From NCBI GenBank assembly GCA_017303395.1, contig JAFLBN010000008.1, forward strand, positions 62,001 to 126,000: DNA of 64,000 nt. The letters are read 5' to 3'. Shown one piece after another: positions 1-64,000 of this stretch (the stretch's first letter is position 1; the number at the start of each line of letters is the position of its first letter). The notes beneath the pieces were generated by a model, which saw only the letters and a program-made list of their open reading frames with translations, did not search any database and was not told the origin of the DNA. The translations under genes and the position numbers were made by a program. Source of the DNA: Chitinophagales bacterium (GTDB lineage Bacteria; Bacteroidota; Bacteroidia; Chitinophagales; Chitinophagaceae).

Positions 1-1532
1 CCATCTTGTATTATGCGGCCTGTGCCTATTTCTATTTTCTCCATAGGAGTACGCCATTCAGGCATCACACCTTGCCCGCGTGGGTAGCGGATAACGAATG
101 GGAGTTGGTTCTCGTCAAGCTGCGCAGTATACATCAGGTTACGCAGTTCAGCCTCATTCATCGGCGCGCTTACTACCATGTTTGGTATACAGCGCATGTA
201 TGGTATGTCGTAGCAACCGTGGTGTGTAGGTCCGTCATCGCCAACAAGGCCTGCACGGTCCAGACAGAATATAACGGGTAGTTTCTGGATAGCCACATCG
301 TGCACCACCATATCATATGCACGCTGCATGAAGGAGCTGTAAATGTTACAGAATACTTTCATGCCCTGTGTGGCGAGGCCTGCGCTCAGCGTTACAGCAT
401 GTTGCTCTGCAATGCCTACATCTATGGCGCGGTCAGGCATTACATCCATCATAAACTTCAGCGAGCAGCCCGATGGCATTGCCGGTGTGATGCCCATGAT
501 GGCAGGATTTTTTTCTGCCAGTTCTATAATTGTATGCCCGAACACATCCTGATATTTAGGAGGTTCAGGTGTTGTAACAACTTTCTTATTGATTTTGCCC
601 GTCACTTTATCGAAAGTGCCCGGTGCATGCCAAAGTGTTTGATCCTGCTCGGCAAGGTCGTAGCCCTTACCTTTTACCGTTTTTATGTGCAGCAGCTTCG
701 GACCAGGAATATCTTTCAGATGGTCGAGTGTTTCAACCAGTTTTAAAACATTGTGACCGTCAACAGGGCCAAAATAACGCAGGTTGAGTGCCTCGAAGAG
801 GTTGCTAGATTTTGAAACCATGCCTTTCAGGCTTGCTTCAATCTTTGAACCTATCTTCTGGAAGTCTGCCGCTGGCAGTTTGCCCAGCAGTTTCCATACA
901 TCGTCGCGAAACTTATTGTATGTATGCGAAGTAGTAATGTCTGTCAGGTATTCTTTCAGTGCACCCACATTCGGGTCTATCGACATGTTGTTGTCGTTCA
1001 GGATTATCAGCACATTGCTGTTGCTGACACCTGCATGGTTCATTGCCTCGAAAGGCAAGCCTGCTGTCATAGCACCATCACCTATTACAGCAACATGTTG
1101 GCGGTGATTCTCCCCTTTCAGTTTAGAGGCTATAGCCATACCTAAGGCAGCAGATATAGAAGTGGATGAGTGCCCTACGCCAAAAGCATCGTATTCGCTT
1201 TCGCTGCGTTTCGGGAAACCGCTCAATCCGCCATATTTCCTGTTTGTGTGGAATATTTTACGACGTCCTGTGAGTATTTTATGACCGTAAGCCTGATGGC
1301 CTACGTCCCATACCAGTTGATCATCCGGGGTATTCAGCACATAGTGCAGGGCAACGCTCAGCTCTACTACACCGAGGCTTGCGCCAAAGTGGCCACCGTG
1401 TATGCTCACACAGTCTATAATGAACTGCCTCAGTTCATTACATACCTGTTGTAAATCAGTTTTGTTCAGTTTCCTCAAATCGGCCGGATATTCAATCCGG
1501 CTCAGCAATGGGCCTGCTGCTATTTCTTCCAT
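1..1532 (-). CDS. dxs: 1-deoxy-D-xylulose-5-phosphate synthase (5' part, runs off left edge)
   Basis: The thiamine-diphosphate enzyme that condenses pyruvate with glyceraldehyde 3-phosphate, the first step of the MEP isoprenoid pathway. Reading the minus strand from ATG at 1532 gives 510 codons with no stop before the window edge; the family is about 620-640 residues, so the C-terminal transketolase domain is cut. Visible signatures are the N-terminal [11 protein letters not shown] segment, [16 protein letters not shown], the ThDP-binding stretch [18 protein letters not shown], and [15 protein letters not shown] in the pyrimidine-binding domain. The start is the first in-frame ATG and gives the usual short N-terminus. 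It is transcribed divergently from the CPBP protease gene, and a -7 box lies 27 bases upstream of the start. Confidence 0.96.
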
Positions 1533-1558
1533 CTACCGAAAACGTGGGATTAATCGTT

Positions 1559-1566
1559 CAAAAATA
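1559..1566 (-). promoter_or_regulatory. Putative -7 box for dxs
   Basis: On the minus strand this reads TATTTTTG, an exact match to the Bacteroidota -7 consensus TAnnTTTG, 27 bases upstream of the dxs ATG. No clear TTG -33 box is found at the standard 19-base spacing, so the support is the -7 match and its position only. Confidence 0.4.
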
Positions 1567-1686
1567 GGTAAAAATCTGCTATGCGACTGGTTTTTATAAC
1601 GTGAAAAGGATGCTAAAAGTTGAGTCTTTTATGATATGTTTTGACGATTGTATTGATACTAAGCAATTATTGCGCCAAACCTGTGT

Positions 1687-1694
1687 TACATTTG
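1687..1694 (+). promoter_or_regulatory. Putative -7 box for the CPBP-cdsA pair
   Basis: Reads TACATTTG, matching TAnnTTTG, 17 bases before the ATG at 1711. The nearest upstream TTG (1670-1672) is only 14 bases away instead of about 19, so the -33 part is not convincing. Confidence 0.4.
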
Positions 1695-1710
1695 CCCTAA
1701 TTTTTCATTG

Positions 1711-2658
1711 ATGTTCAACCGATACTGGAGGGAATATCCCTGGGTTTTGCAAGTAACGCTATTCGGGCTGATGGCTTTCACATTGACGGCTTTTTCGGCT
1801 GTTGTAGTACAGTCGTTATTACCCAAAATCACAGGATTATCTATTGCTGCCATACAGGATATCACCACAAATAGTACTGATGTACAGAAATCGGCCTTTT
1901 TGAGTATGCAGGGTATTGTGTCTGTTTTCGGGTTTCTGGTGCCGCCTTTAGTATTTGCGTACCTGAGCACACCGAGGGTCAAATCATATTTAGGTATCAA
2001 AACTCCCAAGAATCCTTTACATATAATATTAGCCATTACCATGATGCTGGGGGCAATGCCCATATTACTGGAAATAGCGGGTTTGATAAAGAATATCAAC
2101 TTGGGTAGTGCAAACGATGCCGCACAGAATAAGATTGAGCAAATAACAGAAGCGTTGCTGGATATTAAATCAGCAGGACAACTTGTGCAGGTCGTGTTGG
2201 TAATGGCAGTAATACCGGGTATTGGTGAGGAGTTGTTTTTCCGCGGTGTGTTGCTCAGGTTCGGACATCAGCGTGCGGGCAGAATGGTATTGCCGATTAT
2301 TATCAGTTCTCTCATATTTGCTGCAGTACATGGTACGCCATACAATCTTGTATCAATAGCCATTGCGGGGGCTTTATTGTGTTTGGTTTATTACTGGAGC
2401 GGTTCTTTGATAACAGCTATGATTGCGCATATGGTATATAATGGCAGTCAGATATATTTATCGTATGCCGGGAAGGGGAATGAGGCTTTGAAAGAATTGT
2501 CAAAAGCGAACCACATGCCACCTGCAATACTCATTACAGGGATTATAGTTTTCTTGGTTTCAATACTAGCATTCTGGAAGACGAGGAATACACTGCCCGC
2601 TAACTGGTCAGCAAACTTCACCCCTGAAGAAATTCAGGCAAAAAACGAGCATATCTAA
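1711..2658 (+). CDS. CPBP-family intramembrane metalloprotease
   Basis: A 315-residue polytopic membrane protein of the CPBP (CAAX protease / bacteriocin-processing, Abi) family. Counting from ATG 1711, the three family motifs are intact: EELFFRG with E173, E174 and R178; FAAVHG with H207; and IAHMVYN with H240 and N244. These residues form the intramembrane active site of the family. Hydrophobic segments occur near residues 13-35, 65-85, 103-125, 155-170, 190-207, 215-240 and 270-290. A TTG just before the ATG (1708) could extend the frame by one codon, but the ATG is preferred. The substrate is unknown; bacterial CPBP proteins process peptides or have housekeeping roles in the envelope. It is two bases upstream of cdsA and probably shares its transcript. 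Confidence 0.88.
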   Translation: MFNRYWREYPWVLQVTLFGLMAFTLTAFSAVVVQSLLPKITGLSIAAIQDITTNSTDVQKSAFLSMQGIVSVFGFLVPPLVFAYLSTPRVKSYLGIKTPKNPLHIILAITMMLGAMPILLEIAGLIKNINLGSANDAAQNKIEQITEALLDIKSAGQLVQVVLVMAVIPGIGEELFFRGVLLRFGHQRAGRMVLPIIISSLIFAAVHGTPYNLVSIAIAGALLCLVYYWSGSLITAMIAHMVYNGSQIYLSYAGKGNEALKELSKANHMPPAILITGIIVFLVSILAFWKTRNTLPANWSANFTPEEIQAKNEHI

Positions 2659-2660
2659 TT

Positions 2661-3476
2661 ATGGCAATGAATTGGCCTACATTTTTTACCCGTCTTGGCA
2701 GTGCAATCGTATTCTCTGCCATTATGATGACGGGCCTGTTATGGAATGAATGGGCATTTCTTGCACTGGTAGGCTTGATACTTGTGTTGTGCCTGCGAGA
2801 GTATTTCAAGCTGATACAGCTGATAGATGCAGAACTGTATGTGCCATCGTGGTTACCAGCTTTAGTGCAGGTGTGTAGCTTGGTTACGTTATTGCTTACT
2901 GCACCCGCGTTAAGAGATAGAAACTTGTTGCCGACTATGTTGTTCTTGCCAATACTCATTTTGCTGGCAACAGCACTTTCAAAGAAAACTGCAATGCAAG
3001 GAGGTATGCAGTCGCTGGGTGGGATGCTATACATATTATTACCAATGCTATTGTTAGTACAGTTGCGTGCCGCTCATCTTTCCATACCATTGGCACTGGT
3101 ATTGATGATATGGATGAATGATACGATGGCATATATAGTAGGTTCATTCATTGGCAAAACACCTTTTTCGCCCATATCTCCTAAAAAAACATGGGAGGGC
3201 ACGGCAGGTGGTGCTATCCTTACAATAGCAGGTGCGGCTATTTGGGGCTACTACTCACCATATTACAATATGGTAGACTGGATGGCGCTTGCCATGTGTG
3301 CGGCAGTCGCAGGTACTGCGGGAGACCTGCTGGAGTCTAAACTCAAACGTATGGCAAATATCAAAGATAGTGGTACAATGATGCCCGGACATGGTGGTGC
3401 ACTTGACAGGTTCGACTCGCTCTTAGTGGCCACTCCATTTGCCTATGCCTATGCCTATTTGTTTATGATGGCCTAA
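2661..3476 (+). CDS. cdsA: Phosphatidate cytidylyltransferase
   Basis: Makes CDP-diacylglycerol from phosphatidate and CTP in the inner membrane, the branch point of phospholipid synthesis. The 271-residue protein is highly hydrophobic, with about seven to eight membrane segments. It carries the C-terminal CDP-alcohol family signature at residues 226-252 (SKLKR, IKDSG, then GHGGALDRFD), and SPKKTWEGTAGG near residue 175, a conserved cytoplasmic loop. The length is usual for CdsA. It starts two bases after the CPBP gene and is followed after 36 bases by psd, which acts two steps later in phosphatidylethanolamine synthesis, so the pair is functionally coherent. Confidence 0.95.
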   Translation: MAMNWPTFFTRLGSAIVFSAIMMTGLLWNEWAFLALVGLILVLCLREYFKLIQLIDAELYVPSWLPALVQVCSLVTLLLTAPALRDRNLLPTMLFLPILILLATALSKKTAMQGGMQSLGGMLYILLPMLLLVQLRAAHLSIPLALVLMIWMNDTMAYIVGSFIGKTPFSPISPKKTWEGTAGGAILTIAGAAIWGYYSPYYNMVDWMALAMCAAVAGTAGDLLESKLKRMANIKDSGTMMPGHGGALDRFDSLLVATPFAYAYAYLFMMA

Positions 3477-3500
3477 CCCTCTTTTTCACAATTCTACACT

Positions 3501-3508
3501 TATCTTTG
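3501..3508 (+). promoter_or_regulatory. Putative -7 box immediately before psd
   Basis: Reads TATCTTTG, an exact TAnnTTTG match ending four bases before the psd ATG at 3513. If used, transcription would begin at or very near the start codon, giving a leaderless or nearly leaderless message. No -33 TTG is present at the expected distance. Confidence 0.35.
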
Positions 3509-3512
3509 CGGC

Positions 3513-4172
3513 ATGACAATTCATCGCGAGGGATATAAATACATACTCATAGCATCTGCCATCTGGGCAATTATCGGTTTTGTTACCTACAAATACCTGT
3601 TAGTCGATTGGCCCATACTTTTTTGGCCTATCAATGTGGCTTGTTTTCTACTTTGGTTTTGGGTTATCTGGTTCTTCCGTCTGCCTGAAAGGGATTTTAC
3701 CTACAACGAAAACCTATACGTAGCCCCTGCGGACGGTAAAGTGGTAGTAATAGAAGAAACGACTGAAACTGAATACTTTAAAGATAAAAGACTGCAGGTT
3801 TCCATCTTCATGTCGCCGCTGAACGTGCACGTAAACCGCAATCCGATAGGCGGTGTTGTAAAATACATGAAATATCACCCTGGTAAGTATCTGGTAGCAT
3901 GGCACCCGAAATCATCTACCGAAAACGAACGTACTACTGTTGTACTGGCAAACAAACGTACTGAAATACTGATGCGTCAGATAGCCGGTGCACTGGCACG
4001 CAGGATATGCTATTATGTAAAAGAAGAGCAACCGGTAAAGCAAAATGAAGAGTTTGGTTTCATTCGTTTTGGTTCAAGGGTAGATATTTATTTCCCTGTA
4101 GGTACTAAAATAGATGTTAAAATTGGTGATAATGTGAAGGGCGGGGTAACGGTTTTGGGTAGTATTGCATAA
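3513..4172 (+). CDS. psd: Phosphatidylserine decarboxylase (short PSD-A-like form)
   Basis: Converts phosphatidylserine to phosphatidylethanolamine at the membrane. The 219-residue protein has two N-terminal hydrophobic segments (about residues 10-30 and 33-52), the APADGKVVVIEE strand, SPLNVHVNRNPIGG, and near the C-terminus the self-cleavage site FGS at residues 186-188. There the serine becomes the pyruvoyl prosthetic group after autocleavage between G187 and S188. The size and FGS cleavage site fit the short bacterial and archaeal form rather than the about 320-residue enterobacterial form. It lies 36 bases after cdsA. Confidence 0.93.
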   Translation: MTIHREGYKYILIASAIWAIIGFVTYKYLLVDWPILFWPINVACFLLWFWVIWFFRLPERDFTYNENLYVAPADGKVVVIEETTETEYFKDKRLQVSIFMSPLNVHVNRNPIGGVVKYMKYHPGKYLVAWHPKSSTENERTTVVLANKRTEILMRQIAGALARRICYYVKEEQPVKQNEEFGFIRFGSRVDIYFPVGTKIDVKIGDNVKGGVTVLGSIA

Positions 4173-4219
4173 TTTCGTAACTTCAAGTATTACAAAAAAG
4201 CGTAAAAAAACAATTTGAT

Positions 4220-4420
4220 ATGAAAAAACTCACATTACTGCTTGGTGCGCTGGTTATTGCAGGTGCAACATTTGCTTGCGACGGTAAAGGTAAAGGCGAC
4301 AAAGCTTGCTGCAAAAAAGGTGAAAAGAAAGAATGCTGCAAGAAAGGTGAAAACAAATCTTGCGACAAGCACGAAACAGCTAAAAAAGACGAAAAAGCGT
4401 CTACAGACAAAAAATCATAA
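4220..4420 (+). CDS. Small exported Cys/Lys-rich peptide, function unknown
   Basis: A 66-residue protein with a clear signal-type N-terminus (MKK, then a hydrophobic stretch LTLLLGALVIAGATFAC). The first cysteine at residue 20 could be a lipobox cysteine (GATFAC) or simply the start of the mature peptide. The mature part is dominated by Lys, Glu and Cys, with CCKKGEKK and CCKKGENK in tandem, then a Lys/Asp/Ser-rich tail. I do not recognise a named family. The paired cysteines suggest metal binding or disulphide formation in the periplasm. It is followed directly by a strong terminator, and its codons do not drift, so I regard it as a real gene. Confidence 0.7.
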   Translation: MKKLTLLLGALVIAGATFACDGKGKGDKACCKKGEKKECCKKGENKSCDKHETAKKDEKASTDKKS

Positions 4421-4439
4421 TCATTACCTGATTATATCA

Positions 4440-4469
4440 GAAAAGCCCTCCGAAACCGGAGGGCTTTTC
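4440..4469 (+). terminator. Rho-independent terminator
   Basis: A perfect 13-base-pair stem GAAAAGCCCTCCG / CGGAGGGCTTTTC around the loop AAAC, followed by a T-run. It ends the transcript of the small Cys/Lys-rich peptide gene, which stops 20 bases upstream. Confidence 0.92.
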
Positions 4470-4557
4470 TTTTTGTTGCCGTTTGGGCAGGAAATGTTGC
4501 AGATGGCAACAAATAAGATATTACGTTGTAGATTTACCCCAGTTCAGCAACTACCAT

Positions 4558-5274
4558 ATGAAAAATAAAGAGTTATGGAAACCAAGCCAGATTCAGAAAA
4601 CGGCTGAAGGCAAATTTATCGGGTCTCATATGCACAAGATACTGGGCTATTCGCACGAGCCTATTATCCGCAAATATGCTAAAGGTATATTGGCAGATGT
4701 TGGGTGTGGCAATGTACCATACTATCTGCTGTACAAAGACTGCATAGATGATAATATATGCATAGACTGGGGGCGTGAAGATGGTGAAATCTCTTTTCTG
4801 GACCATGTAGCAGACCTGAACAGAGATACCATACCTGTAGAAACCAACAAGGTAGATACCATATTATGTACAGATGTGTTGGAACACATCAGCCAGCCTG
4901 AACATTTGTTTGCCGAGATGGCAAGGATTATGAAACCGGGTGGTCATATGATTCTCACAGTGCCGTTTATGTACTGGATACACGATTCTCCATACGATTA
5001 TCACCGCTATACCAAATTCAAACTGGCAGATTTCTGTGAGCGAAACGGGCTGGAAGTTGTAGAGATAAGCAAGTATGGGGGACTGCCGGAGGTTATTTAC
5101 GACCTCATTTACAAAGGCTTCAATTACGACTACATACCTATGAAAAGACCGTTCTTCTTTATCTGGCGCAAGCTGGGTAGTATGCTGTACGGAACGCGAA
5201 TGATAAGGAGGATAACAGAAAAAACAAACGATGTAATGCCGCTGGGCTATGCATTGGTAGCAAGAAAAAAGTAA
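4558..5274 (+). CDS. Class I SAM-dependent methyltransferase
   Basis: A 238-residue methyltransferase of the Methyltransf_11/UbiE-like class. Motif I is ILADVGCGNVPY near residues 44-55, an acidic ribose-binding strand follows (CIDWG), and motif IV is TDVLEHI. MKPGGHMILTVPF is the usual post-motif strand. The ATG at 4558 is preferred over an upstream in-frame ATG at 4483 that lies in the terminator-proximal spacer and would add sequence with no family resemblance. It is followed six bases later by an FAD oxidase gene. The substrate cannot be deduced; the C-terminal half with an aromatic-rich segment (PFFFIWRK) could contact a membrane substrate. Confidence 0.85.
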   Translation: MKNKELWKPSQIQKTAEGKFIGSHMHKILGYSHEPIIRKYAKGILADVGCGNVPYYLLYKDCIDDNICIDWGREDGEISFLDHVADLNRDTIPVETNKVDTILCTDVLEHISQPEHLFAEMARIMKPGGHMILTVPFMYWIHDSPYDYHRYTKFKLADFCERNGLEVVEISKYGGLPEVIYDLIYKGFNYDYIPMKRPFFFIWRKLGSMLYGTRMIRRITEKTNDVMPLGYALVARKK

Positions 5275-5280
5275 GCGTGA

Positions 5281-6687
5281 ATGATGGAATTCAAGAAGAT
5301 AGACGAGCAGGATATTCTATTCTTTCAATCGTTGAAGGAAGCGAGCGTGTTTGCAGATAGCGAGACCCTTAAAAAATGTGCAAGTGATGAAACAGAAGAC
5401 CTGCATTTCCTACCTGAAATAGTTATTCAACCCGAAACAGTAGCAGTAGTAAGTGCCATTATGGCTTATTGCAATGAGCAGAATATACCCGTTACCCCGA
5501 GAGGTGCAGGTACAGGCCTCAGTGGCGGTGCGCTACCTGTATTTGGTGGTGTGGTGCTGGATATGAAGCGTTTTAATAAAATTATCAGCCTGGATAAAAG
5601 AAACCTGCAGGTAACGGTAGAACCTGGGATGATAACGCAGGAGCTACAGGATTACGTAAAAGAAGCAGGATTATTTTACCCGCCGGACCCGGCAAGTAAG
5701 GGGTCTTGTTTTATAGGTGGCAATGTGTCGGAAAACTCGGGTGGCCCGCGTGCGGTAAAGTATGGTGTCGTAAAAGACTATGTGCTGAATCTTGAGGTGG
5801 TATTGCCCAACGGAGAGGTGATATGGACAGGTGCCAATGTGCTGAAAAATGCCACAGGCTATAATCTTACACAACTGCTGGTAGGTAGCGAGGGTACGCT
5901 GGGTGTGATAACCAAAATAGTATTGCGGTTGATACCAGCCGTTAAACACGATCTGCTGATGCTGGTTCCTTTCAGAAAAGCAGTAGAGGCTTGCGAGGCT
6001 GTGAATGCCATCTTTATGGCGGGATATACACCTTCTGCCATGGAGTTTATGGAGCGCGATGCACTGGAGTGGTCTATGAAATATACACAAGCTACAGGTG
6101 TGGCACTGCCCGATGATATTGAAGCGCATCTGCTGATAGAGGTAGATGGTAACGATGTGGATACACTATATAAGGATATGGAAGCTATAGCAGAAATAGT
6201 GCAGCGTTATGACGTGGACGAACTACTGTTTGCAGATACCCATGAGCAGAAACAAATGCTATGGACACTGAGGCGCAAGGTTGGAGAGGCGGTAAAAAGT
6301 AATTCTATATACAAAGAAGAAGATACCGTAGTGCCAAGGGCAGAGTTGCCCGAATTGCTCAGCATAATAAAACGACTGGGTAAAGAGTACGGTTTCCAGT
6401 CTGTATGTTACGGGCATGCGGGCGATGGTAACCTGCATGTAAACATCGTGAAAGGAGCAATGAGTGATGATGACTGGAATAATAAACTGACTGAAGGTAT
6501 TCGCAAGCTTTTTACCGAAGTGGTTAGGATGGGAGGTACTATATCGGGCGAGCATGGCATAGGGTTGGTGCAGAAAAGCTATATGGATATAGCATTCAAT
6601 AACACTCAGTTAAAAATAATGAAGGATATCAAACAGGTTTTCGACCCTAAAGGAATCCTGAACCCAAGTAAGATATTTGCAGCCTGA
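5281..6687 (+). CDS. FAD-binding oxidase, GlcD / D-lactate dehydrogenase type
   Basis: A 468-residue flavoprotein of the VAO/PCMH superfamily that oxidises D-2-hydroxyacids such as glycolate or D-lactate. The FAD-binding N-terminal domain shows PRGAGTGLSGGALP (about residues 80-93) and KYGVVKDYVLNLEVVLPNG. The C-terminal FAD-oxidase domain ends with the typical YGHAGDGNLHVNI and GEHGIGLVQK signatures that contribute to substrate and metal binding. A second ATG at 5284 is equally possible. There is no iron-sulphur domain fused and no glcE/glcF next to it, so the electron acceptor is open. The gene is six bases after the methyltransferase and probably co-transcribed. Confidence 0.9.
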   Translation: MMEFKKIDEQDILFFQSLKEASVFADSETLKKCASDETEDLHFLPEIVIQPETVAVVSAIMAYCNEQNIPVTPRGAGTGLSGGALPVFGGVVLDMKRFNKIISLDKRNLQVTVEPGMITQELQDYVKEAGLFYPPDPASKGSCFIGGNVSENSGGPRAVKYGVVKDYVLNLEVVLPNGEVIWTGANVLKNATGYNLTQLLVGSEGTLGVITKIVLRLIPAVKHDLLMLVPFRKAVEACEAVNAIFMAGYTPSAMEFMERDALEWSMKYTQATGVALPDDIEAHLLIEVDGNDVDTLYKDMEAIAEIVQRYDVDELLFADTHEQKQMLWTLRRKVGEAVKSNSIYKEEDTVVPRAELPELLSIIKRLGKEYGFQSVCYGHAGDGNLHVNIVKGAMSDDDWNNKLTEGIRKLFTEVVRMGGTISGEHGIGLVQKSYMDIAFNNTQLKIMKDIKQVFDPKGILNPSKIFAA

Positions 6688-6778
6688 ATGACATAAATTT
6701 TACAATAGGGGTAGCCGCAATAATTGGTGTTTTCAATACGTTTTTACCCTAACTTCGTAAGAACACATCAAATTTATT

Positions 6779-7429
6779 ATGAAACAGATAGCGCTTGCAG
6801 TATTGTTGTTTTTGGGTGTTAATACCGCTTTTGCTCAGGATGATGTACCAATGTACAGCAGTACGGGCAAACCGGTAAGAGATGGCAAAGTAGCAAGTCG
6901 TAAAAAAACGGGCTTTGATGCCAGCCGCATTATCTTCGGTGGTGGTTTTGGCTTGGGTTTCGGTAATGTTACGAATGTGAATGTGGCTCCTGTTGTTGGC
7001 TATCGTATAACAGACCGCTTTTCGGCAGGTGTTGGTATGGGCTATCAGTATGTAAGGGTGAAGGATGGTTTTCCGGGGCTTTTTGACGAAAACAATAATC
7101 TTGTAAATAAACCTAAAACCTTTAATGCTTATGCTCCAAATGTGTGGACGCGATATGTACTCTGGAATAATGTGTTCGCACATCTGGAATATGAGCATAA
7201 TATCATTACCATGAAGCGTTATTACAACGACTATTCTAAGGGTACTGGCATACTTTCGGAAACATTAAAAGTAGATGCACCGGCATTATTGATTGGTGGT
7301 GGTATACGCCAACCTGTATCAGACAGGGTTTCTATACTCTTTCAAGCAATGTACGATGTGTTGCAAGACCAAAACAGTCCTTATTACAAAACTATCGCTT
7401 TCCGCTTTGGTATAGTAGCTGGTTTCTAA
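6779..7429 (+). CDS. Outer-membrane beta-barrel family protein, function unknown
   Basis: A 216-residue protein with a cleavable signal peptide (cleavage likely after NTAFA, residue 19). The mature part is rich in glycine and aromatic residues arranged in alternating amphipathic strands (for example IIFGGGFGLGFG, FSAGVGMGYQYV, VWTRYVLWNNVFAHLEYEHN) and ends in the hydrophobic strand FRFGIVAGF with a terminal phenylalanine, the usual outer-membrane insertion signal. This fits the eight-to-ten-strand outer-membrane barrel families common in Bacteroidota. No enzymatic motif is visible. It stands alone between a FAD oxidase gene 91 bases upstream and a symporter gene 55 bases downstream. Confidence 0.75.
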   Translation: MKQIALAVLLFLGVNTAFAQDDVPMYSSTGKPVRDGKVASRKKTGFDASRIIFGGGFGLGFGNVTNVNVAPVVGYRITDRFSAGVGMGYQYVRVKDGFPGLFDENNNLVNKPKTFNAYAPNVWTRYVLWNNVFAHLEYEHNIITMKRYYNDYSKGTGILSETLKVDAPALLIGGGIRQPVSDRVSILFQAMYDVLQDQNSPYYKTIAFRFGIVAGF

Positions 7430-7484
7430 CCCGATTAATATGCTGATGCTAAACAAATAGCCAGTTTTTGGCTATTTTCACGGC

Positions 7485-8954
7485 ATGAGTTCTGCATTAC
7501 TGCTATCTATAATATTAGGCTATTTTGCTTTGCTGCTGGGCATTGCGTTTTATACTTCCCGCCATTCAAATAACGAATCTTTTTTCATTGGCAACCGCAA
7601 TAGTAAATGGTGGGTTGTTGCATTTGGTATGATAGGCACTTCCCTATCGGGTATGACTTTTATATCTGTACCCGGTACGGTTGGTAAAGTAGGCTTTGAC
7701 TATTTTCAGGTAGTGTTGGGTTATTGGCTTGGCTATTTTGCAGTAGCATTTGTATTGCTGCCTATTTATTACAAAATGCAGCTCACGTCTATCTACACCT
7801 ATCTGGAAAAGAGATTGGGGGTAACGTCTTATAAAACAGGTGCACTTTTCTTTATTATATCGCGCACGCTTGGTGCTACGCTAAGGCTATATCTTGTAAT
7901 AAAAGTGTTGGAGAAATTTGTGTTGGAAGACATGGGTATCTCTTTCGAAGTGACTGCAATTGTGATATTGGCATTGATTCTGCTATACACCTACAGAGGA
8001 GGTGTAAAAACGATTGTGTGGACAGATACCCTACAGACAACATTTATGATACTGGCATTGCTGGTATGTGTGGTGTACATCATGAATTCATTGCATCTTG
8101 ATTTTGGAGGGACGTGGCAAGCGCTCAGCGATAAAGGATTTACAAAGATGGTAGGTACAGATGTTATGGCTCCGAACTTTTTCCTGAAACAAGTATTAGG
8201 TGGTGCTTTTATCACTATTGCTATGACAGGGCTTGATCAGGAAATGATGCAGAAAAATATCAGTGTAAGTAATCTGAAAGACTCGCAGAAGAATATGATT
8301 ACATTCTGCTTCACACTGTTGGTTGCAAATTTTATCTTCTTGTTGTTGGGCGGCTTGTTGTATCTGTATGCAGATGCTAACAGCATTGCTGCTGTTGGTG
8401 ACGATATTTTCCCAACAATAGCCGTGAAGAGTGGGCTCCCGTTCTTTATTACAGTTTGCTTTATGATAGGGCTGGTATCTGCGCTCTTCCCAAGTGCAGA
8501 TGGTGCGCTGACGGCGCTTACTTCTTCTTTCTGTATAGATATATTAGGAATTAAACGCAGGGCAGATTTGAGTGAACAGCAGCAATCTAAAATCAGGCTG
8601 ATGGTACATAACGCGTTTGCAGTTGTGTTCCTTGCATGTGTGTTCTTTTTCAGAGAGGTAGATAATGGTTCGCTGATACAGATACTGCTTGTGGTGGCAG
8701 GTTACACCTACGGTCCGCTATTAGCATTATTCTCATTCGGTATCCTTACAAAACGTGGTGTGCATAGTGCAAGCGTGCCACTGATATGTATTATAGCACC
8801 TGTAATGTGCTATATACTGAAACAACATGATAAAGAATGGCTTGGAGGCTATGCAATAGGAACAGAACTGCTGATAATTAACGCGGCTTTGACCTTTGCC
8901 CTGCTATTTTTGTTTTCGAACAAAAATGGTAATAACATACTAAAAGAGGCATAA
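7485..8954 (+). CDS. Sodium:solute symporter (SSS family)
   Basis: A 489-residue inner-membrane protein with about thirteen membrane segments, the standard size and topology of the SSS family, which couples sodium entry to uptake of sugars, amino acids, nucleosides or organic anions. Family-typical segments include ESFFIGNRNSKWWVVAFGMI near residues 31-50, with GTSLSGMTFISVPG following, the TDTLQTTFMILALLVC helix, and LVSALFPSADGALTALTSSF. The substrate is not predictable. It is two bases upstream of the LOG-family gene. The ATG at 7485 lies just after a TATTTTC sequence, a weak -7-like match. Confidence 0.9.
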   Translation: MSSALLLSIILGYFALLLGIAFYTSRHSNNESFFIGNRNSKWWVVAFGMIGTSLSGMTFISVPGTVGKVGFDYFQVVLGYWLGYFAVAFVLLPIYYKMQLTSIYTYLEKRLGVTSYKTGALFFIISRTLGATLRLYLVIKVLEKFVLEDMGISFEVTAIVILALILLYTYRGGVKTIVWTDTLQTTFMILALLVCVVYIMNSLHLDFGGTWQALSDKGFTKMVGTDVMAPNFFLKQVLGGAFITIAMTGLDQEMMQKNISVSNLKDSQKNMITFCFTLLVANFIFLLLGGLLYLYADANSIAAVGDDIFPTIAVKSGLPFFITVCFMIGLVSALFPSADGALTALTSSFCIDILGIKRRADLSEQQQSKIRLMVHNAFAVVFLACVFFFREVDNGSLIQILLVVAGYTYGPLLALFSFGILTKRGVHSASVPLICIIAPVMCYILKQHDKEWLGGYAIGTELLIINAALTFALLFLFSNKNGNNILKEA

Positions 8955-8956
8955 CT

Positions 8957-9655
8957 ATGAAAGATAAACTGACGAACATCAAGCTACGCGACTGGACAGA
9001 AACCCGTGCACACAGTAGCTGGCAGGTATTCAAAATAATGGCAGAATTTGTACAGGGGTTTGAAACACTTGCGAAAATAGGGCCTTGTATTTCTATATTC
9101 GGTTCTGCCCGCACTAAGCCCGGACATAAGTATTATGAGATGACAGTAGAGGTGGCGAAGCGATTGGCAGAAGAAGGTTTTGGTATCATCACAGGTGGCG
9201 GACCAGGCATTATGGAAGCAGGTAATAAAGGTGCTAAGATGGCAGGTGGCCGCTCTGTGGGTTTGAATATTGAACTGCCGTTTGAACAACATGGTAACCA
9301 ATATATAGATGCAGATAAGTCGCTCAACTTCGATTACTTCTTTATTCGCAAAGTGATGTTTGCAAAATACTCCCAGGGCTTCATAATGATGCCCGGTGGA
9401 TGGGGCACAATGGATGAGTTTTTTGAAGTAGCAACACTGATACAAACAAGAAAATTCACCCAGACGCCTATGATATGTATGGGGTCTGATTATTGGAAAG
9501 GCCTGATTGACTGGATGAAGGCTACCATGTTTGAACAGGAATCATATATCAGCCCGGGAGATCTTGATATGATTAAGATATTTGACACCGCAGACGAAGT
9601 GGTAAGCTATCTGCATGAGTTTTATTCGCACAACAAATTACAGCCCAATTTCTGA
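8957..9655 (+). CDS. LOG-family Rossmann protein (TIGR00730; nucleotide 5'-monophosphate phosphoribohydrolase type)
   Basis: A 232-residue protein of the LOG / YgdH-PpnN-like family, whose characterised members split the base from nucleoside (or cytokinin riboside) 5'-monophosphates. The sequence shows ISIFGSART (N-terminal nucleotide-binding loop), ITGGGPGIMEAGNKGA, and the diagnostic PGGWGTMDEFFE motif (PGGxGTxxE). A short N-terminal extension of about 45 residues precedes the Rossmann domain. The stop codon overlaps the ATG of the following O-methyltransferase, indicating translational coupling. Confidence 0.92.
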   Translation: MKDKLTNIKLRDWTETRAHSSWQVFKIMAEFVQGFETLAKIGPCISIFGSARTKPGHKYYEMTVEVAKRLAEEGFGIITGGGPGIMEAGNKGAKMAGGRSVGLNIELPFEQHGNQYIDADKSLNFDYFFIRKVMFAKYSQGFIMMPGGWGTMDEFFEVATLIQTRKFTQTPMICMGSDYWKGLIDWMKATMFEQESYISPGDLDMIKIFDTADEVVSYLHEFYSHNKLQPNF

Positions 9656-10308
9656 TGACGCAGGTATTATTGCCTATTGAGATAGACAGGTATGCAGAAA
9701 AATATACAACTGCAGAGAGTGAGGCGCTCGCCGCGCTGAACAGGGAAACACATATAAAAGTGGAGCTCCCCGTAATGCTATCCGGCAAGCTGCAAGGCGG
9801 CTTTTTATCTATGATAAGCCATATGCTGAAGCCGAAAATGGTACTGGAAATAGGCACTTACACGGGATATTCTGCCATTTGTCTGGCTCAAGGATTGACG
9901 GATGAGGGGCATTTGCATACAATAGATATTAACGAAGAGTTGCAAGACATGTGTTTTCGTTACTTTTGCAAAGCAGGATTAGAGAAAAAAATAACCCAAC
10001 ATATAGGTAAGGCTGCAGAGATAATACCTGACATCAATGAGCAATTTGATCTTGTATTCATTGATGCCGATAAACAAAACTATCACCTGTACTATGACAT
10101 GGTATTTGATAAAGTACCTGTTGGCGGCTTTATACTGGCAGATAATGTACTATATAACGGAGAGGTAGTGCTGCCCGATGCAGAGCAGAGCAAAAATGCA
10201 AAAGCTATGCATGCATTCAATGAAAAAGTAAAAGCAGATAACCGAGTAGAACATGTATTGCTGCCAGTAAGAGATGGCATTATGATGGTGAGAAAAATAA
10301 AGAATTGA
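9655..10308 (+). CDS. SAM-dependent O-methyltransferase (family 3, caffeoyl-CoA type)
   Basis: A 217-residue methyltransferase whose SAM site VLEIGTYTGYSAICLAQGL (about residues 62-80), acidic strand HTIDINEE, and metal-binding strand FIDADKQNYHLYYD are all typical of the O-methyltransferase_3 family. The following LADNVLYNGEV is the conserved second metal-binding strand (usually DNxLWxG). Bacterial members methylate catechol-type hydroxyls; the substrate here is unknown. Its ATG overlaps the stop of the LOG gene by one base. Confidence 0.9.
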   Translation: MTQVLLPIEIDRYAEKYTTAESEALAALNRETHIKVELPVMLSGKLQGGFLSMISHMLKPKMVLEIGTYTGYSAICLAQGLTDEGHLHTIDINEELQDMCFRYFCKAGLEKKITQHIGKAAEIIPDINEQFDLVFIDADKQNYHLYYDMVFDKVPVGGFILADNVLYNGEVVLPDAEQSKNAKAMHAFNEKVKADNRVEHVLLPVRDGIMMVRKIKN

Positions 10309-10332
10309 TTATAAACGTATTTGAAATAGTAT

Positions 10333-12438
10333 ATGAGAAAAGGTTTACTCAGTAGTGTATTGGTGGTAGCATCTTTATATGCCAGTGCGCAGGGTGCAGG
10401 ATATGAGGAAAGAGCAAAATCTTACATCGAACAATATAAATCTCTGGCAGTAGCAGAGCAGAAAAGGAGCGGTGTGCCTGCAGCTATTACACTGGCGCAA
10501 GGTATACATGAAACCAGTGCAGGTGCCAGTGAGTTGGCTACAATGGCTAATAATCACTTCGGTATTAAATGTAAAAAAAGCTGGACCGGTGAGACTTTTG
10601 CACATACAGACGATGCGCCCAATGAGTGTTTTCGCAAATACAGCAGGGCAGAAGAGTCTTATAAAGACCACTCAGACTATCTGGTTACCAGTCCGCGATA
10701 TGCAGAGTTGTTTAAGTTGTCTGTTACAGACTATGCTTCTTGGGCAGTAGGGCTGAAGCGTTGTGGCTATGCAACCAATCCTCGTTATGCACAAGTACTG
10801 ATAAAACTGGTAGAAGATTATAAGTTGCAGGAGTTTACCTATGCAGCTTTGAATAATACAGATATTAACACAGGGTATGCTAGTGCTCCCGGTGTTTATG
10901 TACCCGAAGAAGATGCAAGGGAGCAAGAAGCAACGGTGGCAAAGACTACAGCAGTAGTTACAGCGCCTGTAGCTCCGGCACCTGTAGTTACAACACCGGT
11001 TGCCGTTTCTACACCTGTGAGTGCACCGGCACCTGATGTTTTGGTAGCAGAAGAAATTGCAGTACAACAACCGGAAATGCCTGCTGTTGCTGAGACAACA
11101 TCAAATGCCTTCAAACCGGCATATGGGCAAATGGTACGTGTAAACGGACTGAAAGCAGTGTATGCGCGTAAAGGGGATACGCCGCTTGAATATGCCTATA
11201 AGACAAGCATCAGGTACCAGAAGCTGTTGGAGATGAATGAAATAGACGAGCGTCCTTTACCACAAGATATGTACCTGTATCTGGAACGTAAAAATACAAA
11301 AGGTGTACGAGCCACACATACTGTAAGGCAAGGCGAAACAATATTCAGTATAGCACAGGCAGAGGGTATGATGGTGAAAAGCCTGATGGACATGAATATG
11401 ATAGAGCCTAATGAAGAGCCGATCCCCGGTACAATACTTGAGCTGCAGCAATTCAGAACAGTGAAGCCTGTGGTTATGATTAAAAAGAAAGAGGCTGCTA
11501 CTGCATATGTAAAGCCTACAGCATACCCGGTAGCCGCACCTGTTGCATCTGCGAATGTGCCAACTACAGTTCCCACAAACAAACAATCGACGCAGCCTGC
11601 AAGAATAAAAGTAGTTGAAGAAATAAAAGAACCTGAAGTAGTAAAAGCGGAACAGAAACCAATAGAAATCAGCATTCAGCCACAAGCTGTGGTAAAACAG
11701 CAAGAGGTGGCTGTGCCTGTTGTTCAGGAAGAAGTTGTAACTACCCAATCGCTACCTGTATCTGTTTCTTTAGAGCCACCAGTAGAAGCTGCCAAGACAG
11801 AACCTGTAAAAGCGACGGAGGAGGTAAAAGCAAACGATCCAATAAAGCCTGCTATAGAAAATGCACAGCCTAAAGTTGTAGCAGCAAGTATGCAAAATAT
11901 AACACCTGAACCTGTAGCAGTAAAAGATGTGCCAAAGCCAGTAGAACCAGCGAAGACAGAAGAGCCTGTAGTGGTAGAGCAACCTAAACAAATTGTAGAG
12001 ATGGAGACTGTTGCTTCTGTCACCAAACCTGCAACACTGCCTACTGCAAAGCCTGCTACGGTCACTGCTAAAAAAGTAGAAGTGCCGGTAATAGAGGAAG
12101 AACCGAAAGATGAACTTGATAAGCTGAAACGTAAGTTTGATAAAGTGGTATATGCAAAGGATAATACACGAGCTGCAACGCCATCGCAACCAACAATAGT
12201 TACAGTGCCGAAACCTGATACGATGCGTGCTATAACTAAACCGGCAGAAACAGTATCTGAAACATCTGCACAAATACAACCTTCAACAGATCCGGCTAAA
12301 TTTCATGTGGTTAAAAAAGGTGAGACAGGATTTTCTATAGCTAAGAAATACGGTATTACAGTAAGACAACTGAATGACTGGAACAATCTCAACTTCGGTG
12401 CTATACAGGAAGGACAAAAACTACGTGTAAAACCATAA
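10333..12438 (+). CDS. Secreted glucosaminidase with LysM repeats
   Basis: A 701-residue exported peptidoglycan hydrolase. The signal peptide is MRKGLLSSVLVVASLYASA. The glucosaminidase (FlgJ/GH73-like) domain covers about residues 28-165, with the catalytic-glutamate stretch TLAQGIHETSAGASELA followed by NNHFGIKC and DHSDYL. A degenerate LysM-like unit lies near 265-325, a clearer one at about 333-380 (HTVRQGETIFSIAQ), and a very good C-terminal LysM at 655-701 (HVVKKGETGFSIAKKYGIT). Between them residues 390-640 form a long Pro/Val/Ala/Lys/Glu-rich linker of low complexity. This layout, hydrolase plus cell-wall-binding repeats, points to peptidoglycan remodelling at the septum or side wall. 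It is followed six bases later by hpt. Confidence 0.9.
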   Translation: MRKGLLSSVLVVASLYASAQGAGYEERAKSYIEQYKSLAVAEQKRSGVPAAITLAQGIHETSAGASELATMANNHFGIKCKKSWTGETFAHTDDAPNECFRKYSRAEESYKDHSDYLVTSPRYAELFKLSVTDYASWAVGLKRCGYATNPRYAQVLIKLVEDYKLQEFTYAALNNTDINTGYASAPGVYVPEEDAREQEATVAKTTAVVTAPVAPAPVVTTPVAVSTPVSAPAPDVLVAEEIAVQQPEMPAVAETTSNAFKPAYGQMVRVNGLKAVYARKGDTPLEYAYKTSIRYQKLLEMNEIDERPLPQDMYLYLERKNTKGVRATHTVRQGETIFSIAQAEGMMVKSLMDMNMIEPNEEPIPGTILELQQFRTVKPVVMIKKKEAATAYVKPTAYPVAAPVASANVPTTVPTNKQSTQPARIKVVEEIKEPEVVKAEQKPIEISIQPQAVVKQQEVAVPVVQEEVVTTQSLPVSVSLEPPVEAAKTEPVKATEEVKANDPIKPAIENAQPKVVAASMQNITPEPVAVKDVPKPVEPAKTEEPVVVEQPKQIVEMETVASVTKPATLPTAKPATVTAKKVEVPVIEEEPKDELDKLKRKFDKVVYAKDNTRAATPSQPTIVTVPKPDTMRAITKPAETVSETSAQIQPSTDPAKFHVVKKGETGFSIAKKYGITVRQLNDWNNLNFGAIQEGQKLRVKP

Positions 12439-12444
12439 TCTGTT

Positions 12445-12987
12445 ATGGCAATAGTACAAGTACTGGATAAACAGTTTGAAACATATATACAACGCATAGC
12501 CATTGCAGAACGAGTAGCTGCAATGGCTATGCAGCTTAATGAAGACTATGCAGGGTTGAATCCATTATTCCTTGGTATCCTGAATGGCTCTTTCATATTT
12601 GCAGCAGACCTGTTTCGTGGTATCACCATTCCTGCGGAAATATCTTTTATCAAACTGGCTTCTTATAAAGGCACGACATCTACGGGTAATATTATTACAG
12701 CTATAGGCCTTGAAGAAAACCTGACAGGTAGACATGTAGTAATCGTAGAGGATATTGTTGATACCGGACGTACGTTACATAGTTTCTTGCCACAAATATT
12801 GCAACAGCAGCCAGCATCTCTGAAAATTGCCTGTTTTCTGTCAAAGCCGGATGCGCGCGTGTGTGATGTGGAGTCCGACTATACAGGCTTTGAAATACCT
12901 GATAATTTTGTTGTTGGGTATGGACTGGACTATGACGGTATGGGCCGTAACTTGCCAGACCTTTATACACTTTGTAAGGATCAATAG
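12445..12987 (+). CDS. hpt: Hypoxanthine phosphoribosyltransferase
   Basis: A 180-residue purine-salvage enzyme that joins hypoxanthine or guanine to PRPP. The PRPP-binding loop VVIVEDIVDTGRTL is near residues 95-108 and the flexible-loop and substrate strands FLGILNGSFIFAADLFRG and SYKGTTSTG are in place. The C-terminus has FEIPDNFVVGYGLDYDGMGRNLPDLY, typical of bacterial Hpt. The length is as expected. Its 3' end overlaps the 3' end of the convergent mqnD by seven bases. Confidence 0.95.
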   Translation: MAIVQVLDKQFETYIQRIAIAERVAAMAMQLNEDYAGLNPLFLGILNGSFIFAADLFRGITIPAEISFIKLASYKGTTSTGNIITAIGLEENLTGRHVVIVEDIVDTGRTLHSFLPQILQQQPASLKIACFLSKPDARVCDVESDYTGFEIPDNFVVGYGLDYDGMGRNLPDLYTLCKDQ

Positions 12988-13808
12988 AAAATATTCTCTG
13001 CAGTAGTAGTTATGATACCTGCTGCCTTTGCTTTGCTAAACATTGTCTGAATAGCTGCGCGGCCAATATCACCCAAGTCTGTGGTGTATTCATTTACATA
13101 TAGGTCTATGTGTTTACGCATCACTGCTTCTTCCATCTCTTGTGCATTGCATTCTACAAAAGAAGACAGCTGCGGATAATGCTTCCACGAGTATGCAAGG
13201 CTGTCTTTTATTACAACATCGACAGTAGCAGCCAACTGACTACCCAATTCTCTTTTTATTACAATGCCACCAAGTGGTATAGCTGCATTCATTTCCTGCT
13301 CCCACCAGTCGCCCAGGTCTATGAGTTTTACCAAGCCTTTTTGTTGATATGTAAAGCGGCTTTCGTGGATTATCAGTCCAGCATCATAAGTGCCATCCAA
13401 CACAACCTGCTCTATTTCGCTGAATAGTACTTCGGTTTTATTCTTAGCATCCGGTAATGCAAGTGATAATAGTAGGTTGGCAGTAGTGTTAATGCCTGGG
13501 ATGGCGATTTTAAAATCTACTGCATTGGAAAGGTCTAATGCTTGTTTTGCAATCAGCAACGGGCCTACGCCTTTGCCAAGGGCACTGCCACTATGCAGCA
13601 ACGCATATTTATCTACTGTATGCAGAAATGTATTGTAACTAAGTTTGGTAACATCCAGCTTGCCTGCCATTGCCCATTGATTCAGGGTTTCGACATCTTC
13701 CATCATATAGTCAAATGTCAAACCTCTTGTATCAATTTTACCATTTACCATTGCATCAAAAATGAATGTATCATTCGGGCAGGGGCTGAATCCAAGCGTT
13801 AGTTTCAT
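12981..13808 (-). CDS. mqnD: 1,4-dihydroxy-6-naphthoate synthase (futalosine pathway)
   Basis: MqnD converts cyclic dehypoxanthine futalosine to 1,4-dihydroxy-6-naphthoate in the futalosine route to menaquinone. The 275-residue protein starts with the family hallmark LGFSPCPNDTFIFDAMVNG and contains KLSYNTFLHTVDKYALLHSGSALG and GIVIKRELG, as in characterised MqnD proteins, which have a periplasmic-binding-protein fold. Together with mqnB at 16968 it shows that this organism uses the futalosine pathway rather than the classical Men pathway. The gene is convergent with hpt. The upstream sequence contains only a weak -7-like box (TAATTTTA). Confidence 0.94.
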   Translation of the reverse strand: MKLTLGFSPCPNDTFIFDAMVNGKIDTRGLTFDYMMEDVETLNQWAMAGKLDVTKLSYNTFLHTVDKYALLHSGSALGKGVGPLLIAKQALDLSNAVDFKIAIPGINTTANLLLSLALPDAKNKTEVLFSEIEQVVLDGTYDAGLIIHESRFTYQQKGLVKLIDLGDWWEQEMNAAIPLGGIVIKRELGSQLAATVDVVIKDSLAYSWKHYPQLSSFVECNAQEMEEAVMRKHIDLYVNEYTTDLGDIGRAAIQTMFSKAKAAGIITTTAENIFY

Positions 13809-13893
13809 GTTGTAAAATTACGTTGCAATATTTATATAGCTTTTATGTTGCTATAACTAGTATGTATAAGCCTCAGAAAATTGAAAATCGCTT

Positions 13894-13901
13894 TATATTT
13901 G
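13894..13901 (+). promoter_or_regulatory. Putative -7 box for tRNA-Pro
   Basis: Reads TATATTTG, an exact TAnnTTTG match, ending 17 bases before the 5' end of the tRNA. No TTG is found at 19-21 bases upstream, so only the -7 part is supported. Confidence 0.45.
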
Positions 13902-13918
13902 CACACCCAAATACTGTT

Positions 13919-13992
13919 CGGGAAGTGGCGCAGCCCGGTAGCGCACTTGTATGGGGTGCAAGGGGTCGCAAGTTCGAATCTTGTCTTCCCGA
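13919..13992 (+). tRNA. tRNA-Pro (anticodon GGG)
   Basis: A full cloverleaf of 74 bases can be folded. The acceptor stem CGGGAAG pairs with CTTCCCG, then discriminator A. The D arm is GCGC/GCGC, and the anticodon stem CTTGT/GCAAG encloses the loop ATGGGGT with anticodon GGG. The T arm is TCGCAAGTTCGAATCTTGT, with GTTCGAATC in the usual place. The 3' CCA is not encoded (the next bases are CAA), so it would be added by the CCA-adding enzyme. The C at the first position of the acceptor stem is usual for tRNA-Pro in bacteria. Confidence 0.95.
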
Positions 13993-14000
13993 CAAACGGA

Positions 14001-14024
14001 AAGCTCAGCAGCAATGTTGGGCTT
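14001..14024 (+). terminator. Terminator after tRNA-Pro
   Basis: Ten-base-pair hairpin AAGCTCAGCA / TGTTGGGCTT (two G-T pairs) closed by a GCAA tetraloop and followed by a run of six T. It lies nine bases after the tRNA 3' end and terminates that transcript. Confidence 0.85.
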
Positions 14025-14051
14025 TTTTGTTTTCCTAACGGCACGTTATGG

Positions 14052-15740
14052 CTAAAAATCTTCAGCCACTTCAAACTCCATTCGCTTTTTGGTAACAGGA
14101 TGTGTAAATGCTATATAGGCTGCGTGCAGGTGGAGCCTTTTGTCTGAAGTGCCATAAAGGTCATCTCCAACTATTGGCGCATTTAGTCCAAGCTGATGAG
14201 CTGCATGCACGCGCAATTGGTGTGTGCGGCCAGTTAGCGGCCAGAAATGAATTCGGGTAATGTCATCATTCACTTCAATAACTTTCCACAGGGTTACGCT
14301 TTTCTTACCTGTTTCAAAACAAACAAGTTGCACAGGCCTGTTATACAAATCCGGTATTAAAGGAAGGCTTATTTCCCCTTCTTTATCACTGATAGCTTTT
14401 GATAAGAGCGCAGTATATCTTTTGGTTACTGCACGATTCAGAAATTGCCTTTGAATATGTTTGTGTGCTTGTGGTGTTTTTGCAACTAATAACAAACCTG
14501 ATGTGCCCATGTCGAGTCTGTGAATTACGAGTGGTTCAGCTATAATCATAGCATCTTTCAGCCTGCTATATACAGAGTCATCTATATCTATGCCCGGAAC
14601 TGAACGCAAGCCAGCTGGCTTATTTACCACTACCAAAGATTCGTCTTCATAGATGATATCCAAACTGATATTGTCTTTGGCAGGTAGTAAAAATGGATTT
14701 TCATCTACTGCTATACCTTCCAGCATGTGGGCAAGTATCGGTTTGCACTTGCCAGTACATGCGGGGTAGAATTGTTTGTGTTGTCTGATTTCGGATTTTG
14801 GAGAACTACCCCACCAGAACTCTGCCATAGCAAGAGGCTTGTAGCCATTGGCAAATGCATATTGCAATAGTTTTGGTGTGGCACACTCACCTGCACCTGC
14901 AGGAGGTTTACCAAAGGAGGTAGATTTAAAAATATCCTGCAGGCTTTTTTGCTTGCCTTCAATATTCAGAAATGTATATTGCTCAAAGAGTTGGTTTTGC
15001 AAAATGGCAGACCGCTCTTTGCGTTCATCTTTCAGCGCGTCAATGCGGTTTTTATAAGAAGATAATTGTGCCTTGATATCTTCAATTACAGCTTCCCACT
15101 TTTCGGTAAGTAGTTTTAGTAAATATTTGTCATACAGGCTTTGCTTGATAAGGTCTGCATCAAATAGTTCATACTCGTGTGCATTCAGGTTGCTTTTCTT
15201 TTCTTCTCTCAGTTGGGCACGACGTTCCTTATTTTGCTTTAATTGCTTTTTTAACACAGCAATTTCTTCGGTAGATTGTACGGTAAGCTGTTCTATGTTT
15301 TCTTTTAGTCGGTTATAGTTTTCGTCAGATAAAATAGTTTCTATCTGTGTATTTACCGTACTGATTACTTCCTGTTCTTTGAGAAAAAAACTGTTCTCTG
15401 TCAGCATATCGAAAACCGGCGGAACAAATCTTGGATGGTCGTTGGTGCCGGCCAGTTTGCCTGAAAAGGCAGATAAATAACCGATTTTACCTTCTTTATC
15501 TTCAACCACTAATACCCCAAACATTTTCCCGATAACCATATCGTCTCTGTCCGCAGAAAGGCCAAAATTGTGGTTTAGGTCTGTTTGAGTTTCAAGGTAA
15601 TGCTGCAACTCTGCTGCTGCGATTTTGGTAAGTGGGTGTGGCTCGTAGTAAAACGGGAAAGTAAACCTTTCGGGCAAGGCTATATTATTGACAGTACTAT
15701 CAGAGAAATAAGACAGTTTATGTTGATGGTCGTTGCCCAA
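14052..15740 (-). CDS. RluA-family pseudouridine synthase with large N-terminal extension
   Basis: A 562-residue protein. The C-terminal about 220 residues are an RluA-type pseudouridine synthase with the catalytic motif HRLDMGTSGLLL (catalytic Asp410), the RYTALL strand and PLTGRTHQLRVHAAH. The first about 340 residues are an extension containing a long charged coiled coil (about residues 120-240, many Lys/Glu) and a segment with GKCKPILAHMLEG just before the catalytic domain. Similar long RluA-like proteins exist in Bacteroidota and some Gammaproteobacteria, so the extension is a family feature rather than an artefact. No S4 domain is seen. The RNA target is unknown. The start is a TTG (15740), as no in-frame ATG precedes the conserved region, so the exact start is uncertain. 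Confidence 0.85.
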   Translation of the reverse strand: MGNDHQHKLSYFSDSTVNNIALPERFTFPFYYEPHPLTKIAAAELQHYLETQTDLNHNFGLSADRDDMVIGKMFGVLVVEDKEGKIGYLSAFSGKLAGTNDHPRFVPPVFDMLTENSFFLKEQEVISTVNTQIETILSDENYNRLKENIEQLTVQSTEEIAVLKKQLKQNKERRAQLREEKKSNLNAHEYELFDADLIKQSLYDKYLLKLLTEKWEAVIEDIKAQLSSYKNRIDALKDERKERSAILQNQLFEQYTFLNIEGKQKSLQDIFKSTSFGKPPAGAGECATPKLLQYAFANGYKPLAMAEFWWGSSPKSEIRQHKQFYPACTGKCKPILAHMLEGIAVDENPFLLPAKDNISLDIIYEDESLVVVNKPAGLRSVPGIDIDDSVYSRLKDAMIIAEPLVIHRLDMGTSGLLLVAKTPQAHKHIQRQFLNRAVTKRYTALLSKAISDKEGEISLPLIPDLYNRPVQLVCFETGKKSVTLWKVIEVNDDITRIHFWPLTGRTHQLRVHAAHQLGLNAPIVGDDLYGTSDKRLHLHAAYIAFTHPVTKKRMEFEVAEDF

Positions 15741-15818
15741 AACTTGCCGGATAAAATGTAAGCTGCGAATTTACTGTATCTGTTTTAGAAGGTGGATGTC
15801 AAAATTTGTCTGTACTAC

Positions 15819-15846
15819 AAAAGGCTACCTAATAGGGTAGCCTTTT
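15819..15846 (-). terminator. Terminator downstream of folE
   Basis: Eleven-base-pair stem AAAAGGCTACC / GGTAGCCTTTT around a six-base loop. Read on the minus strand it ends in a T-rich stretch 20 bases after the folE stop, so it terminates the queD-folE transcript. It also lies upstream of the rluA-like gene. Confidence 0.82.
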
Positions 15847-15866
15847 ATTAAAAATATGTAAAACGA

Positions 15867-16487
15867 TTAGTGCAAATCAGCAGCTATCAGTCGCAAAAAC
15901 TCAGAACGTGTTTCATTCTTTTCAAACTGTCCACTGAATGCAGATGTTGTTGTAATACTGTTTTGTTTCTGTACACCACGCATCATCATGCACAGGTGTT
16001 TGGCTTCTATTACCACTGCCACGCCAAGCGGATTCAGTGTTTCCTGCAATGCATCCAATATCTGGTGTGTAAGACGCTCTTGCACCTGCATGCGGCGAGA
16101 GAAACAATCTACAACACGTGCCAGTTTGCTAAGGCCTGTTATATAGCCATTGGGTATGTAGGCAATATGTGCTTTGCCAAAGAAAGGCAGCATGTGGTGT
16201 TCGCACATAGAGTATAGCTCTATATCTTTCACTATTACCATTTCGCTGTAAGATTCCTGAAACTTAGCAGAGTTCAATATTGCCTTAGCATCCATTTCAT
16301 AACCCTGTGTCAGGTATTGCATGGCTTTTGCAACGCGTTCAGGTGTTTTTAGCAAGCCTTCACGGTCGGCATCTTCCCCCAACAACTCAATTGAAGAACG
16401 GTAGTTCTCTATCAGCTTCGCGGTTATGTCTTCGTCGTAATGTTCTGTTTTTTTGTAAGACACGGTAGTCAATTCAGAGGTTAACAA
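15867..16487 (-). CDS. folE: GTP cyclohydrolase I
   Basis: A 206-residue enzyme that converts GTP to 7,8-dihydroneopterin triphosphate, the first step of folate, and in many bacteria the entry to queuosine synthesis. Zinc ligands are visible in [18 protein letters not shown] (Cys, His) and in the later [12 protein letters not shown] (second Cys). [23 protein letters not shown] is split here as the conserved GLSKLAR and [10 protein letters not shown]. The reading frame opens with TTG (16487) directly after the queD stop codon. An in-frame GTG eight codons later (16463) is the other candidate, and there is no ATG in this part. It lies directly downstream of queD and shares its promoter. Confidence 0.95.
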
Positions 16488-16898
16488 TTAACCGAAGTAC
16501 TCAACATAGATGCGAGGTGTCTCTACCAGCTTGACAGCATGCAAAGCAGCACCATTTTTCTCAATATGCGGTTTCAGTTCGCCCCAGATAGCCATTGCAA
16601 AATTTTCGGCACTGGTAAACTTGCCCTGCATAAAGTCTACATCAAGGTTCAGGTTTCTGTGGTCAACCCTTTCAACAATTACATCCTTAATAAGTTCACC
16701 AAGTGTTTTGGCATTGAATACAAAACCCGTGTCCGGGTTTGGGTTGCCTTTTATAGTAACATGCAGTTCGTAATTGTGACCGTGCCAGTTGGCATTGGCA
16801 CACTTGCCAAATACTTCGATATTCTTTTCGGCGCTCCAACTTTCGTTGAAAAGCCTGTGGGCTGCATTAAAGTGCTCCACACGTGTCAGGTAAACCAT
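16488..16898 (-). CDS. queD: 6-pyruvoyl-tetrahydropterin / 6-carboxytetrahydropterin synthase
   Basis: A 136-residue PTPS/QueD-family enzyme that uses dihydroneopterin triphosphate, the product of FolE, to make 6-carboxytetrahydropterin for queuosine (7-deazaguanine) synthesis. Zinc ligands are in FNAAHRL (His) and WHGHNYELHV (two His). The catalytic Cys is in FGKCANANWHGH, and the C-terminal LVETPRIYVEYFG supplies the substrate-binding Glu. The length matches QueD. The stop codon abuts the folE start. A bacterial folate-side role (PtpS-III) cannot be excluded, but the HGHxY motif and Cys spacing favour QueD. Confidence 0.92.
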   Translation of the reverse strand: MVYLTRVEHFNAAHRLFNESWSAEKNIEVFGKCANANWHGHNYELHVTIKGNPNPDTGFVFNAKTLGELIKDVIVERVDHRNLNLDVDFMQGKFTSAENFAMAIWGELKPHIEKNGAALHAVKLVETPRIYVEYFG

Positions 16899-16918
16899 TT
16901 CGAATAATTAATATGTTG

Positions 16919-16950
16919 CAAAATTAGCTTTAGATAACGGTTTGGACAAA
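16919..16950 (-). promoter_or_regulatory. Bacteroidota-type promoter of queD-folE
   Basis: On the minus strand: TTTG (16947-16950), a 20-base spacer, then TAATTTTG (16919-16926), a full -33/-7 match ending 20 bases before the queD ATG. It sits in the short divergent region shared with mqnB. Confidence 0.72.
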
Positions 16951-16967
16951 AAGTAGTTATTTGCAGT

Positions 16968-17651
16968 ATGAACATACTGCTGATAGCAGCCACAGAGGCT
17001 GAAATAGCCCCATTGACAGAATATATTGAACCTTTCAGAACATCTGCAAACGGTCAAACGTATGCTTTGGGAAATGCCCGTATAAGCCTGTTAATTACAG
17101 GTGTTGGTATGGTAGCTACAGCTTACAACCTTACTAAACAACTCGCAAAAAATAATTACGACATGGTATTGCAAGCCGGTGTTGGGGGGGCTTTCAGTAA
17201 TTCTATCGCCATTGGTGATGTGGTAGTGGTGGAAAGGGAACGTTTTGCCGATCTGGGGGCTGAGGATAATGGTGAGTATATAGACATATTCGACCTTGGG
17301 CTGCTGCAGGCAAACGAAAAGCCATTTACAGATAAATGGCTTGAAGCGCCTGAGGTCAATCTGTTGAAAGGACCAGAATTGAAAAAGGTATCCGGGGTTA
17401 CAGTTAATACTGTATCGGGCAGCACAGGTACTATTCAGCGTATCATTGATATGTATAGTCCTGATGTTGAGAGTATGGAAGGGGCCGCAATGCACTACAT
17501 ATGCCTGCAAGAGGGTGTATCATTTGTACAAATACGTGCTGTTTCTAACTATGTAGAGCCCAGAAATAAATCGAAATGGCAAATGGGTGAGGCGATAAAG
17601 AACCTGAATGATGTGCTGAAAGCCATTGCAGATGGTCTGAAACAGGCTTAA
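16968..17651 (+). CDS. mqnB: Futalosine hydrolase
   Basis: Removes hypoxanthine from futalosine to give dehypoxanthine futalosine in menaquinone synthesis. The 227-residue protein has the nucleoside phosphorylase/MTAN fold. MNILLIAATEAEIAPL carries the family's catalytic Glu near residue 12, VLQAGVGGAF is the conserved glycine-rich strand, and VESMEGAAMHYICLQ is the purine/ribose-binding motif seen in MqnB and MTA nucleosidases. Context with mqnD at 13808 favours MqnB over a methylthioadenosine nucleosidase. It is divergent from queD with 69 bases between them, and its start codon follows shortly after TTATTTGC, which is not a full promoter match. Confidence 0.9.
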   Translation: MNILLIAATEAEIAPLTEYIEPFRTSANGQTYALGNARISLLITGVGMVATAYNLTKQLAKNNYDMVLQAGVGGAFSNSIAIGDVVVVERERFADLGAEDNGEYIDIFDLGLLQANEKPFTDKWLEAPEVNLLKGPELKKVSGVTVNTVSGSTGTIQRIIDMYSPDVESMEGAAMHYICLQEGVSFVQIRAVSNYVEPRNKSKWQMGEAIKNLNDVLKAIADGLKQA

Positions 17652-17705
17652 AGTTGCTAAAATGTTGAAAACTGTATTGGTTATTAACAGTTTGAATAAG
17701 GGGGA

Positions 17706-17736
17706 TTTGGATAGTACGTTATCTTGTATATATTTG
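17706..17736 (+). promoter_or_regulatory. Bacteroidota-type promoter of the DUF3276 gene
   Basis: TTTG (17706-17709), exactly 19 bases, then TATATTTG (17729-17736): a perfect -33/-7 pair. The predicted start site is about 17742, giving a leader of about 30 bases before the GTG at 17774. Confidence 0.8.
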
Positions 17737-17773
17737 TCTCCGTACAATAACTAATAAACTAAAAACAAGAACA

Positions 17774-18166
17774 GTGGCGTACGACAACAAAAACTTCGGT
17801 GGAGAAAACCGTAACAGTGAGAGCTTGTTCAGCAAGCGTATAAAAGCAGGTAAACGCAGGACATATTTCTTTGATGTTCGCTCTACTCGTGGCAATGATT
17901 ATTTTATCACTATCACTGAAAGCAAAAAGCGCTTTGACGACAACGGCTATGACAGGCACAAAATGTTCTTGTACAAGGAAGATTTCAACAAATTCCTGAA
18001 TGCACTTACAGAAACTGTAAACTACGTTAAAACAGACCTCATGCCTGATTTTGACTTCGATGCTTACAATCACGATCAGGAAAATGAAGAAGGCGCACCA
18101 ATGGCAGCTTCAGACCTGAGCGAAAGCGTAGATAACAGCGCAAGTGTTGATGAGTGGAAAATGTAA
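17774..18166 (+). CDS. DUF3276 (PUR-alpha-like nucleic-acid-binding) protein
   Basis: A 130-residue protein of DUF3276, a small family found mainly in Bacteroidota whose structure is related to the PUR repeat, a single-stranded nucleic-acid-binding fold. The core is at residues 15-90: SKRIKAGKRRTYFFDVRST, NDYFITITESKKRF, then HKMFLYKEDFNKFLNALTE. The C-terminal 45 residues are acidic and low-complexity (DFDFDAYNHDQENEE). It starts with GTG, preceded by a strong promoter and followed by a terminator, so it is a single-gene unit. The cellular role is not established; RNA or DNA binding is inferred from the fold family. Confidence 0.88.
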   Translation: MAYDNKNFGGENRNSESLFSKRIKAGKRRTYFFDVRSTRGNDYFITITESKKRFDDNGYDRHKMFLYKEDFNKFLNALTETVNYVKTDLMPDFDFDAYNHDQENEEGAPMAASDLSESVDNSASVDEWKM

Positions 18167-18187
18167 TAAATTGAAACTTATAATATG

Positions 18188-18210
18188 AAGCCGGGTAATT
18201 TGCCCGGCTT
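18188..18210 (+). terminator. Rho-independent terminator
   Basis: Eight-base-pair stem AAGCCGGG / CCCGGCTT with a seven-base loop and a following T-run, 21 bases after the DUF3276 stop. Confidence 0.9.
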
Positions 18211-18383
18211 TTTTAGTCTTTTATTGTCAGGGTTTACTTATTAAGAAATAATTGTTTTGATGGCCTGTAAAAAATGGGGCTAAAAACTATAGGTAAACCG
18301 GAAATTTGATTAATTTAACGCTTGCGTTAAGTTATAAACTATAAAATAATATATTTAGGATAGTATTCTGAAAAATCTGCCGT

Positions 18384-19145
18384 ATGAAAAAATTGCTATT
18401 ATTCACGCTATTGATAGGTATTAAAGCACAGGCACAGGAGTTGGAAGGTGGCGTTGGTGGTGGTTTCAGTATCAATGGACAACCTACAGATAACATGGTC
18501 TATAAAGGAGACCAGTCTGTAATGAACTATTCTACCAATATGAGGCTTTTGTATACTACTAAAAACCTTTGGCAGATTGGTTTGGAAGGTCATATGCACG
18601 AACTTTCATCTAAATCTTCTAAGAAATACGGTGGCTATATTAATGGTGCTTTGCTGGTAGATTCAATAGGCGGCGATGATAAAAAGATTGTTTATGCAAA
18701 GCATGCAGTTAATATCATGGCTGTTATCAACAAACGTTTCGACTTTAAAGGCGGAGCAAGCTATGCATACATCGGTGGTGCTATTGGTGTAGGTTTTGCG
18801 CGCAACAATGCCCATAAATATGATGCGAATGAGTCTTACAATGGCCCTGATGGTGGTCGTGGTATAGCTTATGGCGCTCAGTTGGGCTATGCTGCCAATG
18901 TTTCTTCAAACATTGGTATCTATCTGGAAGCAGCTTTCCGCTACTATAATTTCGACTATAAAGATGCAGGTGCCCCACAAATTTGGACAAACCCACAACC
19001 ATTGAAGTATAGCATCATGGCATTCCCTATAACATTTGGTTTGCGCTATACTTTTGTAAAAATACCTGGTAGCGCTTATGGTACATACAACAAGACAAAT
19101 CGTCGCTTCTACGAAAACAAGCGTTATAACAGGGGTAAATACTAA
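18384..19145 (+). CDS. Outer-membrane beta-barrel protein, function unknown
   Basis: A 253-residue exported protein with the signal peptide MKKLLLFTLLIGIKAQA. The mature sequence is made of alternating Gly/aromatic strands (GVGGGFSI, NLWQIGLEGHMHEL, FDFKGGASYAYIGGAIGVGFA, NIGIYLEAAFRYYNFDY, FPITFGLRYTFV), the pattern of a small outer-membrane barrel, and ends in a basic Arg/Tyr/Asn-rich tail after the last strand. No enzymatic motif is seen. It has a near-consensus -7 box (TATATTTA, 18350-18357) and its own terminator, so it is a lone gene between DUF3276 and the polysaccharide locus. Confidence 0.72.
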   Translation: MKKLLLFTLLIGIKAQAQELEGGVGGGFSINGQPTDNMVYKGDQSVMNYSTNMRLLYTTKNLWQIGLEGHMHELSSKSSKKYGGYINGALLVDSIGGDDKKIVYAKHAVNIMAVINKRFDFKGGASYAYIGGAIGVGFARNNAHKYDANESYNGPDGGRGIAYGAQLGYAANVSSNIGIYLEAAFRYYNFDYKDAGAPQIWTNPQPLKYSIMAFPITFGLRYTFVKIPGSAYGTYNKTNRRFYENKRYNRGKY

Positions 19146-19170
19146 TCAAATAGTACTTATAATATCATCA

Positions 19171-19200
19171 AAATGGCTCAGTGTATACACCGAGCCATTT
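19171..19200 (+). terminator. Stem-loop terminator after the barrel-protein gene
   Basis: Perfect nine-base stem AAATGGCTC / GAGCCATTT with an inner palindrome GTGTATACAC. It sits 26 bases after the stop of the barrel-protein gene, with a short T-rich tail. Confidence 0.75.
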
Positions 19201-19333
19201 GTTTTATACGGGTTTAGCTGATGGTATGTATATTGTTTTAGGCTTTATATACACTTGTTCAGCCTTAGTGGATGGATTATTCTTGTGTAGCTGAATTGGG
19301 ATAAATACGAGAGTTTAACAAGGTAGTAATAAT

Positions 19334-19362
19334 AAAAGGTCGGGTATTTTGCCCGACCTTTT
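19334..19362 (-). terminator. Terminator of the wza-like gene
   Basis: Eleven-base stem AAAAGGTCGGG / CCCGACCTTTT with a seven-base loop, 22 bases past the 3' end of the minus-strand exporter gene. Read on the minus strand it is followed by a T-rich run. Confidence 0.85.
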
Positions 19363-19384
19363 ATTATAATATATGTCTTTGCTT

Positions 19385-20191
19385 TTAATTATTGTTTCTG
19401 CTAAACAATAAGTACAGGGTAGCAAACAGCGATATTATAGATGCTCCCAAAGAAATGTATCTGTCTCTAGAGGTATCTGTAGTGCCGCTTCTTGATTTAG
19501 CTTTGCCTTGTTCAACATATATTATGTCGCCACTGCGCATGTAGTAATATGGAGATTTGAAGATTTCTGTAGAGTTAAGATCAAAACGAATGAACCTTTT
19601 TTCCCCGTTTTCTTCTCTGATGAGCAATACATTGTCACGTTTACCGGTAATATTAAGATCGCCTGCAACAGCGATGGCATCCAAAATACTTGTTTTCTCG
19701 TCGGTAACTACATACTTGCCTGGACGAGCTATATCGCCCAAAACATTTATATAAAAATTTAAAAATCTGACATTCACAATAGGGTTTACATAGTATTGAT
19801 TAGCCTTACTACGAATCGTTTCTTTAGCCTCTGTGGTGGTTTGCCCTAATACATTGACACGACCTACTAACGGTACTTCAATAAAACCGTTTTTATCAAC
19901 AATAAAGCTGTTGTTTTTTTCATTAGCACTCACACCTACTGTGGTTGCTTCGCCACCAGGCTTGGTATCTATCGTTTGTACCGATACCCAAAGTTGATCG
20001 TTAACCTGTATTACAGGTTCTAAATAATTATGTTCTTTTAGGGTATAATCTTTATTGGTACTGTCTGCTATATTGATGAAATACGGTACTTTCTTGGCTG
20101 TATTACAAGACTGTGTAGCAACAAGAACTACTACCGCAAAAATTATTACAGGTAATATAGTTCTGAACCGTATTAAAGATAATGATGACAT
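19385..20191 (-). CDS. wza: Polysaccharide export outer-membrane lipoprotein (Wza/BexD family)
   Basis: The outer-membrane channel for capsule or exopolysaccharide. The 268-residue protein has a lipoprotein signal (VVLVATQSCN, lipobox Cys29). A Poly_export domain follows at about residues 55-145 (QVNDQLWVSVQTID, FIEVPLVGRVNVLG, NQYYVNPIVNVRFLN), then an SLBB domain at about 145-200 (INVLGDIARPGKYVVT, DAIAVAGDLN), and a C-terminal membrane segment ISLGASIISLFATLYLLF. It is shorter than E. coli Wza (about 380), as is usual in Bacteroidota. It is divergent from the Wzc gene, its normal partner, with a perfect promoter upstream. Confidence 0.92.
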   Translation of the reverse strand: MSSLSLIRFRTILPVIIFAVVVLVATQSCNTAKKVPYFINIADSTNKDYTLKEHNYLEPVIQVNDQLWVSVQTIDTKPGGEATTVGVSANEKNNSFIVDKNGFIEVPLVGRVNVLGQTTTEAKETIRSKANQYYVNPIVNVRFLNFYINVLGDIARPGKYVVTDEKTSILDAIAVAGDLNITGKRDNVLLIREENGEKRFIRFDLNSTEIFKSPYYYMRSGDIIYVEQGKAKSRSGTTDTSRDRYISLGASIISLFATLYLLFSRNNN

Positions 20192-20205
20192 CCGCTAATT
20201 TTTTC

Positions 20206-20236
20206 CAAAAATAGCTTAAATAATAATGTTCTCAAA
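20206..20236 (-). promoter_or_regulatory. Bacteroidota-type promoter of wza
   Basis: On the minus strand: TTTG (20233-20236), 19-base spacer, TATTTTTG (20206-20213), a perfect -33/-7 match. The -7 box ends 14 bases before the ATG at 20191, so the leader is very short. Confidence 0.8.
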
Positions 20237-20338
20237 CCTTGGGATGGTATTAACAAACATAGTGCTATAAATTGCAATAAGGGGGATAAATCCTTAGTTT
20301 TCAGACGCTTTAATTATTATTAGTATAACAGCGACGAG

Positions 20339-20370
20339 TTGGGATGTCTTACATTTTTAAAGTACTTTTG
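20339..20370 (+). promoter_or_regulatory. Probable promoter of the polysaccharide operon
   Basis: TTG (20339-20341), 21-base spacer, then TACTTTTG (20363-20370), an exact -7 consensus with slightly long spacing. It would give a leader of about 120 bases before wzc and is the best candidate start for the long co-directional run. Confidence 0.55.
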
Positions 20371-20497
20371 TCGCTTGAGGATTAAACAATTTCAAATCGT
20401 TCTAATATATTGAGCACATATGAAAATGAGTATAAATTTCTATACCGTATTTGTATAAAACTACCTAACCCGGCTCAATCAATAATGATATACAATA

Positions 20498-22936
20498 ATG
20501 GATAATTTTTCTATAAAAAGTAAACAAGAGGCAGATACCAGTTCATTCAACATAAGATGGATGTTGACAACATTGTTGGCAACATGGCCCTACTTTTTGG
20601 GAAGCATCATTGTTGCGTTGGTATGTGCCAATTTGTACCTGAGGTATACAACCCCTGTATACAAACTGAGCACAGAAATAATGCTGAATGAGGCAAACTC
20701 AAAATCTTCGAAGAATGACGAAATGATTTTAGAGGGCTTGGGCCTTTCTTCCAGAAACAATGACATTAATAATGTTATCAGGGTATTGAAAAGTAAGCCC
20801 CTGATGCTGAGTGTTGTAAATAAGCTGAAACTGAATTTGCAGTATTATGAATTTGGTAATGTTAAGACCACTCAGTTTTATGGCAATAGTCCTTTCAAGG
20901 TAGAAGTAGCAGATACCGTATTGCAAAACTGTGGGAACGCTAATTATAAATTGGTGTTTGAATCAGATAAACAACATTTTACTATAAGTGCAGATAAAGA
21001 AAGCTGGAAGGGTAAAATTGGAACACCATTGACGATACCTGTAGGAGAGGTTACCATTTATAACACAAGCTATGCGCCAATAAAACCGGGAGCTAAATAT
21101 TCATTCGTATTCTCAAATGCTATGGCTACGGCAGCAGGATACGCAGGAGGTATAGATGTTGGCAAGCCAGACAAAGGAGCCAGCTATGTAACAATTGCAA
21201 TGCTGGATGAAATACCCGGACGAGGCAAAGACATTCTGGATACACTGGTTCGTGTGTACACTGTAGCAAATATCGAAGAGCGAAATAAAACTTCAATAAA
21301 TACAATTGAGTTTATTACAGAAAGGTTGAAGCGTGTAGAAGAAGAGCTGGTAGGACAAGAAAAGAAAATAGAAATCTTTAAAACAAGCAAAAGGCTAACC
21401 GGAGATGTTGTAGATCAATCGAAAGTATTGGTAGAAAATACTAATGAGAACTACAAGGAACTGTACGCTAAAGAAGTACAACTAGAAGTAATCAACTCTC
21501 TTGAGAAGTTTTTGAACAACGAAAACAACGATGGTGATGTAGTGCCAGCAGGAATGCTCGATGACGGTGGAGCATTTGCAAAGATTGCAGAAAAATACAA
21601 TGAAGCTGTGCATGAGAAAGAGAGGTTGGAGCTTACAAAAACAGAAACACACCCTGAAGTTGTAGGTATTAAAAAGCAAATGAAAAACCTGCGAGCAGAT
21701 ATGCGAAACAGCATAGCTTCTACAAAACGTAGTTTGCAGGTAGTGATAGGCGAGTTGAAGAAACAGAACGGAAGTATAGATGCACAGATACGTCAGGTAC
21801 CACAAACAGAACGTATTTATTTGGATTATGCGCGTCGTCAACATTTGATGGAAGAGTTGTTCCTCTATCTCTTGAAGAAAAGAGAAGAAACAGAGGTAGC
21901 AAAATCTTCTACTGCACCTAATATCACCGTCATCAATGCCGCAGAAAATAACGGAGCAGTAAAACCCAACAGATCCAGGATAAAAAGCACCGCAACGCTT
22001 ATTGGCTTCCTGATACCATTGGTTGTTTTGATATTGAGGAGGATGTTGAACACGCGTATCATTACCAAAGGGGATATTAATGCAACATCAGATATTCCTA
22101 TCATCGGCGAGATAGGTCATAGTGATAATGAGGGTTCGGTAGCAGTAAAAAACAACAGTCACTCTGCATTGTCCGAACAATTCAGAGCCTTGCGAACAAA
22201 TATTCAATTCTTACTACCCGATAAGAATGATAAAACTATCATGCTTACATCTAGCATGAGTGGTGAGGGTAAATCATTTATAGCAATAAACCTTGCTAGT
22301 ACATTCGCAATATCTGGTAAGAAAGTGGTGTTGATGGAGCTTGACCTGAGGAAGCCAAAGATTTCAAAAAACCTTGGCTTAAATAATAGCGTTGGCTTAT
22401 CAAGCTATGCTGTAGGCCAGAGCGAAATAAAAGATATCATTCAGCCTTCAGGGTTTGAAGACAATCTATTCGTGATTTCATCAGGGCCTATTCCGCCAAA
22501 TCCTGCAGAGTTGATAATGCTGCAACGCGTGGATGAGCTTTTCGCCTACCTGAAAGAAAACTTTGATTATATCATAATAGATACTGCACCTGCAGGCTTG
22601 GTTACAGACGCTTTGTTGCTGAACAGATTTGCTAATGCAACACTGTATGTAGTCCGCCAGGGTTATACATTCAAGCAGCAATTACAAATACCTAACGATC
22701 TGCAGGCTGAAAAGAAAATAAACAGGCTGAGCTTTGTTATCAATGACGTAGTATTTAAGCGTGGATATACATATGGCTATGGCTATGGTTATGAATCAGG
22801 TTATGGCTACGGTTATGGCTACGGCTACGGCTATGGTTACGGAAAATATTCTAACGGATATTTTGAAGAAGAGGAAAAGTCACCTGTGAAAAAAGTTATC
22901 AAAAAAATCAAACAACTCATTCCTGGTAAGAAGTAA
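20498..22936 (+). CDS. wzc: Wzc-type polysaccharide co-polymerase / tyrosine autokinase with Gly-Tyr repeat tail
   Basis: An 812-residue inner-membrane protein that controls polymer length and links to the Wza channel. An N-terminal Wzz domain has its first membrane segment at about residues 29-48. Long periplasmic coiled coils cover about 270-460, and a second membrane segment lies near 500-515 (TATLIGFLIPLVVLI). The C-terminal BY-kinase domain shows Walker A SSMSGEGKS (about 585-593), Walker A' VLMELDLRKPK (about 611-621) and Walker B YIIIDTAPAG (about 690). The autophosphorylation tail is unusual: residues 756-782 are nearly pure Gly-Tyr, followed by KYSNGYFEEEE and a Lys-rich end. It is preceded by the putative operon promoter and is divergent from wza. 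Confidence 0.93.
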   Translation: MDNFSIKSKQEADTSSFNIRWMLTTLLATWPYFLGSIIVALVCANLYLRYTTPVYKLSTEIMLNEANSKSSKNDEMILEGLGLSSRNNDINNVIRVLKSKPLMLSVVNKLKLNLQYYEFGNVKTTQFYGNSPFKVEVADTVLQNCGNANYKLVFESDKQHFTISADKESWKGKIGTPLTIPVGEVTIYNTSYAPIKPGAKYSFVFSNAMATAAGYAGGIDVGKPDKGASYVTIAMLDEIPGRGKDILDTLVRVYTVANIEERNKTSINTIEFITERLKRVEEELVGQEKKIEIFKTSKRLTGDVVDQSKVLVENTNENYKELYAKEVQLEVINSLEKFLNNENNDGDVVPAGMLDDGGAFAKIAEKYNEAVHEKERLELTKTETHPEVVGIKKQMKNLRADMRNSIASTKRSLQVVIGELKKQNGSIDAQIRQVPQTERIYLDYARRQHLMEELFLYLLKKREETEVAKSSTAPNITVINAAENNGAVKPNRSRIKSTATLIGFLIPLVVLILRRMLNTRIITKGDINATSDIPIIGEIGHSDNEGSVAVKNNSHSALSEQFRALRTNIQFLLPDKNDKTIMLTSSMSGEGKSFIAINLASTFAISGKKVVLMELDLRKPKISKNLGLNNSVGLSSYAVGQSEIKDIIQPSGFEDNLFVISSGPIPPNPAELIMLQRVDELFAYLKENFDYIIIDTAPAGLVTDALLLNRFANATLYVVRQGYTFKQQLQIPNDLQAEKKINRLSFVINDVVFKRGYTYGYGYGYESGYGYGYGYGYGYGYGKYSNGYFEEEEKSPVKKVIKKIKQLIPGKK
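22763..22843 (+). repeat. In-frame Gly-Tyr hexanucleotide repeat in wzc
   Basis: Tandem six-base units of the form TAY-GGY encode 12 tyrosines in 27 residues, interrupted once by Glu-Ser-Gly. The units alternate synonymous codons (tat/tac, ggc/ggt). The unit length is a multiple of three, so slippage here would change the number of tyrosines without breaking the frame. Confidence 0.85.
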
Positions 22937-23003
22937 TATACTTACAACTATAAACCCATAGACGGTTAAGCAAATAATCTGTCTTATTTGGTTGTACAAG
23001 CCA

Positions 23004-23037
23004 GTCAGTATTATGTGACTGACAATGGCGAAGCCAT
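23004..23037 (+). other. Two small hairpins in the wzc-asnB gap
   Basis: The 139-base spacer between wzc and the asparagine-synthase gene contains GTCAGT/ACTGAC (23004-23023, eight-base loop) and ATGGC/GCCAT (23025-23037, GAA loop). Neither is followed by a T-run on the plus strand, so they are not standard terminators. They may be a processing or attenuation site, or chance. Confidence 0.3.
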
Positions 23038-23075
23038 GAAAAAAATTGAATGATTGCCCCAAATTCAACTAATAT

Positions 23076-24857
23076 ATGTGCCGTATTGCGGGAGTACTAA
23101 ATAAAGCTTCTGATTCAGTACTGGCAGACACCATCGCTATGCGCGATAGTATGGCGCATGGCGGACCTGACGATAGTGGTATATATCATGATGCTGATGC
23201 AAGTTTGGCATTAGGACATCGCAGGTTATCTATTATAGATTTGAGTGAAGGTGGGCATCAGCCAATGCTGAATGCATCGGGTGATATTGTGATAGCCTTC
23301 AATGGGGAGATATATAATTATAAAGAGCTAAAAGCTGACTTAGTAGCAAAAGGATATCAATTCAAGTCAGCTTCTGACACAGAGGTGATATTGGCAGGTT
23401 ATGAGTATTGGGGCGCAACATGCTTCAGCAGATTGGTAGGGATGTTTGCACTGGCAATTTATGATAAGCGACAGTCTGTACTGATGTTGGCAAGAGATCA
23501 GCAAGGTATCAAACCTCTGTATTATAGCAATAGTAACAACAGGCTATATTTTGCATCAGAAGTAAGAGCATTTAAGGCGTTGCCTTATAATTGGCAGGAG
23601 TCTGATACTTGGAAGTCATATATGCTGGTATATGGTTTTATACCGGAGCCGTATACAACATTGGCAGATGTGAAAATGCTACCAAAAGGTAGCTATATGC
23701 GTATAGATGCAAATACGTTGCAATCATCTTTAGTAGAATATTCAAAAGATGAATACACACCTACTATTACTACGGAAAAGGAAGCTGTAAACGCCATCAG
23801 ACAATGGTTGGATAAAGCAGTTGACAGACATCTGATATCAGATGCACCCATCGGGCTTTTCCTGAGCGGTGGTATAGATAGTAGTTTGCTGACGCTTATT
23901 GCAAAGCAAACTGGTCATAATGACTTACATACACTGTCAATAGTGTTCGATGATGCTGCTTATTCCGAAGCGGCGTATCAGCAATTGATAGTTGACAGAG
24001 TAGAAGCACAACATAAAAGCTACAACCTTTCAAAAGAAGAATACATCAATGCATTGCCCGATATCTTTAAGGCAATGGACCAACCGTCTATAGATGGTGT
24101 AAACTCGTATTTCATCTGCAAGTTTGCAAAAGAGTACGGATTGAAAGCTGTATTGTCAGGGTTAGGTGCTGATGAGTTGTTTGGAGGGTATGCATCTTTC
24201 GGTAGAGAGAAAGTAGTATCGAGCCTTAAGAAAATACCTTCAGGTTTGCTTGCTGCAAGCAGGTACATGAAAAAGGACAAGTATAGAAAGCTGGCCTATC
24301 TGGCAGATGGCCATATCACGAATGAATATCTTTTTCATCGTGGATTGTTCAGTATAAGAGAGGCAGCTGAAATATTAGACAGCGACATAAAATCGGTAGC
24401 TGATACAGTACAGAATATAGCGTTGGCAGACGGTGTAGATGCGTTGCCTTATGGTAACAAAGTGTCTTACATGGAGAAGAACATCTACATGCAAAGCCAA
24501 TTGCTGAAAGATACGGACGTAATGAGTATGTGGCACAGTATTGAAGTGCGTGTGCCGTTTCTGGATACCGACTTGGTGAAGATAGTGAACAGTATATCGC
24601 CGGAAGTAAAGTACAGTGGTGCAATACCAAAACAACTTTTGGTAAAGGCATATGATGACATACTGCCCCGCCAGATATGGGATAGGAAGAAACAAGGTTT
24701 TGTTTTTCCGTTCCAAAACTGGATAGAGGGAAGTGAGTATACTTGTTTCAAGTATGTTGATGATAAAATAAAGAACAGATACCAGTCTGGTACAATCAAT
24801 TGGACAAGGTATTGGGCATATTTGGTAGCTAACAATTTCAACTACCTGCATAGCTAA
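23076..24857 (+). CDS. asnB: Asparagine synthase (glutamine-hydrolysing)-like amidotransferase
   Basis: A 593-residue two-domain enzyme. The N-terminal class II glutaminase starts with MCRIAGV, Cys2 being the nucleophile after Met removal, followed by RDSMAHGGPDDSG, LGHRRLSIID and NGEIYN. The C-terminal synthetase domain has the ATP PP-loop FLSGGIDSS near residue 263 and VLSGLGADELFGGY. It transfers ammonia from glutamine to a carboxylate. In polysaccharide loci such paralogues are thought to amidate uronic acids, and here it lies directly upstream of a glycosyltransferase (adjacent, no gap). Ordinary asparagine synthesis is the alternative, and I cannot separate the two from sequence. Confidence 0.88.
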   Translation: MCRIAGVLNKASDSVLADTIAMRDSMAHGGPDDSGIYHDADASLALGHRRLSIIDLSEGGHQPMLNASGDIVIAFNGEIYNYKELKADLVAKGYQFKSASDTEVILAGYEYWGATCFSRLVGMFALAIYDKRQSVLMLARDQQGIKPLYYSNSNNRLYFASEVRAFKALPYNWQESDTWKSYMLVYGFIPEPYTTLADVKMLPKGSYMRIDANTLQSSLVEYSKDEYTPTITTEKEAVNAIRQWLDKAVDRHLISDAPIGLFLSGGIDSSLLTLIAKQTGHNDLHTLSIVFDDAAYSEAAYQQLIVDRVEAQHKSYNLSKEEYINALPDIFKAMDQPSIDGVNSYFICKFAKEYGLKAVLSGLGADELFGGYASFGREKVVSSLKKIPSGLLAASRYMKKDKYRKLAYLADGHITNEYLFHRGLFSIREAAEILDSDIKSVADTVQNIALADGVDALPYGNKVSYMEKNIYMQSQLLKDTDVMSMWHSIEVRVPFLDTDLVKIVNSISPEVKYSGAIPKQLLVKAYDDILPRQIWDRKKQGFVFPFQNWIEGSEYTCFKYVDDKIKNRYQSGTINWTRYWAYLVANNFNYLHS

Positions 24858-25982
24858 ATGAAAAGCCTCTACTTTCTGAATCTGATAGGTTTTTCACAAA
24901 CAGGTGGATTGGAAAAATTCAACAGGTGTTTTATGAAAGCACTGGATGAGTTGAGTGCTGAGCTTAATTATACTTCAAATGCTGCATCGTTGTATGATAC
25001 TGTTACAAACGAGCAGTATTATCCGGCAAAGCAGTATAAAGGTTTCAATCAGTCGTTGGTTAAATTTTTACCAGCCACTATTCTTGCAGGTTTATCTAAG
25101 GATGTAATAATCCTCGGGCATATCAATTTGGCAGCTATTGGTTGGGTAATAAAAACAATTGCCCCTTCGAAGAAATTGATGGTTATCTGTCATGGCATAG
25201 AAGTATGGCAACCTGTAACAGGTATCAAGAAAAAGATGCTGCAAAAAGCAGATAGGGTATTGGCAGTAAGCGATTATACCAAACAACAAATAGTAGAGAA
25301 ACAAGGACTGCCTGCAGAAAAGGTAAGCGTGTTTCATAACACAATAGATCCATACTTCGATTATCCTAAGCAGTTTGGAAAGGATAAGGAATTAATGACC
25401 CGCTATGGTATAGCAGATACTGACTATGTGGTATATACACTGTGCAGGCTTTCATCAAAAGAACAATACAAGGGTTACGATGCAGTGATTAGAGCAATCG
25501 GGAAACTGGTTGTAAAGTATCCACAGATTAAATACTTACTGGCGGGTAGATATGATGATATAGAGAAAGCAAGGCTTGATAAACTGATAGCTGAAAACAA
25601 TTTGCAAAGCAATGTGATTTTTGCTGGGTATATAAAAGACGAAGAGGTTACAAAACACTACCAGCTTGCAGATGTATTCATAATGCCCAGCAAGGGAGAG
25701 GGTTTTGGAATCGTATTTATAGAAGCAATGGCTTGCGGAAGAAATGTAGTGGCAGGAAATGCAGATGGTAGCAAGGATGCTTTAAGGAACGGTGAGCTTG
25801 GTGTGATACTTGATGCAGACAACGTGGATGCAATAGCAACTGCAATTGCAGAAAAGATTTACAATAAAGAAAAATATGATGCAGCTTATGCTGCTGATCT
25901 GCAGCAAAAAGTCATCGGATATTTTGGCTTTGCTGCATATAAACAAAAACTGAAAGGGATTCTGAACCCTATATTGAACTGA
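24858..25982 (+). CDS. Glycosyltransferase, GT4-like
   Basis: A 374-residue GT-B-fold glycosyltransferase. The C-terminal nucleotide-sugar domain is clear: [20 protein letters not shown] begins it (here split as [14 protein letters not shown] and AVIRAIGKL), YLLAGRYDD follows, and [19 protein letters not shown] is the conserved E-x7-E motif of GT4 enzymes. The N-terminus has [14 protein letters not shown], a typical acceptor-loop start, and [11 protein letters not shown]. It starts immediately after the AsnB-like gene. The sugar transferred cannot be assigned. Confidence 0.85.
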
Positions 25983-25986
25983 TACT

Positions 25987-27099
25987 ATGGCAAAAAAAGC
26001 ACTGATAACAGGTGTTACCGGTCAGGATGGAGCATACCTGAGCGAACTGTTGCTGAACAAAGGATATGAAGTGCATGGTATTAAGCGCAGAAGCTCTCTG
26101 TTCAACACAGATCGTATAGACCATCTGTATCAAGACCCGCATGTAACGGGCAGAAACTTCATTCTGCATTATGGTGACCTTACAGATAGCACCAATATCA
26201 TCAGGATAATACAAGAGGTGCAGCCTGATGAGATTTATAACCTTGGTGCAATGAGCCACGTGCAGGTAAGCTTTGAAACGCCCGAGTATACTGCCAATGC
26301 AGATGGTACGGGCACACTGCGTGTATTGGAAGCTGTGAGGCTGCTGAACTTGACAGAAAAAACGAAAATATATCAGGCATCTACGTCTGAACTATATGGC
26401 TTGGTGCAGGAAGTGCCACAGTCTGAAAAAACACCTTTCTACCCACGCTCACCTTATGGTGTTGCAAAACTGTATGCATACTGGATAACAGTCAACTACC
26501 GCGAGGCATATAATATGTTCGCCAGCAATGGTATTTTGTTTAATCACGAGAGTCCGCTGAGAGGTGAAACATTTGTAACGCGTAAGATAACACGTGCCGT
26601 TGCGCAGATATCGCTTGGTTTGCAGGATATGCTGTATGTTGGTAACCTGAATGCGCAGCGCGATTGGGGACATGCTAAAGATTATGTAGATGCTATGTGG
26701 CGAATACTACAACAAGATGTTGCAGAAGACTATGTAATAGCTACTGGTATAACAACCTATGTACGCGACTTTATAAAAATGGCTTTTGAAGAAGTAGGCG
26801 TGGAGCTTGAATTTATTGGAGAAGGTGTGGAAGAGAAAGGCATTGTGAAATCTGCAAAAGAAGGTTCGCTACTGAAGCCGGGTAAGGTTGTTGTAAGTGT
26901 CGATCCTAAATACTTCAGGCCAACAGAAGTAGAGCTATTGATTGGTGATGCTACAAAAGCACGTGAAAAGCTGGGTTGGGAGCCAAAATACACATTGAAA
27001 GAAATGGTGAGTGAAATGGTGGCTTATGACATCAGGCACTTTGAAAAGGAAAATATACTGAAAGCTGCAGGCTACGATTTTCTACCTAAATACGAATAG
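25987..27099 (+). CDS. gmd: GDP-mannose 4,6-dehydratase
   Basis: Converts GDP-D-mannose to GDP-4-keto-6-deoxymannose, the first step to GDP-L-fucose. The 370-residue short-chain dehydrogenase-type protein has the NADP-binding loop [15 protein letters not shown], the Gmd-specific [17 protein letters not shown] (residues 35-51), the catalytic region STSELYG and [10 protein letters not shown] with the YxxxK pair, and [16 protein letters not shown]. The length is standard. fcl follows after eight bases, so the pair makes GDP-L-fucose for the polymer. Confidence 0.97.
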
Positions 27100-27107
27100 A
27101 GATAGGG

Positions 27108-28034
27108 ATGGACAAGAATAGCAAAGTATACGTAGCAGGGCACAAAGGAATGGTAGGTAGTGCTATTACCAGAAAGCTGCTGGCGGAAGGGTTTAGCAAT
27201 CTGGTATTCAGAACATCTGCTGAGCTGGATTTGAGGAATCAACAGGCAGTAGAACAATTCTTCGCTGCCGAAAAGCCTGACTATGTTTTTCTGGCTGCAG
27301 CAAAAGTTGGTGGCATACTTGCTAACAACCAATATAAGGCAGATTTCCTATATGATAACCTGATGATACAAAACAATGTAATCCATCAGGCATATAAGCA
27401 TGGTTTGAAGAAACTGATGTTTTTGGGTTCGTCATGTATCTATCCTAAAATGGCGCCACAGCCACTGAAGGAGGAATATCTGTTGACAGGTTTGTTGGAG
27501 CCAACTAACGAGCCGTATGCCATTGCAAAAATTGCTGGTATCAAAATGTGCGATGCCTACAGGTTTCAATACGGATGCAATTTCATATCAGTGATGCCTA
27601 CCAATCTATATGGCCCGAACGATAACTACGATTTGAATAATTCGCACGTATTGCCTGCATTACTGAGAAAATTTCATGATGCTAAAGAACAAGGTGCTCC
27701 GAATGTTACAGTTTGGGGTTCTGGCAAACCACTGCGTGAGTTTTTGCATGCAAATGATTTGGCAGATGCCTGCTACTATTTGATGGAGCATTGCAATGAA
27801 GCAGGTTTTGTGAATATTGGGGTTGGTGAAGATATCAGTATTGCCGACCTGGCACTGATGATAAAAGATATAGTGGGTTATGAAGGTGAGTTGGTATGGG
27901 ATACAACAAAACCTGATGGTACTCCTCGCAAGCTGATGGATGTATCTAAACTTCATGCAATGGGGTGGAAAGCTAAAATAGGATTGCGCGAAGGTATTGA
28001 AGCCGTATATAAAGAGAAGTTTCTCAACAACTAA
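27108..28034 (+). CDS. fcl: GDP-L-fucose synthase
   Basis: The epimerase/reductase that turns GDP-4-keto-6-deoxymannose into GDP-L-fucose with NADPH. The 308-residue protein has the Rossmann start VYVAGHKGMVGSAI, the FLGSSCIYPK strand with the catalytic Ser/Cys region, YAIAKIAGIKMC with the YxxxK pair, and the family-typical NLYGPNDNYD and PDGTPRKLMD. It follows gmd by eight bases and precedes the ABC permease. Confidence 0.97.
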   Translation: MDKNSKVYVAGHKGMVGSAITRKLLAEGFSNLVFRTSAELDLRNQQAVEQFFAAEKPDYVFLAAAKVGGILANNQYKADFLYDNLMIQNNVIHQAYKHGLKKLMFLGSSCIYPKMAPQPLKEEYLLTGLLEPTNEPYAIAKIAGIKMCDAYRFQYGCNFISVMPTNLYGPNDNYDLNNSHVLPALLRKFHDAKEQGAPNVTVWGSGKPLREFLHANDLADACYYLMEHCNEAGFVNIGVGEDISIADLALMIKDIVGYEGELVWDTTKPDGTPRKLMDVSKLHAMGWKAKIGLREGIEAVYKEKFLNN

Positions 28035-28043
28035 GAATCTATT

Positions 28044-28904
28044 TTGAAAGATACAAATCATAACGAAGACTGGAGCTTAGTCATTAAGCCCAAGACAGGG
28101 CTTTTTGAAATAAACTTCAAAGAGATTTGGCAGTACAGAGATTTGGTTATGTTGCTGGTAAAGAGAGATTTTGTGTCTTTCTACAAGCAAACCATCCTTG
28201 GGCCAATATGGTTTCTTGTTCAGCCATTGCTGACAACTATGATGTTCTTGCTTGTGTTTGGCAGAATAGCCCAATTGCCAACGGATGGCGTGCCTGCTAT
28301 TCTATTTTATCTGGCAGGTGTTACATGTTGGGGCTATTTTTCTGAAGCCCTTACTAAAACCTCAGAAACATTTACTGCAAATGCAAATATATTTGGTAAG
28401 GTATACTTCCCAAGGTTGATAATACCGCTTTCAATAGTAGTGTCTGCAATGATGCGATTGGGAGTACAATTGATTCTATTTTTTGCAGTACTTGGTTACT
28501 ATGTTTTTTTCAGCGATAGCAATACTCACCTTACTTGGGCTGCTGCATTGTTTCCTGTTTTAATAATAATGATGGGATTATTAGGCCTTGGTTTAGGATT
28601 GATATTCTCTGCATTGACTACAAAGTATAGAGACCTTCGCTTCTTACTGACGTTTGGCGTGCAATTATTGATGTACGCTACGCCGATTGTTTATCCTTTA
28701 TCGCTTGCTCCTGAAAAATACAGGTGGTTGATAGTTGCTAATCCGTTTACAGCAATTATCGAAACATTCAGGTTTGGGTTTCTGGGTGCCGGCGCATTTA
28801 ATTCAGCATATTTTACATACAGCGTAGTTGCAACAATAATAATCTTATTTACAGGTGTTCTGATATTTAATAAGGTTGAGAAAAACTTTATGGATACCGT
28901 ATAA
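28044..28904 (+). CDS. wzm: ABC transporter permease for polysaccharide export (Wzm-like)
   Basis: A 286-residue ABC-2-type permease with six membrane segments and the family-typical cytoplasmic N-terminus (IWQYRDLVMLLVKRDFVSFYKQT, about residues 29-51) and conserved segment ALTTKYRDLRFL near 190-201. It forms the membrane pore of an ATP-driven exporter of undecaprenyl-linked glycans. The start is a TTG at 28044, because the family N-terminus extends upstream of the first ATG. The Wzt ATPase gene follows ten bases later. Confidence 0.9.
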   Translation: MKDTNHNEDWSLVIKPKTGLFEINFKEIWQYRDLVMLLVKRDFVSFYKQTILGPIWFLVQPLLTTMMFLLVFGRIAQLPTDGVPAILFYLAGVTCWGYFSEALTKTSETFTANANIFGKVYFPRLIIPLSIVVSAMMRLGVQLILFFAVLGYYVFFSDSNTHLTWAAALFPVLIIMMGLLGLGLGLIFSALTTKYRDLRFLLTFGVQLLMYATPIVYPLSLAPEKYRWLIVANPFTAIIETFRFGFLGAGAFNSAYFTYSVVATIIILFTGVLIFNKVEKNFMDTV

Positions 28905-28914
28905 AAATACCCAC

Positions 28915-30186
28915 ATGTCGAATACTGTAATAGAGCTCAATAATATTTCAAAACTATATCGCCTTGGTGAGGTAGGTACTGGTACACTCTCACACGATCT
29001 TAATCGTTTGTGGCACCGCTTGCGCGGACAGGAAGATCCGTATGCTAAAGTTGGCGAAGAGAATAATAGAGAGAGCAAAGGTGGCGAATATGTATGGGCT
29101 ATACAGGATATTAGTTTCAAAGTGAATCAAGGTGACGTACTTGGTGTTATTGGTAAAAATGGCGCAGGAAAATCAACCTTGTTAAAAATATTGTCTCGTG
29201 TTACGGCACCAACAAAAGGTAGTATAAAAGCGAAAGGACGAATAGCAAGCTTGTTGGAAGTTGGTACAGGTTTTCACCCGGAGTTGACGGGCAGAGAAAA
29301 TATCTTTTTGAATGGGGCCATCCTTGGCATGACAAAAACAGAAATCAGGCGAAAGTTTGATGAGATAGTTTCTTTCTCAGGTGTAGAGCGTTATATAGAC
29401 ACACCTGTTAAGAGGTATAGTTCGGGTATGTATGTACGTCTGGCATTTGCAGTAGCCGCGCATCTGGAATCTGAAATATTGATAGTGGATGAAGTGCTTG
29501 CAGTAGGTGATGCTGAGTTTCAGAAAAAGTGCTTGGGTAGAATGAAAGATGTAAGTGCGAAGGAAGGCAGAACAGTATTGTTTGTGAGTCATAACATGGC
29601 AGCAGTAAGGCAATTGTGTACCAGTGCTGTAGTAATGAAAAATGGCAGATTGGTATTTGAAGGTACGCAGACAGATGGCGTAAACTTCTATCAGATGTCT
29701 CACAATACAAATTCTGAGTATATACACGAAGGAGATATTGAAAATGCACCGGGCAATAAACATATTCGCATCAAGCGATTTGATGTAAAACCTGTAAACG
29801 GAGAAGTGATTTCTATTTCTTCAGGGTTTGATTTTGAGTTAGAGTTTCTGAATAATAAAGAAGATATAAGTCTCGACGTAACATTCGAACTGAAAAATAG
29901 TGACGAGATAATTGTATTTCATAACGGTACCATATTAAGCCCGAATAAAGATTCAAAGAGAGGTTACTACAAAGTATCGTCAAGAATACCTGCGCATACA
30001 CTTAATGCAGGTGTTTATAAATTTACCTTGATATTTGGTGAAAGTCAACGTTATGAGGTTTGTGCATTAGAAGACTTCGTCCAATTTGAGATAATGAATG
30101 AAGCTAGCGGTAGTAATAGTAGTGTATTGCCTGGTATGTTGCATTTGAATATGCCATTTAGTACAACCTTCAACAAGGTGAATTAA
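28915..30186 (+). CDS. wzt: ABC transporter ATP-binding protein with C-terminal glycan-binding domain (Wzt-like)
   Basis: A 423-residue ATPase partner of Wzm. Walker A is GKNGAGKST (residues 80-88), the signature is YSSGMYVRLAFA and Walker B is ILIVDEVLAVGD. A 40-residue insertion (residues 20-57) before the core is typical of Wzt. Residues about 255-423 are an additional beta-rich domain, as in O-antigen Wzt proteins, where it recognises the finished or end-capped polymer. The ATG at 28915 is chosen over an upstream frame extension into wzm. Its presence implies that the exported chain, or a repeat unit, carries a recognisable terminal modification. Confidence 0.92.
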   Translation: MSNTVIELNNISKLYRLGEVGTGTLSHDLNRLWHRLRGQEDPYAKVGEENNRESKGGEYVWAIQDISFKVNQGDVLGVIGKNGAGKSTLLKILSRVTAPTKGSIKAKGRIASLLEVGTGFHPELTGRENIFLNGAILGMTKTEIRRKFDEIVSFSGVERYIDTPVKRYSSGMYVRLAFAVAAHLESEILIVDEVLAVGDAEFQKKCLGRMKDVSAKEGRTVLFVSHNMAAVRQLCTSAVVMKNGRLVFEGTQTDGVNFYQMSHNTNSEYIHEGDIENAPGNKHIRIKRFDVKPVNGEVISISSGFDFELEFLNNKEDISLDVTFELKNSDEIIVFHNGTILSPNKDSKRGYYKVSSRIPAHTLNAGVYKFTLIFGESQRYEVCALEDFVQFEIMNEASGSNSSVLPGMLHLNMPFSTTFNKVN

Positions 30187-30189
30187 ACC

Positions 30190-30609
30190 ATGACTTTAGA
30201 GACAGTAAAGCTTATTGATTTGCCCATAATCCCGGATGACAGGGGCAATCTTTCATTCTTCCAGAATGATGAGCATATACCATTCAAAATTCAACGCGCA
30301 TATTGGATATATGATGTGCCGGGTGGAGAACACAGAGGAGGGCATGCTTATACAGATTTGCAGGAAGTAATCATTGCATTGTCAGGTAGTTTTGATGTGG
30401 TAATAGATGATGGATTTGAAAAGAAAGTCGTAACACTCAATCGTTCTTACAACGCATTGTATGTGCCTAAAATGATTTGGCGAAGGCTTGAGAATTTTTC
30501 AACAAACAGCCTTGCGTTTATTGTTACAGATAAGCTGTATGATGCAGGACAATATATTAGGGACTATGAGCAGTACCTTAAAATGAAAAAAGATGGGAAA
30601 CAGGAATAG
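30190..30609 (+). CDS. dTDP-4-oxo-6-deoxyglucose 3,4-ketoisomerase (FdtA/QdtA family), copy 1
   Basis: A 139-residue cupin of the WxcM-like/FdtA family. Such enzymes convert dTDP-4-keto-6-deoxyglucose to the 3-keto isomer before a transaminase makes a 3-amino-3,6-dideoxyhexose (Fuc3N or Qui3N). The cupin core shows DDRGNLSFFQ, RAYWIYDVPGGEHRGGHAY with the family's His residues, and SGSFDVVIDDG. The protein is four bases after wzt and its end overlaps the next, homologous gene by 17 bases. Whether it yields the galacto or gluco isomer cannot be told from sequence. Confidence 0.88.
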   Translation: MTLETVKLIDLPIIPDDRGNLSFFQNDEHIPFKIQRAYWIYDVPGGEHRGGHAYTDLQEVIIALSGSFDVVIDDGFEKKVVTLNRSYNALYVPKMIWRRLENFSTNSLAFIVTDKLYDAGQYIRDYEQYLKMKKDGKQE

Positions 30610-31015
30610 TGTTTTTGACTGTCATATTGTTCATTTCCCTGTTATACATAACAGAGCTGGTAACATAACGCCTGTTCAAAATAATATTGAAATACCATTC
30701 GATATAAAACGTGTGTATTATCTGTATGATGTACCGGGTGGTGCTGATAGAGGAGGCCATGCACATAGAGACTTAAAGCAGTTGATTATTGCAGCAAGTG
30801 GTAGTTTTGATATAACACTTGATGATGGGACGACAAAAAAGACATTTTCGCTGAACAGACCAAATATGGGTTTGTACTTGTGCCCCGGTATTTGGAGGGA
30901 TATCTCCAATTTCTCATCAGGAGCTATATGCTTGGTGCTTGCTTCAGAGCCTTATGATGAAAGCGATTACATCAGACATTATGATGAATACAAAATATAC
31001 TGTAATGAACTTTGA
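30593..31015 (+). CDS. dTDP-4-oxo-6-deoxyglucose 3,4-ketoisomerase (FdtA/QdtA family), copy 2
   Basis: A 140-residue paralogue of the preceding gene: RVYYLYDVPGGADRGGHAHRDLKQ aligns with the corresponding stretch of copy 1 (YDVPGG, then RGGHA), and SGSFDITLDDG with SGSFDVVIDDG. Copy 2 keeps the HAH pair (GGHAHRDL) seen in characterised FdtA/QdtA, while copy 1 has HAY at that point. The ATG at 30593 lies inside the 3' end of copy 1. The two could form a heteromer or give two isomers. The following hydratase gene overlaps its 3' end. Confidence 0.88.
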   Translation: MGNRNSVFDCHIVHFPVIHNRAGNITPVQNNIEIPFDIKRVYYLYDVPGGADRGGHAHRDLKQLIIAASGSFDITLDDGTTKKTFSLNRPNMGLYLCPGIWRDISNFSSGAICLVLASEPYDESDYIRHYDEYKIYCNEL

Positions 31016-31415
31016 CATAGGGCATATCGTTACATTCTCTAAGACTATTTCTGAGTTTGATATTTACCAATTTGCAGGTATTACGGGAGATTTCAACCCC
31101 CTTCACGTGAATGAAGAATATGCAAAAAGTACAAGGTTTGGCAAGCGAATTGCTCATGGTATGCTTACATCGTCATTTATATGTACAGCATTGGGGACTC
31201 AAATGCCGGGAGTAGGAACTATCCATTTAAATCAAAACCTGAGTTTTAAAAAGCCTGTTTATATAGGCGATACAATAACTGTAAAATTAGAGTTGCTGGA
31301 AAAGAATGCTGATAAAAACATTTGGGTAATAAAATCAGATGTTTACAATCAACATGACGAAATAGTTGTTGAAGGGACTTCAACAGTAAAACCTCCAATA
31401 ATCCATGAAGTTTAA
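31005..31415 (+). CDS. MaoC-family (R)-specific enoyl-CoA hydratase, PhaJ-like
   Basis: A 136-residue single hot-dog domain. The hydratase 2 motif is intact: GDFNPLH with D29 and H34, the same Asp-x4-His spacing as the D31/H36 pair of Aeromonas PhaJ, followed by FGKRIAHGMLTSS and GTIHLNQNLSFKKPVYIGD. PhaJ enzymes hydrate crotonyl-CoA-type substrates to (R)-3-hydroxyacyl-CoA. The ATG at 31005 gives a PhaJ-sized protein; in-frame ATGs at 30981 and 30984 are possible. It sits between sugar ketoisomerases and a hexapeptide acyltransferase, overlapping both, so its product may be an acyl donor for sugar N-acylation. That role is inferred. Confidence 0.85.
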   Translation: MNFDIGHIVTFSKTISEFDIYQFAGITGDFNPLHVNEEYAKSTRFGKRIAHGMLTSSFICTALGTQMPGVGTIHLNQNLSFKKPVYIGDTITVKLELLEKNADKNIWVIKSDVYNQHDEIVVEGTSTVKPPIIHEV

Positions 31416-32193
31416 TAACAGGAACGTACACATTAGTGCCACAGCAACCATTGGCAAAAATGTTAGAATAGGAGATAATACCACCATATATGATAATGTG
31501 GTGATAGGCGACAATGTTACTATATGTAATGATTGTGTTTTAGGTGAACCGACAAGTGCGTATTATCAGAACGAAGAAAGCTACGTGAATAAACCGACGT
31601 ATATCGGTACAGGGGCTTTTATCAGGAGTCATTGTATAATATATGCAGGTACATCATTAGGAGAAGGTTGTATTACCGGACATAGAGTAACAATCAGAGA
31701 AAATACAATTGCAGGTAAGCACTGTCTTATCAGTACTCTTGTAGATATTCAGGGTAATTGTAAAATAGGTGACTATAGCCGCATATATAGTAATGTTCAC
31801 ATAGGTGAGCAAACGGTTATTGGAAATTATGTTTTCATATACCCTTATACAATCTTTACAAACGATCCGCAGCCACCATCTACTACTTTGTCAGGTGCAC
31901 ATGTCGATGACTATTCGATAATAACGATACACTGTAAAGTATTGCCTGGTGTGAGAGTCGGTAAGCATTGCCTTGTAGGCGCGAACTCTGTGATAAGCAG
32001 AGATATTGAAGAATACTCTTTTGCTATGGGTGCACCGGCTAAGAGAATCCGAGATATACGAGAGATACCATCAAAAATGGATAATACTGAATCGTATTAT
32101 CCATGGCCTTATCATTTTGAACGTGGCATGCCTTGGCAGGGAATAGGTTATGATAAATGGGTGGAGGATAGAGGGGTTGCTGACAATGGATAG
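31405..32193 (+). CDS. Left-handed beta-helix acyltransferase (hexapeptide family)
   Basis: A 262-residue hexapeptide-repeat transferase. Nearly the whole protein from residue 8 to 205 is built of [LIV]-G-x4 turns (for example ATIGKNVRIGDNTTIYDNVVIGDN, read as successive hexads), with a long loop containing QPPSTTLSGAHVDDYS and a C-terminal helical tail of about 45 residues rich in Trp/Tyr. Such enzymes transfer an acetyl or longer acyl group from CoA or ACP to an amino sugar. The repeats and the flanking PhaJ-like gene, which it overlaps by 11 bases, suggest transfer of a hydroxyacyl group to a 3-amino sugar. The acetyl alternative cannot be excluded. Confidence 0.85.
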   Translation: MKFNNRNVHISATATIGKNVRIGDNTTIYDNVVIGDNVTICNDCVLGEPTSAYYQNEESYVNKPTYIGTGAFIRSHCIIYAGTSLGEGCITGHRVTIRENTIAGKHCLISTLVDIQGNCKIGDYSRIYSNVHIGEQTVIGNYVFIYPYTIFTNDPQPPSTTLSGAHVDDYSIITIHCKVLPGVRVGKHCLVGANSVISRDIEEYSFAMGAPAKRIRDIREIPSKMDNTESYYPWPYHFERGMPWQGIGYDKWVEDRGVADNG

Positions 32194-33163
32194 TCCGTTA
32201 GTAACAGTTGGGGTTGTCAGCTTTAATACCGGCAGATATGTAGTAAGGACACTTGAGTCTATTATGGCTCAAACCTACGCTAATATAGAAGTGATTATTG
32301 TTGATGACGGGTCTTCAGATAATTCAGTTGACCTAATTGAAAATTGGCTCAATAAACACAATAAGCAGCATTGGCAATTCATAAAGCATCCGCAAAATAA
32401 AGGTTTGCATTATGGGCTTAACAAGATATTAGATGCGGCAACAGGAAAGTATATCAGTTTTATAGGGGATGATGAGTTTGTGCCGGAGAAGACAGCTAAG
32501 CAAGTAGAGATGCTTGAAAGAGCCGGATCGGAATATGGAGTGGCTTATGGCAACATGAGTTACATCGACGAGGAAAGCAATCCAAAGGGCGACAGTAATT
32601 GGTTTGATGATAAGTTCTACAAGAACTATCCAATACCTCAGGAAAATATTCTGCACGATATAGTATACTCAGTGACGTTCTTTGTACAAGCATCGTTGTA
32701 TAGTTTGGACTTGTTACGTAAGCTGAAGTTCAGATTTGATGCAAGATTTATTACTGAAGACTGGTATCTCAATCTTTTTGTAGCCAGATATAGCAAAGCG
32801 ATAGGTGTTTATGATATAATGTGTCGCTATAGATATCGCAATGATTCAATAACTGCTACTAACTGGACTGATGAGAAAATGCACAAAGTATTGCTCTCTC
32901 AGTTGGATATGTTAAATCATGTTTATAACTATCCTGAGAACACCAGTGCAGACAAGTTGGTGATATATAAAAAGATGCATGCACTCGCGTTGCAGTTATA
33001 TGCATCAACAAAGCTAAATAGAATAAAGAAATCAGTAGTAGCATTTGGACTTTTTAAAAAGCAACCAAGTGTCAAGAATATAATGAAGAGTATTGTGCTG
33101 TTGTTGATGGGGAATTTGGATGTAACAAGAGGTGTTGAGCAATCTAGGATGATTGAAAGGTAA
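32186..33163 (+). CDS. Glycosyltransferase family 2
   Basis: A 325-residue GT-A enzyme. The nucleotide-binding start PLVTVGVVSFNTGRYVVRTL, then IEVIIVDDGSSDNSVDLI, is the GT2 hallmark; the DxD-like metal site is FIGDDEF near residue 98, and ITEDWYLNLF supplies the downstream acidic ED. The ATG at 32186 is preferred because it begins just before the conserved strand and overlaps the end of the acyltransferase gene by eight bases. Sugar specificity is unknown. Confidence 0.86.
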   Translation: MDSPLVTVGVVSFNTGRYVVRTLESIMAQTYANIEVIIVDDGSSDNSVDLIENWLNKHNKQHWQFIKHPQNKGLHYGLNKILDAATGKYISFIGDDEFVPEKTAKQVEMLERAGSEYGVAYGNMSYIDEESNPKGDSNWFDDKFYKNYPIPQENILHDIVYSVTFFVQASLYSLDLLRKLKFRFDARFITEDWYLNLFVARYSKAIGVYDIMCRYRYRNDSITATNWTDEKMHKVLLSQLDMLNHVYNYPENTSADKLVIYKKMHALALQLYASTKLNRIKKSVVAFGLFKKQPSVKNIMKSIVLLLMGNLDVTRGVEQSRMIER

Positions 33164-33164
33164 T

Positions 33165-34268
33165 ATGAAAGTTCTTATTGTTGATTTCGACCACTATGAA
33201 ATGCTGTACTCACTCTATATGTCGGCTTGCAGGTATGCAAGTCATATTTATATATGTTCAGTACAGGAGTATATAGAAAGGTTGAAAGAACTAGAACTAC
33301 CTTTTAATATAAAAGTTGATTGGATAGTTGCCGACTCTCCTAAGGATTTATTGGCAAAGGCTGATAAATTCTCAGGTATTGAGGTTCAATATAGTTTTCT
33401 AAATACGATTTATTCAGATTTTAATGATGCCATAACTTGGCTTAGTATGTTTAGTTATGGGCATATCGTACTAACTATACACAATGCCAACTTCTGGCTG
33501 ATGAAGGGTACAAGATATAAACTCTTTAAGCGCCCCCGCAATGAGCAGCATAAAGCAATGCTTAGATTAGTAGAATTGTCAGCGTCAGTTCTGGTACTTA
33601 GTGAAAATGTGAAGAAGTATATAGAATCGAAGTATAAGCCTAAGAAGAACATTGTTGTTTTTCCATATTCAGTATATGAGGGTTTTAGAGGAAATACGAC
33701 AGGGGATTGCATCACAATAGCTGTGCCGGGTGTAATAGAACGAACCAGAAGAGACTATGAGTTGATATTGAATGTTTTTCAGGAACTGGATTCTAAGAAA
33801 TTCAAACTAAAGCTTTTGGGACCTCCTATAGGGGACTATGGTAATGAAATCGTTGCTAAATGCTTAGAACTGAAAAAGAAAGGCTATTTGATAGATTTAC
33901 TTGACGATCCTAAACATTTTGAGCACGAAATATCAGACACTACAGTAATACTTGCTCCTATCAACATACAGACATCTTTTGCAGGAATAGAAGAAACATA
34001 CGGTGTTTCAAAAGAATCAGGAGTAATATTTGATGTGGTAAGATATGCAATGCCTGCTATTCTGCCGAAAAGCTTACATGTGCCTGCTGATATCTCAAAC
34101 GCAATATTGAGGTATAATACTGCGGATGAATTGAAAGCACAAATAGTTTCTTTAACGGAACATTCGACGCTTGAGAAACTAAAAGAAAAAACCGTTACTG
34201 TCTCACAAAATTATAGTATTGACGCTGTGAGTAAAAAGTTATTCGAAGACCTAGGTTATTTATCATGA
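33165..34268 (+). CDS. Glycosyltransferase-like protein (GT-B, divergent)
   Basis: A 367-residue protein. It lacks a clean GT4 E-x7-E motif, but the layout is that of a GT-B enzyme: an N-terminal Rossmann strand (KVLIVDFDHYEML), a middle ITIAVPGVIERTRRDYEL nucleotide-domain start, KFKLKLLGPP, and a C-terminal ILAPINIQTSFAGIEETYG followed by FDVVRYAMPAILP. The reading frame opens with ATG at 33165; a TTG at 33153 would extend it by four residues. Base composition here is visibly more AT-rich than in the flanking housekeeping genes. It overlaps the start of the amidotransferase gene by four bases. Confidence 0.65.
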   Translation: MKVLIVDFDHYEMLYSLYMSACRYASHIYICSVQEYIERLKELELPFNIKVDWIVADSPKDLLAKADKFSGIEVQYSFLNTIYSDFNDAITWLSMFSYGHIVLTIHNANFWLMKGTRYKLFKRPRNEQHKAMLRLVELSASVLVLSENVKKYIESKYKPKKNIVVFPYSVYEGFRGNTTGDCITIAVPGVIERTRRDYELILNVFQELDSKKFKLKLLGPPIGDYGNEIVAKCLELKKKGYLIDLLDDPKHFEHEISDTTVILAPINIQTSFAGIEETYGVSKESGVIFDVVRYAMPAILPKSLHVPADISNAILRYNTADELKAQIVSLTEHSTLEKLKEKTVTVSQNYSIDAVSKKLFEDLGYLS

Positions 34269-35398
34269 TTACCTGTAAAAATTGCATATTAGATAGTAAC
34301 GACGACCCGAATTTGGTGTTGGATGAGAATGGTGTTTGTAATCATTGTCACTGGTATTACTCTGAAGCGGCCTGTTATCTGAAGCAAGGGCAAGAAGGTG
34401 AACAATTGTTACAGGAAACGGTCAATGCTATAAAAGAGTACGGAAAGGATAAGCAATATGATTGCCTGATAGGATTAAGTGGCGGTGTTGATAGCAGTTA
34501 TGTAGCATACAAGGCGAAGCAGCTAGGTTTAAGAGCACTATGTGTGCATTTTGATAATGGTTGGAATAGTGAACAGGCTGTGATGAATATTCATCACATA
34601 GTTAATAAGTTAGGTTTTGATCTTAGTACATATGTAATCAACTGGGAGGAATTTAAAGATTTGCAGTTGGCATATCTCAAGGCTTCAGTGATAGATATTG
34701 AAGTGCTTACAGATCATGCTATTTACGGCACCATGTTCAAAATAGCTAAAGACAATGATATAAAGTACGTGCTCGGTGGGCATAATGTAGTGACAGAAGG
34801 TGTGTTGCCTTACCATTGGACGTACAATAAGAAAGACTACATCAATATAAAAGCCATACACAAAAAGTATGGTGAGAAAGCTTTGCAGACATATCCGTTC
34901 CTTGATAAAAAAATGAAAAAGTTTATCAAAGAGTCCGGGGTTGAGTTTGTAAATTATCTCAATTGGATGCCTTACGTAAAGGATGATGTAAAAGAGGTGT
35001 TGAAAAAAGAGTTAGACTGGCAAGACTACGGTGGCAAGCATTACGAGAGCATCTGGACAAGATTTTATCAAGGCTATATACTGCCGGTAAAGTTTGGTGT
35101 AGATAAACGTAAAGCACATTATGCAACCTTGATTTGTTCGGGACAAATGACAAGAGAGCAAGCTTTGGAAGAGATGAAAAAACCTGCTTACGATGAAGCA
35201 TTATTTCAGGTTGATAAAGAGTTTGTCTTAAAGAAGCTGGGACTTAGCGAACAAGAGTTTGATAAAATAATGCAACTACCTGTTCGCAATCACAGAGAGT
35301 TTGATACCGAAGGTTCTTTCTTCCATTATTACCCCATATTAAAGCCACTAAGGCCGCTGTGGCATACATTTAAAAAGCTTTCGGGAAAACAGGTATAG
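34265..35398 (+). CDS. N-acetyl sugar amidotransferase (WbpG/PseA type), copy 1
   Basis: A 377-residue ATP-PP-loop amidotransferase. In Pseudomonas O-antigen and Campylobacter flagellar sugars this family, with HisH- and HisF-like partners, replaces the N-acetyl group by an acetamidino group. Visible are two CxxC pairs (C4/C7 and C25/C28, probable zinc site), the PP-loop SGGVDSS (residues 72-78), HFDNGWNSEQAV, and a C-terminal RKAHYATLICSGQMTREQAL. A second copy lies at 41388. No HisH-type glutaminase is visible; a HisF-like gene is at 39508. Confidence 0.9.
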   Translation: MITCKNCILDSNDDPNLVLDENGVCNHCHWYYSEAACYLKQGQEGEQLLQETVNAIKEYGKDKQYDCLIGLSGGVDSSYVAYKAKQLGLRALCVHFDNGWNSEQAVMNIHHIVNKLGFDLSTYVINWEEFKDLQLAYLKASVIDIEVLTDHAIYGTMFKIAKDNDIKYVLGGHNVVTEGVLPYHWTYNKKDYINIKAIHKKYGEKALQTYPFLDKKMKKFIKESGVEFVNYLNWMPYVKDDVKEVLKKELDWQDYGGKHYESIWTRFYQGYILPVKFGVDKRKAHYATLICSGQMTREQALEEMKKPAYDEALFQVDKEFVLKKLGLSEQEFDKIMQLPVRNHREFDTEGSFFHYYPILKPLRPLWHTFKKLSGKQV

Positions 35399-36423
35399 TG
35401 AATAAAGTTGTTTCTATAATAACGCCCAGTTTCAACAGGGCATATATAGTGGATGAAACTGCTCAGTCCATCTTTAATCAAACATATCCGCATTGGGAAT
35501 GGGTGATTACCGATGATGGTAGTACAGACGAAAGTTGGGAGAAATTGCAACAATATGCAGCTTCAGATAGTCGTGTGAAAATCTTCAAAAGAGATAGAGA
35601 CCCAAAAGGTGCTTGTGTTTGCAGAAATATATCTGTGGAAAGATGCACAGGCGACTATGTAATGTTTCTGGATACAGATGATGTGCTGGCCTCTTTTTGT
35701 TTGGGACAGCGTGTAAAAGCAATGCAGGAAAATGAAGATTGCGATTTTGTAATCTTTCCTATGTTGTTGTTTAAAAGCAAACCTGATGATACACGTATTA
35801 TCTGGAACATAGATAAAGACGAAGATGACTTAGCCCGAATATTAAGAGGTGATGCAGTTTGCCAAGGTACGGGTCCACTGTGGAAAAAATCTTCTTTTGT
35901 GAAAGTTGGTATGTGGAAGGAAGACTTAAAGCTCTGGCAAGATATTGAGCTTCATATAAGAAGCTTACTATATCCTGTTAAGTATAAAAAAAGATTAGAC
36001 CTGAAGCCTGACGTTTTTCTTCGCATTTCCGATGATAGCCTTTCGCGTGTAGGGTATTATTCTGCACCCAAAATGCAGAGCCGTATATCCGTATACAATT
36101 ATGCCTGCTCTAAAATAAAGGAAGCTGGTTTGCAACAAAAGTATGCAGCACCGTTAAAGGTGATGGGTATAGATGTTTTGGTAAGTGCGGTTAAAAGTGG
36201 TTATTATGAGGGTGCTAGTGAAATGGTTGAGACGTTGAATCGTTACAAAGTTGTTGATTCACAAGAGCTCAGAAAAATAAACAGGTACATAGCTTTCTCG
36301 AAAGCAAAATTATATAAGCTGCCATTTTTGTATAATGGTTTGCAGCAAAAGGTGATGGATATGGGTCATGTAGGAGGTGTTACTATTACATCTGTCAAAT
36401 GGACTGGTGAAGTAGCGTTATAA
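35398..36423 (+). CDS. Glycosyltransferase family 2
   Basis: A 341-residue GT-A enzyme. The N-terminus VSIITPSFNRAYIVDETAQSIF continues (split for length) into a HWEWVITDDGSTDES acidic strand, and the DxD site is FLDTDDVLA. WQDIELHIRSL supplies the later acidic residues of the GT2 catalytic region. The start is a GTG (35398) overlapping the TAG of the previous gene by one base, as expected for coupled translation. The next glycosyltransferase gene follows with no gap. Confidence 0.86.
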   Translation: MNKVVSIITPSFNRAYIVDETAQSIFNQTYPHWEWVITDDGSTDESWEKLQQYAASDSRVKIFKRDRDPKGACVCRNISVERCTGDYVMFLDTDDVLASFCLGQRVKAMQENEDCDFVIFPMLLFKSKPDDTRIIWNIDKDEDDLARILRGDAVCQGTGPLWKKSSFVKVGMWKEDLKLWQDIELHIRSLLYPVKYKKRLDLKPDVFLRISDDSLSRVGYYSAPKMQSRISVYNYACSKIKEAGLQQKYAAPLKVMGIDVLVSAVKSGYYEGASEMVETLNRYKVVDSQELRKINRYIAFSKAKLYKLPFLYNGLQQKVMDMGHVGGVTITSVKWTGEVAL

Positions 36424-36424
36424 A

Positions 36425-37396
36425 ATGTCAGAAAAACAACCTTTAATATCTATAGTGATCCCTGTAAAGAATGGGGAATATTGGATGGATAAATGTTTGG
36501 GAGGTGTAATGTCTCAAACACTGTTCTCCCAATGTGAGATTATTGTAATAGACTCTGGCTCTACAGATAAGACGCTTGAAATATTAAAGTCCTATCCTGT
36601 AAAGGTTATAAGTATTCAACCCGAAACATTCAACCACGGGTTGACGCGTAATTTGGGAGTAGCAAACAGTTGTGGCAAATATGTAGTGATGACTGTGCAA
36701 GATGCCGTTGCTGCGGATAGCCTTTGGTTGCAGAAAATGTTAGATGGTTTTGGCCTTGCAGAAAATGTAGCTGCAGTTTGTGGTAAGCAGGTAGTGCCAC
36801 ATGATAAAGATAAGAATCCTGCAGAGTGGTATAGGCCTATTGGTAAGGGAGAGGCTAAAGCATATAGTTTCTCAAAAGAAGCATTTGCCAATCTCTCTCC
36901 GACAGAAAAAAGAAGTGTTTGTGGGTGGGACGATGTAACCGCTATGTATCTGAGACATGCATTGGTTGAAATTCCTTTCCGAAAAACGTCTTTCGCAGAA
37001 GATGCTCAATGGGCTAAAGACGCATACCTGAATGGGTATACGTTGGTATACAACCCTGAGGCAGTTGTTCACCACTACCATTACGAAAATCCTGAATATA
37101 CGTATAAACGAACATTCACTGTATTATATCATATGTACAGGTTTTTTGGTAATCTGCCCGAGATATATAGCCCGGGATTTATTGATACCTTAAAGTTGGT
37201 AAAGCTTCTTTTAAACGAGGCTAAATTAAGTTTTGCAGAAAAAATAAAATGGTTCAGATATAATCAGAAACTCCGTGCAGTATATGCCAAGGTGATTGCT
37301 GACTTTCTGAAAATAGTAAAACAAGGCGATGAAGCGTTGGATAAACAACATGAGTTGCTTTGCGGTGTGCCACCCGTAGCACCGGCAAAATACTAG
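36425..37396 (+). CDS. Glycosyltransferase family 2 (rhamnosyltransferase-like)
   Basis: A 323-residue GT2 enzyme. It begins SIVIPVKNGEYWMDKCLGGV and has EIIVIDSGSTDKTLEIL, the standard nucleotide-binding acidic strand. The second half VMTVQDAVAADSLWLQKML and GWDDVTAMYLRHALVEIPF resembles the rhamnosyltransferase-type subfamily, in which the DxD site is replaced by a QDA/QDV triplet; the downstream acidic site is FAEDAQWAKDAY. Starts one base after the previous stop. Sugar specificity is unknown. Confidence 0.85.
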   Translation: MSEKQPLISIVIPVKNGEYWMDKCLGGVMSQTLFSQCEIIVIDSGSTDKTLEILKSYPVKVISIQPETFNHGLTRNLGVANSCGKYVVMTVQDAVAADSLWLQKMLDGFGLAENVAAVCGKQVVPHDKDKNPAEWYRPIGKGEAKAYSFSKEAFANLSPTEKRSVCGWDDVTAMYLRHALVEIPFRKTSFAEDAQWAKDAYLNGYTLVYNPEAVVHHYHYENPEYTYKRTFTVLYHMYRFFGNLPEIYSPGFIDTLKLVKLLLNEAKLSFAEKIKWFRYNQKLRAVYAKVIADFLKIVKQGDEALDKQHELLCGVPPVAPAKY

Positions 37397-37416
37397 TGGG
37401 TTTGTAGTAATAGTTT

Positions 37417-38223
37417 ATGGTTGCAGTAAGTGTTTTAATAACATCCTATAATAGAAAAGACCTGATACGCGAAACAATAGAAAGCGTTTTAGCGTCAGAC
37501 TTTAAGGACTTCGAAGTTATTGTTGTAGATGATTGCTCGACAGATGGCTCCTACGAAGTAGTGCAGGAGTATGTGCAGAAAGATAATAGAGTACGTGCAT
37601 ACAGGAATGAAAAAAATCTGGGCGACTATCCGAATAGGAATAGAGCAGCTTCTTATGCTGTAGGCAGATATATTAAATACGTCGATTCTGATGATTTGCT
37701 ATACCCTTACTCGTTAGGGATAATGGTAGACATGATGGATAAGAACCCCGAAGCAGGTTTTGGTTTATCATCTTACCCTGATGAAAAGAAACCATACCCG
37801 GTTTTGATTTCTCAGCATCAGGCATATATGGAACATTTTTACCAGTATGGTCACTTCGATCGTGCACCAGGTAGTGCTATCATAAGACGCGATTGTTTTA
37901 ATGCTATAGGTGGTTTTACAGGAGATAGAATGATTGGTGATACACAATTGTGGTTTGCGTTAGGGCGTACGTATCCTATGCTGAAAATACCGAGAGATTT
38001 GGTTTGGGTAAGAGACCACCCCGCAAGGGAGTCTAATGATGACTATGCAAAGTTGTACAGTAAACTTACAGCAGAAACGATTGCTAATGCGTTTGCTCAT
38101 CCTCAATGTCCGCTTTCTGAGGGTGAAAGAGCAGCCGTATTGAAGCATATGAAGAAAGTGAACAAGGTGACCGAGTTTAGAAAAATTACAAGAAGAATAA
38201 GAAGCATCTACTACCGTAGATAA
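37417..38223 (+). CDS. Glycosyltransferase family 2
   Basis: A 268-residue GT2 enzyme: VAVSVLITSYNRKDLIRETI at the start, then EVIVVDDCSTDGSYEVV, and the metal site KYVDSDDLLYP. The C-terminal quarter has RMIGDTQLWFALGRTYP, the region of the catalytic-base acidic residue. It is shorter than the neighbouring GT2 proteins because it lacks their C-terminal extensions, but all core motifs are present, so it is intact. Confidence 0.86.
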   Translation: MVAVSVLITSYNRKDLIRETIESVLASDFKDFEVIVVDDCSTDGSYEVVQEYVQKDNRVRAYRNEKNLGDYPNRNRAASYAVGRYIKYVDSDDLLYPYSLGIMVDMMDKNPEAGFGLSSYPDEKKPYPVLISQHQAYMEHFYQYGHFDRAPGSAIIRRDCFNAIGGFTGDRMIGDTQLWFALGRTYPMLKIPRDLVWVRDHPARESNDDYAKLYSKLTAETIANAFAHPQCPLSEGERAAVLKHMKKVNKVTEFRKITRRIRSIYYRR

Positions 38224-38238
38224 CGCTTCAATATACGG

Positions 38239-39498
38239 ATGCACGTTTTTATTATCCCACCGGAAGAGTTTGTACCACAGAGGAATCACTTCCTCGGCAT
38301 TTTTCAATATCACCAGGCGTGTATTCTGCAAAATGCCGGTTATAAGGTTGGTGTATTATCTGTGACACAGGCATATTCTATTCCCATGCTTGCAAAGTCT
38401 ATTTTATTCAAGCTGATTGGCAAGAGGACAGGGAATAGCACAGACAATATGTCGCTTAAGCAGGTACTGTCGCTTTCTTACAATAAACTGTTCAATCAGG
38501 ATAAGTTTATACAAGAGGAAAGGGTTGGCGAAATAAATGTGTTTAGGGTTGAGGGGTTTTATTATGCTGCGCCATCTGACTACACAAATAGCTATGGTTG
38601 GGTAAAAGCAGGCTTAGCAGCTTTCAAAAAATATGTTGCAAAATATGGCATGCCTGATGTTGTGCATGCTCACAATGCAATGTACTCAGGTATATTGGCT
38701 CAGGCTATTAAGAGTATTTATAAAGTGCCATATGTAATAACAGAGCATAGTACTTGGCATGCGCGCGGATTGATAAATGATAGGCGTCTGCACAATTTGT
38801 TGCACAGAGCTTACCTGAGGAGTGATGGGGTATATGCTGTAAGCAAGCCATTTTGTGAATTACTGGCAACCAAGTTTGGTGGTGTTACGTTCAACTATTT
38901 TCCGAATGTACTTGACCCATTTTTAGAAGCCTACGAATACACTCCTGCTACAAAGAGTACTACGAACGATTTTGTATTCCTGAATATTGCAGAGCTACAT
39001 CCCAAGAAAAATCATAAGTTGCTAATTGAGGCATTTGCAGCGTTAAAGAAACAGTCTAAGTATGCACATGCAAAGCTTTGGTTGGCAGGTAGCGGCTCTG
39101 AGTATGACACGATTAAAGCACAAATAGATAACCTGCAGTTGCAGAAGGATGTAATAATGCATGGCCTGCTTAGTAGACAGCGAATATTGGAAGCAATACA
39201 ACAGTCAGATTCAATAGTGCTGTCGAGCGACTATGAAACTTTTGGTGTTGTGCTAATAGAAGGCATGCTGTTTGGTAAACCAGTAATAGCTACGAAGTGT
39301 GGAGGGCCGGAATCATTTGTCAATGATACTTGTGGGATACTTATAGAAACAGGAAATGTCGAACAATTAGCGGATGCGATGGCTTGGCAGATGGATAATC
39401 AAGATGTGTATAGTGCAACGTCGATAAGGAATTATGCTTTAGATCAGTTTGGCGCTGCAAGCTTCCTGAGAAAGATAAATGAGATATACCCTAACTAA
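38239..39498 (+). CDS. Glycosyltransferase, GT4 family
   Basis: A 419-residue GT-B enzyme. The N-terminal acceptor domain has PQRNHFLGIFQYHQACIL and VVHAHNAMYSGILAQAI, then VITEHSTWHARG. The nucleotide-sugar domain begins with FLNIAELHPKKNHKLLIEAF, continues LWLAGSGSEYDTIK, and holds the GT4 catalytic motif in SSDYETFGVVLIEGMLFGKP (E-x7-E), then ATKCGGPESFV. The donor sugar is not predictable. Confidence 0.88.
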   Translation: MHVFIIPPEEFVPQRNHFLGIFQYHQACILQNAGYKVGVLSVTQAYSIPMLAKSILFKLIGKRTGNSTDNMSLKQVLSLSYNKLFNQDKFIQEERVGEINVFRVEGFYYAAPSDYTNSYGWVKAGLAAFKKYVAKYGMPDVVHAHNAMYSGILAQAIKSIYKVPYVITEHSTWHARGLINDRRLHNLLHRAYLRSDGVYAVSKPFCELLATKFGGVTFNYFPNVLDPFLEAYEYTPATKSTTNDFVFLNIAELHPKKNHKLLIEAFAALKKQSKYAHAKLWLAGSGSEYDTIKAQIDNLQLQKDVIMHGLLSRQRILEAIQQSDSIVLSSDYETFGVVLIEGMLFGKPVIATKCGGPESFVNDTCGILIETGNVEQLADAMAWQMDNQDVYSATSIRNYALDQFGAASFLRKINEIYPN

Positions 39499-39507
39499 CA
39501 GATAAGA

Positions 39508-40257
39508 ATGGCTAGAACCAGAATAATACCTGTCCTTTTGCTGAACAAGGGTGGATTATATAAAACAATCAAGTTCAAGAATCCTGCTTATATCGGTGAT
39601 CCGATAAATGCAGTTAAAATATTTAATGAGAAAGAAGCTGATGAGTTGATTCTTCTGGACTATACAGCATCAGTTGAAAAACGGGAACCCGATTTTGTGA
39701 AGATTCGTGAGATAGCGGGCGAAGCGTTTATGCCAATGGCATATGGTGGTGGTATCAGAAATTACGACACGGCTAAGAAAGTGTTTGATGCTGGGTATGA
39801 AAAAGTGATATTGAATTCAATACTTTTTGAAGACCTGAAGCTGGTTGACAAGATTGCATCAGTATATGGTAGTCAGGCAGTGGTAGGGTGTATAGATTTT
39901 AAGAAGCCATTGCTAAGTAAGAATAAAGCATTTGCATACTCAGGCACCAAATCATCTGGTAGTAGTCCTGTGGAATGGGCAAAGCAATTACAACAGGCTG
40001 GTGTTGGGGAGATAATGGTAAATAGCATTGAATTAGACGGTACATGGGGTGGGTATGCATTTGATGTGATTAAAGAAGTGTCTGCAAATGTCAATGTGCC
40101 ATTGATAGCTTGCGGTGGTGCAGGTAGTCTTGATGATTTTCAGAAGGCTGTAGATAATGGTGCATCAGCAGTTGCAGCAGGTAGCATGTTTGTATTTCAG
40201 AAAAAAGGCATGGGAGTGCTAATTAATTTTCCTACAGGAAAAGTAATTACTAAGTAG
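39508..40257 (+). CDS. HisF-like cyclase-subunit homologue of the LPS-associated type
   Basis: A 249-residue (beta/alpha)8-barrel homologous to HisF. The first strand reads RIIPVLLLNKGGLYKT: at position 11, where histidine-pathway HisF has its catalytic general acid Asp11, there is a Leu. The second catalytic residue, Asp130 (GCIDFKK), is retained, and the phosphate-binding GGGIRN and GGAGSL loops are present. This is the HisF2 pattern of O-antigen loci, where the protein channels ammonia to a WbpG-type amidotransferase rather than doing histidine synthesis. It sits between the two WbpG-like genes, but no HisH glutaminase gene is in the window. Confidence 0.88.
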   Translation: MARTRIIPVLLLNKGGLYKTIKFKNPAYIGDPINAVKIFNEKEADELILLDYTASVEKREPDFVKIREIAGEAFMPMAYGGGIRNYDTAKKVFDAGYEKVILNSILFEDLKLVDKIASVYGSQAVVGCIDFKKPLLSKNKAFAYSGTKSSGSSPVEWAKQLQQAGVGEIMVNSIELDGTWGGYAFDVIKEVSANVNVPLIACGGAGSLDDFQKAVDNGASAVAAGSMFVFQKKGMGVLINFPTGKVITK

Positions 40258-40359
40258 GTGCAGCAACCAAGATGTTTATCATTACTGTTGCGGTAGCTCA
40301 TATTTCATATCAATATTTCGAAAAAAGTTTTTTAAAGTATAAATCAAAGTTTGTCTGAA

Positions 40360-41388
40360 ATGGCTGACATTAAAATCAAATTCGCGTTGGTAGGCTGTGG
40401 CCGCATAGCACAGCGACATGCAGAACATATCAATAAGCAAGGTGTACTTGTTGCAGTATGCGATGTGGTAAAAGAAAAAGCTGATGCGCTGGCAGAACAG
40501 TACGAAGCGAAGGCATATTACGATATAGATACTCTTTTAGCTAACGAAAAGGATATTGATGTAGTGTCGATATGCTCGCCGAATGGTTTGCATGCACAAC
40601 ATTCCATCAAAGCACTGAAGGCTGGTTTCCACGCACTGTGCGAAAAACCTATGGCCATAAATGTGCATGATTGTGGCGAAATGATAAAGGCTGCTGAACA
40701 ATCTAATAAACGTTTATTCGCTATAAAGCAAAACAGGTTCAATCCACCAGTGGCTGCTGTTAAGCAAGCAATAGATGAAGGTCGTTTTGGGAAAATATAT
40801 AGTGTGCAACTAAGCTGTTTCTGGAACAGGAACGACGACTACTATGCTAACTCCTGGAAAGGAACAAAAGATTTGGATGGTGGTACGCTGTACACACAGT
40901 TCTCTCACTTTGTAGACCTGCTGTATTGGATGATTGGCGACATCAAGAACGTGCAGGCATACATCGGCAACTACGCACACAAAGACACTATTGAGTTTGA
41001 AGATACAGGCGCAATTATTGCAGAATTCTACAACGGTGCAATAGGTACTATCAACTATACTGTAAATAGTTATCAGAAAAATATGGAAGGTTCGCTGACC
41101 ATATTTGCAGAGAATGGTACTGTGAAAATTGGAGGTCAATATCTGAATGAGCTGGAATACCAGAACATAAAAGACTATAAAATAGAGAACCTACCTGAAG
41201 GTAATAAGCCTAATAACTATGGCTCTTATCAAGGTTCTATGTCGAACCATGATAAAGTTTATGAAAACCTGATAAACGTACTTACACATAATGCTGCTAT
41301 TTCTACAAGTGCATTTGAGGGTTTGAAAACAGTAGAGATAATCGATAAGATTTACACAGCAGCTGTAAATGTTAAAAACAACGGATAA
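40360..41388 (+). CDS. Gfo/Idh/MocA oxidoreductase, WlbA/WbpB-like sugar 3-dehydrogenase
   Basis: A 342-residue NAD-dependent sugar dehydrogenase. The Rossmann N-terminus is KFALVGCGRIAQRHAEHI, the signature EKPMA has K96 at the active site, and QFSHFVDLLYWMIGDI holds the probable catalytic histidine. The sequence most resembles WbpB/WlbA, which oxidises UDP-GlcNAcA at C3 before transamination in the UDP-diNAcA pathway. The ATG at 40360 is preferred to a TTG at 40351. The preceding 102-base gap has no other feature. Its 3' end overlaps the next WbpG-like gene by one base. Confidence 0.85.
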   Translation: MADIKIKFALVGCGRIAQRHAEHINKQGVLVAVCDVVKEKADALAEQYEAKAYYDIDTLLANEKDIDVVSICSPNGLHAQHSIKALKAGFHALCEKPMAINVHDCGEMIKAAEQSNKRLFAIKQNRFNPPVAAVKQAIDEGRFGKIYSVQLSCFWNRNDDYYANSWKGTKDLDGGTLYTQFSHFVDLLYWMIGDIKNVQAYIGNYAHKDTIEFEDTGAIIAEFYNGAIGTINYTVNSYQKNMEGSLTIFAENGTVKIGGQYLNELEYQNIKDYKIENLPEGNKPNNYGSYQGSMSNHDKVYENLINVLTHNAAISTSAFEGLKTVEIIDKIYTAAVNVKNNG

Positions 41389-42524
41389 TGCGGGGATATA
41401 ACGTTACACCTTACAGGCAGTGCTCACAATGTATCATGGATACAAACGATGATCCTTTCTTAAAATTTGATGACAAAGGCATTTGTAACCATTGTGTAAC
41501 ATATGTTCAGGAAGAAAAGGAGTTTGTGAAAAGCGGTCAGGAAGGTGAACGTGAACTACAATCTATAATTGATAAGATAAAAGCAGACGGCAAGGGCAAG
41601 AAGTACGATTGTGTACTAGGTATTAGTGGTGGTGTAGACAGTAGTTATCTAGCTTATGTAGCTAAGGAGTGGGGTATTCGTCCGTTGGGTGTACACTGCG
41701 ACAATGGTTGGAACTCTGAACTGGCAGTTCAGAATATTCAGTCTATAGTTCGCACGCTCGATATGGACCTTGATACATACGTTATCAACTGGGATGAATT
41801 CAGAGACATACAATTGGCATATCTCAAAGCAAATGTTATCGATATTGAGGCTATTACAGATCTGGCATTCCGTGCTGTTTTAAAGAAGACAGCTCATAAA
41901 TATAAAGTGAAGTACTTTTTGTCTGGAGATAATGTTGTTACAGAATCTGTACTGCCGCGCGCCTGGATATGTAAGGATACCTCCAATCTGTTGAGCATCC
42001 ATGAAAAATTCGGTAGTGTTCCGTTAAAGACCTATCCGTTGATGACTCCGTTAAAGGAATTATACTACGATAAAACAAATCCAACCGAAAGTCTTGCGTT
42101 GCTCAATCTCATGGACTATAAAAAAGACCATGTGAAAGAAGTAATCAAAACAAAGCTTGGTTGGAGAGATTATGGAGGTAAACACTTCGAATCTGTATTT
42201 ACCCGCTTTTATCAGGCGTATATATTGCCGAATAAGTTTGGTGTAGATAAGCGCAAAGCACATTTGTCAAACCTGATATGTTCTGGTCAGATAACGAAGG
42301 CGGAGGCATTGGAGGAATTGAAAGAAGAGTATTATCCGGATGAGATGATGCGCATTGATAAAGAATTTGTGTTGAAGAAACTTGGCTTTAGTGAGCAGGC
42401 ATTTGACGAGTATATGAAAGCCGAGCCTGTGCCGCATGAACATTACGGCATTGGTAAGACAATATATGACAAGTATAAGATTCTGAAACTTATTCGCCCT
42501 ATCGTAAACCTCATTAAAAACTAA
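41388..42524 (+). CDS. N-acetyl sugar amidotransferase (WbpG/PseA type), copy 2
   Basis: A 378-residue paralogue of the protein at 34265, with the same architecture: CxxC pairs C12/C15 and C33/C36, PP-loop SGGVDSS (80-86), HCDNGWNSELAV, VINWDEFRDIQLAYLKANVI, and RKAHLSNLICSGQITKAEAL. The two share long identical stretches but differ throughout, so they are old paralogues rather than a recent duplication. It follows the WlbA-like gene and precedes an N-formyltransferase, so it probably acts on the diamino-sugar product of this sub-cluster. The ammonia source is not evident. Confidence 0.9.
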   Translation: MRGYNVTPYRQCSQCIMDTNDDPFLKFDDKGICNHCVTYVQEEKEFVKSGQEGERELQSIIDKIKADGKGKKYDCVLGISGGVDSSYLAYVAKEWGIRPLGVHCDNGWNSELAVQNIQSIVRTLDMDLDTYVINWDEFRDIQLAYLKANVIDIEAITDLAFRAVLKKTAHKYKVKYFLSGDNVVTESVLPRAWICKDTSNLLSIHEKFGSVPLKTYPLMTPLKELYYDKTNPTESLALLNLMDYKKDHVKEVIKTKLGWRDYGGKHFESVFTRFYQAYILPNKFGVDKRKAHLSNLICSGQITKAEALEELKEEYYPDEMMRIDKEFVLKKLGFSEQAFDEYMKAEPVPHEHYGIGKTIYDKYKILKLIRPIVNLIKN

Positions 42525-42527
42525 AAG

Positions 42528-43274
42528 ATGATTAGAGTCGCGTACCTGGGTGCTAAAACAGTAGGATTAGAGTGTTTAAAGTTTTTGATAGAAAAAGCAG
42601 CAGAAAACAATATTGATATAGCTGCAGTTTTTACAAACCTCAACAGGAATGCAAGTACTAACAGAGAACTAATCGGTATTGCAGAAGCAAACAATATCCC
42701 TGTTTACGAAGAGTTGGATGAGATGTTAACGCTGCCTGAGTTTGACTACATCATCTCAGTGCAATATCATAAAATATTGAAGCCACAACATATAGCCCGT
42801 GCTACAAAACAGGCTATTAATTTGCATATGGCACCGTTGCCGGAGTATAGGGGGTGCAATCAGTTCTCTTATGCTATAGTAGAGGGTGCAAAAGTATTCG
42901 GTACTACGTTGCATGTGCTGGATGTTGGTATAGATAGCGGAGATATAATAGCAGAAAAAAGATTCGATATGCCGGAAGGGATTTATGTAGAACAGCTCTT
43001 TCAAATGACATCCGAAAAGTCTGTCGAGCTGTTTAAAGAAAGTATCGTGGATATTCTTAATGAAAACTATACATGCATACCTCAGAAAGATCTGGTAGCG
43101 GAAAGGGGTACAAAGATTGTATACCGAAAAGATATAGATAAGCTGAAGCAAATTGACCTCAGTTGGGATAAGGATAAAATTGAACGCTATATCAGAGCAA
43201 CACTGATGCCCAACTTCGAACCTCCGTATACATATGTAGGTGGAGAGAAAATATATTTTACAACAAAATACTAA
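42528..43274 (+). CDS. Sugar N-formyltransferase (formyltransferase family)
   Basis: A 248-residue protein of the methionyl-tRNA formyltransferase superfamily. The catalytic triad is intact: N98 and H100 in INLHMAPLPEYRG, and D136 in GIDSGDII, the same 36-residue spacing seen for H110 and D146 of E. coli FMT. It is too short for a tRNA formyltransferase (about 310 residues), and matches sugar enzymes such as VioF/QdtF/FdtF-type N-formyltransferases, which put a formyl group from 10-formyl-tetrahydrofolate on an amino sugar. It sits between WbpG copy 2 and an acetyltransferase gene. The amino position formylated is unknown. Confidence 0.85.
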   Translation: MIRVAYLGAKTVGLECLKFLIEKAAENNIDIAAVFTNLNRNASTNRELIGIAEANNIPVYEELDEMLTLPEFDYIISVQYHKILKPQHIARATKQAINLHMAPLPEYRGCNQFSYAIVEGAKVFGTTLHVLDVGIDSGDIIAEKRFDMPEGIYVEQLFQMTSEKSVELFKESIVDILNENYTCIPQKDLVAERGTKIVYRKDIDKLKQIDLSWDKDKIERYIRATLMPNFEPPYTYVGGEKIYFTTKY

Positions 43275-43290
43275 TCTGAGCCCAGGAATT

Positions 43291-43776
43291 ATGACACATA
43301 AAGATGAGCCGGTAAACAAGCCTCACCTTTTACAATGCAAAATTGTTGATACTACCTTCGGGCAAAACGTATCTGTAGTAGAACCTGTAAATATATATGG
43401 TGCTACTATCGGGAATAACTGTTTTGTAGGGCCATTTGTTGAAATACAAAAAGGCGTAGTGATAGGGGATGGTACCAAGGTGCAATCGCATACGTTTATT
43501 TGTGAGTTGGTAACAATTGGTGAAACATGTTTTATTGCACATGGTGTTATGTTTATTAACGACCCTTTCATCAATGGCGGACCTGCAAGGGCTAATAAGG
43601 CATTGTGGAGAGAAACTAAAATTGGCAATAACGTATCTATAGGCTCCAATGCTACCATACTTCCCGTTACTATCTGCGACAATGCAGTAATAGGTGCCGG
43701 TGCTGTAGTGACAAAAGATATTACACAGCCTGGTGTATATGTTGGTAATCCTGCTAAAAAAATAAAAGATTTATAA
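43291..43776 (+). CDS. Hexapeptide N-acetyltransferase (WbpD/FdtC-like)
   Basis: A 161-residue left-handed beta-helix acetyltransferase: ATIGNNCFVGPFVEIQKGVV, then GETCFIAHGVMFINDPF and IGNNVSIGSNATILPVTI. The VMFINDPF loop, with the catalytic His in FIAHG, is typical of the WbpD/FdtC/WlbB class. The ATG at 43291 is chosen over an upstream frame (43240) that would overlap the formyltransferase by 35 bases. It is followed two bases later by an aminotransferase, so together they can install and acetylate an amino group on a nucleotide sugar. Confidence 0.88.
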   Translation: MTHKDEPVNKPHLLQCKIVDTTFGQNVSVVEPVNIYGATIGNNCFVGPFVEIQKGVVIGDGTKVQSHTFICELVTIGETCFIAHGVMFINDPFINGGPARANKALWRETKIGNNVSIGSNATILPVTICDNAVIGAGAVVTKDITQPGVYVGNPAKKIKDL

Positions 43777-43778
43777 TA

Positions 43779-44885
43779 ATGAATATTCCTTTCGTAGACT
43801 TAAAACAGCAATACCTGAGCATTAAAAATGATATAGATACTGGTATTCAGAATGTAATCAATAATACATCCTTCGTAGGCGGAAAGTACGTGAAGGAGTT
43901 TGAAGAGGCATTTGCAAAAGCTTACGGTGTTAAGCATATGATATCTGTAGCCAATGGTACAGATTCTTTGTACATCATTATGAAGATGCTTGGTGTTGGT
44001 GAGGGTGATGAAGTTATAACCGTTGCAAATAGCTGGATATCAAGCTCTGAAACAATAACACAAGCTGGTGCAAAACCAGTTTTTGTAGATATTCATCCTG
44101 ACTACTATAGTATAGATGAAACTAAATTGGAAGCAGCCATAACACCTGCTACAAAAGCACTGATATTGGTACACCTGCAGGGGCAGATGGCGGATGTAGA
44201 GACAATAGCACGCATCTGTAAGGAAAAAAATATCTACCTGATTGAAGACTGTGCACAGTCTCATTTCTCTGAATATAAAGGCGTATATGCTGGTGTTACT
44301 GGTATAGCAGGTAGCTTTAGCTTCTACCCTGGTAAGAATCTTGGTGCGTACGGTGATGCGGGTGGTATCATTACCAACGATGATGAGCTGGCAACCAAAA
44401 TCAGGATGTTTGCAAACCATGGTGCGCTTACAAAACACCAGCATCAGATAGAGGGTATCAATAGCCGTCTGGATAGCATGCAGGCAGCAATATTATCTGC
44501 AAAGCTGCCACATATACATAAGTGGACAGAACAGCGCATCAATAACGCAGCACTATATCATAAGTATCTGGCTGATGTTAACGATATAGTACTACCTGCC
44601 ACAAGGCCCGATTCTAAACATACTTTCCATTTGTACATGATCCGTACCAAGGTTCGTGAAAAACTGATGCAATACCTGAAAGAGAATGGTATTGAGACAG
44701 CGATACACTATCCTACAGCATTGCCCAACCTAAAGGCGTATGCATACCTTGGTCTGAAACCGGAACAATTCCCGATTGCTACGCAGTATCAGGATGAAAT
44801 ATTGTCTTTGCCAATGTATCCTGAATTGAAAGAAGAAGAGATTGCGTATGTAGCACAGAAAATAAAAGACTTTTTCAAGGCATAA
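43779..44885 (+). CDS. DegT/DnrJ/EryC1 aminotransferase (nucleotide-sugar, WbpE/FdtB-like)
   Basis: A 368-residue PLP-dependent sugar aminotransferase. The Schiff-base lysine is K186 in SFYPGKNLGAYGDAG. Other family motifs are SVANGTDSLYIIMKML (phosphate-binding Thr/Asp), IEDCAQSHFSEYKG, and NSRLDSMQAAIL. It would put an amino group on a 3-keto sugar. Two substrates are possible in this locus: the WlbA-type 3-keto-uronic acid made by the neighbouring oxidoreductase, or the 3-keto-6-deoxyhexose made by the FdtA-type isomerases 13 kb upstream. It overlaps the next gene by one base. Confidence 0.9.
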   Translation: MNIPFVDLKQQYLSIKNDIDTGIQNVINNTSFVGGKYVKEFEEAFAKAYGVKHMISVANGTDSLYIIMKMLGVGEGDEVITVANSWISSSETITQAGAKPVFVDIHPDYYSIDETKLEAAITPATKALILVHLQGQMADVETIARICKEKNIYLIEDCAQSHFSEYKGVYAGVTGIAGSFSFYPGKNLGAYGDAGGIITNDDELATKIRMFANHGALTKHQHQIEGINSRLDSMQAAILSAKLPHIHKWTEQRINNAALYHKYLADVNDIVLPATRPDSKHTFHLYMIRTKVREKLMQYLKENGIETAIHYPTALPNLKAYAYLGLKPEQFPIATQYQDEILSLPMYPELKEEEIAYVAQKIKDFFKA

Positions 44886-46012
44886 TGATGGTCTTTGAGA
44901 ATAAGACAGTACTCATACTCTCTCAGCAAGACTGGGGGACTATGTTCTTGTCGAAGCATCACTATGCAGTGGAGCTAGGCAAGATGGGTAATCATGTATA
45001 TTATATTGAAGGTCCGAATAGTGACATGAGCCTTAATAAAGGCGAAGTGAAGATTTTTTCAACAGAACATCCAAACGTTTACTACGTTAAGCATAGGTTG
45101 TCATTCCCATTGTTTGTCAAGTTCAAACTCCCGGCAGTTTATAATTTCCTCATCACAAGGCATATAAAAAGGCTGATGAGCAAATTGCCGCATAAGGTAG
45201 ATGCCATTATTTCTTTCGATATTTCGAATACACTGCCTCTGCCTGCATTTGGGAACTGCTCTAAAATATTGATAGCTGCAGATGATTCTAAAGACAAAGC
45301 ATCCGTAGAAGCTGCTAAAGGTGCATCTGCAGTATTGTCTATCGCGAAGGAGTACTTGGTGAAGTATGAGGGCTGTGGCATTCAGCTATATAATCTTGGT
45401 CATGGTGTAGCATCATATTTTATTAACGAAAAAATAGATGAAATTATTAATGCGCCTTTGCAGATAGGTTTGTCAGGCAACTTCCTTCGTCGCGATCTGG
45501 ATCGCGATACTATGCTGCAGATATTCAGAGAGAATCCTGAAGTGGAATTTAATCTCTGGGGTTCTTACGATTATGCAAACTCCAATCTTGCTTCAGGTAA
45601 TGATGCAGATACCTTGAAGTTTATCGATACCTTAAAACAACTTACTAACGTGCATTTGCATGGTCAGGTATTGCCGCGGGTGTTAGCAGAAGAATTGAAG
45701 AAGATGGACGGCTTTCTGATATGTTATGATATTGACAGAGATCAGAGTGGAGGCACAAACTATCATAAGGTGTTAGAGTATCTCGCTACGGGTAAAGTAA
45801 TTGTATCTAACAATATTACCACTTACGATACGCCTGACAGGCTGATTGAAATGCCGGCAGAAAGAAATAACGTGAATCTACCTGCATTGTTTAAAGATGT
45901 GGTCGCAAATATTCCAAAACACAATGCTGCGCAAGAACAGCAAAGACGAATAGCATTTGCAAAAGACCATTCGTATATCAGTAACCTTCAAAAAATAGCC
46001 TCGTTTCTGTAA
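44885..46012 (+). CDS. Glycosyltransferase-like protein (GT-B)
   Basis: A 375-residue protein with the N-terminal pattern of GT-B enzymes (VLILSQQDWGTMFLSKHHYAVE) and C-terminal nucleotide-domain strands LQIGLSGNFLRRDLD, FNLWGSYDYANSNL and NYHKVLEYLATGKVIVSNNI. This resembles the family that includes teichuronic-acid and O-antigen transferases lacking the strict GT4 motif. The adjacent in-frame ATG at 44888 is an alternative start. It overlaps the following gene by one base. Confidence 0.72.
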   Translation: MMVFENKTVLILSQQDWGTMFLSKHHYAVELGKMGNHVYYIEGPNSDMSLNKGEVKIFSTEHPNVYYVKHRLSFPLFVKFKLPAVYNFLITRHIKRLMSKLPHKVDAIISFDISNTLPLPAFGNCSKILIAADDSKDKASVEAAKGASAVLSIAKEYLVKYEGCGIQLYNLGHGVASYFINEKIDEIINAPLQIGLSGNFLRRDLDRDTMLQIFRENPEVEFNLWGSYDYANSNLASGNDADTLKFIDTLKQLTNVHLHGQVLPRVLAEELKKMDGFLICYDIDRDQSGGTNYHKVLEYLATGKVIVSNNITTYDTPDRLIEMPAERNNVNLPALFKDVVANIPKHNAAQEQQRRIAFAKDHSYISNLQKIASFL

Positions 46013-47256
46013 TGAATACTACAGGTAAAAAGGTGTTACTGGTAACTACGGCAAACATGACCTGCAATCCACGGTGTTATAAAGAATTGACAGCCTTGGT
46101 GAATAGTGGCTACAAAGTGTCTGTGCTCAAATTTGATATCAGAAACTGGTCTGAAGAATATGAGGCATTGCTAGAGTCCGCGCTCCCGCTAGTGCAATGG
46201 ATAACATTGGATACTGGCAGACGTTCGAAAGCAGGATGGCTCGCTGCTACGCTGGTTGGAAAACTTGCAGGTAAACTACAGCAACTATTCCCAAAGAATC
46301 TTGCTATCACTTCTTATGCAATTGAAAAAAGAAGTTGGTTGCTGCATAGTAAACTGAAACAAATTGCATCGCAATATGATATGTTGATTGCTCACAATCT
46401 CGGTGCATTTTTGCCAGTTTACAATGCTGCTAAAAATGCAGGTATACCTTACGGTGTGGATGTAGAAGATTATCATCCTGGTGAGTACGATGATACAACG
46501 CCTGAACAATATGCAAGAATGCTGATGCAAGGCACGCTGAAAGATGCAGCCTATGTTACAGTAGCGGCACCATTGATATTGCAACACACCATACAAGATG
46601 TGCCGGCAATAAAAGATAGGTCTGTAGTCGTGAACAATGTATTTCTGCTTGAGCTGCAACCAGAGTTTCAGGACTTGCAGCTTAATGATGGAGAACCTCT
46701 CAAGTTGGTGTGGTTCTCTCAGAATGTAGGATTGGACAGAGGGCTCGATGATGTAATCAGGGCGCTAAATCAAATCAATGACTTCCCTATAGAGCTCACA
46801 CTGATTGGAAACTGTACAGACAGCAATCGACAGTTTTTTACAGATATGCTTACCAATACTAAGCATGCACTGATATTTAAGAAGCCGCTACCTGAAAAAG
46901 AATTGATGATCGAATTGTCTCAGTATCATATTGGGTTGGCGTTAGAGATAGTTCATAATCTGAACAAACGTATTTGCGTGGCTAATAAAATGTCTACCTA
47001 TCTGCTTTGTGGCAATGCCATCATTGCGTCGGGTACAGAAGGACAAGAGTTGTTTATGAAGCAGTATCCAGGTATTGGTCAGACATATACATCCGGCAAT
47101 CCGACACTGCTCGCTACCGCAATTACCAAATACTACAAAGACAAACAACTATTGCAACAGCACCGCAGGAATGGATATAAGCTCGCAGCAGAGGAATTGA
47201 ATTGGGAAAAAGAACAACAGCTATTTCTGGCAGCAGTTAATAAAGCACTTTCTTGA
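46012..47256 (+). CDS. Glycosyltransferase-like protein (GT-B)
   Basis: A 414-residue GT-B-type protein. VLLVTTANMTCNPRCYKELTA is the N-terminal segment, LIAHNLGAFLPVYNAAK and YGVDVEDYHPGEYDD the acceptor side, and KLVWFSQNVGLDRGLDDVIR with LTLIGNCTDSNRQ the donor domain. The C-terminal KMSTYLLCGNAIIASGTEGQ (E-loop) is clear. Its first base overlaps the previous stop codon and its 3' end overlaps the next gene by four bases. Confidence 0.75.
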   Translation: MNTTGKKVLLVTTANMTCNPRCYKELTALVNSGYKVSVLKFDIRNWSEEYEALLESALPLVQWITLDTGRRSKAGWLAATLVGKLAGKLQQLFPKNLAITSYAIEKRSWLLHSKLKQIASQYDMLIAHNLGAFLPVYNAAKNAGIPYGVDVEDYHPGEYDDTTPEQYARMLMQGTLKDAAYVTVAAPLILQHTIQDVPAIKDRSVVVNNVFLLELQPEFQDLQLNDGEPLKLVWFSQNVGLDRGLDDVIRALNQINDFPIELTLIGNCTDSNRQFFTDMLTNTKHALIFKKPLPEKELMIELSQYHIGLALEIVHNLNKRICVANKMSTYLLCGNAIIASGTEGQELFMKQYPGIGQTYTSGNPTLLATAITKYYKDKQLLQQHRRNGYKLAAEELNWEKEQQLFLAAVNKALS

Positions 47257-48512
47257 AGAAGATATTAATCATATCACCACACTTTCCGCCATCTAATCTT
47301 GCCGCAGTACACAGGTCGCGTTTATTTGCGCAACACTTGCCATCTATGGGTTGGGAGCCGACAGTGTTGATGGTAGATGAGAAATATTACGAAGAGAAGC
47401 TGGATCATAATTTAGAAAAATTGGTCCCTTCTAATCTGAAAATAGATAAGGCATCAGCTTTTGGAGTAACAAAGCCAAGGCTAATAGGTGATATTGGGAT
47501 GCGTGGTTTCTTTCAACTTTATAAGAAGGCTAAGCAAATCGTTCGTAGAGATAAGATTGATTTTGTGTACATACCCATTCCATCATTTTACGTTGCATTG
47601 CTCGGCCGTTGGCTGCATGCAAGCACCGGGGTGAAGTATGGTATAGATTATATAGATCCATGGGTGCATGAATTCCCGGGTGCAGGATGGAGATACAGGC
47701 TTAGCGAAACGGTTGCAAAGTTTCTTGAGCCAATAGCAGTAAAAAAGGCATCGCTGATTACAGGTGTTGCAGAAGGCTATTACAAAGGTGTGCACGAACG
47801 GAATCCTCATTTGCTACAGTCTTGTGTGTTTGCGGCTATGCCTTATGGAGGCGAAAGAGAGGATCATGCGAAAGTGGCGCAGATGGATATCAAGCCATAT
47901 CTGTTTGCAAAATCTGCAAAAATACAACTGGTATATGCGGGTGCAATGCTACCTAAAGCTTATGAGCCACTCGAAGCAATTTTCAAAGCTATCAGTGCAG
48001 AAAAGGGAAAATACCAAAACATAGAGTTTCACTTTATAGGTACCGGTAAATCACCAAACGATCCGCAAGGGTATAACATAAAACCATTGGCAGAAAAATA
48101 CGGCTTGTGGCAATCTGTAGTGTTTGAGTATCCTGCACGTATACCGTATATGGACGTCTTGGTGCATCTGGATGCTGCAGATGGTATTTTTATATTGGGT
48201 AGTACAGAACCGCACTATACACCATCCAAAGTGTATCAGGCGGTATTGTCTTCTAAAGCAATACTTGCAGTGTTGCATGGCGAATCGACAGCATTCAATG
48301 TTGTCAATAGCACAAAAGCAGGTATAGCCTATCCGATTGTTCCTGAGAACATTGAAAAGATAACAACAGATTTTAACCCTTTGATGGACAACTACCTGGA
48401 GTTTAAGCAGCAGTTTCAGCCATCACAGGTAGATACAAAAGCATTCGACCAATACAGTGCAAAAGCTGTAACGCAAATACTGGCGAATTCATTAAATAAG
48501 ATTTGTGGGTAA
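47253..48512 (+). CDS. Glycosyltransferase-like protein (GT4-type)
   Basis: A 419-residue protein. KKILIISPHFPPSNLAAVHRSRLFAQHL is the opening acceptor loop typical of GT4 enzymes (given in part: SPHFPPSNLAAVHRS). IDYIDPWVHEFPG follows, then the donor side IQLVYAGAMLPKAYEPLEAIF and DGIFILGSTEPHYTPSKVYQ. The start is a TTG at 47253 overlapping the previous stop; no ATG precedes the conserved loop. Its 3' end overlaps the aldo/keto reductase by eight bases. The donor sugar is unknown. Confidence 0.75.
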   Translation: MKKILIISPHFPPSNLAAVHRSRLFAQHLPSMGWEPTVLMVDEKYYEEKLDHNLEKLVPSNLKIDKASAFGVTKPRLIGDIGMRGFFQLYKKAKQIVRRDKIDFVYIPIPSFYVALLGRWLHASTGVKYGIDYIDPWVHEFPGAGWRYRLSETVAKFLEPIAVKKASLITGVAEGYYKGVHERNPHLLQSCVFAAMPYGGEREDHAKVAQMDIKPYLFAKSAKIQLVYAGAMLPKAYEPLEAIFKAISAEKGKYQNIEFHFIGTGKSPNDPQGYNIKPLAEKYGLWQSVVFEYPARIPYMDVLVHLDAADGIFILGSTEPHYTPSKVYQAVLSSKAILAVLHGESTAFNVVNSTKAGIAYPIVPENIEKITTDFNPLMDNYLEFKQQFQPSQVDTKAFDQYSAKAVTQILANSLNKICG

Positions 48513-49335
48513 CATTTTTGAACAATTAGGTTTTGGTGGCGCTTCGCTTTCCAGTATGTCATCACAACATGCTGTGACGAAGTTGCTGAACAATGCCTAC
48601 GAAAATGGTGTAAAACATTTTGATACCGCACCATTGTACGGGCGCGGATATTCTGAACTGCTGATTGGTAGTTTTATTCGTAATAAACGTCAGCATGTTA
48701 CTGTTACCACAAAGTTTGGTCTGGGTAATACAGAAACGGGCAAGTTGCCTCCGGTATTAGCATTGCCACTCAATTACTGGAATAAAAAACTGAGAGGTAT
48801 CAAAATGCCTGCACCAGGTGTTTATGAACCACAATTACTGCCACACCGCATCATTACAAAACAGGATGTGGAAAGTAGTCTGAACAGAAGCCTTAGCAGA
48901 TTGGGTACAGACTATATAGATTACTATTTGTTGCACGAAGGTCGTCCGTCTTTCATACACGATGATGCTATGCAATACCTGATGGATATGAAGCAGAAAG
49001 GTATCGTTGGGCAGATAGGTATTGCTACCGATGCATTTAATGTGAAAGTATGTAGTGCGGATGAGATAAGTAGGATAGATGTCTTGCAATATAGCTACGA
49101 TACTGCTATAGCTAAAGAGTTAAAGGGGCAATATCCTGATAAGCTGCATATACTACATAGTTGTATCAATAACCTGGCAAATGAAATATTCCCTTCGGAA
49201 GTTTCTGCCACAGACAAAGCAGGGTATAAACTTGCAAAATGTGCTAAAGAAAACAGTAACGGTAAAGTATTGTTTTCTACCCGTAGGCCACAAGTGTTGA
49301 AAAACAATTTGGCGGCATACAAAAAATACATCTGA
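48505..49335 (+). CDS. Aldo/keto reductase
   Basis: A 276-residue NAD(P)H-dependent reductase. The catalytic tetrad is intact: D40 and Y45 in FDTAPLYGRGYSE, K70 in VTTKFG, and H144 in YYLLHEG. It begins with GTG at 48505 and is two bases upstream of a GMC-type flavoprotein gene. This pairing within a glycosyltransferase run suggests that the two act in sequence on a sugar or sugar-derived aldehyde, ketone or alcohol. The substrate is not recognisable from sequence. Confidence 0.88.
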   Translation: MGNIFEQLGFGGASLSSMSSQHAVTKLLNNAYENGVKHFDTAPLYGRGYSELLIGSFIRNKRQHVTVTTKFGLGNTETGKLPPVLALPLNYWNKKLRGIKMPAPGVYEPQLLPHRIITKQDVESSLNRSLSRLGTDYIDYYLLHEGRPSFIHDDAMQYLMDMKQKGIVGQIGIATDAFNVKVCSADEISRIDVLQYSYDTAIAKELKGQYPDKLHILHSCINNLANEIFPSEVSATDKAGYKLAKCAKENSNGKVLFSTRRPQVLKNNLAAYKKYI

Positions 49336-49337
49336 TA

Positions 49338-50888
49338 GTGCCATATATAGATTGCAATACAGGATTCCCCTCCATTCGTAAAGAAGACTATGATTATACT
49401 ATCATAGGCTCCGGTGCAGCGGGTATTTTGTTAGCAGTCAAGCTTACAGAAAAAGGTAAGCGTGTGTTGATGATTGAGGCAGGTCATTTTGAAGAAGATG
49501 CAGAAAGACAATCACTCAATAAAATATTGCAGACCGGCAAGGAGTTAGAAAGCTCTGAAAGCGGTCGTAAACGTGCGGTTGGTGGTACTACCATTGCTTG
49601 GGGCGGACAATCATTGCCATTTTATCCAATCGACTTCAGTAAAAGGGACTGGGTAGAAAACAGCGGTTGGCCTTTACCTATAGAAGAGGTACAACCATAC
49701 TACAACGAAGCCAATCGTTTTATGGGTGTTGATGAGGTAGATTATGAGGAAGATGTATTTGCGATGTTGGGTATGAAGAAGCAGCCGTTTAACAGAGATG
49801 AGCTATGGTATCATTTCTCGAAATGGGCACCCGAACCCAACTTTAAAAAACTTTATTATAGTACATTGGAACATGATGTAACCGTACTATATAATGCAGT
49901 TGCTACACGCATAAATGTGAATAATGATAAGCTTGCAGATAATATAGAGCTTACCAACTTTAATAGCGAGAAAGTAATAATACCTGTTAATAACGTGCTG
50001 ATTGCCACAGGTTCTATTGAGGCGTCACGTTTGTTATTGGCAAGCGATGCACAAGTCGTTGGAGGGTTGGGCAACCATTCAGGGTGGTTGGGCAAGTGTT
50101 TTATGGAACATCCGTGTATAGAGATTGGTATTGTATCTCCGCCCAATGAATATAAACTACAACAAGCGTTCAATACTCACCTTTATAAAAAACGTAAATA
50201 CTCAGTTCGTATCAGTCTTGCAGAGAAAGCACAGCGCGACCAGAAAGTGCTAAATGCCTCTATGGGTATTATGTTCGATTATAATGATGGTCGCGTAGAT
50301 CCTTATGTAGAAGTACGTAAGTATCTGCAGGAAAGAAAAGTTAACTCTATCCCATCACTATTTACCAATATGGGCGCATACCTGCTTTCTGCAAAAGCAT
50401 TGGTGCTTGATAAATTGATATATAAACATAATGCCCGTGCACGTGCGGTAGTGATGATGGAGCAAGAGCCGTTGAAGGAAAGTGCTATTACATTGTCTAA
50501 TGAGATAGATGTTGTCGGCATGCGCAAGGCATCGCTCAACTGGCAGATAAGTCATAAGACTTGGGATACTGTTGTGTATGCTTCTGGGGTTCTTAAAAGA
50601 GAATTGAAGCGATTGGGTTTTGGAGATCTGAATGTACACGCACATATTAATAGTGCAAACACAAACTGGGCAAGCCATCTTACAGATGTAAACCACCATA
50701 TGGGCGGTACACGTATGAGTGCTACACCTGATGAAGGTGTTGTTTCTACAGAGCTGCAAGTGTGGGGACACCCCAATATATATGTTTGTAGCTGTTCGGT
50801 TTTTCCGACAGTATCACATTCAAACCCAACACTCACTATGATGGCGCTTTGCATCAGGTTGGTCAATAAATTAACTGCTAAAAACTAA
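49338..50888 (+). CDS. GMC-type FAD-dependent oxidoreductase
   Basis: A 516-residue flavoprotein. The N-terminal FAD-binding loop IIGSGAAGILLAVKLTEKG (G24, G26, G29) is followed by the adenine-ribose acid in VLMIEAGHFEED and by AVGGTTIAWGGQSLPF, as in the glucose-methanol-choline family. The C-terminal domain has HHMGGTRMSATPDEGVVST and VFPTVSHSNPTLTMMAL, the conserved His and Asn-Pro-Thr positions. It starts with GTG, two bases after the aldo/keto reductase. Such enzymes oxidise alcohols on sugars; a role in making or modifying an unusual sugar is inferred. No signal peptide, so it acts in the cytoplasm. Confidence 0.85.
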   Translation: MPYIDCNTGFPSIRKEDYDYTIIGSGAAGILLAVKLTEKGKRVLMIEAGHFEEDAERQSLNKILQTGKELESSESGRKRAVGGTTIAWGGQSLPFYPIDFSKRDWVENSGWPLPIEEVQPYYNEANRFMGVDEVDYEEDVFAMLGMKKQPFNRDELWYHFSKWAPEPNFKKLYYSTLEHDVTVLYNAVATRINVNNDKLADNIELTNFNSEKVIIPVNNVLIATGSIEASRLLLASDAQVVGGLGNHSGWLGKCFMEHPCIEIGIVSPPNEYKLQQAFNTHLYKKRKYSVRISLAEKAQRDQKVLNASMGIMFDYNDGRVDPYVEVRKYLQERKVNSIPSLFTNMGAYLLSAKALVLDKLIYKHNARARAVVMMEQEPLKESAITLSNEIDVVGMRKASLNWQISHKTWDTVVYASGVLKRELKRLGFGDLNVHAHINSANTNWASHLTDVNHHMGGTRMSATPDEGVVSTELQVWGHPNIYVCSCSVFPTVSHSNPTLTMMALCIRLVNKLTAKN

Positions 50889-50897
50889 CTGTACTAT

Positions 50898-51650
50898 ATG
50901 AGTCAGCCCAATAATATTCAAACCGAGTACGAACAGTGGCATAAAGACTACAACAAGAACATCCTTGACATTGACAAGCTGAATATGATGAAATGGCACA
51001 GAACTGTGCTTAGTTTTCTCGATAAAGATTTGTCTGGTAAAAAGATGCTGGAAGTAGGGTGTGGTAACGGTGATTTTTCCAACTATCTGTCTCTGAACCA
51101 TAATGCAGATATCCTGGGCCTTGACTTTTCTACAGAAAGTATAAAGATTGCCAATCAGAAGAAAAATGTATTTGGTGCAAAGACATCGTCATTTATGGTT
51201 GGCGATGCCCAGAACATTTCACTACCCGACAATAGCTTTGATATCATCGTATCGTGCGAGTGTCTGGAACATATTCCTGTTCCGCAGAAAATGGTTTCAG
51301 AAATATTCAGATTGTTGAAGCCAGGCGGAAGAGTAGTCCTTACTACAGAAAACTACTTCAATGCCTACGCATACCATAGGTTATACCTGAAAATGCTTGG
51401 TCGTCCTTTCGATTCAGGTTCAGGTGTGCAGCCTTTGGAAAATTTCTTCTTCTTCTGGCAGGTTGCAGGTATGTTCCGTAAAGCCGGCTTTAAAAATACA
51501 AAGACGGTTAGTGGTGAATATGTGATGCTACTGTTGCCGGGTACAGACCCTGCTAAATTCACAATAGATGAAGTGAAGAGCCCGCTGATGAAAAAAATCA
51601 TGAAACCTTTTGGCAGGCGCATGACATATTACGCAACCAAGCCACTTTAA
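50898..51650 (+). CDS. Class I SAM-dependent methyltransferase
   Basis: A 250-residue methyltransferase: motif I KMLEVGCGNGDFSNYLSL near residues 50-67, then DILGLDFSTESIKIA (acidic ribose-binding strand), FMVGDAQNISLPDNSFDIIV, and CECLEHIP with LKPGGRVVLTTENYF. This is the Methyltransf_11 pattern. Within a polysaccharide locus it most likely O-methylates a sugar hydroxyl, possibly as a chain-terminating cap. It lies between the GMC gene and a glycosyltransferase with only 6-9 base gaps. Confidence 0.88.
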   Translation: MSQPNNIQTEYEQWHKDYNKNILDIDKLNMMKWHRTVLSFLDKDLSGKKMLEVGCGNGDFSNYLSLNHNADILGLDFSTESIKIANQKKNVFGAKTSSFMVGDAQNISLPDNSFDIIVSCECLEHIPVPQKMVSEIFRLLKPGGRVVLTTENYFNAYAYHRLYLKMLGRPFDSGSGVQPLENFFFFWQVAGMFRKAGFKNTKTVSGEYVMLLLPGTDPAKFTIDEVKSPLMKKIMKPFGRRMTYYATKPL

Positions 51651-51656
51651 TAAAGA

Positions 51657-52751
51657 ATGAAAATTCTCTGCTTTCTGAGCGGCAATATATTATCAGGTAA
51701 AGAGTTCGTGGCGTTGGATGTCATCCGTGGTTGGAAAGCAGCAGGTCACACTGTAGAAGTTGCATTTGTTGGTTGGCATGATGGCAAGTTTCAACAGCAG
51801 CTAACTGAAATGAATGTACCCAGCCATCCTATAAAGTTGGGCTGGTATTATCTGAGGCAATGGAAGTGGTCGCTTGATTCTTTCGTTAATTATCTGCCTG
51901 CAATTGCACAGTTCAGGAAACTGCAAAAGCTATTCAACCCCGACATAATATACATGGATAGCTACAGGCAGATAATATTGCTGAAGCCATTCCTGAAAAA
52001 GAAAGTGGTTTTCCATGTCCACGATCCGCACGCATTCAGTAGCAGAGAAGCCATGATGATACAACTGGCTGATAGTGCAGTGAATAGATATGTAGCTGTG
52101 TCTGGCTTTATAAAGAATGATCTGGTAGCTTGCGGGGTATCTGCAGATAAAGTGAGTGTGGTGTATAATGGCACACATTTGCCCCCAAATACAGCGAAGC
52201 TGTATATGCCCGAAGGGGTGTTGAGGATAGGATTGATAGGACAGATACTGGAACGTAAAGGTCACGAAGATGTACTGGAGACCATCAGCCAATTGGCGAA
52301 CACCATAAAATGCAAAGTGTTGATATATGGCAAGGGCGATGAAGGGTATATACAAAAACTGGAACACCTGATAGCAGATAAGCAATTGACATCTTATATA
52401 GAGTGGAAAGGCTTTGAAGCTGATAAAAAGAAAGTGTACGATAGTATAGATGTGGTTGTGGCTGCCACGCGTAATGATGAGCCGTTTGCACTGGTAGCAT
52501 TGGAAGCAGGTGCTTATAAAGTACCTGTTATAGCTACACGTTCGGGTGGATTTGTAGAAAGTATTGTTGATGGTGAAACCGGGTTCATTGTAGAGAAGAA
52601 CAGCCCGACGATGATACAAGATAAGTTGCAGTACTTATACAATACAGATGGTATGCTGACCACTATGGGAAATGCAGCATATAGTAATATCAAATTAAAC
52701 TTCTCACTGGCTGCAATGCAGGCGGGGATGAACAAAATAATTTCTGCATAG
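51657..52751 (+). CDS. Glycosyltransferase, GT4 family
   Basis: A 364-residue GT-B enzyme. It has the N-terminal GKEFVALDVIRGWKAAGHTV loop, the acceptor helix VVFHVHDPHAFSSREAMM, the linker VVYNGTHLPP and the donor domain LRIGLIGQILERKGHEDVLE. The catalytic E-x7-E is in RNDEPFALVALEAGAYKVP, followed by ATRSGGFVESIVDGETGFIV. All core GT4 elements are present. Its stop is four bases before the next GT4 gene. Confidence 0.88.
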   Translation: MKILCFLSGNILSGKEFVALDVIRGWKAAGHTVEVAFVGWHDGKFQQQLTEMNVPSHPIKLGWYYLRQWKWSLDSFVNYLPAIAQFRKLQKLFNPDIIYMDSYRQIILLKPFLKKKVVFHVHDPHAFSSREAMMIQLADSAVNRYVAVSGFIKNDLVACGVSADKVSVVYNGTHLPPNTAKLYMPEGVLRIGLIGQILERKGHEDVLETISQLANTIKCKVLIYGKGDEGYIQKLEHLIADKQLTSYIEWKGFEADKKKVYDSIDVVVAATRNDEPFALVALEAGAYKVPVIATRSGGFVESIVDGETGFIVEKNSPTMIQDKLQYLYNTDGMLTTMGNAAYSNIKLNFSLAAMQAGMNKIISA

Positions 52752-52755
52752 CAGT

Positions 52756-53937
52756 ATGCGTCTCGCAATAGTTACTACACATCCTATTCAATACAATGCT
52801 CCTTGGTTCAGGCTGCTGGCACAGCAGCAGGGTGTTGAAGTGAAGGTGTTTTATACTTGGGAAGCTTCACAAACTATTGCTAAGTACGATCCCGGATTTG
52901 GACGTGTGGTAGAGTGGGATATCCCTTTGTTGGATGGATATGAATACACGTTTGTGAAAAACGTATCTGCAAATCAGGGCTCACACCACTTTAAAGGAAT
53001 AGATACACCAACGCTTAACAGCGAAATAGAACAATGGGGAGCAGAGGCGGTATTGGTTTTTGGTTGGGCATACAAAAGTCACTTGGCGTGCCTCAGATAT
53101 TTTAAGGGAAAAATACCTGTATTGTTCCGCGGCGATTCTACGTTGCTGGATAGAGCAGGCGGTGTAAAAGAATTGTTGAAAAACATCTTCCTCAAGTTTG
53201 TATACCGTCATATTGATTATGCATTGTATGTAGGCACAAACAATAAAGAGTATTTTCTGCAGCATGGTGTAAAAGAGCATCAGCTTGTTTATGTGCCACA
53301 TGCCATAGAAAATGAAAGGTTTATTGACATTGACGGTGACTACACAACCAGAGCCAATGAATGGAAGAGAGAACTAGGTATAGAAGGGTGTTTCAATATT
53401 GTATTTGCCGGCAAACTTGAACCCAAAAAAAATCCTGAATATCTTTTGCAACTGGCTGCAAAACTGCCGGCAACAAATCTGAGGTTTGTATATGTAGGTA
53501 ACGGCATTTTGGAAGAAAAGCTTAAAAACAGCGCTAAGGCAGACAATAGGATATTGTTTGTAGGGTTTCAAAATCAACAAAACATGCCATTGGTTTACAG
53601 GTTGGCAAATGTTTTTGTGTTGCCATCCAAAGGGCCGGGAGAGACTTGGGGTTTGGCAATAAACGAGGCGATGGCATGTGGTGTTCCCGTGATAGCTTCT
53701 GATAAAGCAGGTGGTGCGGTAGATTTGATAAAGGACAACGGATTAATAATAAATCCTGACAATGTAAATGCGGGTGTGCATTACATAGAGAGGTTGATGA
53801 ATGATAGTGGATTTGAACAATCTCAACGAAATAAATCTGAAGAATTAATAAAGCAATTTTCATTTCAGGTAATTGTAGCGACTATCACCTCGTTTTTGAA
53901 AAAATTGGAGTCAGACAGAAAAGGAGTTCTAAATTAA
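52756..53937 (+). CDS. Glycosyltransferase, GT4 family
   Basis: A 393-residue GT-B enzyme. VTTHPIQYNAPWFRLLAQQQ is its acceptor loop, PVLFRGDSTLLD and VYVPHAIENERF mark the domain boundary, and FNIVFAGKLEPKKNPEYLLQ is the start of the donor domain. PSKGPGETWGLAINEAMACG holds the E-x7-E catalytic motif. The next gene (polymerase) starts immediately after the stop codon, so translation is coupled. Confidence 0.88.
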   Translation: MRLAIVTTHPIQYNAPWFRLLAQQQGVEVKVFYTWEASQTIAKYDPGFGRVVEWDIPLLDGYEYTFVKNVSANQGSHHFKGIDTPTLNSEIEQWGAEAVLVFGWAYKSHLACLRYFKGKIPVLFRGDSTLLDRAGGVKELLKNIFLKFVYRHIDYALYVGTNNKEYFLQHGVKEHQLVYVPHAIENERFIDIDGDYTTRANEWKRELGIEGCFNIVFAGKLEPKKNPEYLLQLAAKLPATNLRFVYVGNGILEEKLKNSAKADNRILFVGFQNQQNMPLVYRLANVFVLPSKGPGETWGLAINEAMACGVPVIASDKAGGAVDLIKDNGLIINPDNVNAGVHYIERLMNDSGFEQSQRNKSEELIKQFSFQVIVATITSFLKKLESDRKGVLN

Positions 53938-55359
53938 ATGGCAACAGATTTTACTAATAATATATCGACAAACAAGAAAGCATCATACGTTATTCCGGTG
54001 ATGTTGTTCTTTGTTGTGTACGCATTTTTTTCAGAGTATTTATGGCTTACCATTTTTTCGGGTATAGTGTTGCTGGTTATCATCTCATCATTGCAGAAGC
54101 CTTACATTCCACCGGTGCTTGTTTACCTTTTCGGGTTTCACTGGCTGCAGGTGTTTGCTGCTGTTGGGTACGCCAGTTATCTTGGTGTGCCGCTCGAGGA
54201 GGCGTTTGATAGCAAAGACTTGGAAGTCTTATTCTGGGTTACCATATTGCAAATAGGTGTAATGGCATTCTTCCTTTCTAGAATCTATAAGGTAGATTAT
54301 GCCCCCAATTTGCAGATTTTGAAGGAGGCTGCAGAAAAGATAGATGTCAAAAAAGTATTGTATGCATATGGTATTGCAACGTTGGTATTCCCGACTTTAA
54401 TTGCAACCACATATTCCAATTCATCACTCAATCAGCTTGTGCAGTCGTTTGCAGTAGTCCGGAAAGTGTTGCTGCTTATGATGATATTTATGTATTTTCT
54501 CAGAGAAACTAAGTACAAGAACACAATTGTGATTCTTGTAGTACTTGAGTTTATATTGAGTTTCGCGTCCTATTTCTCAAATTTCAAAGAAATTATATTT
54601 TTCGTTGTTTTCGTATTCCTTACCGTAAGGCCTGAGGTTAAAACCAAACAGGTTCTATTATTACTACCAGTAGGTATTATTCTCGTTACTTTTCTTGTGT
54701 TTTGGTCAGGGGTAAAAGAAGGCTACCGAAACTTCCTGAATCAGGGTAACAGGCAACAACAGGTGAATGTGAGTAAGTTGCAGGCATTGGACTATTTGTT
54801 TGATAAAACAGGCGAGTTTGATGTGGATTCGTTCCGTACGGGTGCGGAAAAATTACTGTACAGGTTACAGTATATGCAGCAATACTCTTCTGTATATGAT
54901 CGTGTGCCGGAATTCATACCTTACGAAAATGGTAAGAATATCACTGGAACGATAGAGTTCCTGACAATGCCACGCTTTCTGAATGCCAATAAGAAAATAC
55001 TTGACCCATCGTCAAAAACATCATACTATACAGGTAAAAGATTTGCAAATGCAGAACAGGGTACATCCATATCCATGGGTTATTTCTGCGATTTGTATAT
55101 AGACTTTGGCTTATGGGTAATGTTCATACCGTTGTTGGTTATCACCTTCATGATAGGTAAGGTTTCAAACTATATTATCAATTCAAAGAAGTACAATCTC
55201 ATATTTACCTATTCGCTTTTTATTGGCACCATACTCAGTTGTGGTACATTTGAATCAGATATTATTTTTTACTTGGGTAGTGTTAGGAACTATACCGTAT
55301 TTATGTTGCTTGGTAACTTTTTCCTGTTCCCATACCTCAATAAGTACGTGAAAGCGTAG
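53938..55359 (+). CDS. O-antigen / repeat-unit polymerase-like membrane protein (Wzy-type)
   Basis: A 473-residue inner-membrane protein with about ten to eleven hydrophobic segments and a large periplasmic loop of roughly 150 residues (about 265-410, from GVKEGYRNFLNQ through AEQGTSISMGYF) before the last membrane segments, the topology of Wzy/WzyE-type polymerases that join repeat units on undecaprenyl-diphosphate in the periplasm. Wzy proteins are too divergent for a motif, so the call rests on topology, size, context and the terminal loop. It is flanked on both sides by glycosyltransferase genes without gaps. Confidence 0.75.
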   Translation: MATDFTNNISTNKKASYVIPVMLFFVVYAFFSEYLWLTIFSGIVLLVIISSLQKPYIPPVLVYLFGFHWLQVFAAVGYASYLGVPLEEAFDSKDLEVLFWVTILQIGVMAFFLSRIYKVDYAPNLQILKEAAEKIDVKKVLYAYGIATLVFPTLIATTYSNSSLNQLVQSFAVVRKVLLLMMIFMYFLRETKYKNTIVILVVLEFILSFASYFSNFKEIIFFVVFVFLTVRPEVKTKQVLLLLPVGIILVTFLVFWSGVKEGYRNFLNQGNRQQQVNVSKLQALDYLFDKTGEFDVDSFRTGAEKLLYRLQYMQQYSSVYDRVPEFIPYENGKNITGTIEFLTMPRFLNANKKILDPSSKTSYYTGKRFANAEQGTSISMGYFCDLYIDFGLWVMFIPLLVITFMIGKVSNYIINSKKYNLIFTYSLFIGTILSCGTFESDIIFYLGSVRNYTVFMLLGNFFLFPYLNKYVKA

Positions 55360-56469
55360 ATGAAACTATTTATAACTTATGAATACTTTTTGCCTTCTTA
55401 TAAAGCAGGAGGCCCTGTGCAATCATTAGCAAATTTGGTAGCTAATTATAATCATACAGATATATTTATCTATTGCCGAAATACAGATTTGGATGGTACG
55501 GTATTAAATGTGAAAACGAATGAGTGGGTACAATTCAATAAAAATACAAAGGTGTTCTACGCATCCGCTAAGAGTGAGACTTCAGTCTACGATTTATTGA
55601 CAGAAGTAGAACCTGATGTGATATTTATAAATGGCATCTTCTCTCCTGCATTCAATCTTAAGCCACTGCTATGGTCGGGAGATGCACATAAAGTGGTATC
55701 TGCAAGAGGAATGCTACACCCTGGTGCGCTATCGCAGAAATCACTGAAGAAGAAAATATATCTGGTTGCATATAAGTTGCTAGGCTTGCACAAGAAGTGC
55801 GTCTTTCATGTCACCACGCAGGAAGAGAAGCGATACGTGACAGATACATTTGGTAATAGTGTGAAAGTATACGTAGCACCCAACTTCCCGAATGTGATTG
55901 ATAAACTTCCTGTAGCTAAGAAAGAATCTGGCAAACTAAAGCTCATTACCATCGCACTGATAAGCCCGATGAAAAATATCAAATTGGTATTGGAAGCTTT
56001 GTCGAAATGCAGCAATGAAATCACCTATGATATATACGGACCTGTAAAAGATGCTGCATACTGGCAGGAATGCCAGACAGTGATTACAACAATGCCCCAG
56101 AATATAAAAGTGCAATATCATGGGGCGGTAACGCCTGATAAAATGCTGAGTGTGCTTGCGGACAGTCATTGCATGATACAACCCAGTAAAAGCGAAAACT
56201 TTGGCCATGCACTTTACGAAGCACTTGCTGCAGGCAAACCTGTAATAACCAGCCACTATACACCATGGAATAAGCTGGAAGAGGTCAATGCAGGCTTCAA
56301 CGTAGATATTAATAATATACAGTCAATTGTAGATGCAATCGAAAAAGTGGCATCACTAAATAACGAAGCATACGCTGCTAGTAGTAATGCTGCTGCACAA
56401 TATGCTGCAAAAAGTATAGATGTTGCATCTGTAAAGAAAGACTACGATGCAATGTTTTTAAATAGATAA
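55360..56469 (+). CDS. Glycosyltransferase, GT4 family
   Basis: A 369-residue GT-B enzyme. ITYEYFLPSYKAGGPVQSLA is the N-terminal acceptor loop, SARGMLHPGALSQKSLKKKI the internal helix, and LKLITIALISPMKNIKLVLE the donor-domain start. The catalytic E-x7-E lies in QPSKSENFGHALYEALAAGK, followed by TSHYTPWNKL. The gene starts immediately after the polymerase stop, and is followed by the carbamoyltransferase after 13 bases. Confidence 0.88.
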   Translation: MKLFITYEYFLPSYKAGGPVQSLANLVANYNHTDIFIYCRNTDLDGTVLNVKTNEWVQFNKNTKVFYASAKSETSVYDLLTEVEPDVIFINGIFSPAFNLKPLLWSGDAHKVVSARGMLHPGALSQKSLKKKIYLVAYKLLGLHKKCVFHVTTQEEKRYVTDTFGNSVKVYVAPNFPNVIDKLPVAKKESGKLKLITIALISPMKNIKLVLEALSKCSNEITYDIYGPVKDAAYWQECQTVITTMPQNIKVQYHGAVTPDKMLSVLADSHCMIQPSKSENFGHALYEALAAGKPVITSHYTPWNKLEEVNAGFNVDINNIQSIVDAIEKVASLNNEAYAASSNAAAQYAAKSIDVASVKKDYDAMFLNR

Positions 56470-56482
56470 ACAATACATAGTA

Positions 56483-58210
56483 ATGATAATATTAGGTATT
56501 AATGCCTACCACGCAGATTCAAGTGCAGCTATCCTGAAAGATGGCGAACTGATTGCTGCATCTGAAGAAGAAAGGTTTACACGGGTAAAGCACTGGGCAG
56601 GGTTTCCTGAAAAAGCAATTCTGTTTTGCCTGAAAGAATTAGGCATCACCATCAACGAGGTTGATCATATTGCCATTGGTCGAGATCCGAAAGCTAAGTT
56701 TGATAAGAAGATGCTGTATTTGCTTAAAAATCCCGGTGGTGGATTTAAGACTGTGATGAACAGGCTGAGCAATACAAAGAAAGTAGCATTGTTGGAACAG
56801 GAGCTTTCACGCATCACAGGTGTAGATGCAGCATTAATCAAACCAAAGATTCATAACGTAGAGCATCACCGCAGTCACTTGGCATCCGCATTTTTTGCAA
56901 GCCCTTACGATGAGGCAGCACTCTTGTCTATCGATGGCTCTGGCGATTTTACCAGCACCATGATAGCTGTTGGTAATGGCAATAAAATTGAAGTGCTTGA
57001 TTCGGTGGATTTCCCTGTATCGGTAGGTACATTCTATACTGCATTTACACAATACCTCGGTTTCCCGCATTATGGTGATGAGTACAAAGTAATGGGCCTT
57101 GCGCCGTATGGCGAACCGAAGTACGTTGATAAGATAAGAGATGTAATAAAGTTTACAGAAGACGGGCTGTTTACATGGAATCAGAAATATTTTAAGTCTG
57201 CCAAAGATGTGGTAGTTACTTATGGCGATGACCACATTCCGTTTGTAGGTAGTTTGTTCGCACCATATTTTGAAGAGAAGTTTGGTAAGGCTCGTGGCAA
57301 AGGCGATGAGCTTACACAATACCATAAAGATATTGCAGCATCCGTGCAACGCTTCACGGAAGAGCTGATATTCCATATCGTAAATCATCTGCAAAAACGT
57401 ACCGGTTTAAAGAACCTATGTATAGCAGGCGGTGTGGCGCAGAACTCTGTTGCGAATGGCAAGATACTGGCAAACTCAGGTTTCGAAAACCTGTATATAC
57501 CGTCTGCAGGACATGATGCAGGTATCTCTATGGGGTCTGCATTTTATGTATACAATCAGGTGTTGAGTCAACCACGTGCAAAAGCTGTTTACTCTGCTTA
57601 CACGGGTAGTAAATTCAGCAACGAAGAAATTGAAGCATTCCTGAAAGAACGCAATATCACTTATAAGCGTTTGGATGATGCTGCATTGTACGATTATGTT
57701 TCAGACCGATTGGTGAATGCAGGTGTTGTTGGTTGGTTTCAGGGACGTGCAGAGTTTGGTCCGCGCGCATTGGGTGGTAGGTCTATACTTGCAGATCCGC
57801 GCCGTACAGATGCGAAAGATTTGCTGAATGCAAAAATTAAACGTCGCGAAAGTTTCCGCCCGTTTGCACCATCTATATTGAAGGAGTTTGTTCCGGAATA
57901 CTTTGAATACACAGAGAATGTGCCGTTCATGGAAAAAGTATTCCCGATAAAGAAAGAAAAGCATAGTGCTATCCCGGCCGTTACACACGTAGATGGTACA
58001 GGCCGTTTGCAGAGTGTAGATAAAGCAGTATCGCCACGTTATTATGGATTGATAGATGCTTTCCGTCAGAAGACAGGTGTGCCGATATTGTTGAATACTT
58101 CGTTCAACGAAAACGAACCGATTGTAAATACGCCTGCCGAAGCGTTGGATTGTTTCCTGCGTACGAAGATGGATATGCTGGTGCTTGAAAACTGTGTTGT
58201 AGAAAGATAA
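56483..58210 (+). CDS. O-carbamoyltransferase (NodU/CmcH/TobZ family)
   Basis: A 575-residue enzyme that transfers a carbamoyl group from carbamoyl phosphate, via carbamoyl-AMP, to a sugar hydroxyl. The N-terminal Kae1/Gcp-like ATP-binding part shows LGINAYHADSSAAIL, EEERFTRVKHWAGFP, VEHHRSHLASAFF (metal-binding His pair) and LSIDGSGDFTSTM. The C-terminal YrdC-like part shows FQGRAEFGPRALGGRSILADP and RRESFRPFAPSIL. The length is standard. It probably modifies the polymer or a nucleotide sugar in this locus. It ends immediately before a glycosyltransferase gene. Confidence 0.94.
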   Translation: MIILGINAYHADSSAAILKDGELIAASEEERFTRVKHWAGFPEKAILFCLKELGITINEVDHIAIGRDPKAKFDKKMLYLLKNPGGGFKTVMNRLSNTKKVALLEQELSRITGVDAALIKPKIHNVEHHRSHLASAFFASPYDEAALLSIDGSGDFTSTMIAVGNGNKIEVLDSVDFPVSVGTFYTAFTQYLGFPHYGDEYKVMGLAPYGEPKYVDKIRDVIKFTEDGLFTWNQKYFKSAKDVVVTYGDDHIPFVGSLFAPYFEEKFGKARGKGDELTQYHKDIAASVQRFTEELIFHIVNHLQKRTGLKNLCIAGGVAQNSVANGKILANSGFENLYIPSAGHDAGISMGSAFYVYNQVLSQPRAKAVYSAYTGSKFSNEEIEAFLKERNITYKRLDDAALYDYVSDRLVNAGVVGWFQGRAEFGPRALGGRSILADPRRTDAKDLLNAKIKRRESFRPFAPSILKEFVPEYFEYTENVPFMEKVFPIKKEKHSAIPAVTHVDGTGRLQSVDKAVSPRYYGLIDAFRQKTGVPILLNTSFNENEPIVNTPAEALDCFLRTKMDMLVLENCVVER

Positions 58211-59350
58211 GTGAAGATTGTATTTGTAAACCAGACAGCCAACTACCTGTTTGCAGACATTATCACGGCGTTTGCAAGCAAGATGCCCAATGTGCAGATA
58301 GAAGCATGGTATGGTAGTTTCGATTATGATGTAACGAAACTGCCTGCTAATGTTACAGCACACGTAGGGCCTGTGTACGATAGAACAAGTTTCTCTCGCA
58401 GGTTTCGAACATGGACGAAGTTTTACTTCTGGATGCGTAACAAGGCAAAGCAGGAAGATATCGCGAATACAAAATTCTTCTTTGTTTCTAATCCGCCACT
58501 GTTTGTGTTCTTGCCACGATTGCAGAAAATGCAGTTCGCTACATTGATATACGATTTGTATCCCGATGTGTTGACTGGTTTTAGGAAGAATGCTTTGTTG
58601 AATAACATTGCAAACTATTGGGCAAAGAAGAACAGGCAAGTGTTGCCATCTGCACAAAAGATATTTACACTTGGAACAGGTTTGAAAATAGCTATAGAAA
58701 AATACTTGCCTGCATCAGCGGTGGATAAAGTACAAGTAGTACCTATCTGGAATAAACAGGTGGAAACAGTAAATGCGTCAACAAGAGATTTCAGAAAAGA
58801 ATGGGGGCTGGGAGATAAAAAAGTAATTCTCTATTCCGGCAATATAGGTCTAACGCACCCGCTGGAATACTTAGTAGAGATAGCAAAGAAACTACAATTA
58901 CATCCTGATTGGGTTGTTGTAGTAGTGGGCAATGATAGTAAGAAAGTAAAGCTGAAAGACTTGGCAGCTGGACTTGATAATATTCAGTTTCATGCACCTG
59001 TGCCATTTGCAGACCTGTCGCAGTTGTTGTCTATTGCTACTTGGGGTTATGTAACACTCGATACGAGTGCTACCAACAATTCGGTACCAAGTAAAACATA
59101 TAATCTGTTGGCAGCAGGTAGTCCGCTGTTGGCAATGGTAAATAGCTCATCAGAAATAGCATCGTTGATAGATACTTACAACGTCGGCATCTCCTTCAAA
59201 GAAGATGAGATAGATGCAGCATTGCGAAAACTGTTGAGTATAGATGCTGCGCAGCACAATCAATTAAAACAAAATGCAGTGGAATGTTCAATGCATTTCA
59301 CCAAAGCATTGGCAGATAATTTTGTAGAAAGCCTCGGCTGGCATGTATAA
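58211..59350 (+). CDS. Glycosyltransferase, WbuB-like GT4
   Basis: A 379-residue GT-B enzyme, GTG start at 58211 directly after the carbamoyltransferase stop. YDLYPDVLTGF, then KIFTLGTGLKIAIEKYL, and VQVVPIWNKQVET are typical of WbuB/L-fucosamine-type transferases. The donor domain starts KVILYSGNIGLTHPLEYLVE and contains YVTLDTSATNNSVPSKTYNL. Such enzymes often add the second sugar to the lipid-linked starter, which fits its position directly upstream of the initiating sugar transferase, overlapping it by eight bases. Confidence 0.85.
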   Translation: MKIVFVNQTANYLFADIITAFASKMPNVQIEAWYGSFDYDVTKLPANVTAHVGPVYDRTSFSRRFRTWTKFYFWMRNKAKQEDIANTKFFFVSNPPLFVFLPRLQKMQFATLIYDLYPDVLTGFRKNALLNNIANYWAKKNRQVLPSAQKIFTLGTGLKIAIEKYLPASAVDKVQVVPIWNKQVETVNASTRDFRKEWGLGDKKVILYSGNIGLTHPLEYLVEIAKKLQLHPDWVVVVVGNDSKKVKLKDLAAGLDNIQFHAPVPFADLSQLLSIATWGYVTLDTSATNNSVPSKTYNLLAAGSPLLAMVNSSSEIASLIDTYNVGISFKEDEIDAALRKLLSIDAAQHNQLKQNAVECSMHFTKALADNFVESLGWHV

Positions 59351-59963
59351 GCAGTTTTTCAAACCATTGTTAGATAAGCTCATCGCGCTGATAGGATTCG
59401 TTGTCCTGTCTCCGTTGTTTCTGCTTGCAATGATATTGCTCTTTATGGCCAATCACGGCAAACCGTTTTTCTTTCAGCCTCGCCCCGGTAAGAGGGGTAG
59501 AATATTCCGCATCATCAAGTTCAAAACAATGAACGATGCAAAGGATGAAAACGGACAATTGCTCGCTGATGAAAAACGTCTTACTGTAGTCGGTAAGATT
59601 GTTCGCAAAACATCTATCGATGAAATCCCGCAACTGCTCAATGTGCTGATAGGAGACATGAGCCTGATAGGCCCGCGTCCGCTATTAGCAGAGTACCTGC
59701 CGCTGTACAACGAACGCCAGCGACGCAGACATGAAGTGAAGCCCGGAATTACGGGATGGGCACAGGTTAATGGTCGTAATTCTATATCTTGGGAAGAGAA
59801 ATTTGAACTAGATGTGTATTATGTCGATCATATTTCTTTCCTGCTCGATGTAAGGATATTGTTGATGACAGTAGTGAATGTATTTCGTGGCAAAGGTATC
59901 AGTCAGGAAGGTGCGGCGACAATGGAAAAATTTAAAGGAACACCAAAGCAACAGGCATCATGA
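59343..59963 (+). CDS. Initiating monotopic phosphoglycosyltransferase (PglC-like sugar transferase)
   Basis: A 206-residue PGT that attaches the first sugar phosphate to undecaprenyl phosphate. It has the N-terminal re-entrant membrane helix (about residues 8-36), FFQPRPGKRGRIFRIIKFKT, the catalytic Asp-Glu dyad D93-E94 in KTSIDEIPQLLNVLIGDMSL, then GPRPLL and PGITGWAQVNGRNSISWEEK. This is the short PglC-type, lacking the PglB- or WbaP-like N-terminal extension. With pglD- and pglE-like genes directly downstream, the starter is probably a bacillosamine-type sugar. Confidence 0.92.
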   Translation: MYKQFFKPLLDKLIALIGFVVLSPLFLLAMILLFMANHGKPFFFQPRPGKRGRIFRIIKFKTMNDAKDENGQLLADEKRLTVVGKIVRKTSIDEIPQLLNVLIGDMSLIGPRPLLAEYLPLYNERQRRRHEVKPGITGWAQVNGRNSISWEEKFELDVYYVDHISFLLDVRILLMTVVNVFRGKGISQEGAATMEKFKGTPKQQAS

Positions 59964-60565
59964 TATTATTCGGCGCTAGTGGTCATGGTAAGGTTATAGC
60001 AGATATACTGGAACTGAACGGTATAGATGATATAACCATTTGGGATGATAATGCTACTGCACCTGTATGGGATTACGAAACATATAAGCCCGATGCAGCG
60101 TCATTGGCAGATGAGCCGATTATTATTTCTATAGGCAGTAATGAAGCCCGCAAAAAAGTGGTGGAGCGCCTGCCTTCTGATGCCAACTATATCGTTGCCA
60201 TTCACCCGCAGGCAGTACTGGCAAGAACGGTAAGTATAGATAACGGTACAGTCATCATGGGTGGTGTGGTTATAAATCCCGATACTACAATCGGCAAGCA
60301 CTGCATCATCAACACCAATGCATCAGTAGATCATGATTGTAAGATTGGTGACTATGTACACATATCCCCAAACGTTGCACTGTGTGGTAATATATCAATA
60401 GGTGAAGGCACGCATATTGGTGCCGGCACTGTAGTAATACCCGGAAAGAAGATAGGCAAGTGGTGTGTCATAGGTGCGGGTAGTGTAATAATAGAAGACG
60501 TTCCTGATTATGCTACAGTTGTAGGTAATCCCGGACGCGTCATAAAAACTTCAAAGAAAGATTAG
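59960..60565 (+). CDS. pglD: Sugar O/N-acetyltransferase, PglD-like
   Basis: A 201-residue acetyltransferase that N-acetylates the C4 amino group of UDP-4-amino-sugar to UDP-diNAc-bacillosamine. The N-terminal Rossmann-like segment MILFGASGHGKVIADILELN is followed by the left-handed helix, with the catalytic His region TNASVDHDCKIGDYVHISPN and LCGNISIGEGTHIGAGTVVI. It overlaps the PglC-like gene by four bases and is six bases from pglE. Confidence 0.9.
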   Translation: MILFGASGHGKVIADILELNGIDDITIWDDNATAPVWDYETYKPDAASLADEPIIISIGSNEARKKVVERLPSDANYIVAIHPQAVLARTVSIDNGTVIMGGVVINPDTTIGKHCIINTNASVDHDCKIGDYVHISPNVALCGNISIGEGTHIGAGTVVIPGKKIGKWCVIGAGSVIIEDVPDYATVVGNPGRVIKTSKKD

Positions 60566-60571
60566 CGATAC

Positions 60572-61699
60572 ATGAATTCAAAAATCTGGCTTTCATCTCC
60601 GCACATGGGTGGCACAGAGCTTAGCTACATCCACGTGGCTTTTGATACCAACTGGGTAGCACCACTGGGTCCCAATGTCGATAATTTTGAGAAAGACATT
60701 ACGGCATTCCTGAAGGAAGATGTGCATGTTGCAGCGCTTAGTTCAGGTACGGCTGCATTGCATCTTGCATTGGTATTGGCAGGCGTACAGGCAGGCGATG
60801 AAGTTATTTGTCAGAGCATGACATTCTCTGCATCTGCAAATCCAATCGCATACCTTGGTGCAACTCCTGTTTTTGTAGATAGCGAGGCAGAGACAATGAA
60901 CATGTCTCCCGCATTGCTTGAGCAGGCCATTCAGGACAGAATAGCAATAGGAAAAACACCAAAGGCAATCATACCGGTACACTTGTATGGTATGCCTGCT
61001 AAGATAAATGAGATACAAGCCATAGCAGATAAGTATGGCATTGCAGTAATAGAAGACGCTGCCGAGGCTTTAGGTTCTTATGTAGATGGTAAGATGTGCG
61101 GTACTTACGGTGTTATCAGTGCATTATCTTTCAATGGTAACAAAATCATTACAACATCCGGCGGTGGTGCGCTGGTTGCACATAGCAAAGAGCTTGCACA
61201 GAAGGCTACCTTCCTTGCCACACAGGCGCGCGATGCTGCTCCGCATTACGAGCACTCACACATTGGCTACAACTACCGCATGAGCAATATCTGTGCAGGC
61301 ATAGGTCGTGGACAAATGGAAGTATTGGCACAACGTGTTGAACAACGCAGAGCGATATACAACAAGTACTACGACAAAATGAAAAACCTGAAGGGTGTAT
61401 CTTTTGTAGATGAACCTGCAGGCTATTTCAGCAACAGGTGGCTAACTACTATTTTGATAGACCCTGCAAGTGGTATAACAAGAGAAACACTCCGCCTGGC
61501 TTTAGAACAGGATAATATAGAATCTCGCCCGTTGTGGAAGCCTATGCATATGCAGCCGATATTTGCAGAGGCTCCTTTCTATGGCGATGGTACATCGGAG
61601 AGATTATTCCGCGATGGGCTTTGTCTGCCTTCAGGTTCTAATCTTACAGATGCAGACTTCGAGCGCATATTCAAAGTGATAGATGCCGTATTTGCTTAG
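60572..61699 (+). CDS. pglE: DegT-family aminotransferase, PglE-like
   Basis: A 375-residue PLP enzyme that aminates the C4 keto group of the 4-keto sugar in bacillosamine-type synthesis. K191, in SFNGNKIITTSGGGALV, is the PLP lysine. Family motifs are ALSSGTAALHLALVLAG, SMTFSASANPIAYLGATPVF and VIEDAAEALGSYVDG, and the N-terminus KIWLSSPHMGGTE matches PglE-type proteins. The 4,6-dehydratase (PglF/WbpM) that should precede it is not in the window. It is the last gene of the co-directional run and is followed by a strong stem-loop. Confidence 0.92.
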   Translation: MNSKIWLSSPHMGGTELSYIHVAFDTNWVAPLGPNVDNFEKDITAFLKEDVHVAALSSGTAALHLALVLAGVQAGDEVICQSMTFSASANPIAYLGATPVFVDSEAETMNMSPALLEQAIQDRIAIGKTPKAIIPVHLYGMPAKINEIQAIADKYGIAVIEDAAEALGSYVDGKMCGTYGVISALSFNGNKIITTSGGGALVAHSKELAQKATFLATQARDAAPHYEHSHIGYNYRMSNICAGIGRGQMEVLAQRVEQRRAIYNKYYDKMKNLKGVSFVDEPAGYFSNRWLTTILIDPASGITRETLRLALEQDNIESRPLWKPMHMQPIFAEAPFYGDGTSERLFRDGLCLPSGSNLTDADFERIFKVIDAVFA

Positions 61700-61720
61700 C
61701 AGATACTTTAGATAAAAAAG

Positions 61721-61750
61721 AGAAGCCCCGTTCAGATGAACGGGGCTTCT
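61721..61750. terminator. Strong bidirectional stem-loop at the end of the polysaccharide locus
   Basis: A perfect 13-base-pair stem AGAAGCCCCGTTC / GAACGGGGCTTCT around the loop AGAT. It lies between the end of pglE (plus strand) and the end of the DUF3098 gene (minus strand), which are convergent, so it can serve both. The flanks are modestly T/A-rich rather than long T-runs. Confidence 0.85.
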
Positions 61751-61772
61751 TCGTTATAAAGCAGTCTTTTAA

Positions 61773-62045
61773 TTAAGCTTGGTTAGCAGGCTTTTTCATG
61801 ATAGCATATACTTCTATCGCAAAGCCCAAAAGTATCAGCAGTGGCGCAACAGTGATGCGTGTTGTGCTATAAACTTCGTCGTAGTTGAATTTGTGAGGGT
61901 CAGGGCTTTTACCACCGGACATCAGCATGAAGCCGATAAGTATTACAACAACACCTGCAATCATCCACATATAATTGCCTTTGTCAAACAGGAAAGTCTG
62001 ATTGCCTTTAGGTGTTAAATCTTTTGTTGTTTTAGTTATTGCCAT
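61773..62045 (-). CDS. DUF3098 family membrane protein
   Basis: A 90-residue protein of DUF3098, a small Bacteroidota family. It has two hydrophobic segments, at about residues 26-43 (WMIAGVVVILIGFMLMSG) and 63-83 (TVAPLLILLGFAIEVYAIM), and a short cytoplasmic N-terminus. The function is unknown, but in this phylum it is usually found directly downstream of ftsX, as here (26-base gap), so a link to cell division or envelope assembly is possible (neighbourhood is general knowledge; role is inferred). Confidence 0.8.
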   Translation of the reverse strand: MAITKTTKDLTPKGNQTFLFDKGNYMWMIAGVVVILIGFMLMSGGKSPDPHKFNYDEVYSTTRITVAPLLILLGFAIEVYAIMKKPANQA

Positions 62046-62070
62046 AGCTTACAATATTAGGAAAGAATTT

Positions 62071-62928
62071 TTAATAAAGGTCGTCAACATGCATTTTTAA
62101 ATACTTCACTACAGAGCGGTGCGTGCTCAGCAGCGATATCAGTACACCCAGTACTATCATACCGAATATCAGCGTGAACAGCAGCGCTGGCTCACGAAGT
62201 GCTTTGATTGGCGGGAACTGGCTCTCAGCAAATGAGATTACCAACCACAGCCCAATAGCAGATATGATACCGCTTATCAAACCATTCAGTACGGCACGTT
62301 TATCAAACGGGCGAGAGATGAAGTAGCGTGTAGCGCCCACCATTTGCATAGTCTTAATCAGGAAGCGGTTGCTGAACATGGCAAGGCGCACGGTATTGTC
62401 TATCAGTATAGCTACCACTATAAACAGCAGCAGCGATATGCCACCCAGTATTAGTCCTATCTTTCTGAAATTACTGTTGATATTATCTACAATTGTATTC
62501 GGATAAGCAACATCGCGCACAATATTGCTCTGCATTGCAAACGCTCTGATTTTTGCCAGGCTGTCCTTGTTTACGTATGCCGAATGCAGATTGAGCGATA
62601 TAGATGCATATAGCGGGTTAAAGTCCAGCAGCTCAGAAAAATCTTCACCACCTTCCTCAAAAAACTTTTTCGCAGCTTCTTCTTTGGTAATGATGGTAGC
62701 CTTTTTGGTAAAAGGCTGATTGTCCAGAATCATTTTCATTTTCTGGATGTTTTCTGTACGGGTATTATCGTGCAGTATCACATCTACCTGTATATCTTCT
62801 TTAAATACACGGCTCAGCGCACGCCCGTTTATCATCAGCCAACCCAGGTTGCCCAGCAGGAATAATACCAGTGAGATACCTATGATGGCATATATATATG
62901 ATGGTTTTGCTTTTTTTACGGCAGACAT
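62071..62928 (-). CDS. ftsX: Cell-division ABC transporter permease FtsX
   Basis: A 285-residue membrane protein with the FtsX layout: a first membrane segment at residues 10-33, an extracytoplasmic loop of about 130 residues with the conserved ITKEEAAKKF, then three membrane segments near 157-179, 212-232 and 245-270, and a short cytoplasmic C-terminus. With FtsE it relays ATP hydrolysis to peptidoglycan hydrolases at the septum. The FtsE gene is not adjacent, which is common in Bacteroidota. The glucosaminidase with LysM repeats at 10333 is a possible but unproven partner. It starts on ATG at 62928. Confidence 0.9.
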   Translation of the reverse strand: MSAVKKAKPSYIYAIIGISLVLFLLGNLGWLMINGRALSRVFKEDIQVDVILHDNTRTENIQKMKMILDNQPFTKKATIITKEEAAKKFFEEGGEDFSELLDFNPLYASISLNLHSAYVNKDSLAKIRAFAMQSNIVRDVAYPNTIVDNINSNFRKIGLILGGISLLLFIVVAILIDNTVRLAMFSNRFLIKTMQMVGATRYFISRPFDKRAVLNGLISGIISAIGLWLVISFAESQFPPIKALREPALLFTLIFGMIVLGVLISLLSTHRSVVKYLKMHVDDLY

Positions 62929-62945
62929 TCAATTTCCTTATCGCT

Positions 62946-62953
62946 CAAAAATA
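62946..62953 (-). promoter_or_regulatory. Putative -7 box for ftsX
   Basis: On the minus strand this reads TATTTTTG, an exact TAnnTTTG match, 17 bases upstream of the ftsX ATG. The nearest TTTG is about 25 bases further upstream rather than 19, so the -33 part is weak. Confidence 0.4.
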
Positions 62954-63079
62954 TAAAAATAAGGCAGAAAACGGGGTGCAAATACCTATTTTACTATGCA
63001 TTTAACAATTTCATTTATGTCGTTGCGTTATATACCAAACCAACATTTATCTATTTTAGCCAACGAATCAACTTAACAC

Positions 63080-64000
63080 ATGCAGGATTTAACCCATTTC
63101 TTTGCCAACAGGCATTTTATTGAAACCAAACCAACAGGTACTTACCAGTCTATGCAGCTGGGGGCCAACATACAATTTGCTACGCTGGACAATTTTGACT
63201 GGGACGATGCAGAGATAGTGATTATTGGTTGCGGCGAGCAAAGAGGTGAGAATGAAGAACTTGGCTATAGCAACGGGCCCGATGCCATTCGCGAGGAATT
63301 GTATAAAATGTTCTCCTGGCACCCTGCTGTAAAAATTACCGATGCAGGCAATATTCTGGAAGGTGCAGGCCTTGGCGATTCGCGCGCGGCATTGCGTACT
63401 GTATTGCACGAGTTGGAACAAGCAGGTAAAACAGTTATAGTACTCGGCGGTTCTCACGACCTTACGTTGCAGCAATACGAAGCATTCAAGAAGTCTGAAA
63501 AGATGATTAATGCTACGGTGGCAGATATGCTGATAGATCTTGATGAGGAAGAAGCAGTAACATCGCGCAGCTTCCTGATGGATATGCTGACAGGGCAGCC
63601 CAACTTCATAACACACTACAGCCACATTGGTTTCCAGAGCTATTATGCGCACCCGCGTATGCTGGAAACACTAGATAAACTCCGTTTCGATTTCTTCCGC
63701 CTGGGTAAGGTGCGCGAGCATTTTGAAGATGTGGAACCTGTGCTGCGCAACAGCCACATGTTCAGCTTCGATATGTCTGCTATAAGGTATAGCGACGCAC
63801 CTGTAAATGTAAACGGTTCACCGAACGGCTTTACAGGCGATGAGGCTTGCATACTGACGCGCTATGCGGGTATGGGTACCAACCTCAGTTCATTTGGCAT
63901 CTATGGCTACGACCCTAAGCATGATGTACACAATATGACAGCCAAACTCATATCGCAGATGATATGGTATTTTATAGATGGCTATCTGGTGCGCAAGTCT
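63080..64000 (+). CDS. Arginase/formimidoylglutamase-family hydrolase (5' part, runs off right edge)
   Basis: An open frame of 307 codons from ATG 63080 to the window edge with no stop. It belongs to the ureohydrolase (arginase/agmatinase/formimidoylglutamase) superfamily. Visible are IIGCGEQRGENEELGYSNGPDAIREELY (N-terminal family start, given in part), VIVLGGSHDLT with the first metal-binding His, and FSFDMSAIRYSDAP at the later metal site. The middle motif, usually DAHxD, is replaced here by MLIDLDEEE. This variant occurs in Bacteroidota members annotated as formimidoylglutamase; the exact substrate is uncertain. It is divergent from ftsX with 151 bases between them that show no other gene. 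Confidence 0.85.
   Translation, partial: MQDLTHFFANRHFIETKPTGTYQSMQLGANIQFATLDNFDWDDAEIVIIGCGEQRGENEELGYSNGPDAIREELYKMFSWHPAVKITDAGNILEGAGLGDSRAALRTVLHELEQAGKTVIVLGGSHDLTLQQYEAFKKSEKMINATVADMLIDLDEEEAVTSRSFLMDMLTGQPNFITHYSHIGFQSYYAHPRMLETLDKLRFDFFRLGKVREHFEDVEPVLRNSHMFSFDMSAIRYSDAPVNVNGSPNGFTGDEACILTRYAGMGTNLSSFGIYGYDPKHDVHNMTAKLISQMIWYFIDGYLVRKS

Follow-up and report, generated by a model that had tools for sequence, protein, structure and literature searches.

Why should a gene for an enoyl-CoA hydratase of the MaoC/PhaJ family overlap genes for the synthesis of an amino sugar? The question is raised by four overlapping reading frames on the plus strand, which occupy positions 30190–32193 of the window (the whole 64,000-nucleotide stretch of DNA that was analysed) and encode, in order, FdtA, FdtA, MaoC/PhaJ and a hexapeptide acyltransferase. 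The answer favoured here, with moderate confidence, is that this enzyme makes the 3-hydroxyacyl donor with which a 3-amino sugar is N-acylated.

The gene block and its setting

As shown in Table 1, the gene order given in the initial annotation is borne out by the coordinates of the reading frames and by the family matches. The overlaps within the block, taken from the coordinates, are 17 nt, then 11 or 32 nt according to the start chosen for the hydratase, and finally 11 nt. A gene for a Wzt-like ATPase lies directly upstream of FdtA1 with a gap of 3 nt, and the downstream glycosyltransferase gene, read from 32186, shares 8 nt with the end of the acyltransferase gene; the block belongs to a more extended series of closely spaced or overlapping genes. 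There is no aminotransferase gene inside the four-gene block.

Table 1. Positions of the block genes and associated genes in the window, with E-values of their family and structure matches
Feature	Position	Strand	Matches
ABC transporter ATPase (Wzt-like)	28876..30186	+	PF00005 2.3e-21
FdtA1, upstream sugar 3,4-ketoisomerase paralogue	30190..30609	+	PF05523 1.9e-48; PDB 5tpu 6.7e-30; FdtA 2pa7 1.2e-24
FdtA2, downstream paralogue	30593..31015	+	PF05523 6.5e-52
MaoC/PhaJ-like enoyl-CoA hydratase	30984 or 31005 (ATG)..31415	+	PF01575 5.6e-26; PDB 5cpg 1.5e-28, 1iq6 3e-26
QdtC-type left-handed beta-helix N-acyltransferase	31405..32193	+	hexapeptide 2.7e-30; PDB QdtC 3fs8 6.7e-57
Glycosyltransferase family 2, downstream flank	32186..33163	+	PF00535 1.4e-27 (read from 32189)
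DegT aminotransferase, outside the block	43779..44885	+	QdtB 3frk 1e-89

Two diverged ketoisomerases and the identity of the sugar

FdtA1 and FdtA2 exceed the curated cut-off of PF05523 (164 and 175.2 bits, respectively, vs 23). In PMC2943079, FdtA is described as a strand-swapped dimer, His49 and His51 are said to be strictly conserved, and Arg at the position of His95 is said to mark the retaining (gluco) enzymes. Both copies in the window carry Arg at the His95 position (WRR and WRD). FdtA1, whose predicted model has a pLDDT of 88.1, retains Arg at 2pa7 chain position 17 (its own residue Arg18) as well as Arg at 97, and has HxY in place of HxH, with Tyr where FdtA has His51; judged by these residues, it should not be counted on its own as a competent member of FdtA/QdtA. 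FdtA2 retains HxH, with both conserved histidines, and has Ala at position 17 with Arg one place before. The two genes had been taken for like copies, and this does not hold: the residues, the tree and a natural fusion identify them as diverged, complementary paralogues.

The same complementary pattern, in which the first copy has Arg17 and is without the otherwise conserved second His while the second copy has that His and is without Arg17, is found in 46 of 49 tandem pairs (broken in L163, L249 and L255) and in 16/18 pairs of a hold-out sample. Of the 49 downstream copies, 22 have Arg one place before position 17, and FdtA2 of the window is among them. In all 49 pairs, both copies retain Arg35 and the first His of the HxH motif. 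In the tree, the FdtA1-type and FdtA2-type proteins form two clades, and none of the clade members among the sampled rows is without a counterpart from the other clade at the same locus; L175 contains one of each, not adjacent, and in one locus the two are naturally fused. The complementary losses, the two clades and the fusion together suggest that FdtA1 and FdtA2 pair as a heterodimer in which a single active site is built from both chains, and the strand-swapped architecture of FdtA makes such sharing natural.

The chances are slightly better than even that a fuller account is correct, in which the heterodimer is obligate, the pair had a single origin and the acyl-donor genes are interchangeable. 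The working site would then combine the HxH core of FdtA2 with Arg17 and Trp38 (2pa7 numbering) on the strands that FdtA1 contributes by swapping, and the second site would be dead; the paralogues apparently arose once and have remained linked in numerous genomes of the phylum to which the window belongs; and the donor genes (MaoC by itself, a set of KAS III and MaoC-reductase, or MaoC with HpcH/HpaI-type genes) would be swapped to diversify the N-acyl groups on surface sugars. Among the matches listed from the open-licence literature, no heterodimeric FdtA/QdtA pair is described in the portions of text available. That the proteins instead work as separate enzymes, one after the other or each on its own sugar (such as an isomerase with an epimerase-like partner), is an unlikely alternative that still carries some weight: it fits the separate, well-diverged clades and the retention of the first His and Arg35 in both copies, but it is at odds with the complementary losses, the constant company of the two clades, the fusion and the strand-swapped dimer.

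The sugar is more likely to be Qui3N (gluco) than Fuc3N, because both isomerases carry Arg at the retention-marking position. An RmlB above its family cut-off is encoded elsewhere in the genome (G000:C12), where inspection by eye places an RmlA-like gene beside it, and these two proteins would provide dTDP-4-keto-6-deoxyglucose. The FdtA1/FdtA2 heterodimer, with its swapped strands and one complete site, would convert this to the 3-keto sugar while the C-4 configuration is retained, and an aminotransferase from outside the block would then form dTDP-Qui3N. The protein encoded from 43779 is most likely the one responsible for C-3 amination: it ranks first among the genome's 8 strong DegT matches and has 43% identity to the aminotransferase within the block of L002, a MAG contig. 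It is possibly committed to another sugar; a Gfo/Idh/MocA protein at 40360 (3q2i, 5e-76), probably WlbA, points to a pathway for a UDP-3-amino-uronic acid, in which this aminotransferase may have its role.

The hydratase, the acyltransferase and the proposed donor

The hydratase shares with PhaJ of PHA synthesis the family, the catalytic Asp31 and His36, and Leu65 and Val130, but differs in having Cys at the Ser62 position and in being encoded in a surface-sugar cluster. The catalytic pair had been numbered D29/H34, which is correct with the start at 31005. It has been reported (PMC4823750) that Leu65 and Val130 set a C4–C6 chain length and that the PhaJ enzyme tested there is R-specific. Judging from family and residues, the hydratase would convert crotonyl-CoA or a similar C4–C6 enoyl-CoA to the 3-hydroxyacyl-CoA. 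A comparable arrangement is the anthrose pathway of Bacillus anthracis, a sugar cluster in which a hydratase of acyl-CoA metabolism likewise serves the N-acyl group, although that hydratase is of the crotonase type and the sugar is a 4-amino sugar.

The match of the acyltransferase to QdtC (3fs8) spans residues 11–256 of 262 and shows full-length beta-helix similarity that includes the C-terminal tail. The sugar and nucleotide contacts Tyr86, Thr117, Glu141, Asn159 and Asp160 are all kept, and His123 and His134 are replaced by Gly and Tyr; by this alignment, the enzyme is QdtC-like. The donor of QdtC is acetyl-CoA, and QdtC mutants of His123 and His134 lose only part of their activity. Outside the blocks with MaoC, the nearest acyltransferase seen (57%) belongs to L217, in a block of FdtA1-FdtA2-acyltransferase-aminotransferase without MaoC nearby. 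The change of His123 to Gly was considered as a marker of the acyl donor and rejected, since it is shared with L217. The dTDP-Qui3NAc pathway of Thermoanaerobacterium thermosaccharolyticum (QdtA/QdtB/QdtC) resembles the window in its ketoisomerase family with the retention-position Arg, in a QdtB-like aminotransferase in the cluster and in the acyltransferase type; it differs in having one isomerase gene where the window has two complementary ones, in the two substituted histidines, and in that the window's block has a hydratase gene and leaves the aminotransferase outside.

The best reading of these genes is that the amino group of dTDP-Qui3N receives a short 3-hydroxyacyl chain, probably 3-hydroxybutyryl. 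The QdtC-like protein would move this group to the 3-amino position, and the glycosyltransferases and a Wzm/Wzt-like exporter would bring the sugar into a surface glycan. The idea, advanced in the initial annotation, that the hydroxyacyl-CoA donor is made within the cluster stands as the preferred reading; its weak points include the enantiomer and the L217 acyltransferase, which has no MaoC nearby.

Recurrence of the block and the nature of the acyl group

A search for the block in other genomes, proposed earlier, found the homologues together in several distant bacteria, contrary to the refuting condition that they would never occur together, but the exact order FdtA-FdtA-MaoC-acyltransferase was seen again only in L002, where an ABC ATPase (67% match to the Wzt-like ATPase) likewise lies upstream. 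A set with one FdtA and an aminotransferase occurs in an Aeromonas, a Lachnospiraceae MAG and 3 of 5,426 E. coli genomes. MaoC and the acyltransferase adjoin in either order, with MaoC first in L002 and L050 and the acyltransferase first in L052 and E. coli; in addition, MaoC lies beside other acyltransferases in L205, L219, an O49 cluster, an O123/O186 cluster and a prophage. Among 396 genomes of the window's order, its own included, the best hydratase match listed besides the gene itself is 1.2e-29 at 40% identity (G083), so the gene is not common in this order; L218 and L219, two of the better hydratase hits in the order, contain FdtA1-FdtA2-MaoC. A single lineage for all sugar-linked MaoC genes was considered with a quick MaoC tree in which 14 of 87 rows were labelled sugar-linked from the neighbours seen (in L001 and L004 the neighbour looked GNAT-like on visual inspection): the label needs 6 changes, of which well-supported branches force only 1. 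Among the open-licence matches listed, the four-gene block is not described in the text available, and passages of PMC6124807, PMC8074265 and PMC3967211 contain nothing on MaoC.

The recurrence of related partners in other lineages supports the hydratase as donor source, as does E. coli O123, whose cluster bears MaoC and whose O-antigen carries 3-hydroxybutanoyl. The reading is weakened because QdtC uses acetyl-CoA and the L217 block has no MaoC, because the block is without an aminotransferase, and because few loci show the association: only 4 of 100 FdtA loci sampled in the phylum of the window have a MaoC reading frame within 4–5 kb, and sugar genes accompany the hydratase in 3 of 80 loci (L002, L050, L052). 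A plain N-acetyltransferase (QdtC proper) making Qui3NAc, with MaoC as an operon passenger for lipid or storage metabolism or another role, would suit the acetyl-CoA donor of QdtC, the nearest solved relative, the L217 block, and the finding that FdtA, QdtC-like and DegT genes are absent next to most of the 80 relatives of the hydratase. This is improbable, as one would not expect a passenger to turn up repeatedly next to the acyltransferase, on either side of it and in unrelated lineages, nor beside other types of sugar acyltransferase.

Known sugars of the proposed kind are Qui3N(R3Hb) and Fuc3N(R3Hb) (PMC4869667, PMC3726653), and the FdhC/QdhC gene sets of E. coli O103, Acinetobacter serovar 23 and Hafnia alvei share with the window a presumed 3-(3-hydroxybutanoylamino)-3,6-dideoxyhexose product (same sources). 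E. coli O103 makes the (R)-3-hydroxybutanoyl sugar with no MaoC gene in its cluster, so a hydratase is not required in general; the O103 gene that is flanked by those for the ketoisomerase and the aminotransferase, and whose position identifies it as FdhC, carries the annotation GNAT, a different fold class, whereas the window combines a beta-helix acyltransferase with an adjoining hydratase. Fatty-acid synthesis already supplies (R)-3-hydroxybutyryl-ACP, and a dedicated MaoC might be needed only for another form, so that the module would be the same with an (S) or non-C4 acid. Such an acid has a low probability, about equal to that of the passenger. It is favoured by the known O123 structure, in which the 3-hydroxybutanoyl group is (S), set against O103 with (R) and no MaoC (one case each); it is opposed by the R-specificity of the PhaJ tested and by the A. 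baumannii qhbCB/gdr clusters, which make an (S) group and for which the listed gene set names no extra hydratase. Set beside that R-specificity, the (S) group of O123 counts against the favoured reading, and for the product of the hydratase this association points to (S). An (S)-3-hydroxybutanoyl group is also reported on QuiNAc4N in an Aeromonas (PMC8074265), and the literature search did not find the structure of E. coli O49. Chance is not a serious option for the block, given the E-values and the related gene sets elsewhere.

Surface sugars with 3-hydroxybutanoyl groups have been reported from many bacteria, and the supply of their acyl donor is not treated in the portions of the literature examined. 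If the hydratase does supply the donor, MaoC beside an amino-sugar acyltransferase would be a usable marker of hydroxyacyl groups for genome-based glycan prediction. If the FdtA pair is heterodimeric, it would be a clear case of active-site duties split between linked genes after duplication, and the per-gene annotation 'sugar 3,4-ketoisomerase' would be misleading in many genomes.

Composition of the block and its candidate sugar

As the initial annotation had it, FdtA1, FdtA2, a MaoC/PhaJ-like hydratase and a hexapeptide acyltransferase are encoded by four overlapping genes, which is borne out by their coordinates and Pfam scores. The nearest solved structure to FdtA1 is 5tpu, with FdtA itself (2pa7) lower in the match list; those nearest to the hydratase are 5cpg and 1iq6, both (R)-specific enoyl-CoA hydratases, and the acyltransferase matches QdtC at 6.7e-57 over nearly its full length. 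The block is enclosed by a large surface-polysaccharide region, with a Wzm/Wzt-like exporter upstream and a glycosyltransferase gene overlapping the acyltransferase gene downstream. The nearest hydratase relative (66%) is found in L001, a Chitinophagaceae MAG, which points to Bacteroidota as the probable source of the window.

Features of the window and of loci fetched from other genomes (prefix L)
Feature	Position	Strand	Remark
FdtA1	30190-30609	+	far above Pfam cut-off
FdtA2	30593-31015	+	far above Pfam cut-off
MaoC/PhaJ-like hydratase	30984-31415 or 31005-31415	+	far above Pfam cut-off
Acyltransferase	31405-32193	+	far above Pfam cut-off; QdtC (3fs8) nearest solved structure
371-aa protein	33153-34268		between glycosyltransferase and WbuX genes; no Pfam/NCBIfam match at E 0.001
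Two WbuX-type N-acetyl sugar amidotransferase genes	34265-35398, 41388-42524		one cluster
HisF-like gene (by eye)	39508-40257		same cluster as both WbuX-type genes
Initiating sugar transferase, NeuD/PglD-type acetyltransferase, LegC-like aminotransferase	59343-61699		in a row
L002, MAG catalogued under Phycisphaerales			Gmd, Wzt, FdtA1, FdtA2, MaoC, QdtC, aminotransferase
L050, Lachnospiraceae			FdtA, glycosyltransferase-like ORF (by eye), MaoC, QdtC-like, aminotransferase
L052, Aeromonas dhakensis			FdtA, QdtC-like, MaoC, aminotransferase
L152, E. coli X14-3	L152:7151-15639		ketoisomerase-acyltransferase-MaoC-aminotransferase, with flippase and glycosyltransferase genes
L153, E. coli 19SZHZ886Rt	L153:7857-15395		as L152
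L155, E. coli O39:NM F8704-2	L155:8306-9401		prophage; NeuD-type acyltransferase and MaoC, flanked by tail-fibre assembly and sigma factor genes
L171	L171:4983-8245		FdtA pair near MaoC (mesaconyl-CoA hydratase match), HpcH/HpaI-type and NeuD-like genes
L179	L179:6235-10733		FdtA pair, then short-chain reductase, ketoacyl synthase (KAS III), MaoC fused to reductase
L208	L208:2156-4773		as L171

The genome encodes an RmlB above the family cut-off with an adjoining RmlA-like gene (L230; RmlA by eye), which suggests that the host can probably make dTDP-4-keto-6-deoxyglucose. No FdtA family member beyond the block pair was found in the genome at E 0.001, and no aminotransferase is among the genes of the block. 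There are 15 DegT-type aminotransferase matches in the genome, eight of them strong (over 250 bits), and of these eight the one at 43779 comes nearest, at 43%, to the aminotransferase that L002 carries in its block. It matches QdtB at 1e-89, with 7b0d, named glutamine-scyllo-inositol transaminase, scoring higher, and it may instead be owned by a 3-amino-uronic acid pathway, to which we take the Gfo/Idh/MocA protein at 40360 (3q2i match, 5e-76) to be a pointer. According to excerpts of PMC2943079, FdtA position 95 (in the numbering of that review) is Arg in retaining and His in inverting isomerases; both window copies have Arg at this retention/inversion position, which, together with the QdtC-type acyltransferase, favours Qui3N as the predicted block sugar, although QdtB and QdtC accept sugars of either C-4 configuration.

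Elsewhere in the window, the WbuX-type pair and the HisF-like gene probably serve acetamidino sugars. Relatives of the genes at 59343-61699 occur in L220, where a MaoC gene sits between the acetyltransferase and aminotransferase relatives.

Distribution of the block

A short-pattern scan of 84,980 species yielded 127 hydratase relatives, and among the best 80 of these 127, relatives of FdtA, QdtC-like and DegT proteins surround the hydratase in three (L002, L050 and L052), a lower bound given flanks of 6 kb at most and several short contigs. Most of the remaining best 80 are not beside the sugar genes searched for, and some seem, by eye, to lie in PHA clusters. Conservation of the four-gene block, raised in the initial annotation, thus holds in part: the partner genes stand together in distant bacteria, but the exact order, with both FdtA genes, occurs among these three loci only in L002. 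Because L002 shares six genes with the window in the same order, at a similar G+C (0.376 vs 0.379 for the block), this stretch may be misbinned or recently transferred.

The Aeromonas block is matched in part by 335 of 5,426 E. coli genomes, and FdtA, acyltransferase, MaoC and aminotransferase are found together in three, with FdtA cut short in one. The sugar genes of L152 and L153 lie in different genomic places, not near galF/gnd within the stretch shown, and adjoin IS5/ISKpn26 and other IS genes; they are perhaps a moving sugar cluster.

In the window's phylum, the 60 best-scoring FdtA places (neighbours merged, own genome excluded, flanks of 5 kb where the contig allowed) include four with a MaoC ORF nearby, divergent in L171 and about 4 kb away in L179, and none was seen at 40 further loci (4 kb flanks). 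The block is therefore rare among FdtA loci, yet it is present in several distant groups.

MaoC and the N-acyl group

MaoC genes adjoin several types of sugar acyltransferase. In L205 and L219, FdtA1, FdtA2 and MaoC are followed by a different hexapeptide protein, L205 additionally having a KAS III, and the L179 genes look like a small fatty-acid assembly line within a sugar cluster. The E. coli O49 cluster has VioA, a NeuD-type acyltransferase and MaoC, the O123/O186 cluster has a GNAT and MaoC, and an apparent GNAT gene directly precedes MaoC in L001 and L004 (by eye); the prophage pair of L155 may be a phage's means of altering the N-acyl groups on the O-antigen. This variety supports a role of MaoC in donor supply independent of acyltransferase type. 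A strict link between the block acyltransferase and MaoC is disfavoured by L217, which holds the nearest relative of that acyltransferase (57%) met with outside MaoC-bearing blocks and has no MaoC nearby; L184 has an acyltransferase fragment (58%) at the locus edge. The gene sets of L208 (Pfam on two proteins only) and L171 (by eye, with weak BLAST matches) perhaps serve a different branched N-acyl group.

Qui3N and Fuc3N bearing (R)-3-hydroxybutanoyl are known (excerpts of PMC4869667 and PMC3726653). However, E. coli O103 makes Fuc3N(R3Hb) with a cluster of ketoisomerase, GNAT and aminotransferase that, unlike the block, lacks MaoC, and an O91 cluster is alike. The O123 Qui4N carries N-[(S)-3-hydroxybutanoyl]-D-alanyl (excerpts of PMC10609480), so that the (S) group goes with MaoC in O123 and the (R) group with its absence in O103, one case each; O103, O91 and O123 speak against a simple (R) reading. 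The block acyltransferase keeps the QdtC contacts Tyr86, Thr117, Glu141, Asn159 and Asp160, whereas QdtC His123 and His134 are replaced by Gly and Tyr. Supply of 3-hydroxyacyl-CoA by the hydratase for N-acylation of the 3-amino sugar, with 3-hydroxybutanoyl of either enantiomer as a candidate acyl group, is the best reading and a reasonably probable one; no description of such a block was found among the matches listed in open-licence papers.

The complementary FdtA pair

In a first set of 31 tandem pairs (30 fetched and that of the window), Arg occupies 2pa7 chain position 17 in all upstream copies, and position 53 of the same chain, which PMC2943079 numbers His51, is never His there. All downstream copies retain this His, and Arg17 is gone from 30 of 31. 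This rule was fixed beforehand and then applied to a second set of 18 pairs, drawn from different genomes within the same class; 16 conform fully. Overall 46/49 pairs follow it, the exceptions being L163, L249 and L255. Tandem pairs with this complementary loss occur in the window (30190-31015), L002, L158-L219 and L238-L255. Since single copies keep His in 60/63 cases and Arg17 in 49/63, His loss is typical of upstream copies and Arg17 is less strict among singles. The three singles lacking His include an L175 copy, half of a split pair, and the L050 FdtA, which has HxN within a MaoC-bearing block. The Arg part of the rule is weakened by an Arg one place earlier in 22 of the 49 downstream copies, that of the window among them. 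Position 97 is Ala in 19/49 downstream copies, and position 38 is Trp in 47/49 upstream copies.

In a quick tree, built from 162 rows and few columns, 48/49 upstream copies with one L175 copy (SH-aLRT 98) and 48/49 downstream copies with the other L175 copy (SH-aLRT 88) form two clades, L255 being a separate tandem. L252 carries both FdtA domains as a single 315-codon reading frame that obeys the rule, a natural fusion unless a sequencing error joined two genes.

Excerpts of PMC2943079 describe strands 2 and 3 as swapped in the FdtA dimer, and His49 and His51 as strictly conserved. In the predicted FdtA1 model (pLDDT 88.1, built with six sequences), Arg18 (position 17) directly precedes strand 19-22, Trp39 lies in strand 36-41 and the HxY motif in strand 49-54. 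If strands 19-22 and 36-41 swap, a heterodimer would, judging from this single-chain model, bring FdtA1 Arg18 to the FdtA2 HxH in one site, and the second site would be left without both Arg and HxH. No description of a heterodimeric FdtA pair was found among the matches listed in open-licence papers. A heterodimer of FdtA1 and FdtA2 with a composite site is, by a slight balance, the likelier arrangement, and the isomerase pair is a more surprising part of the block than the donor supply.
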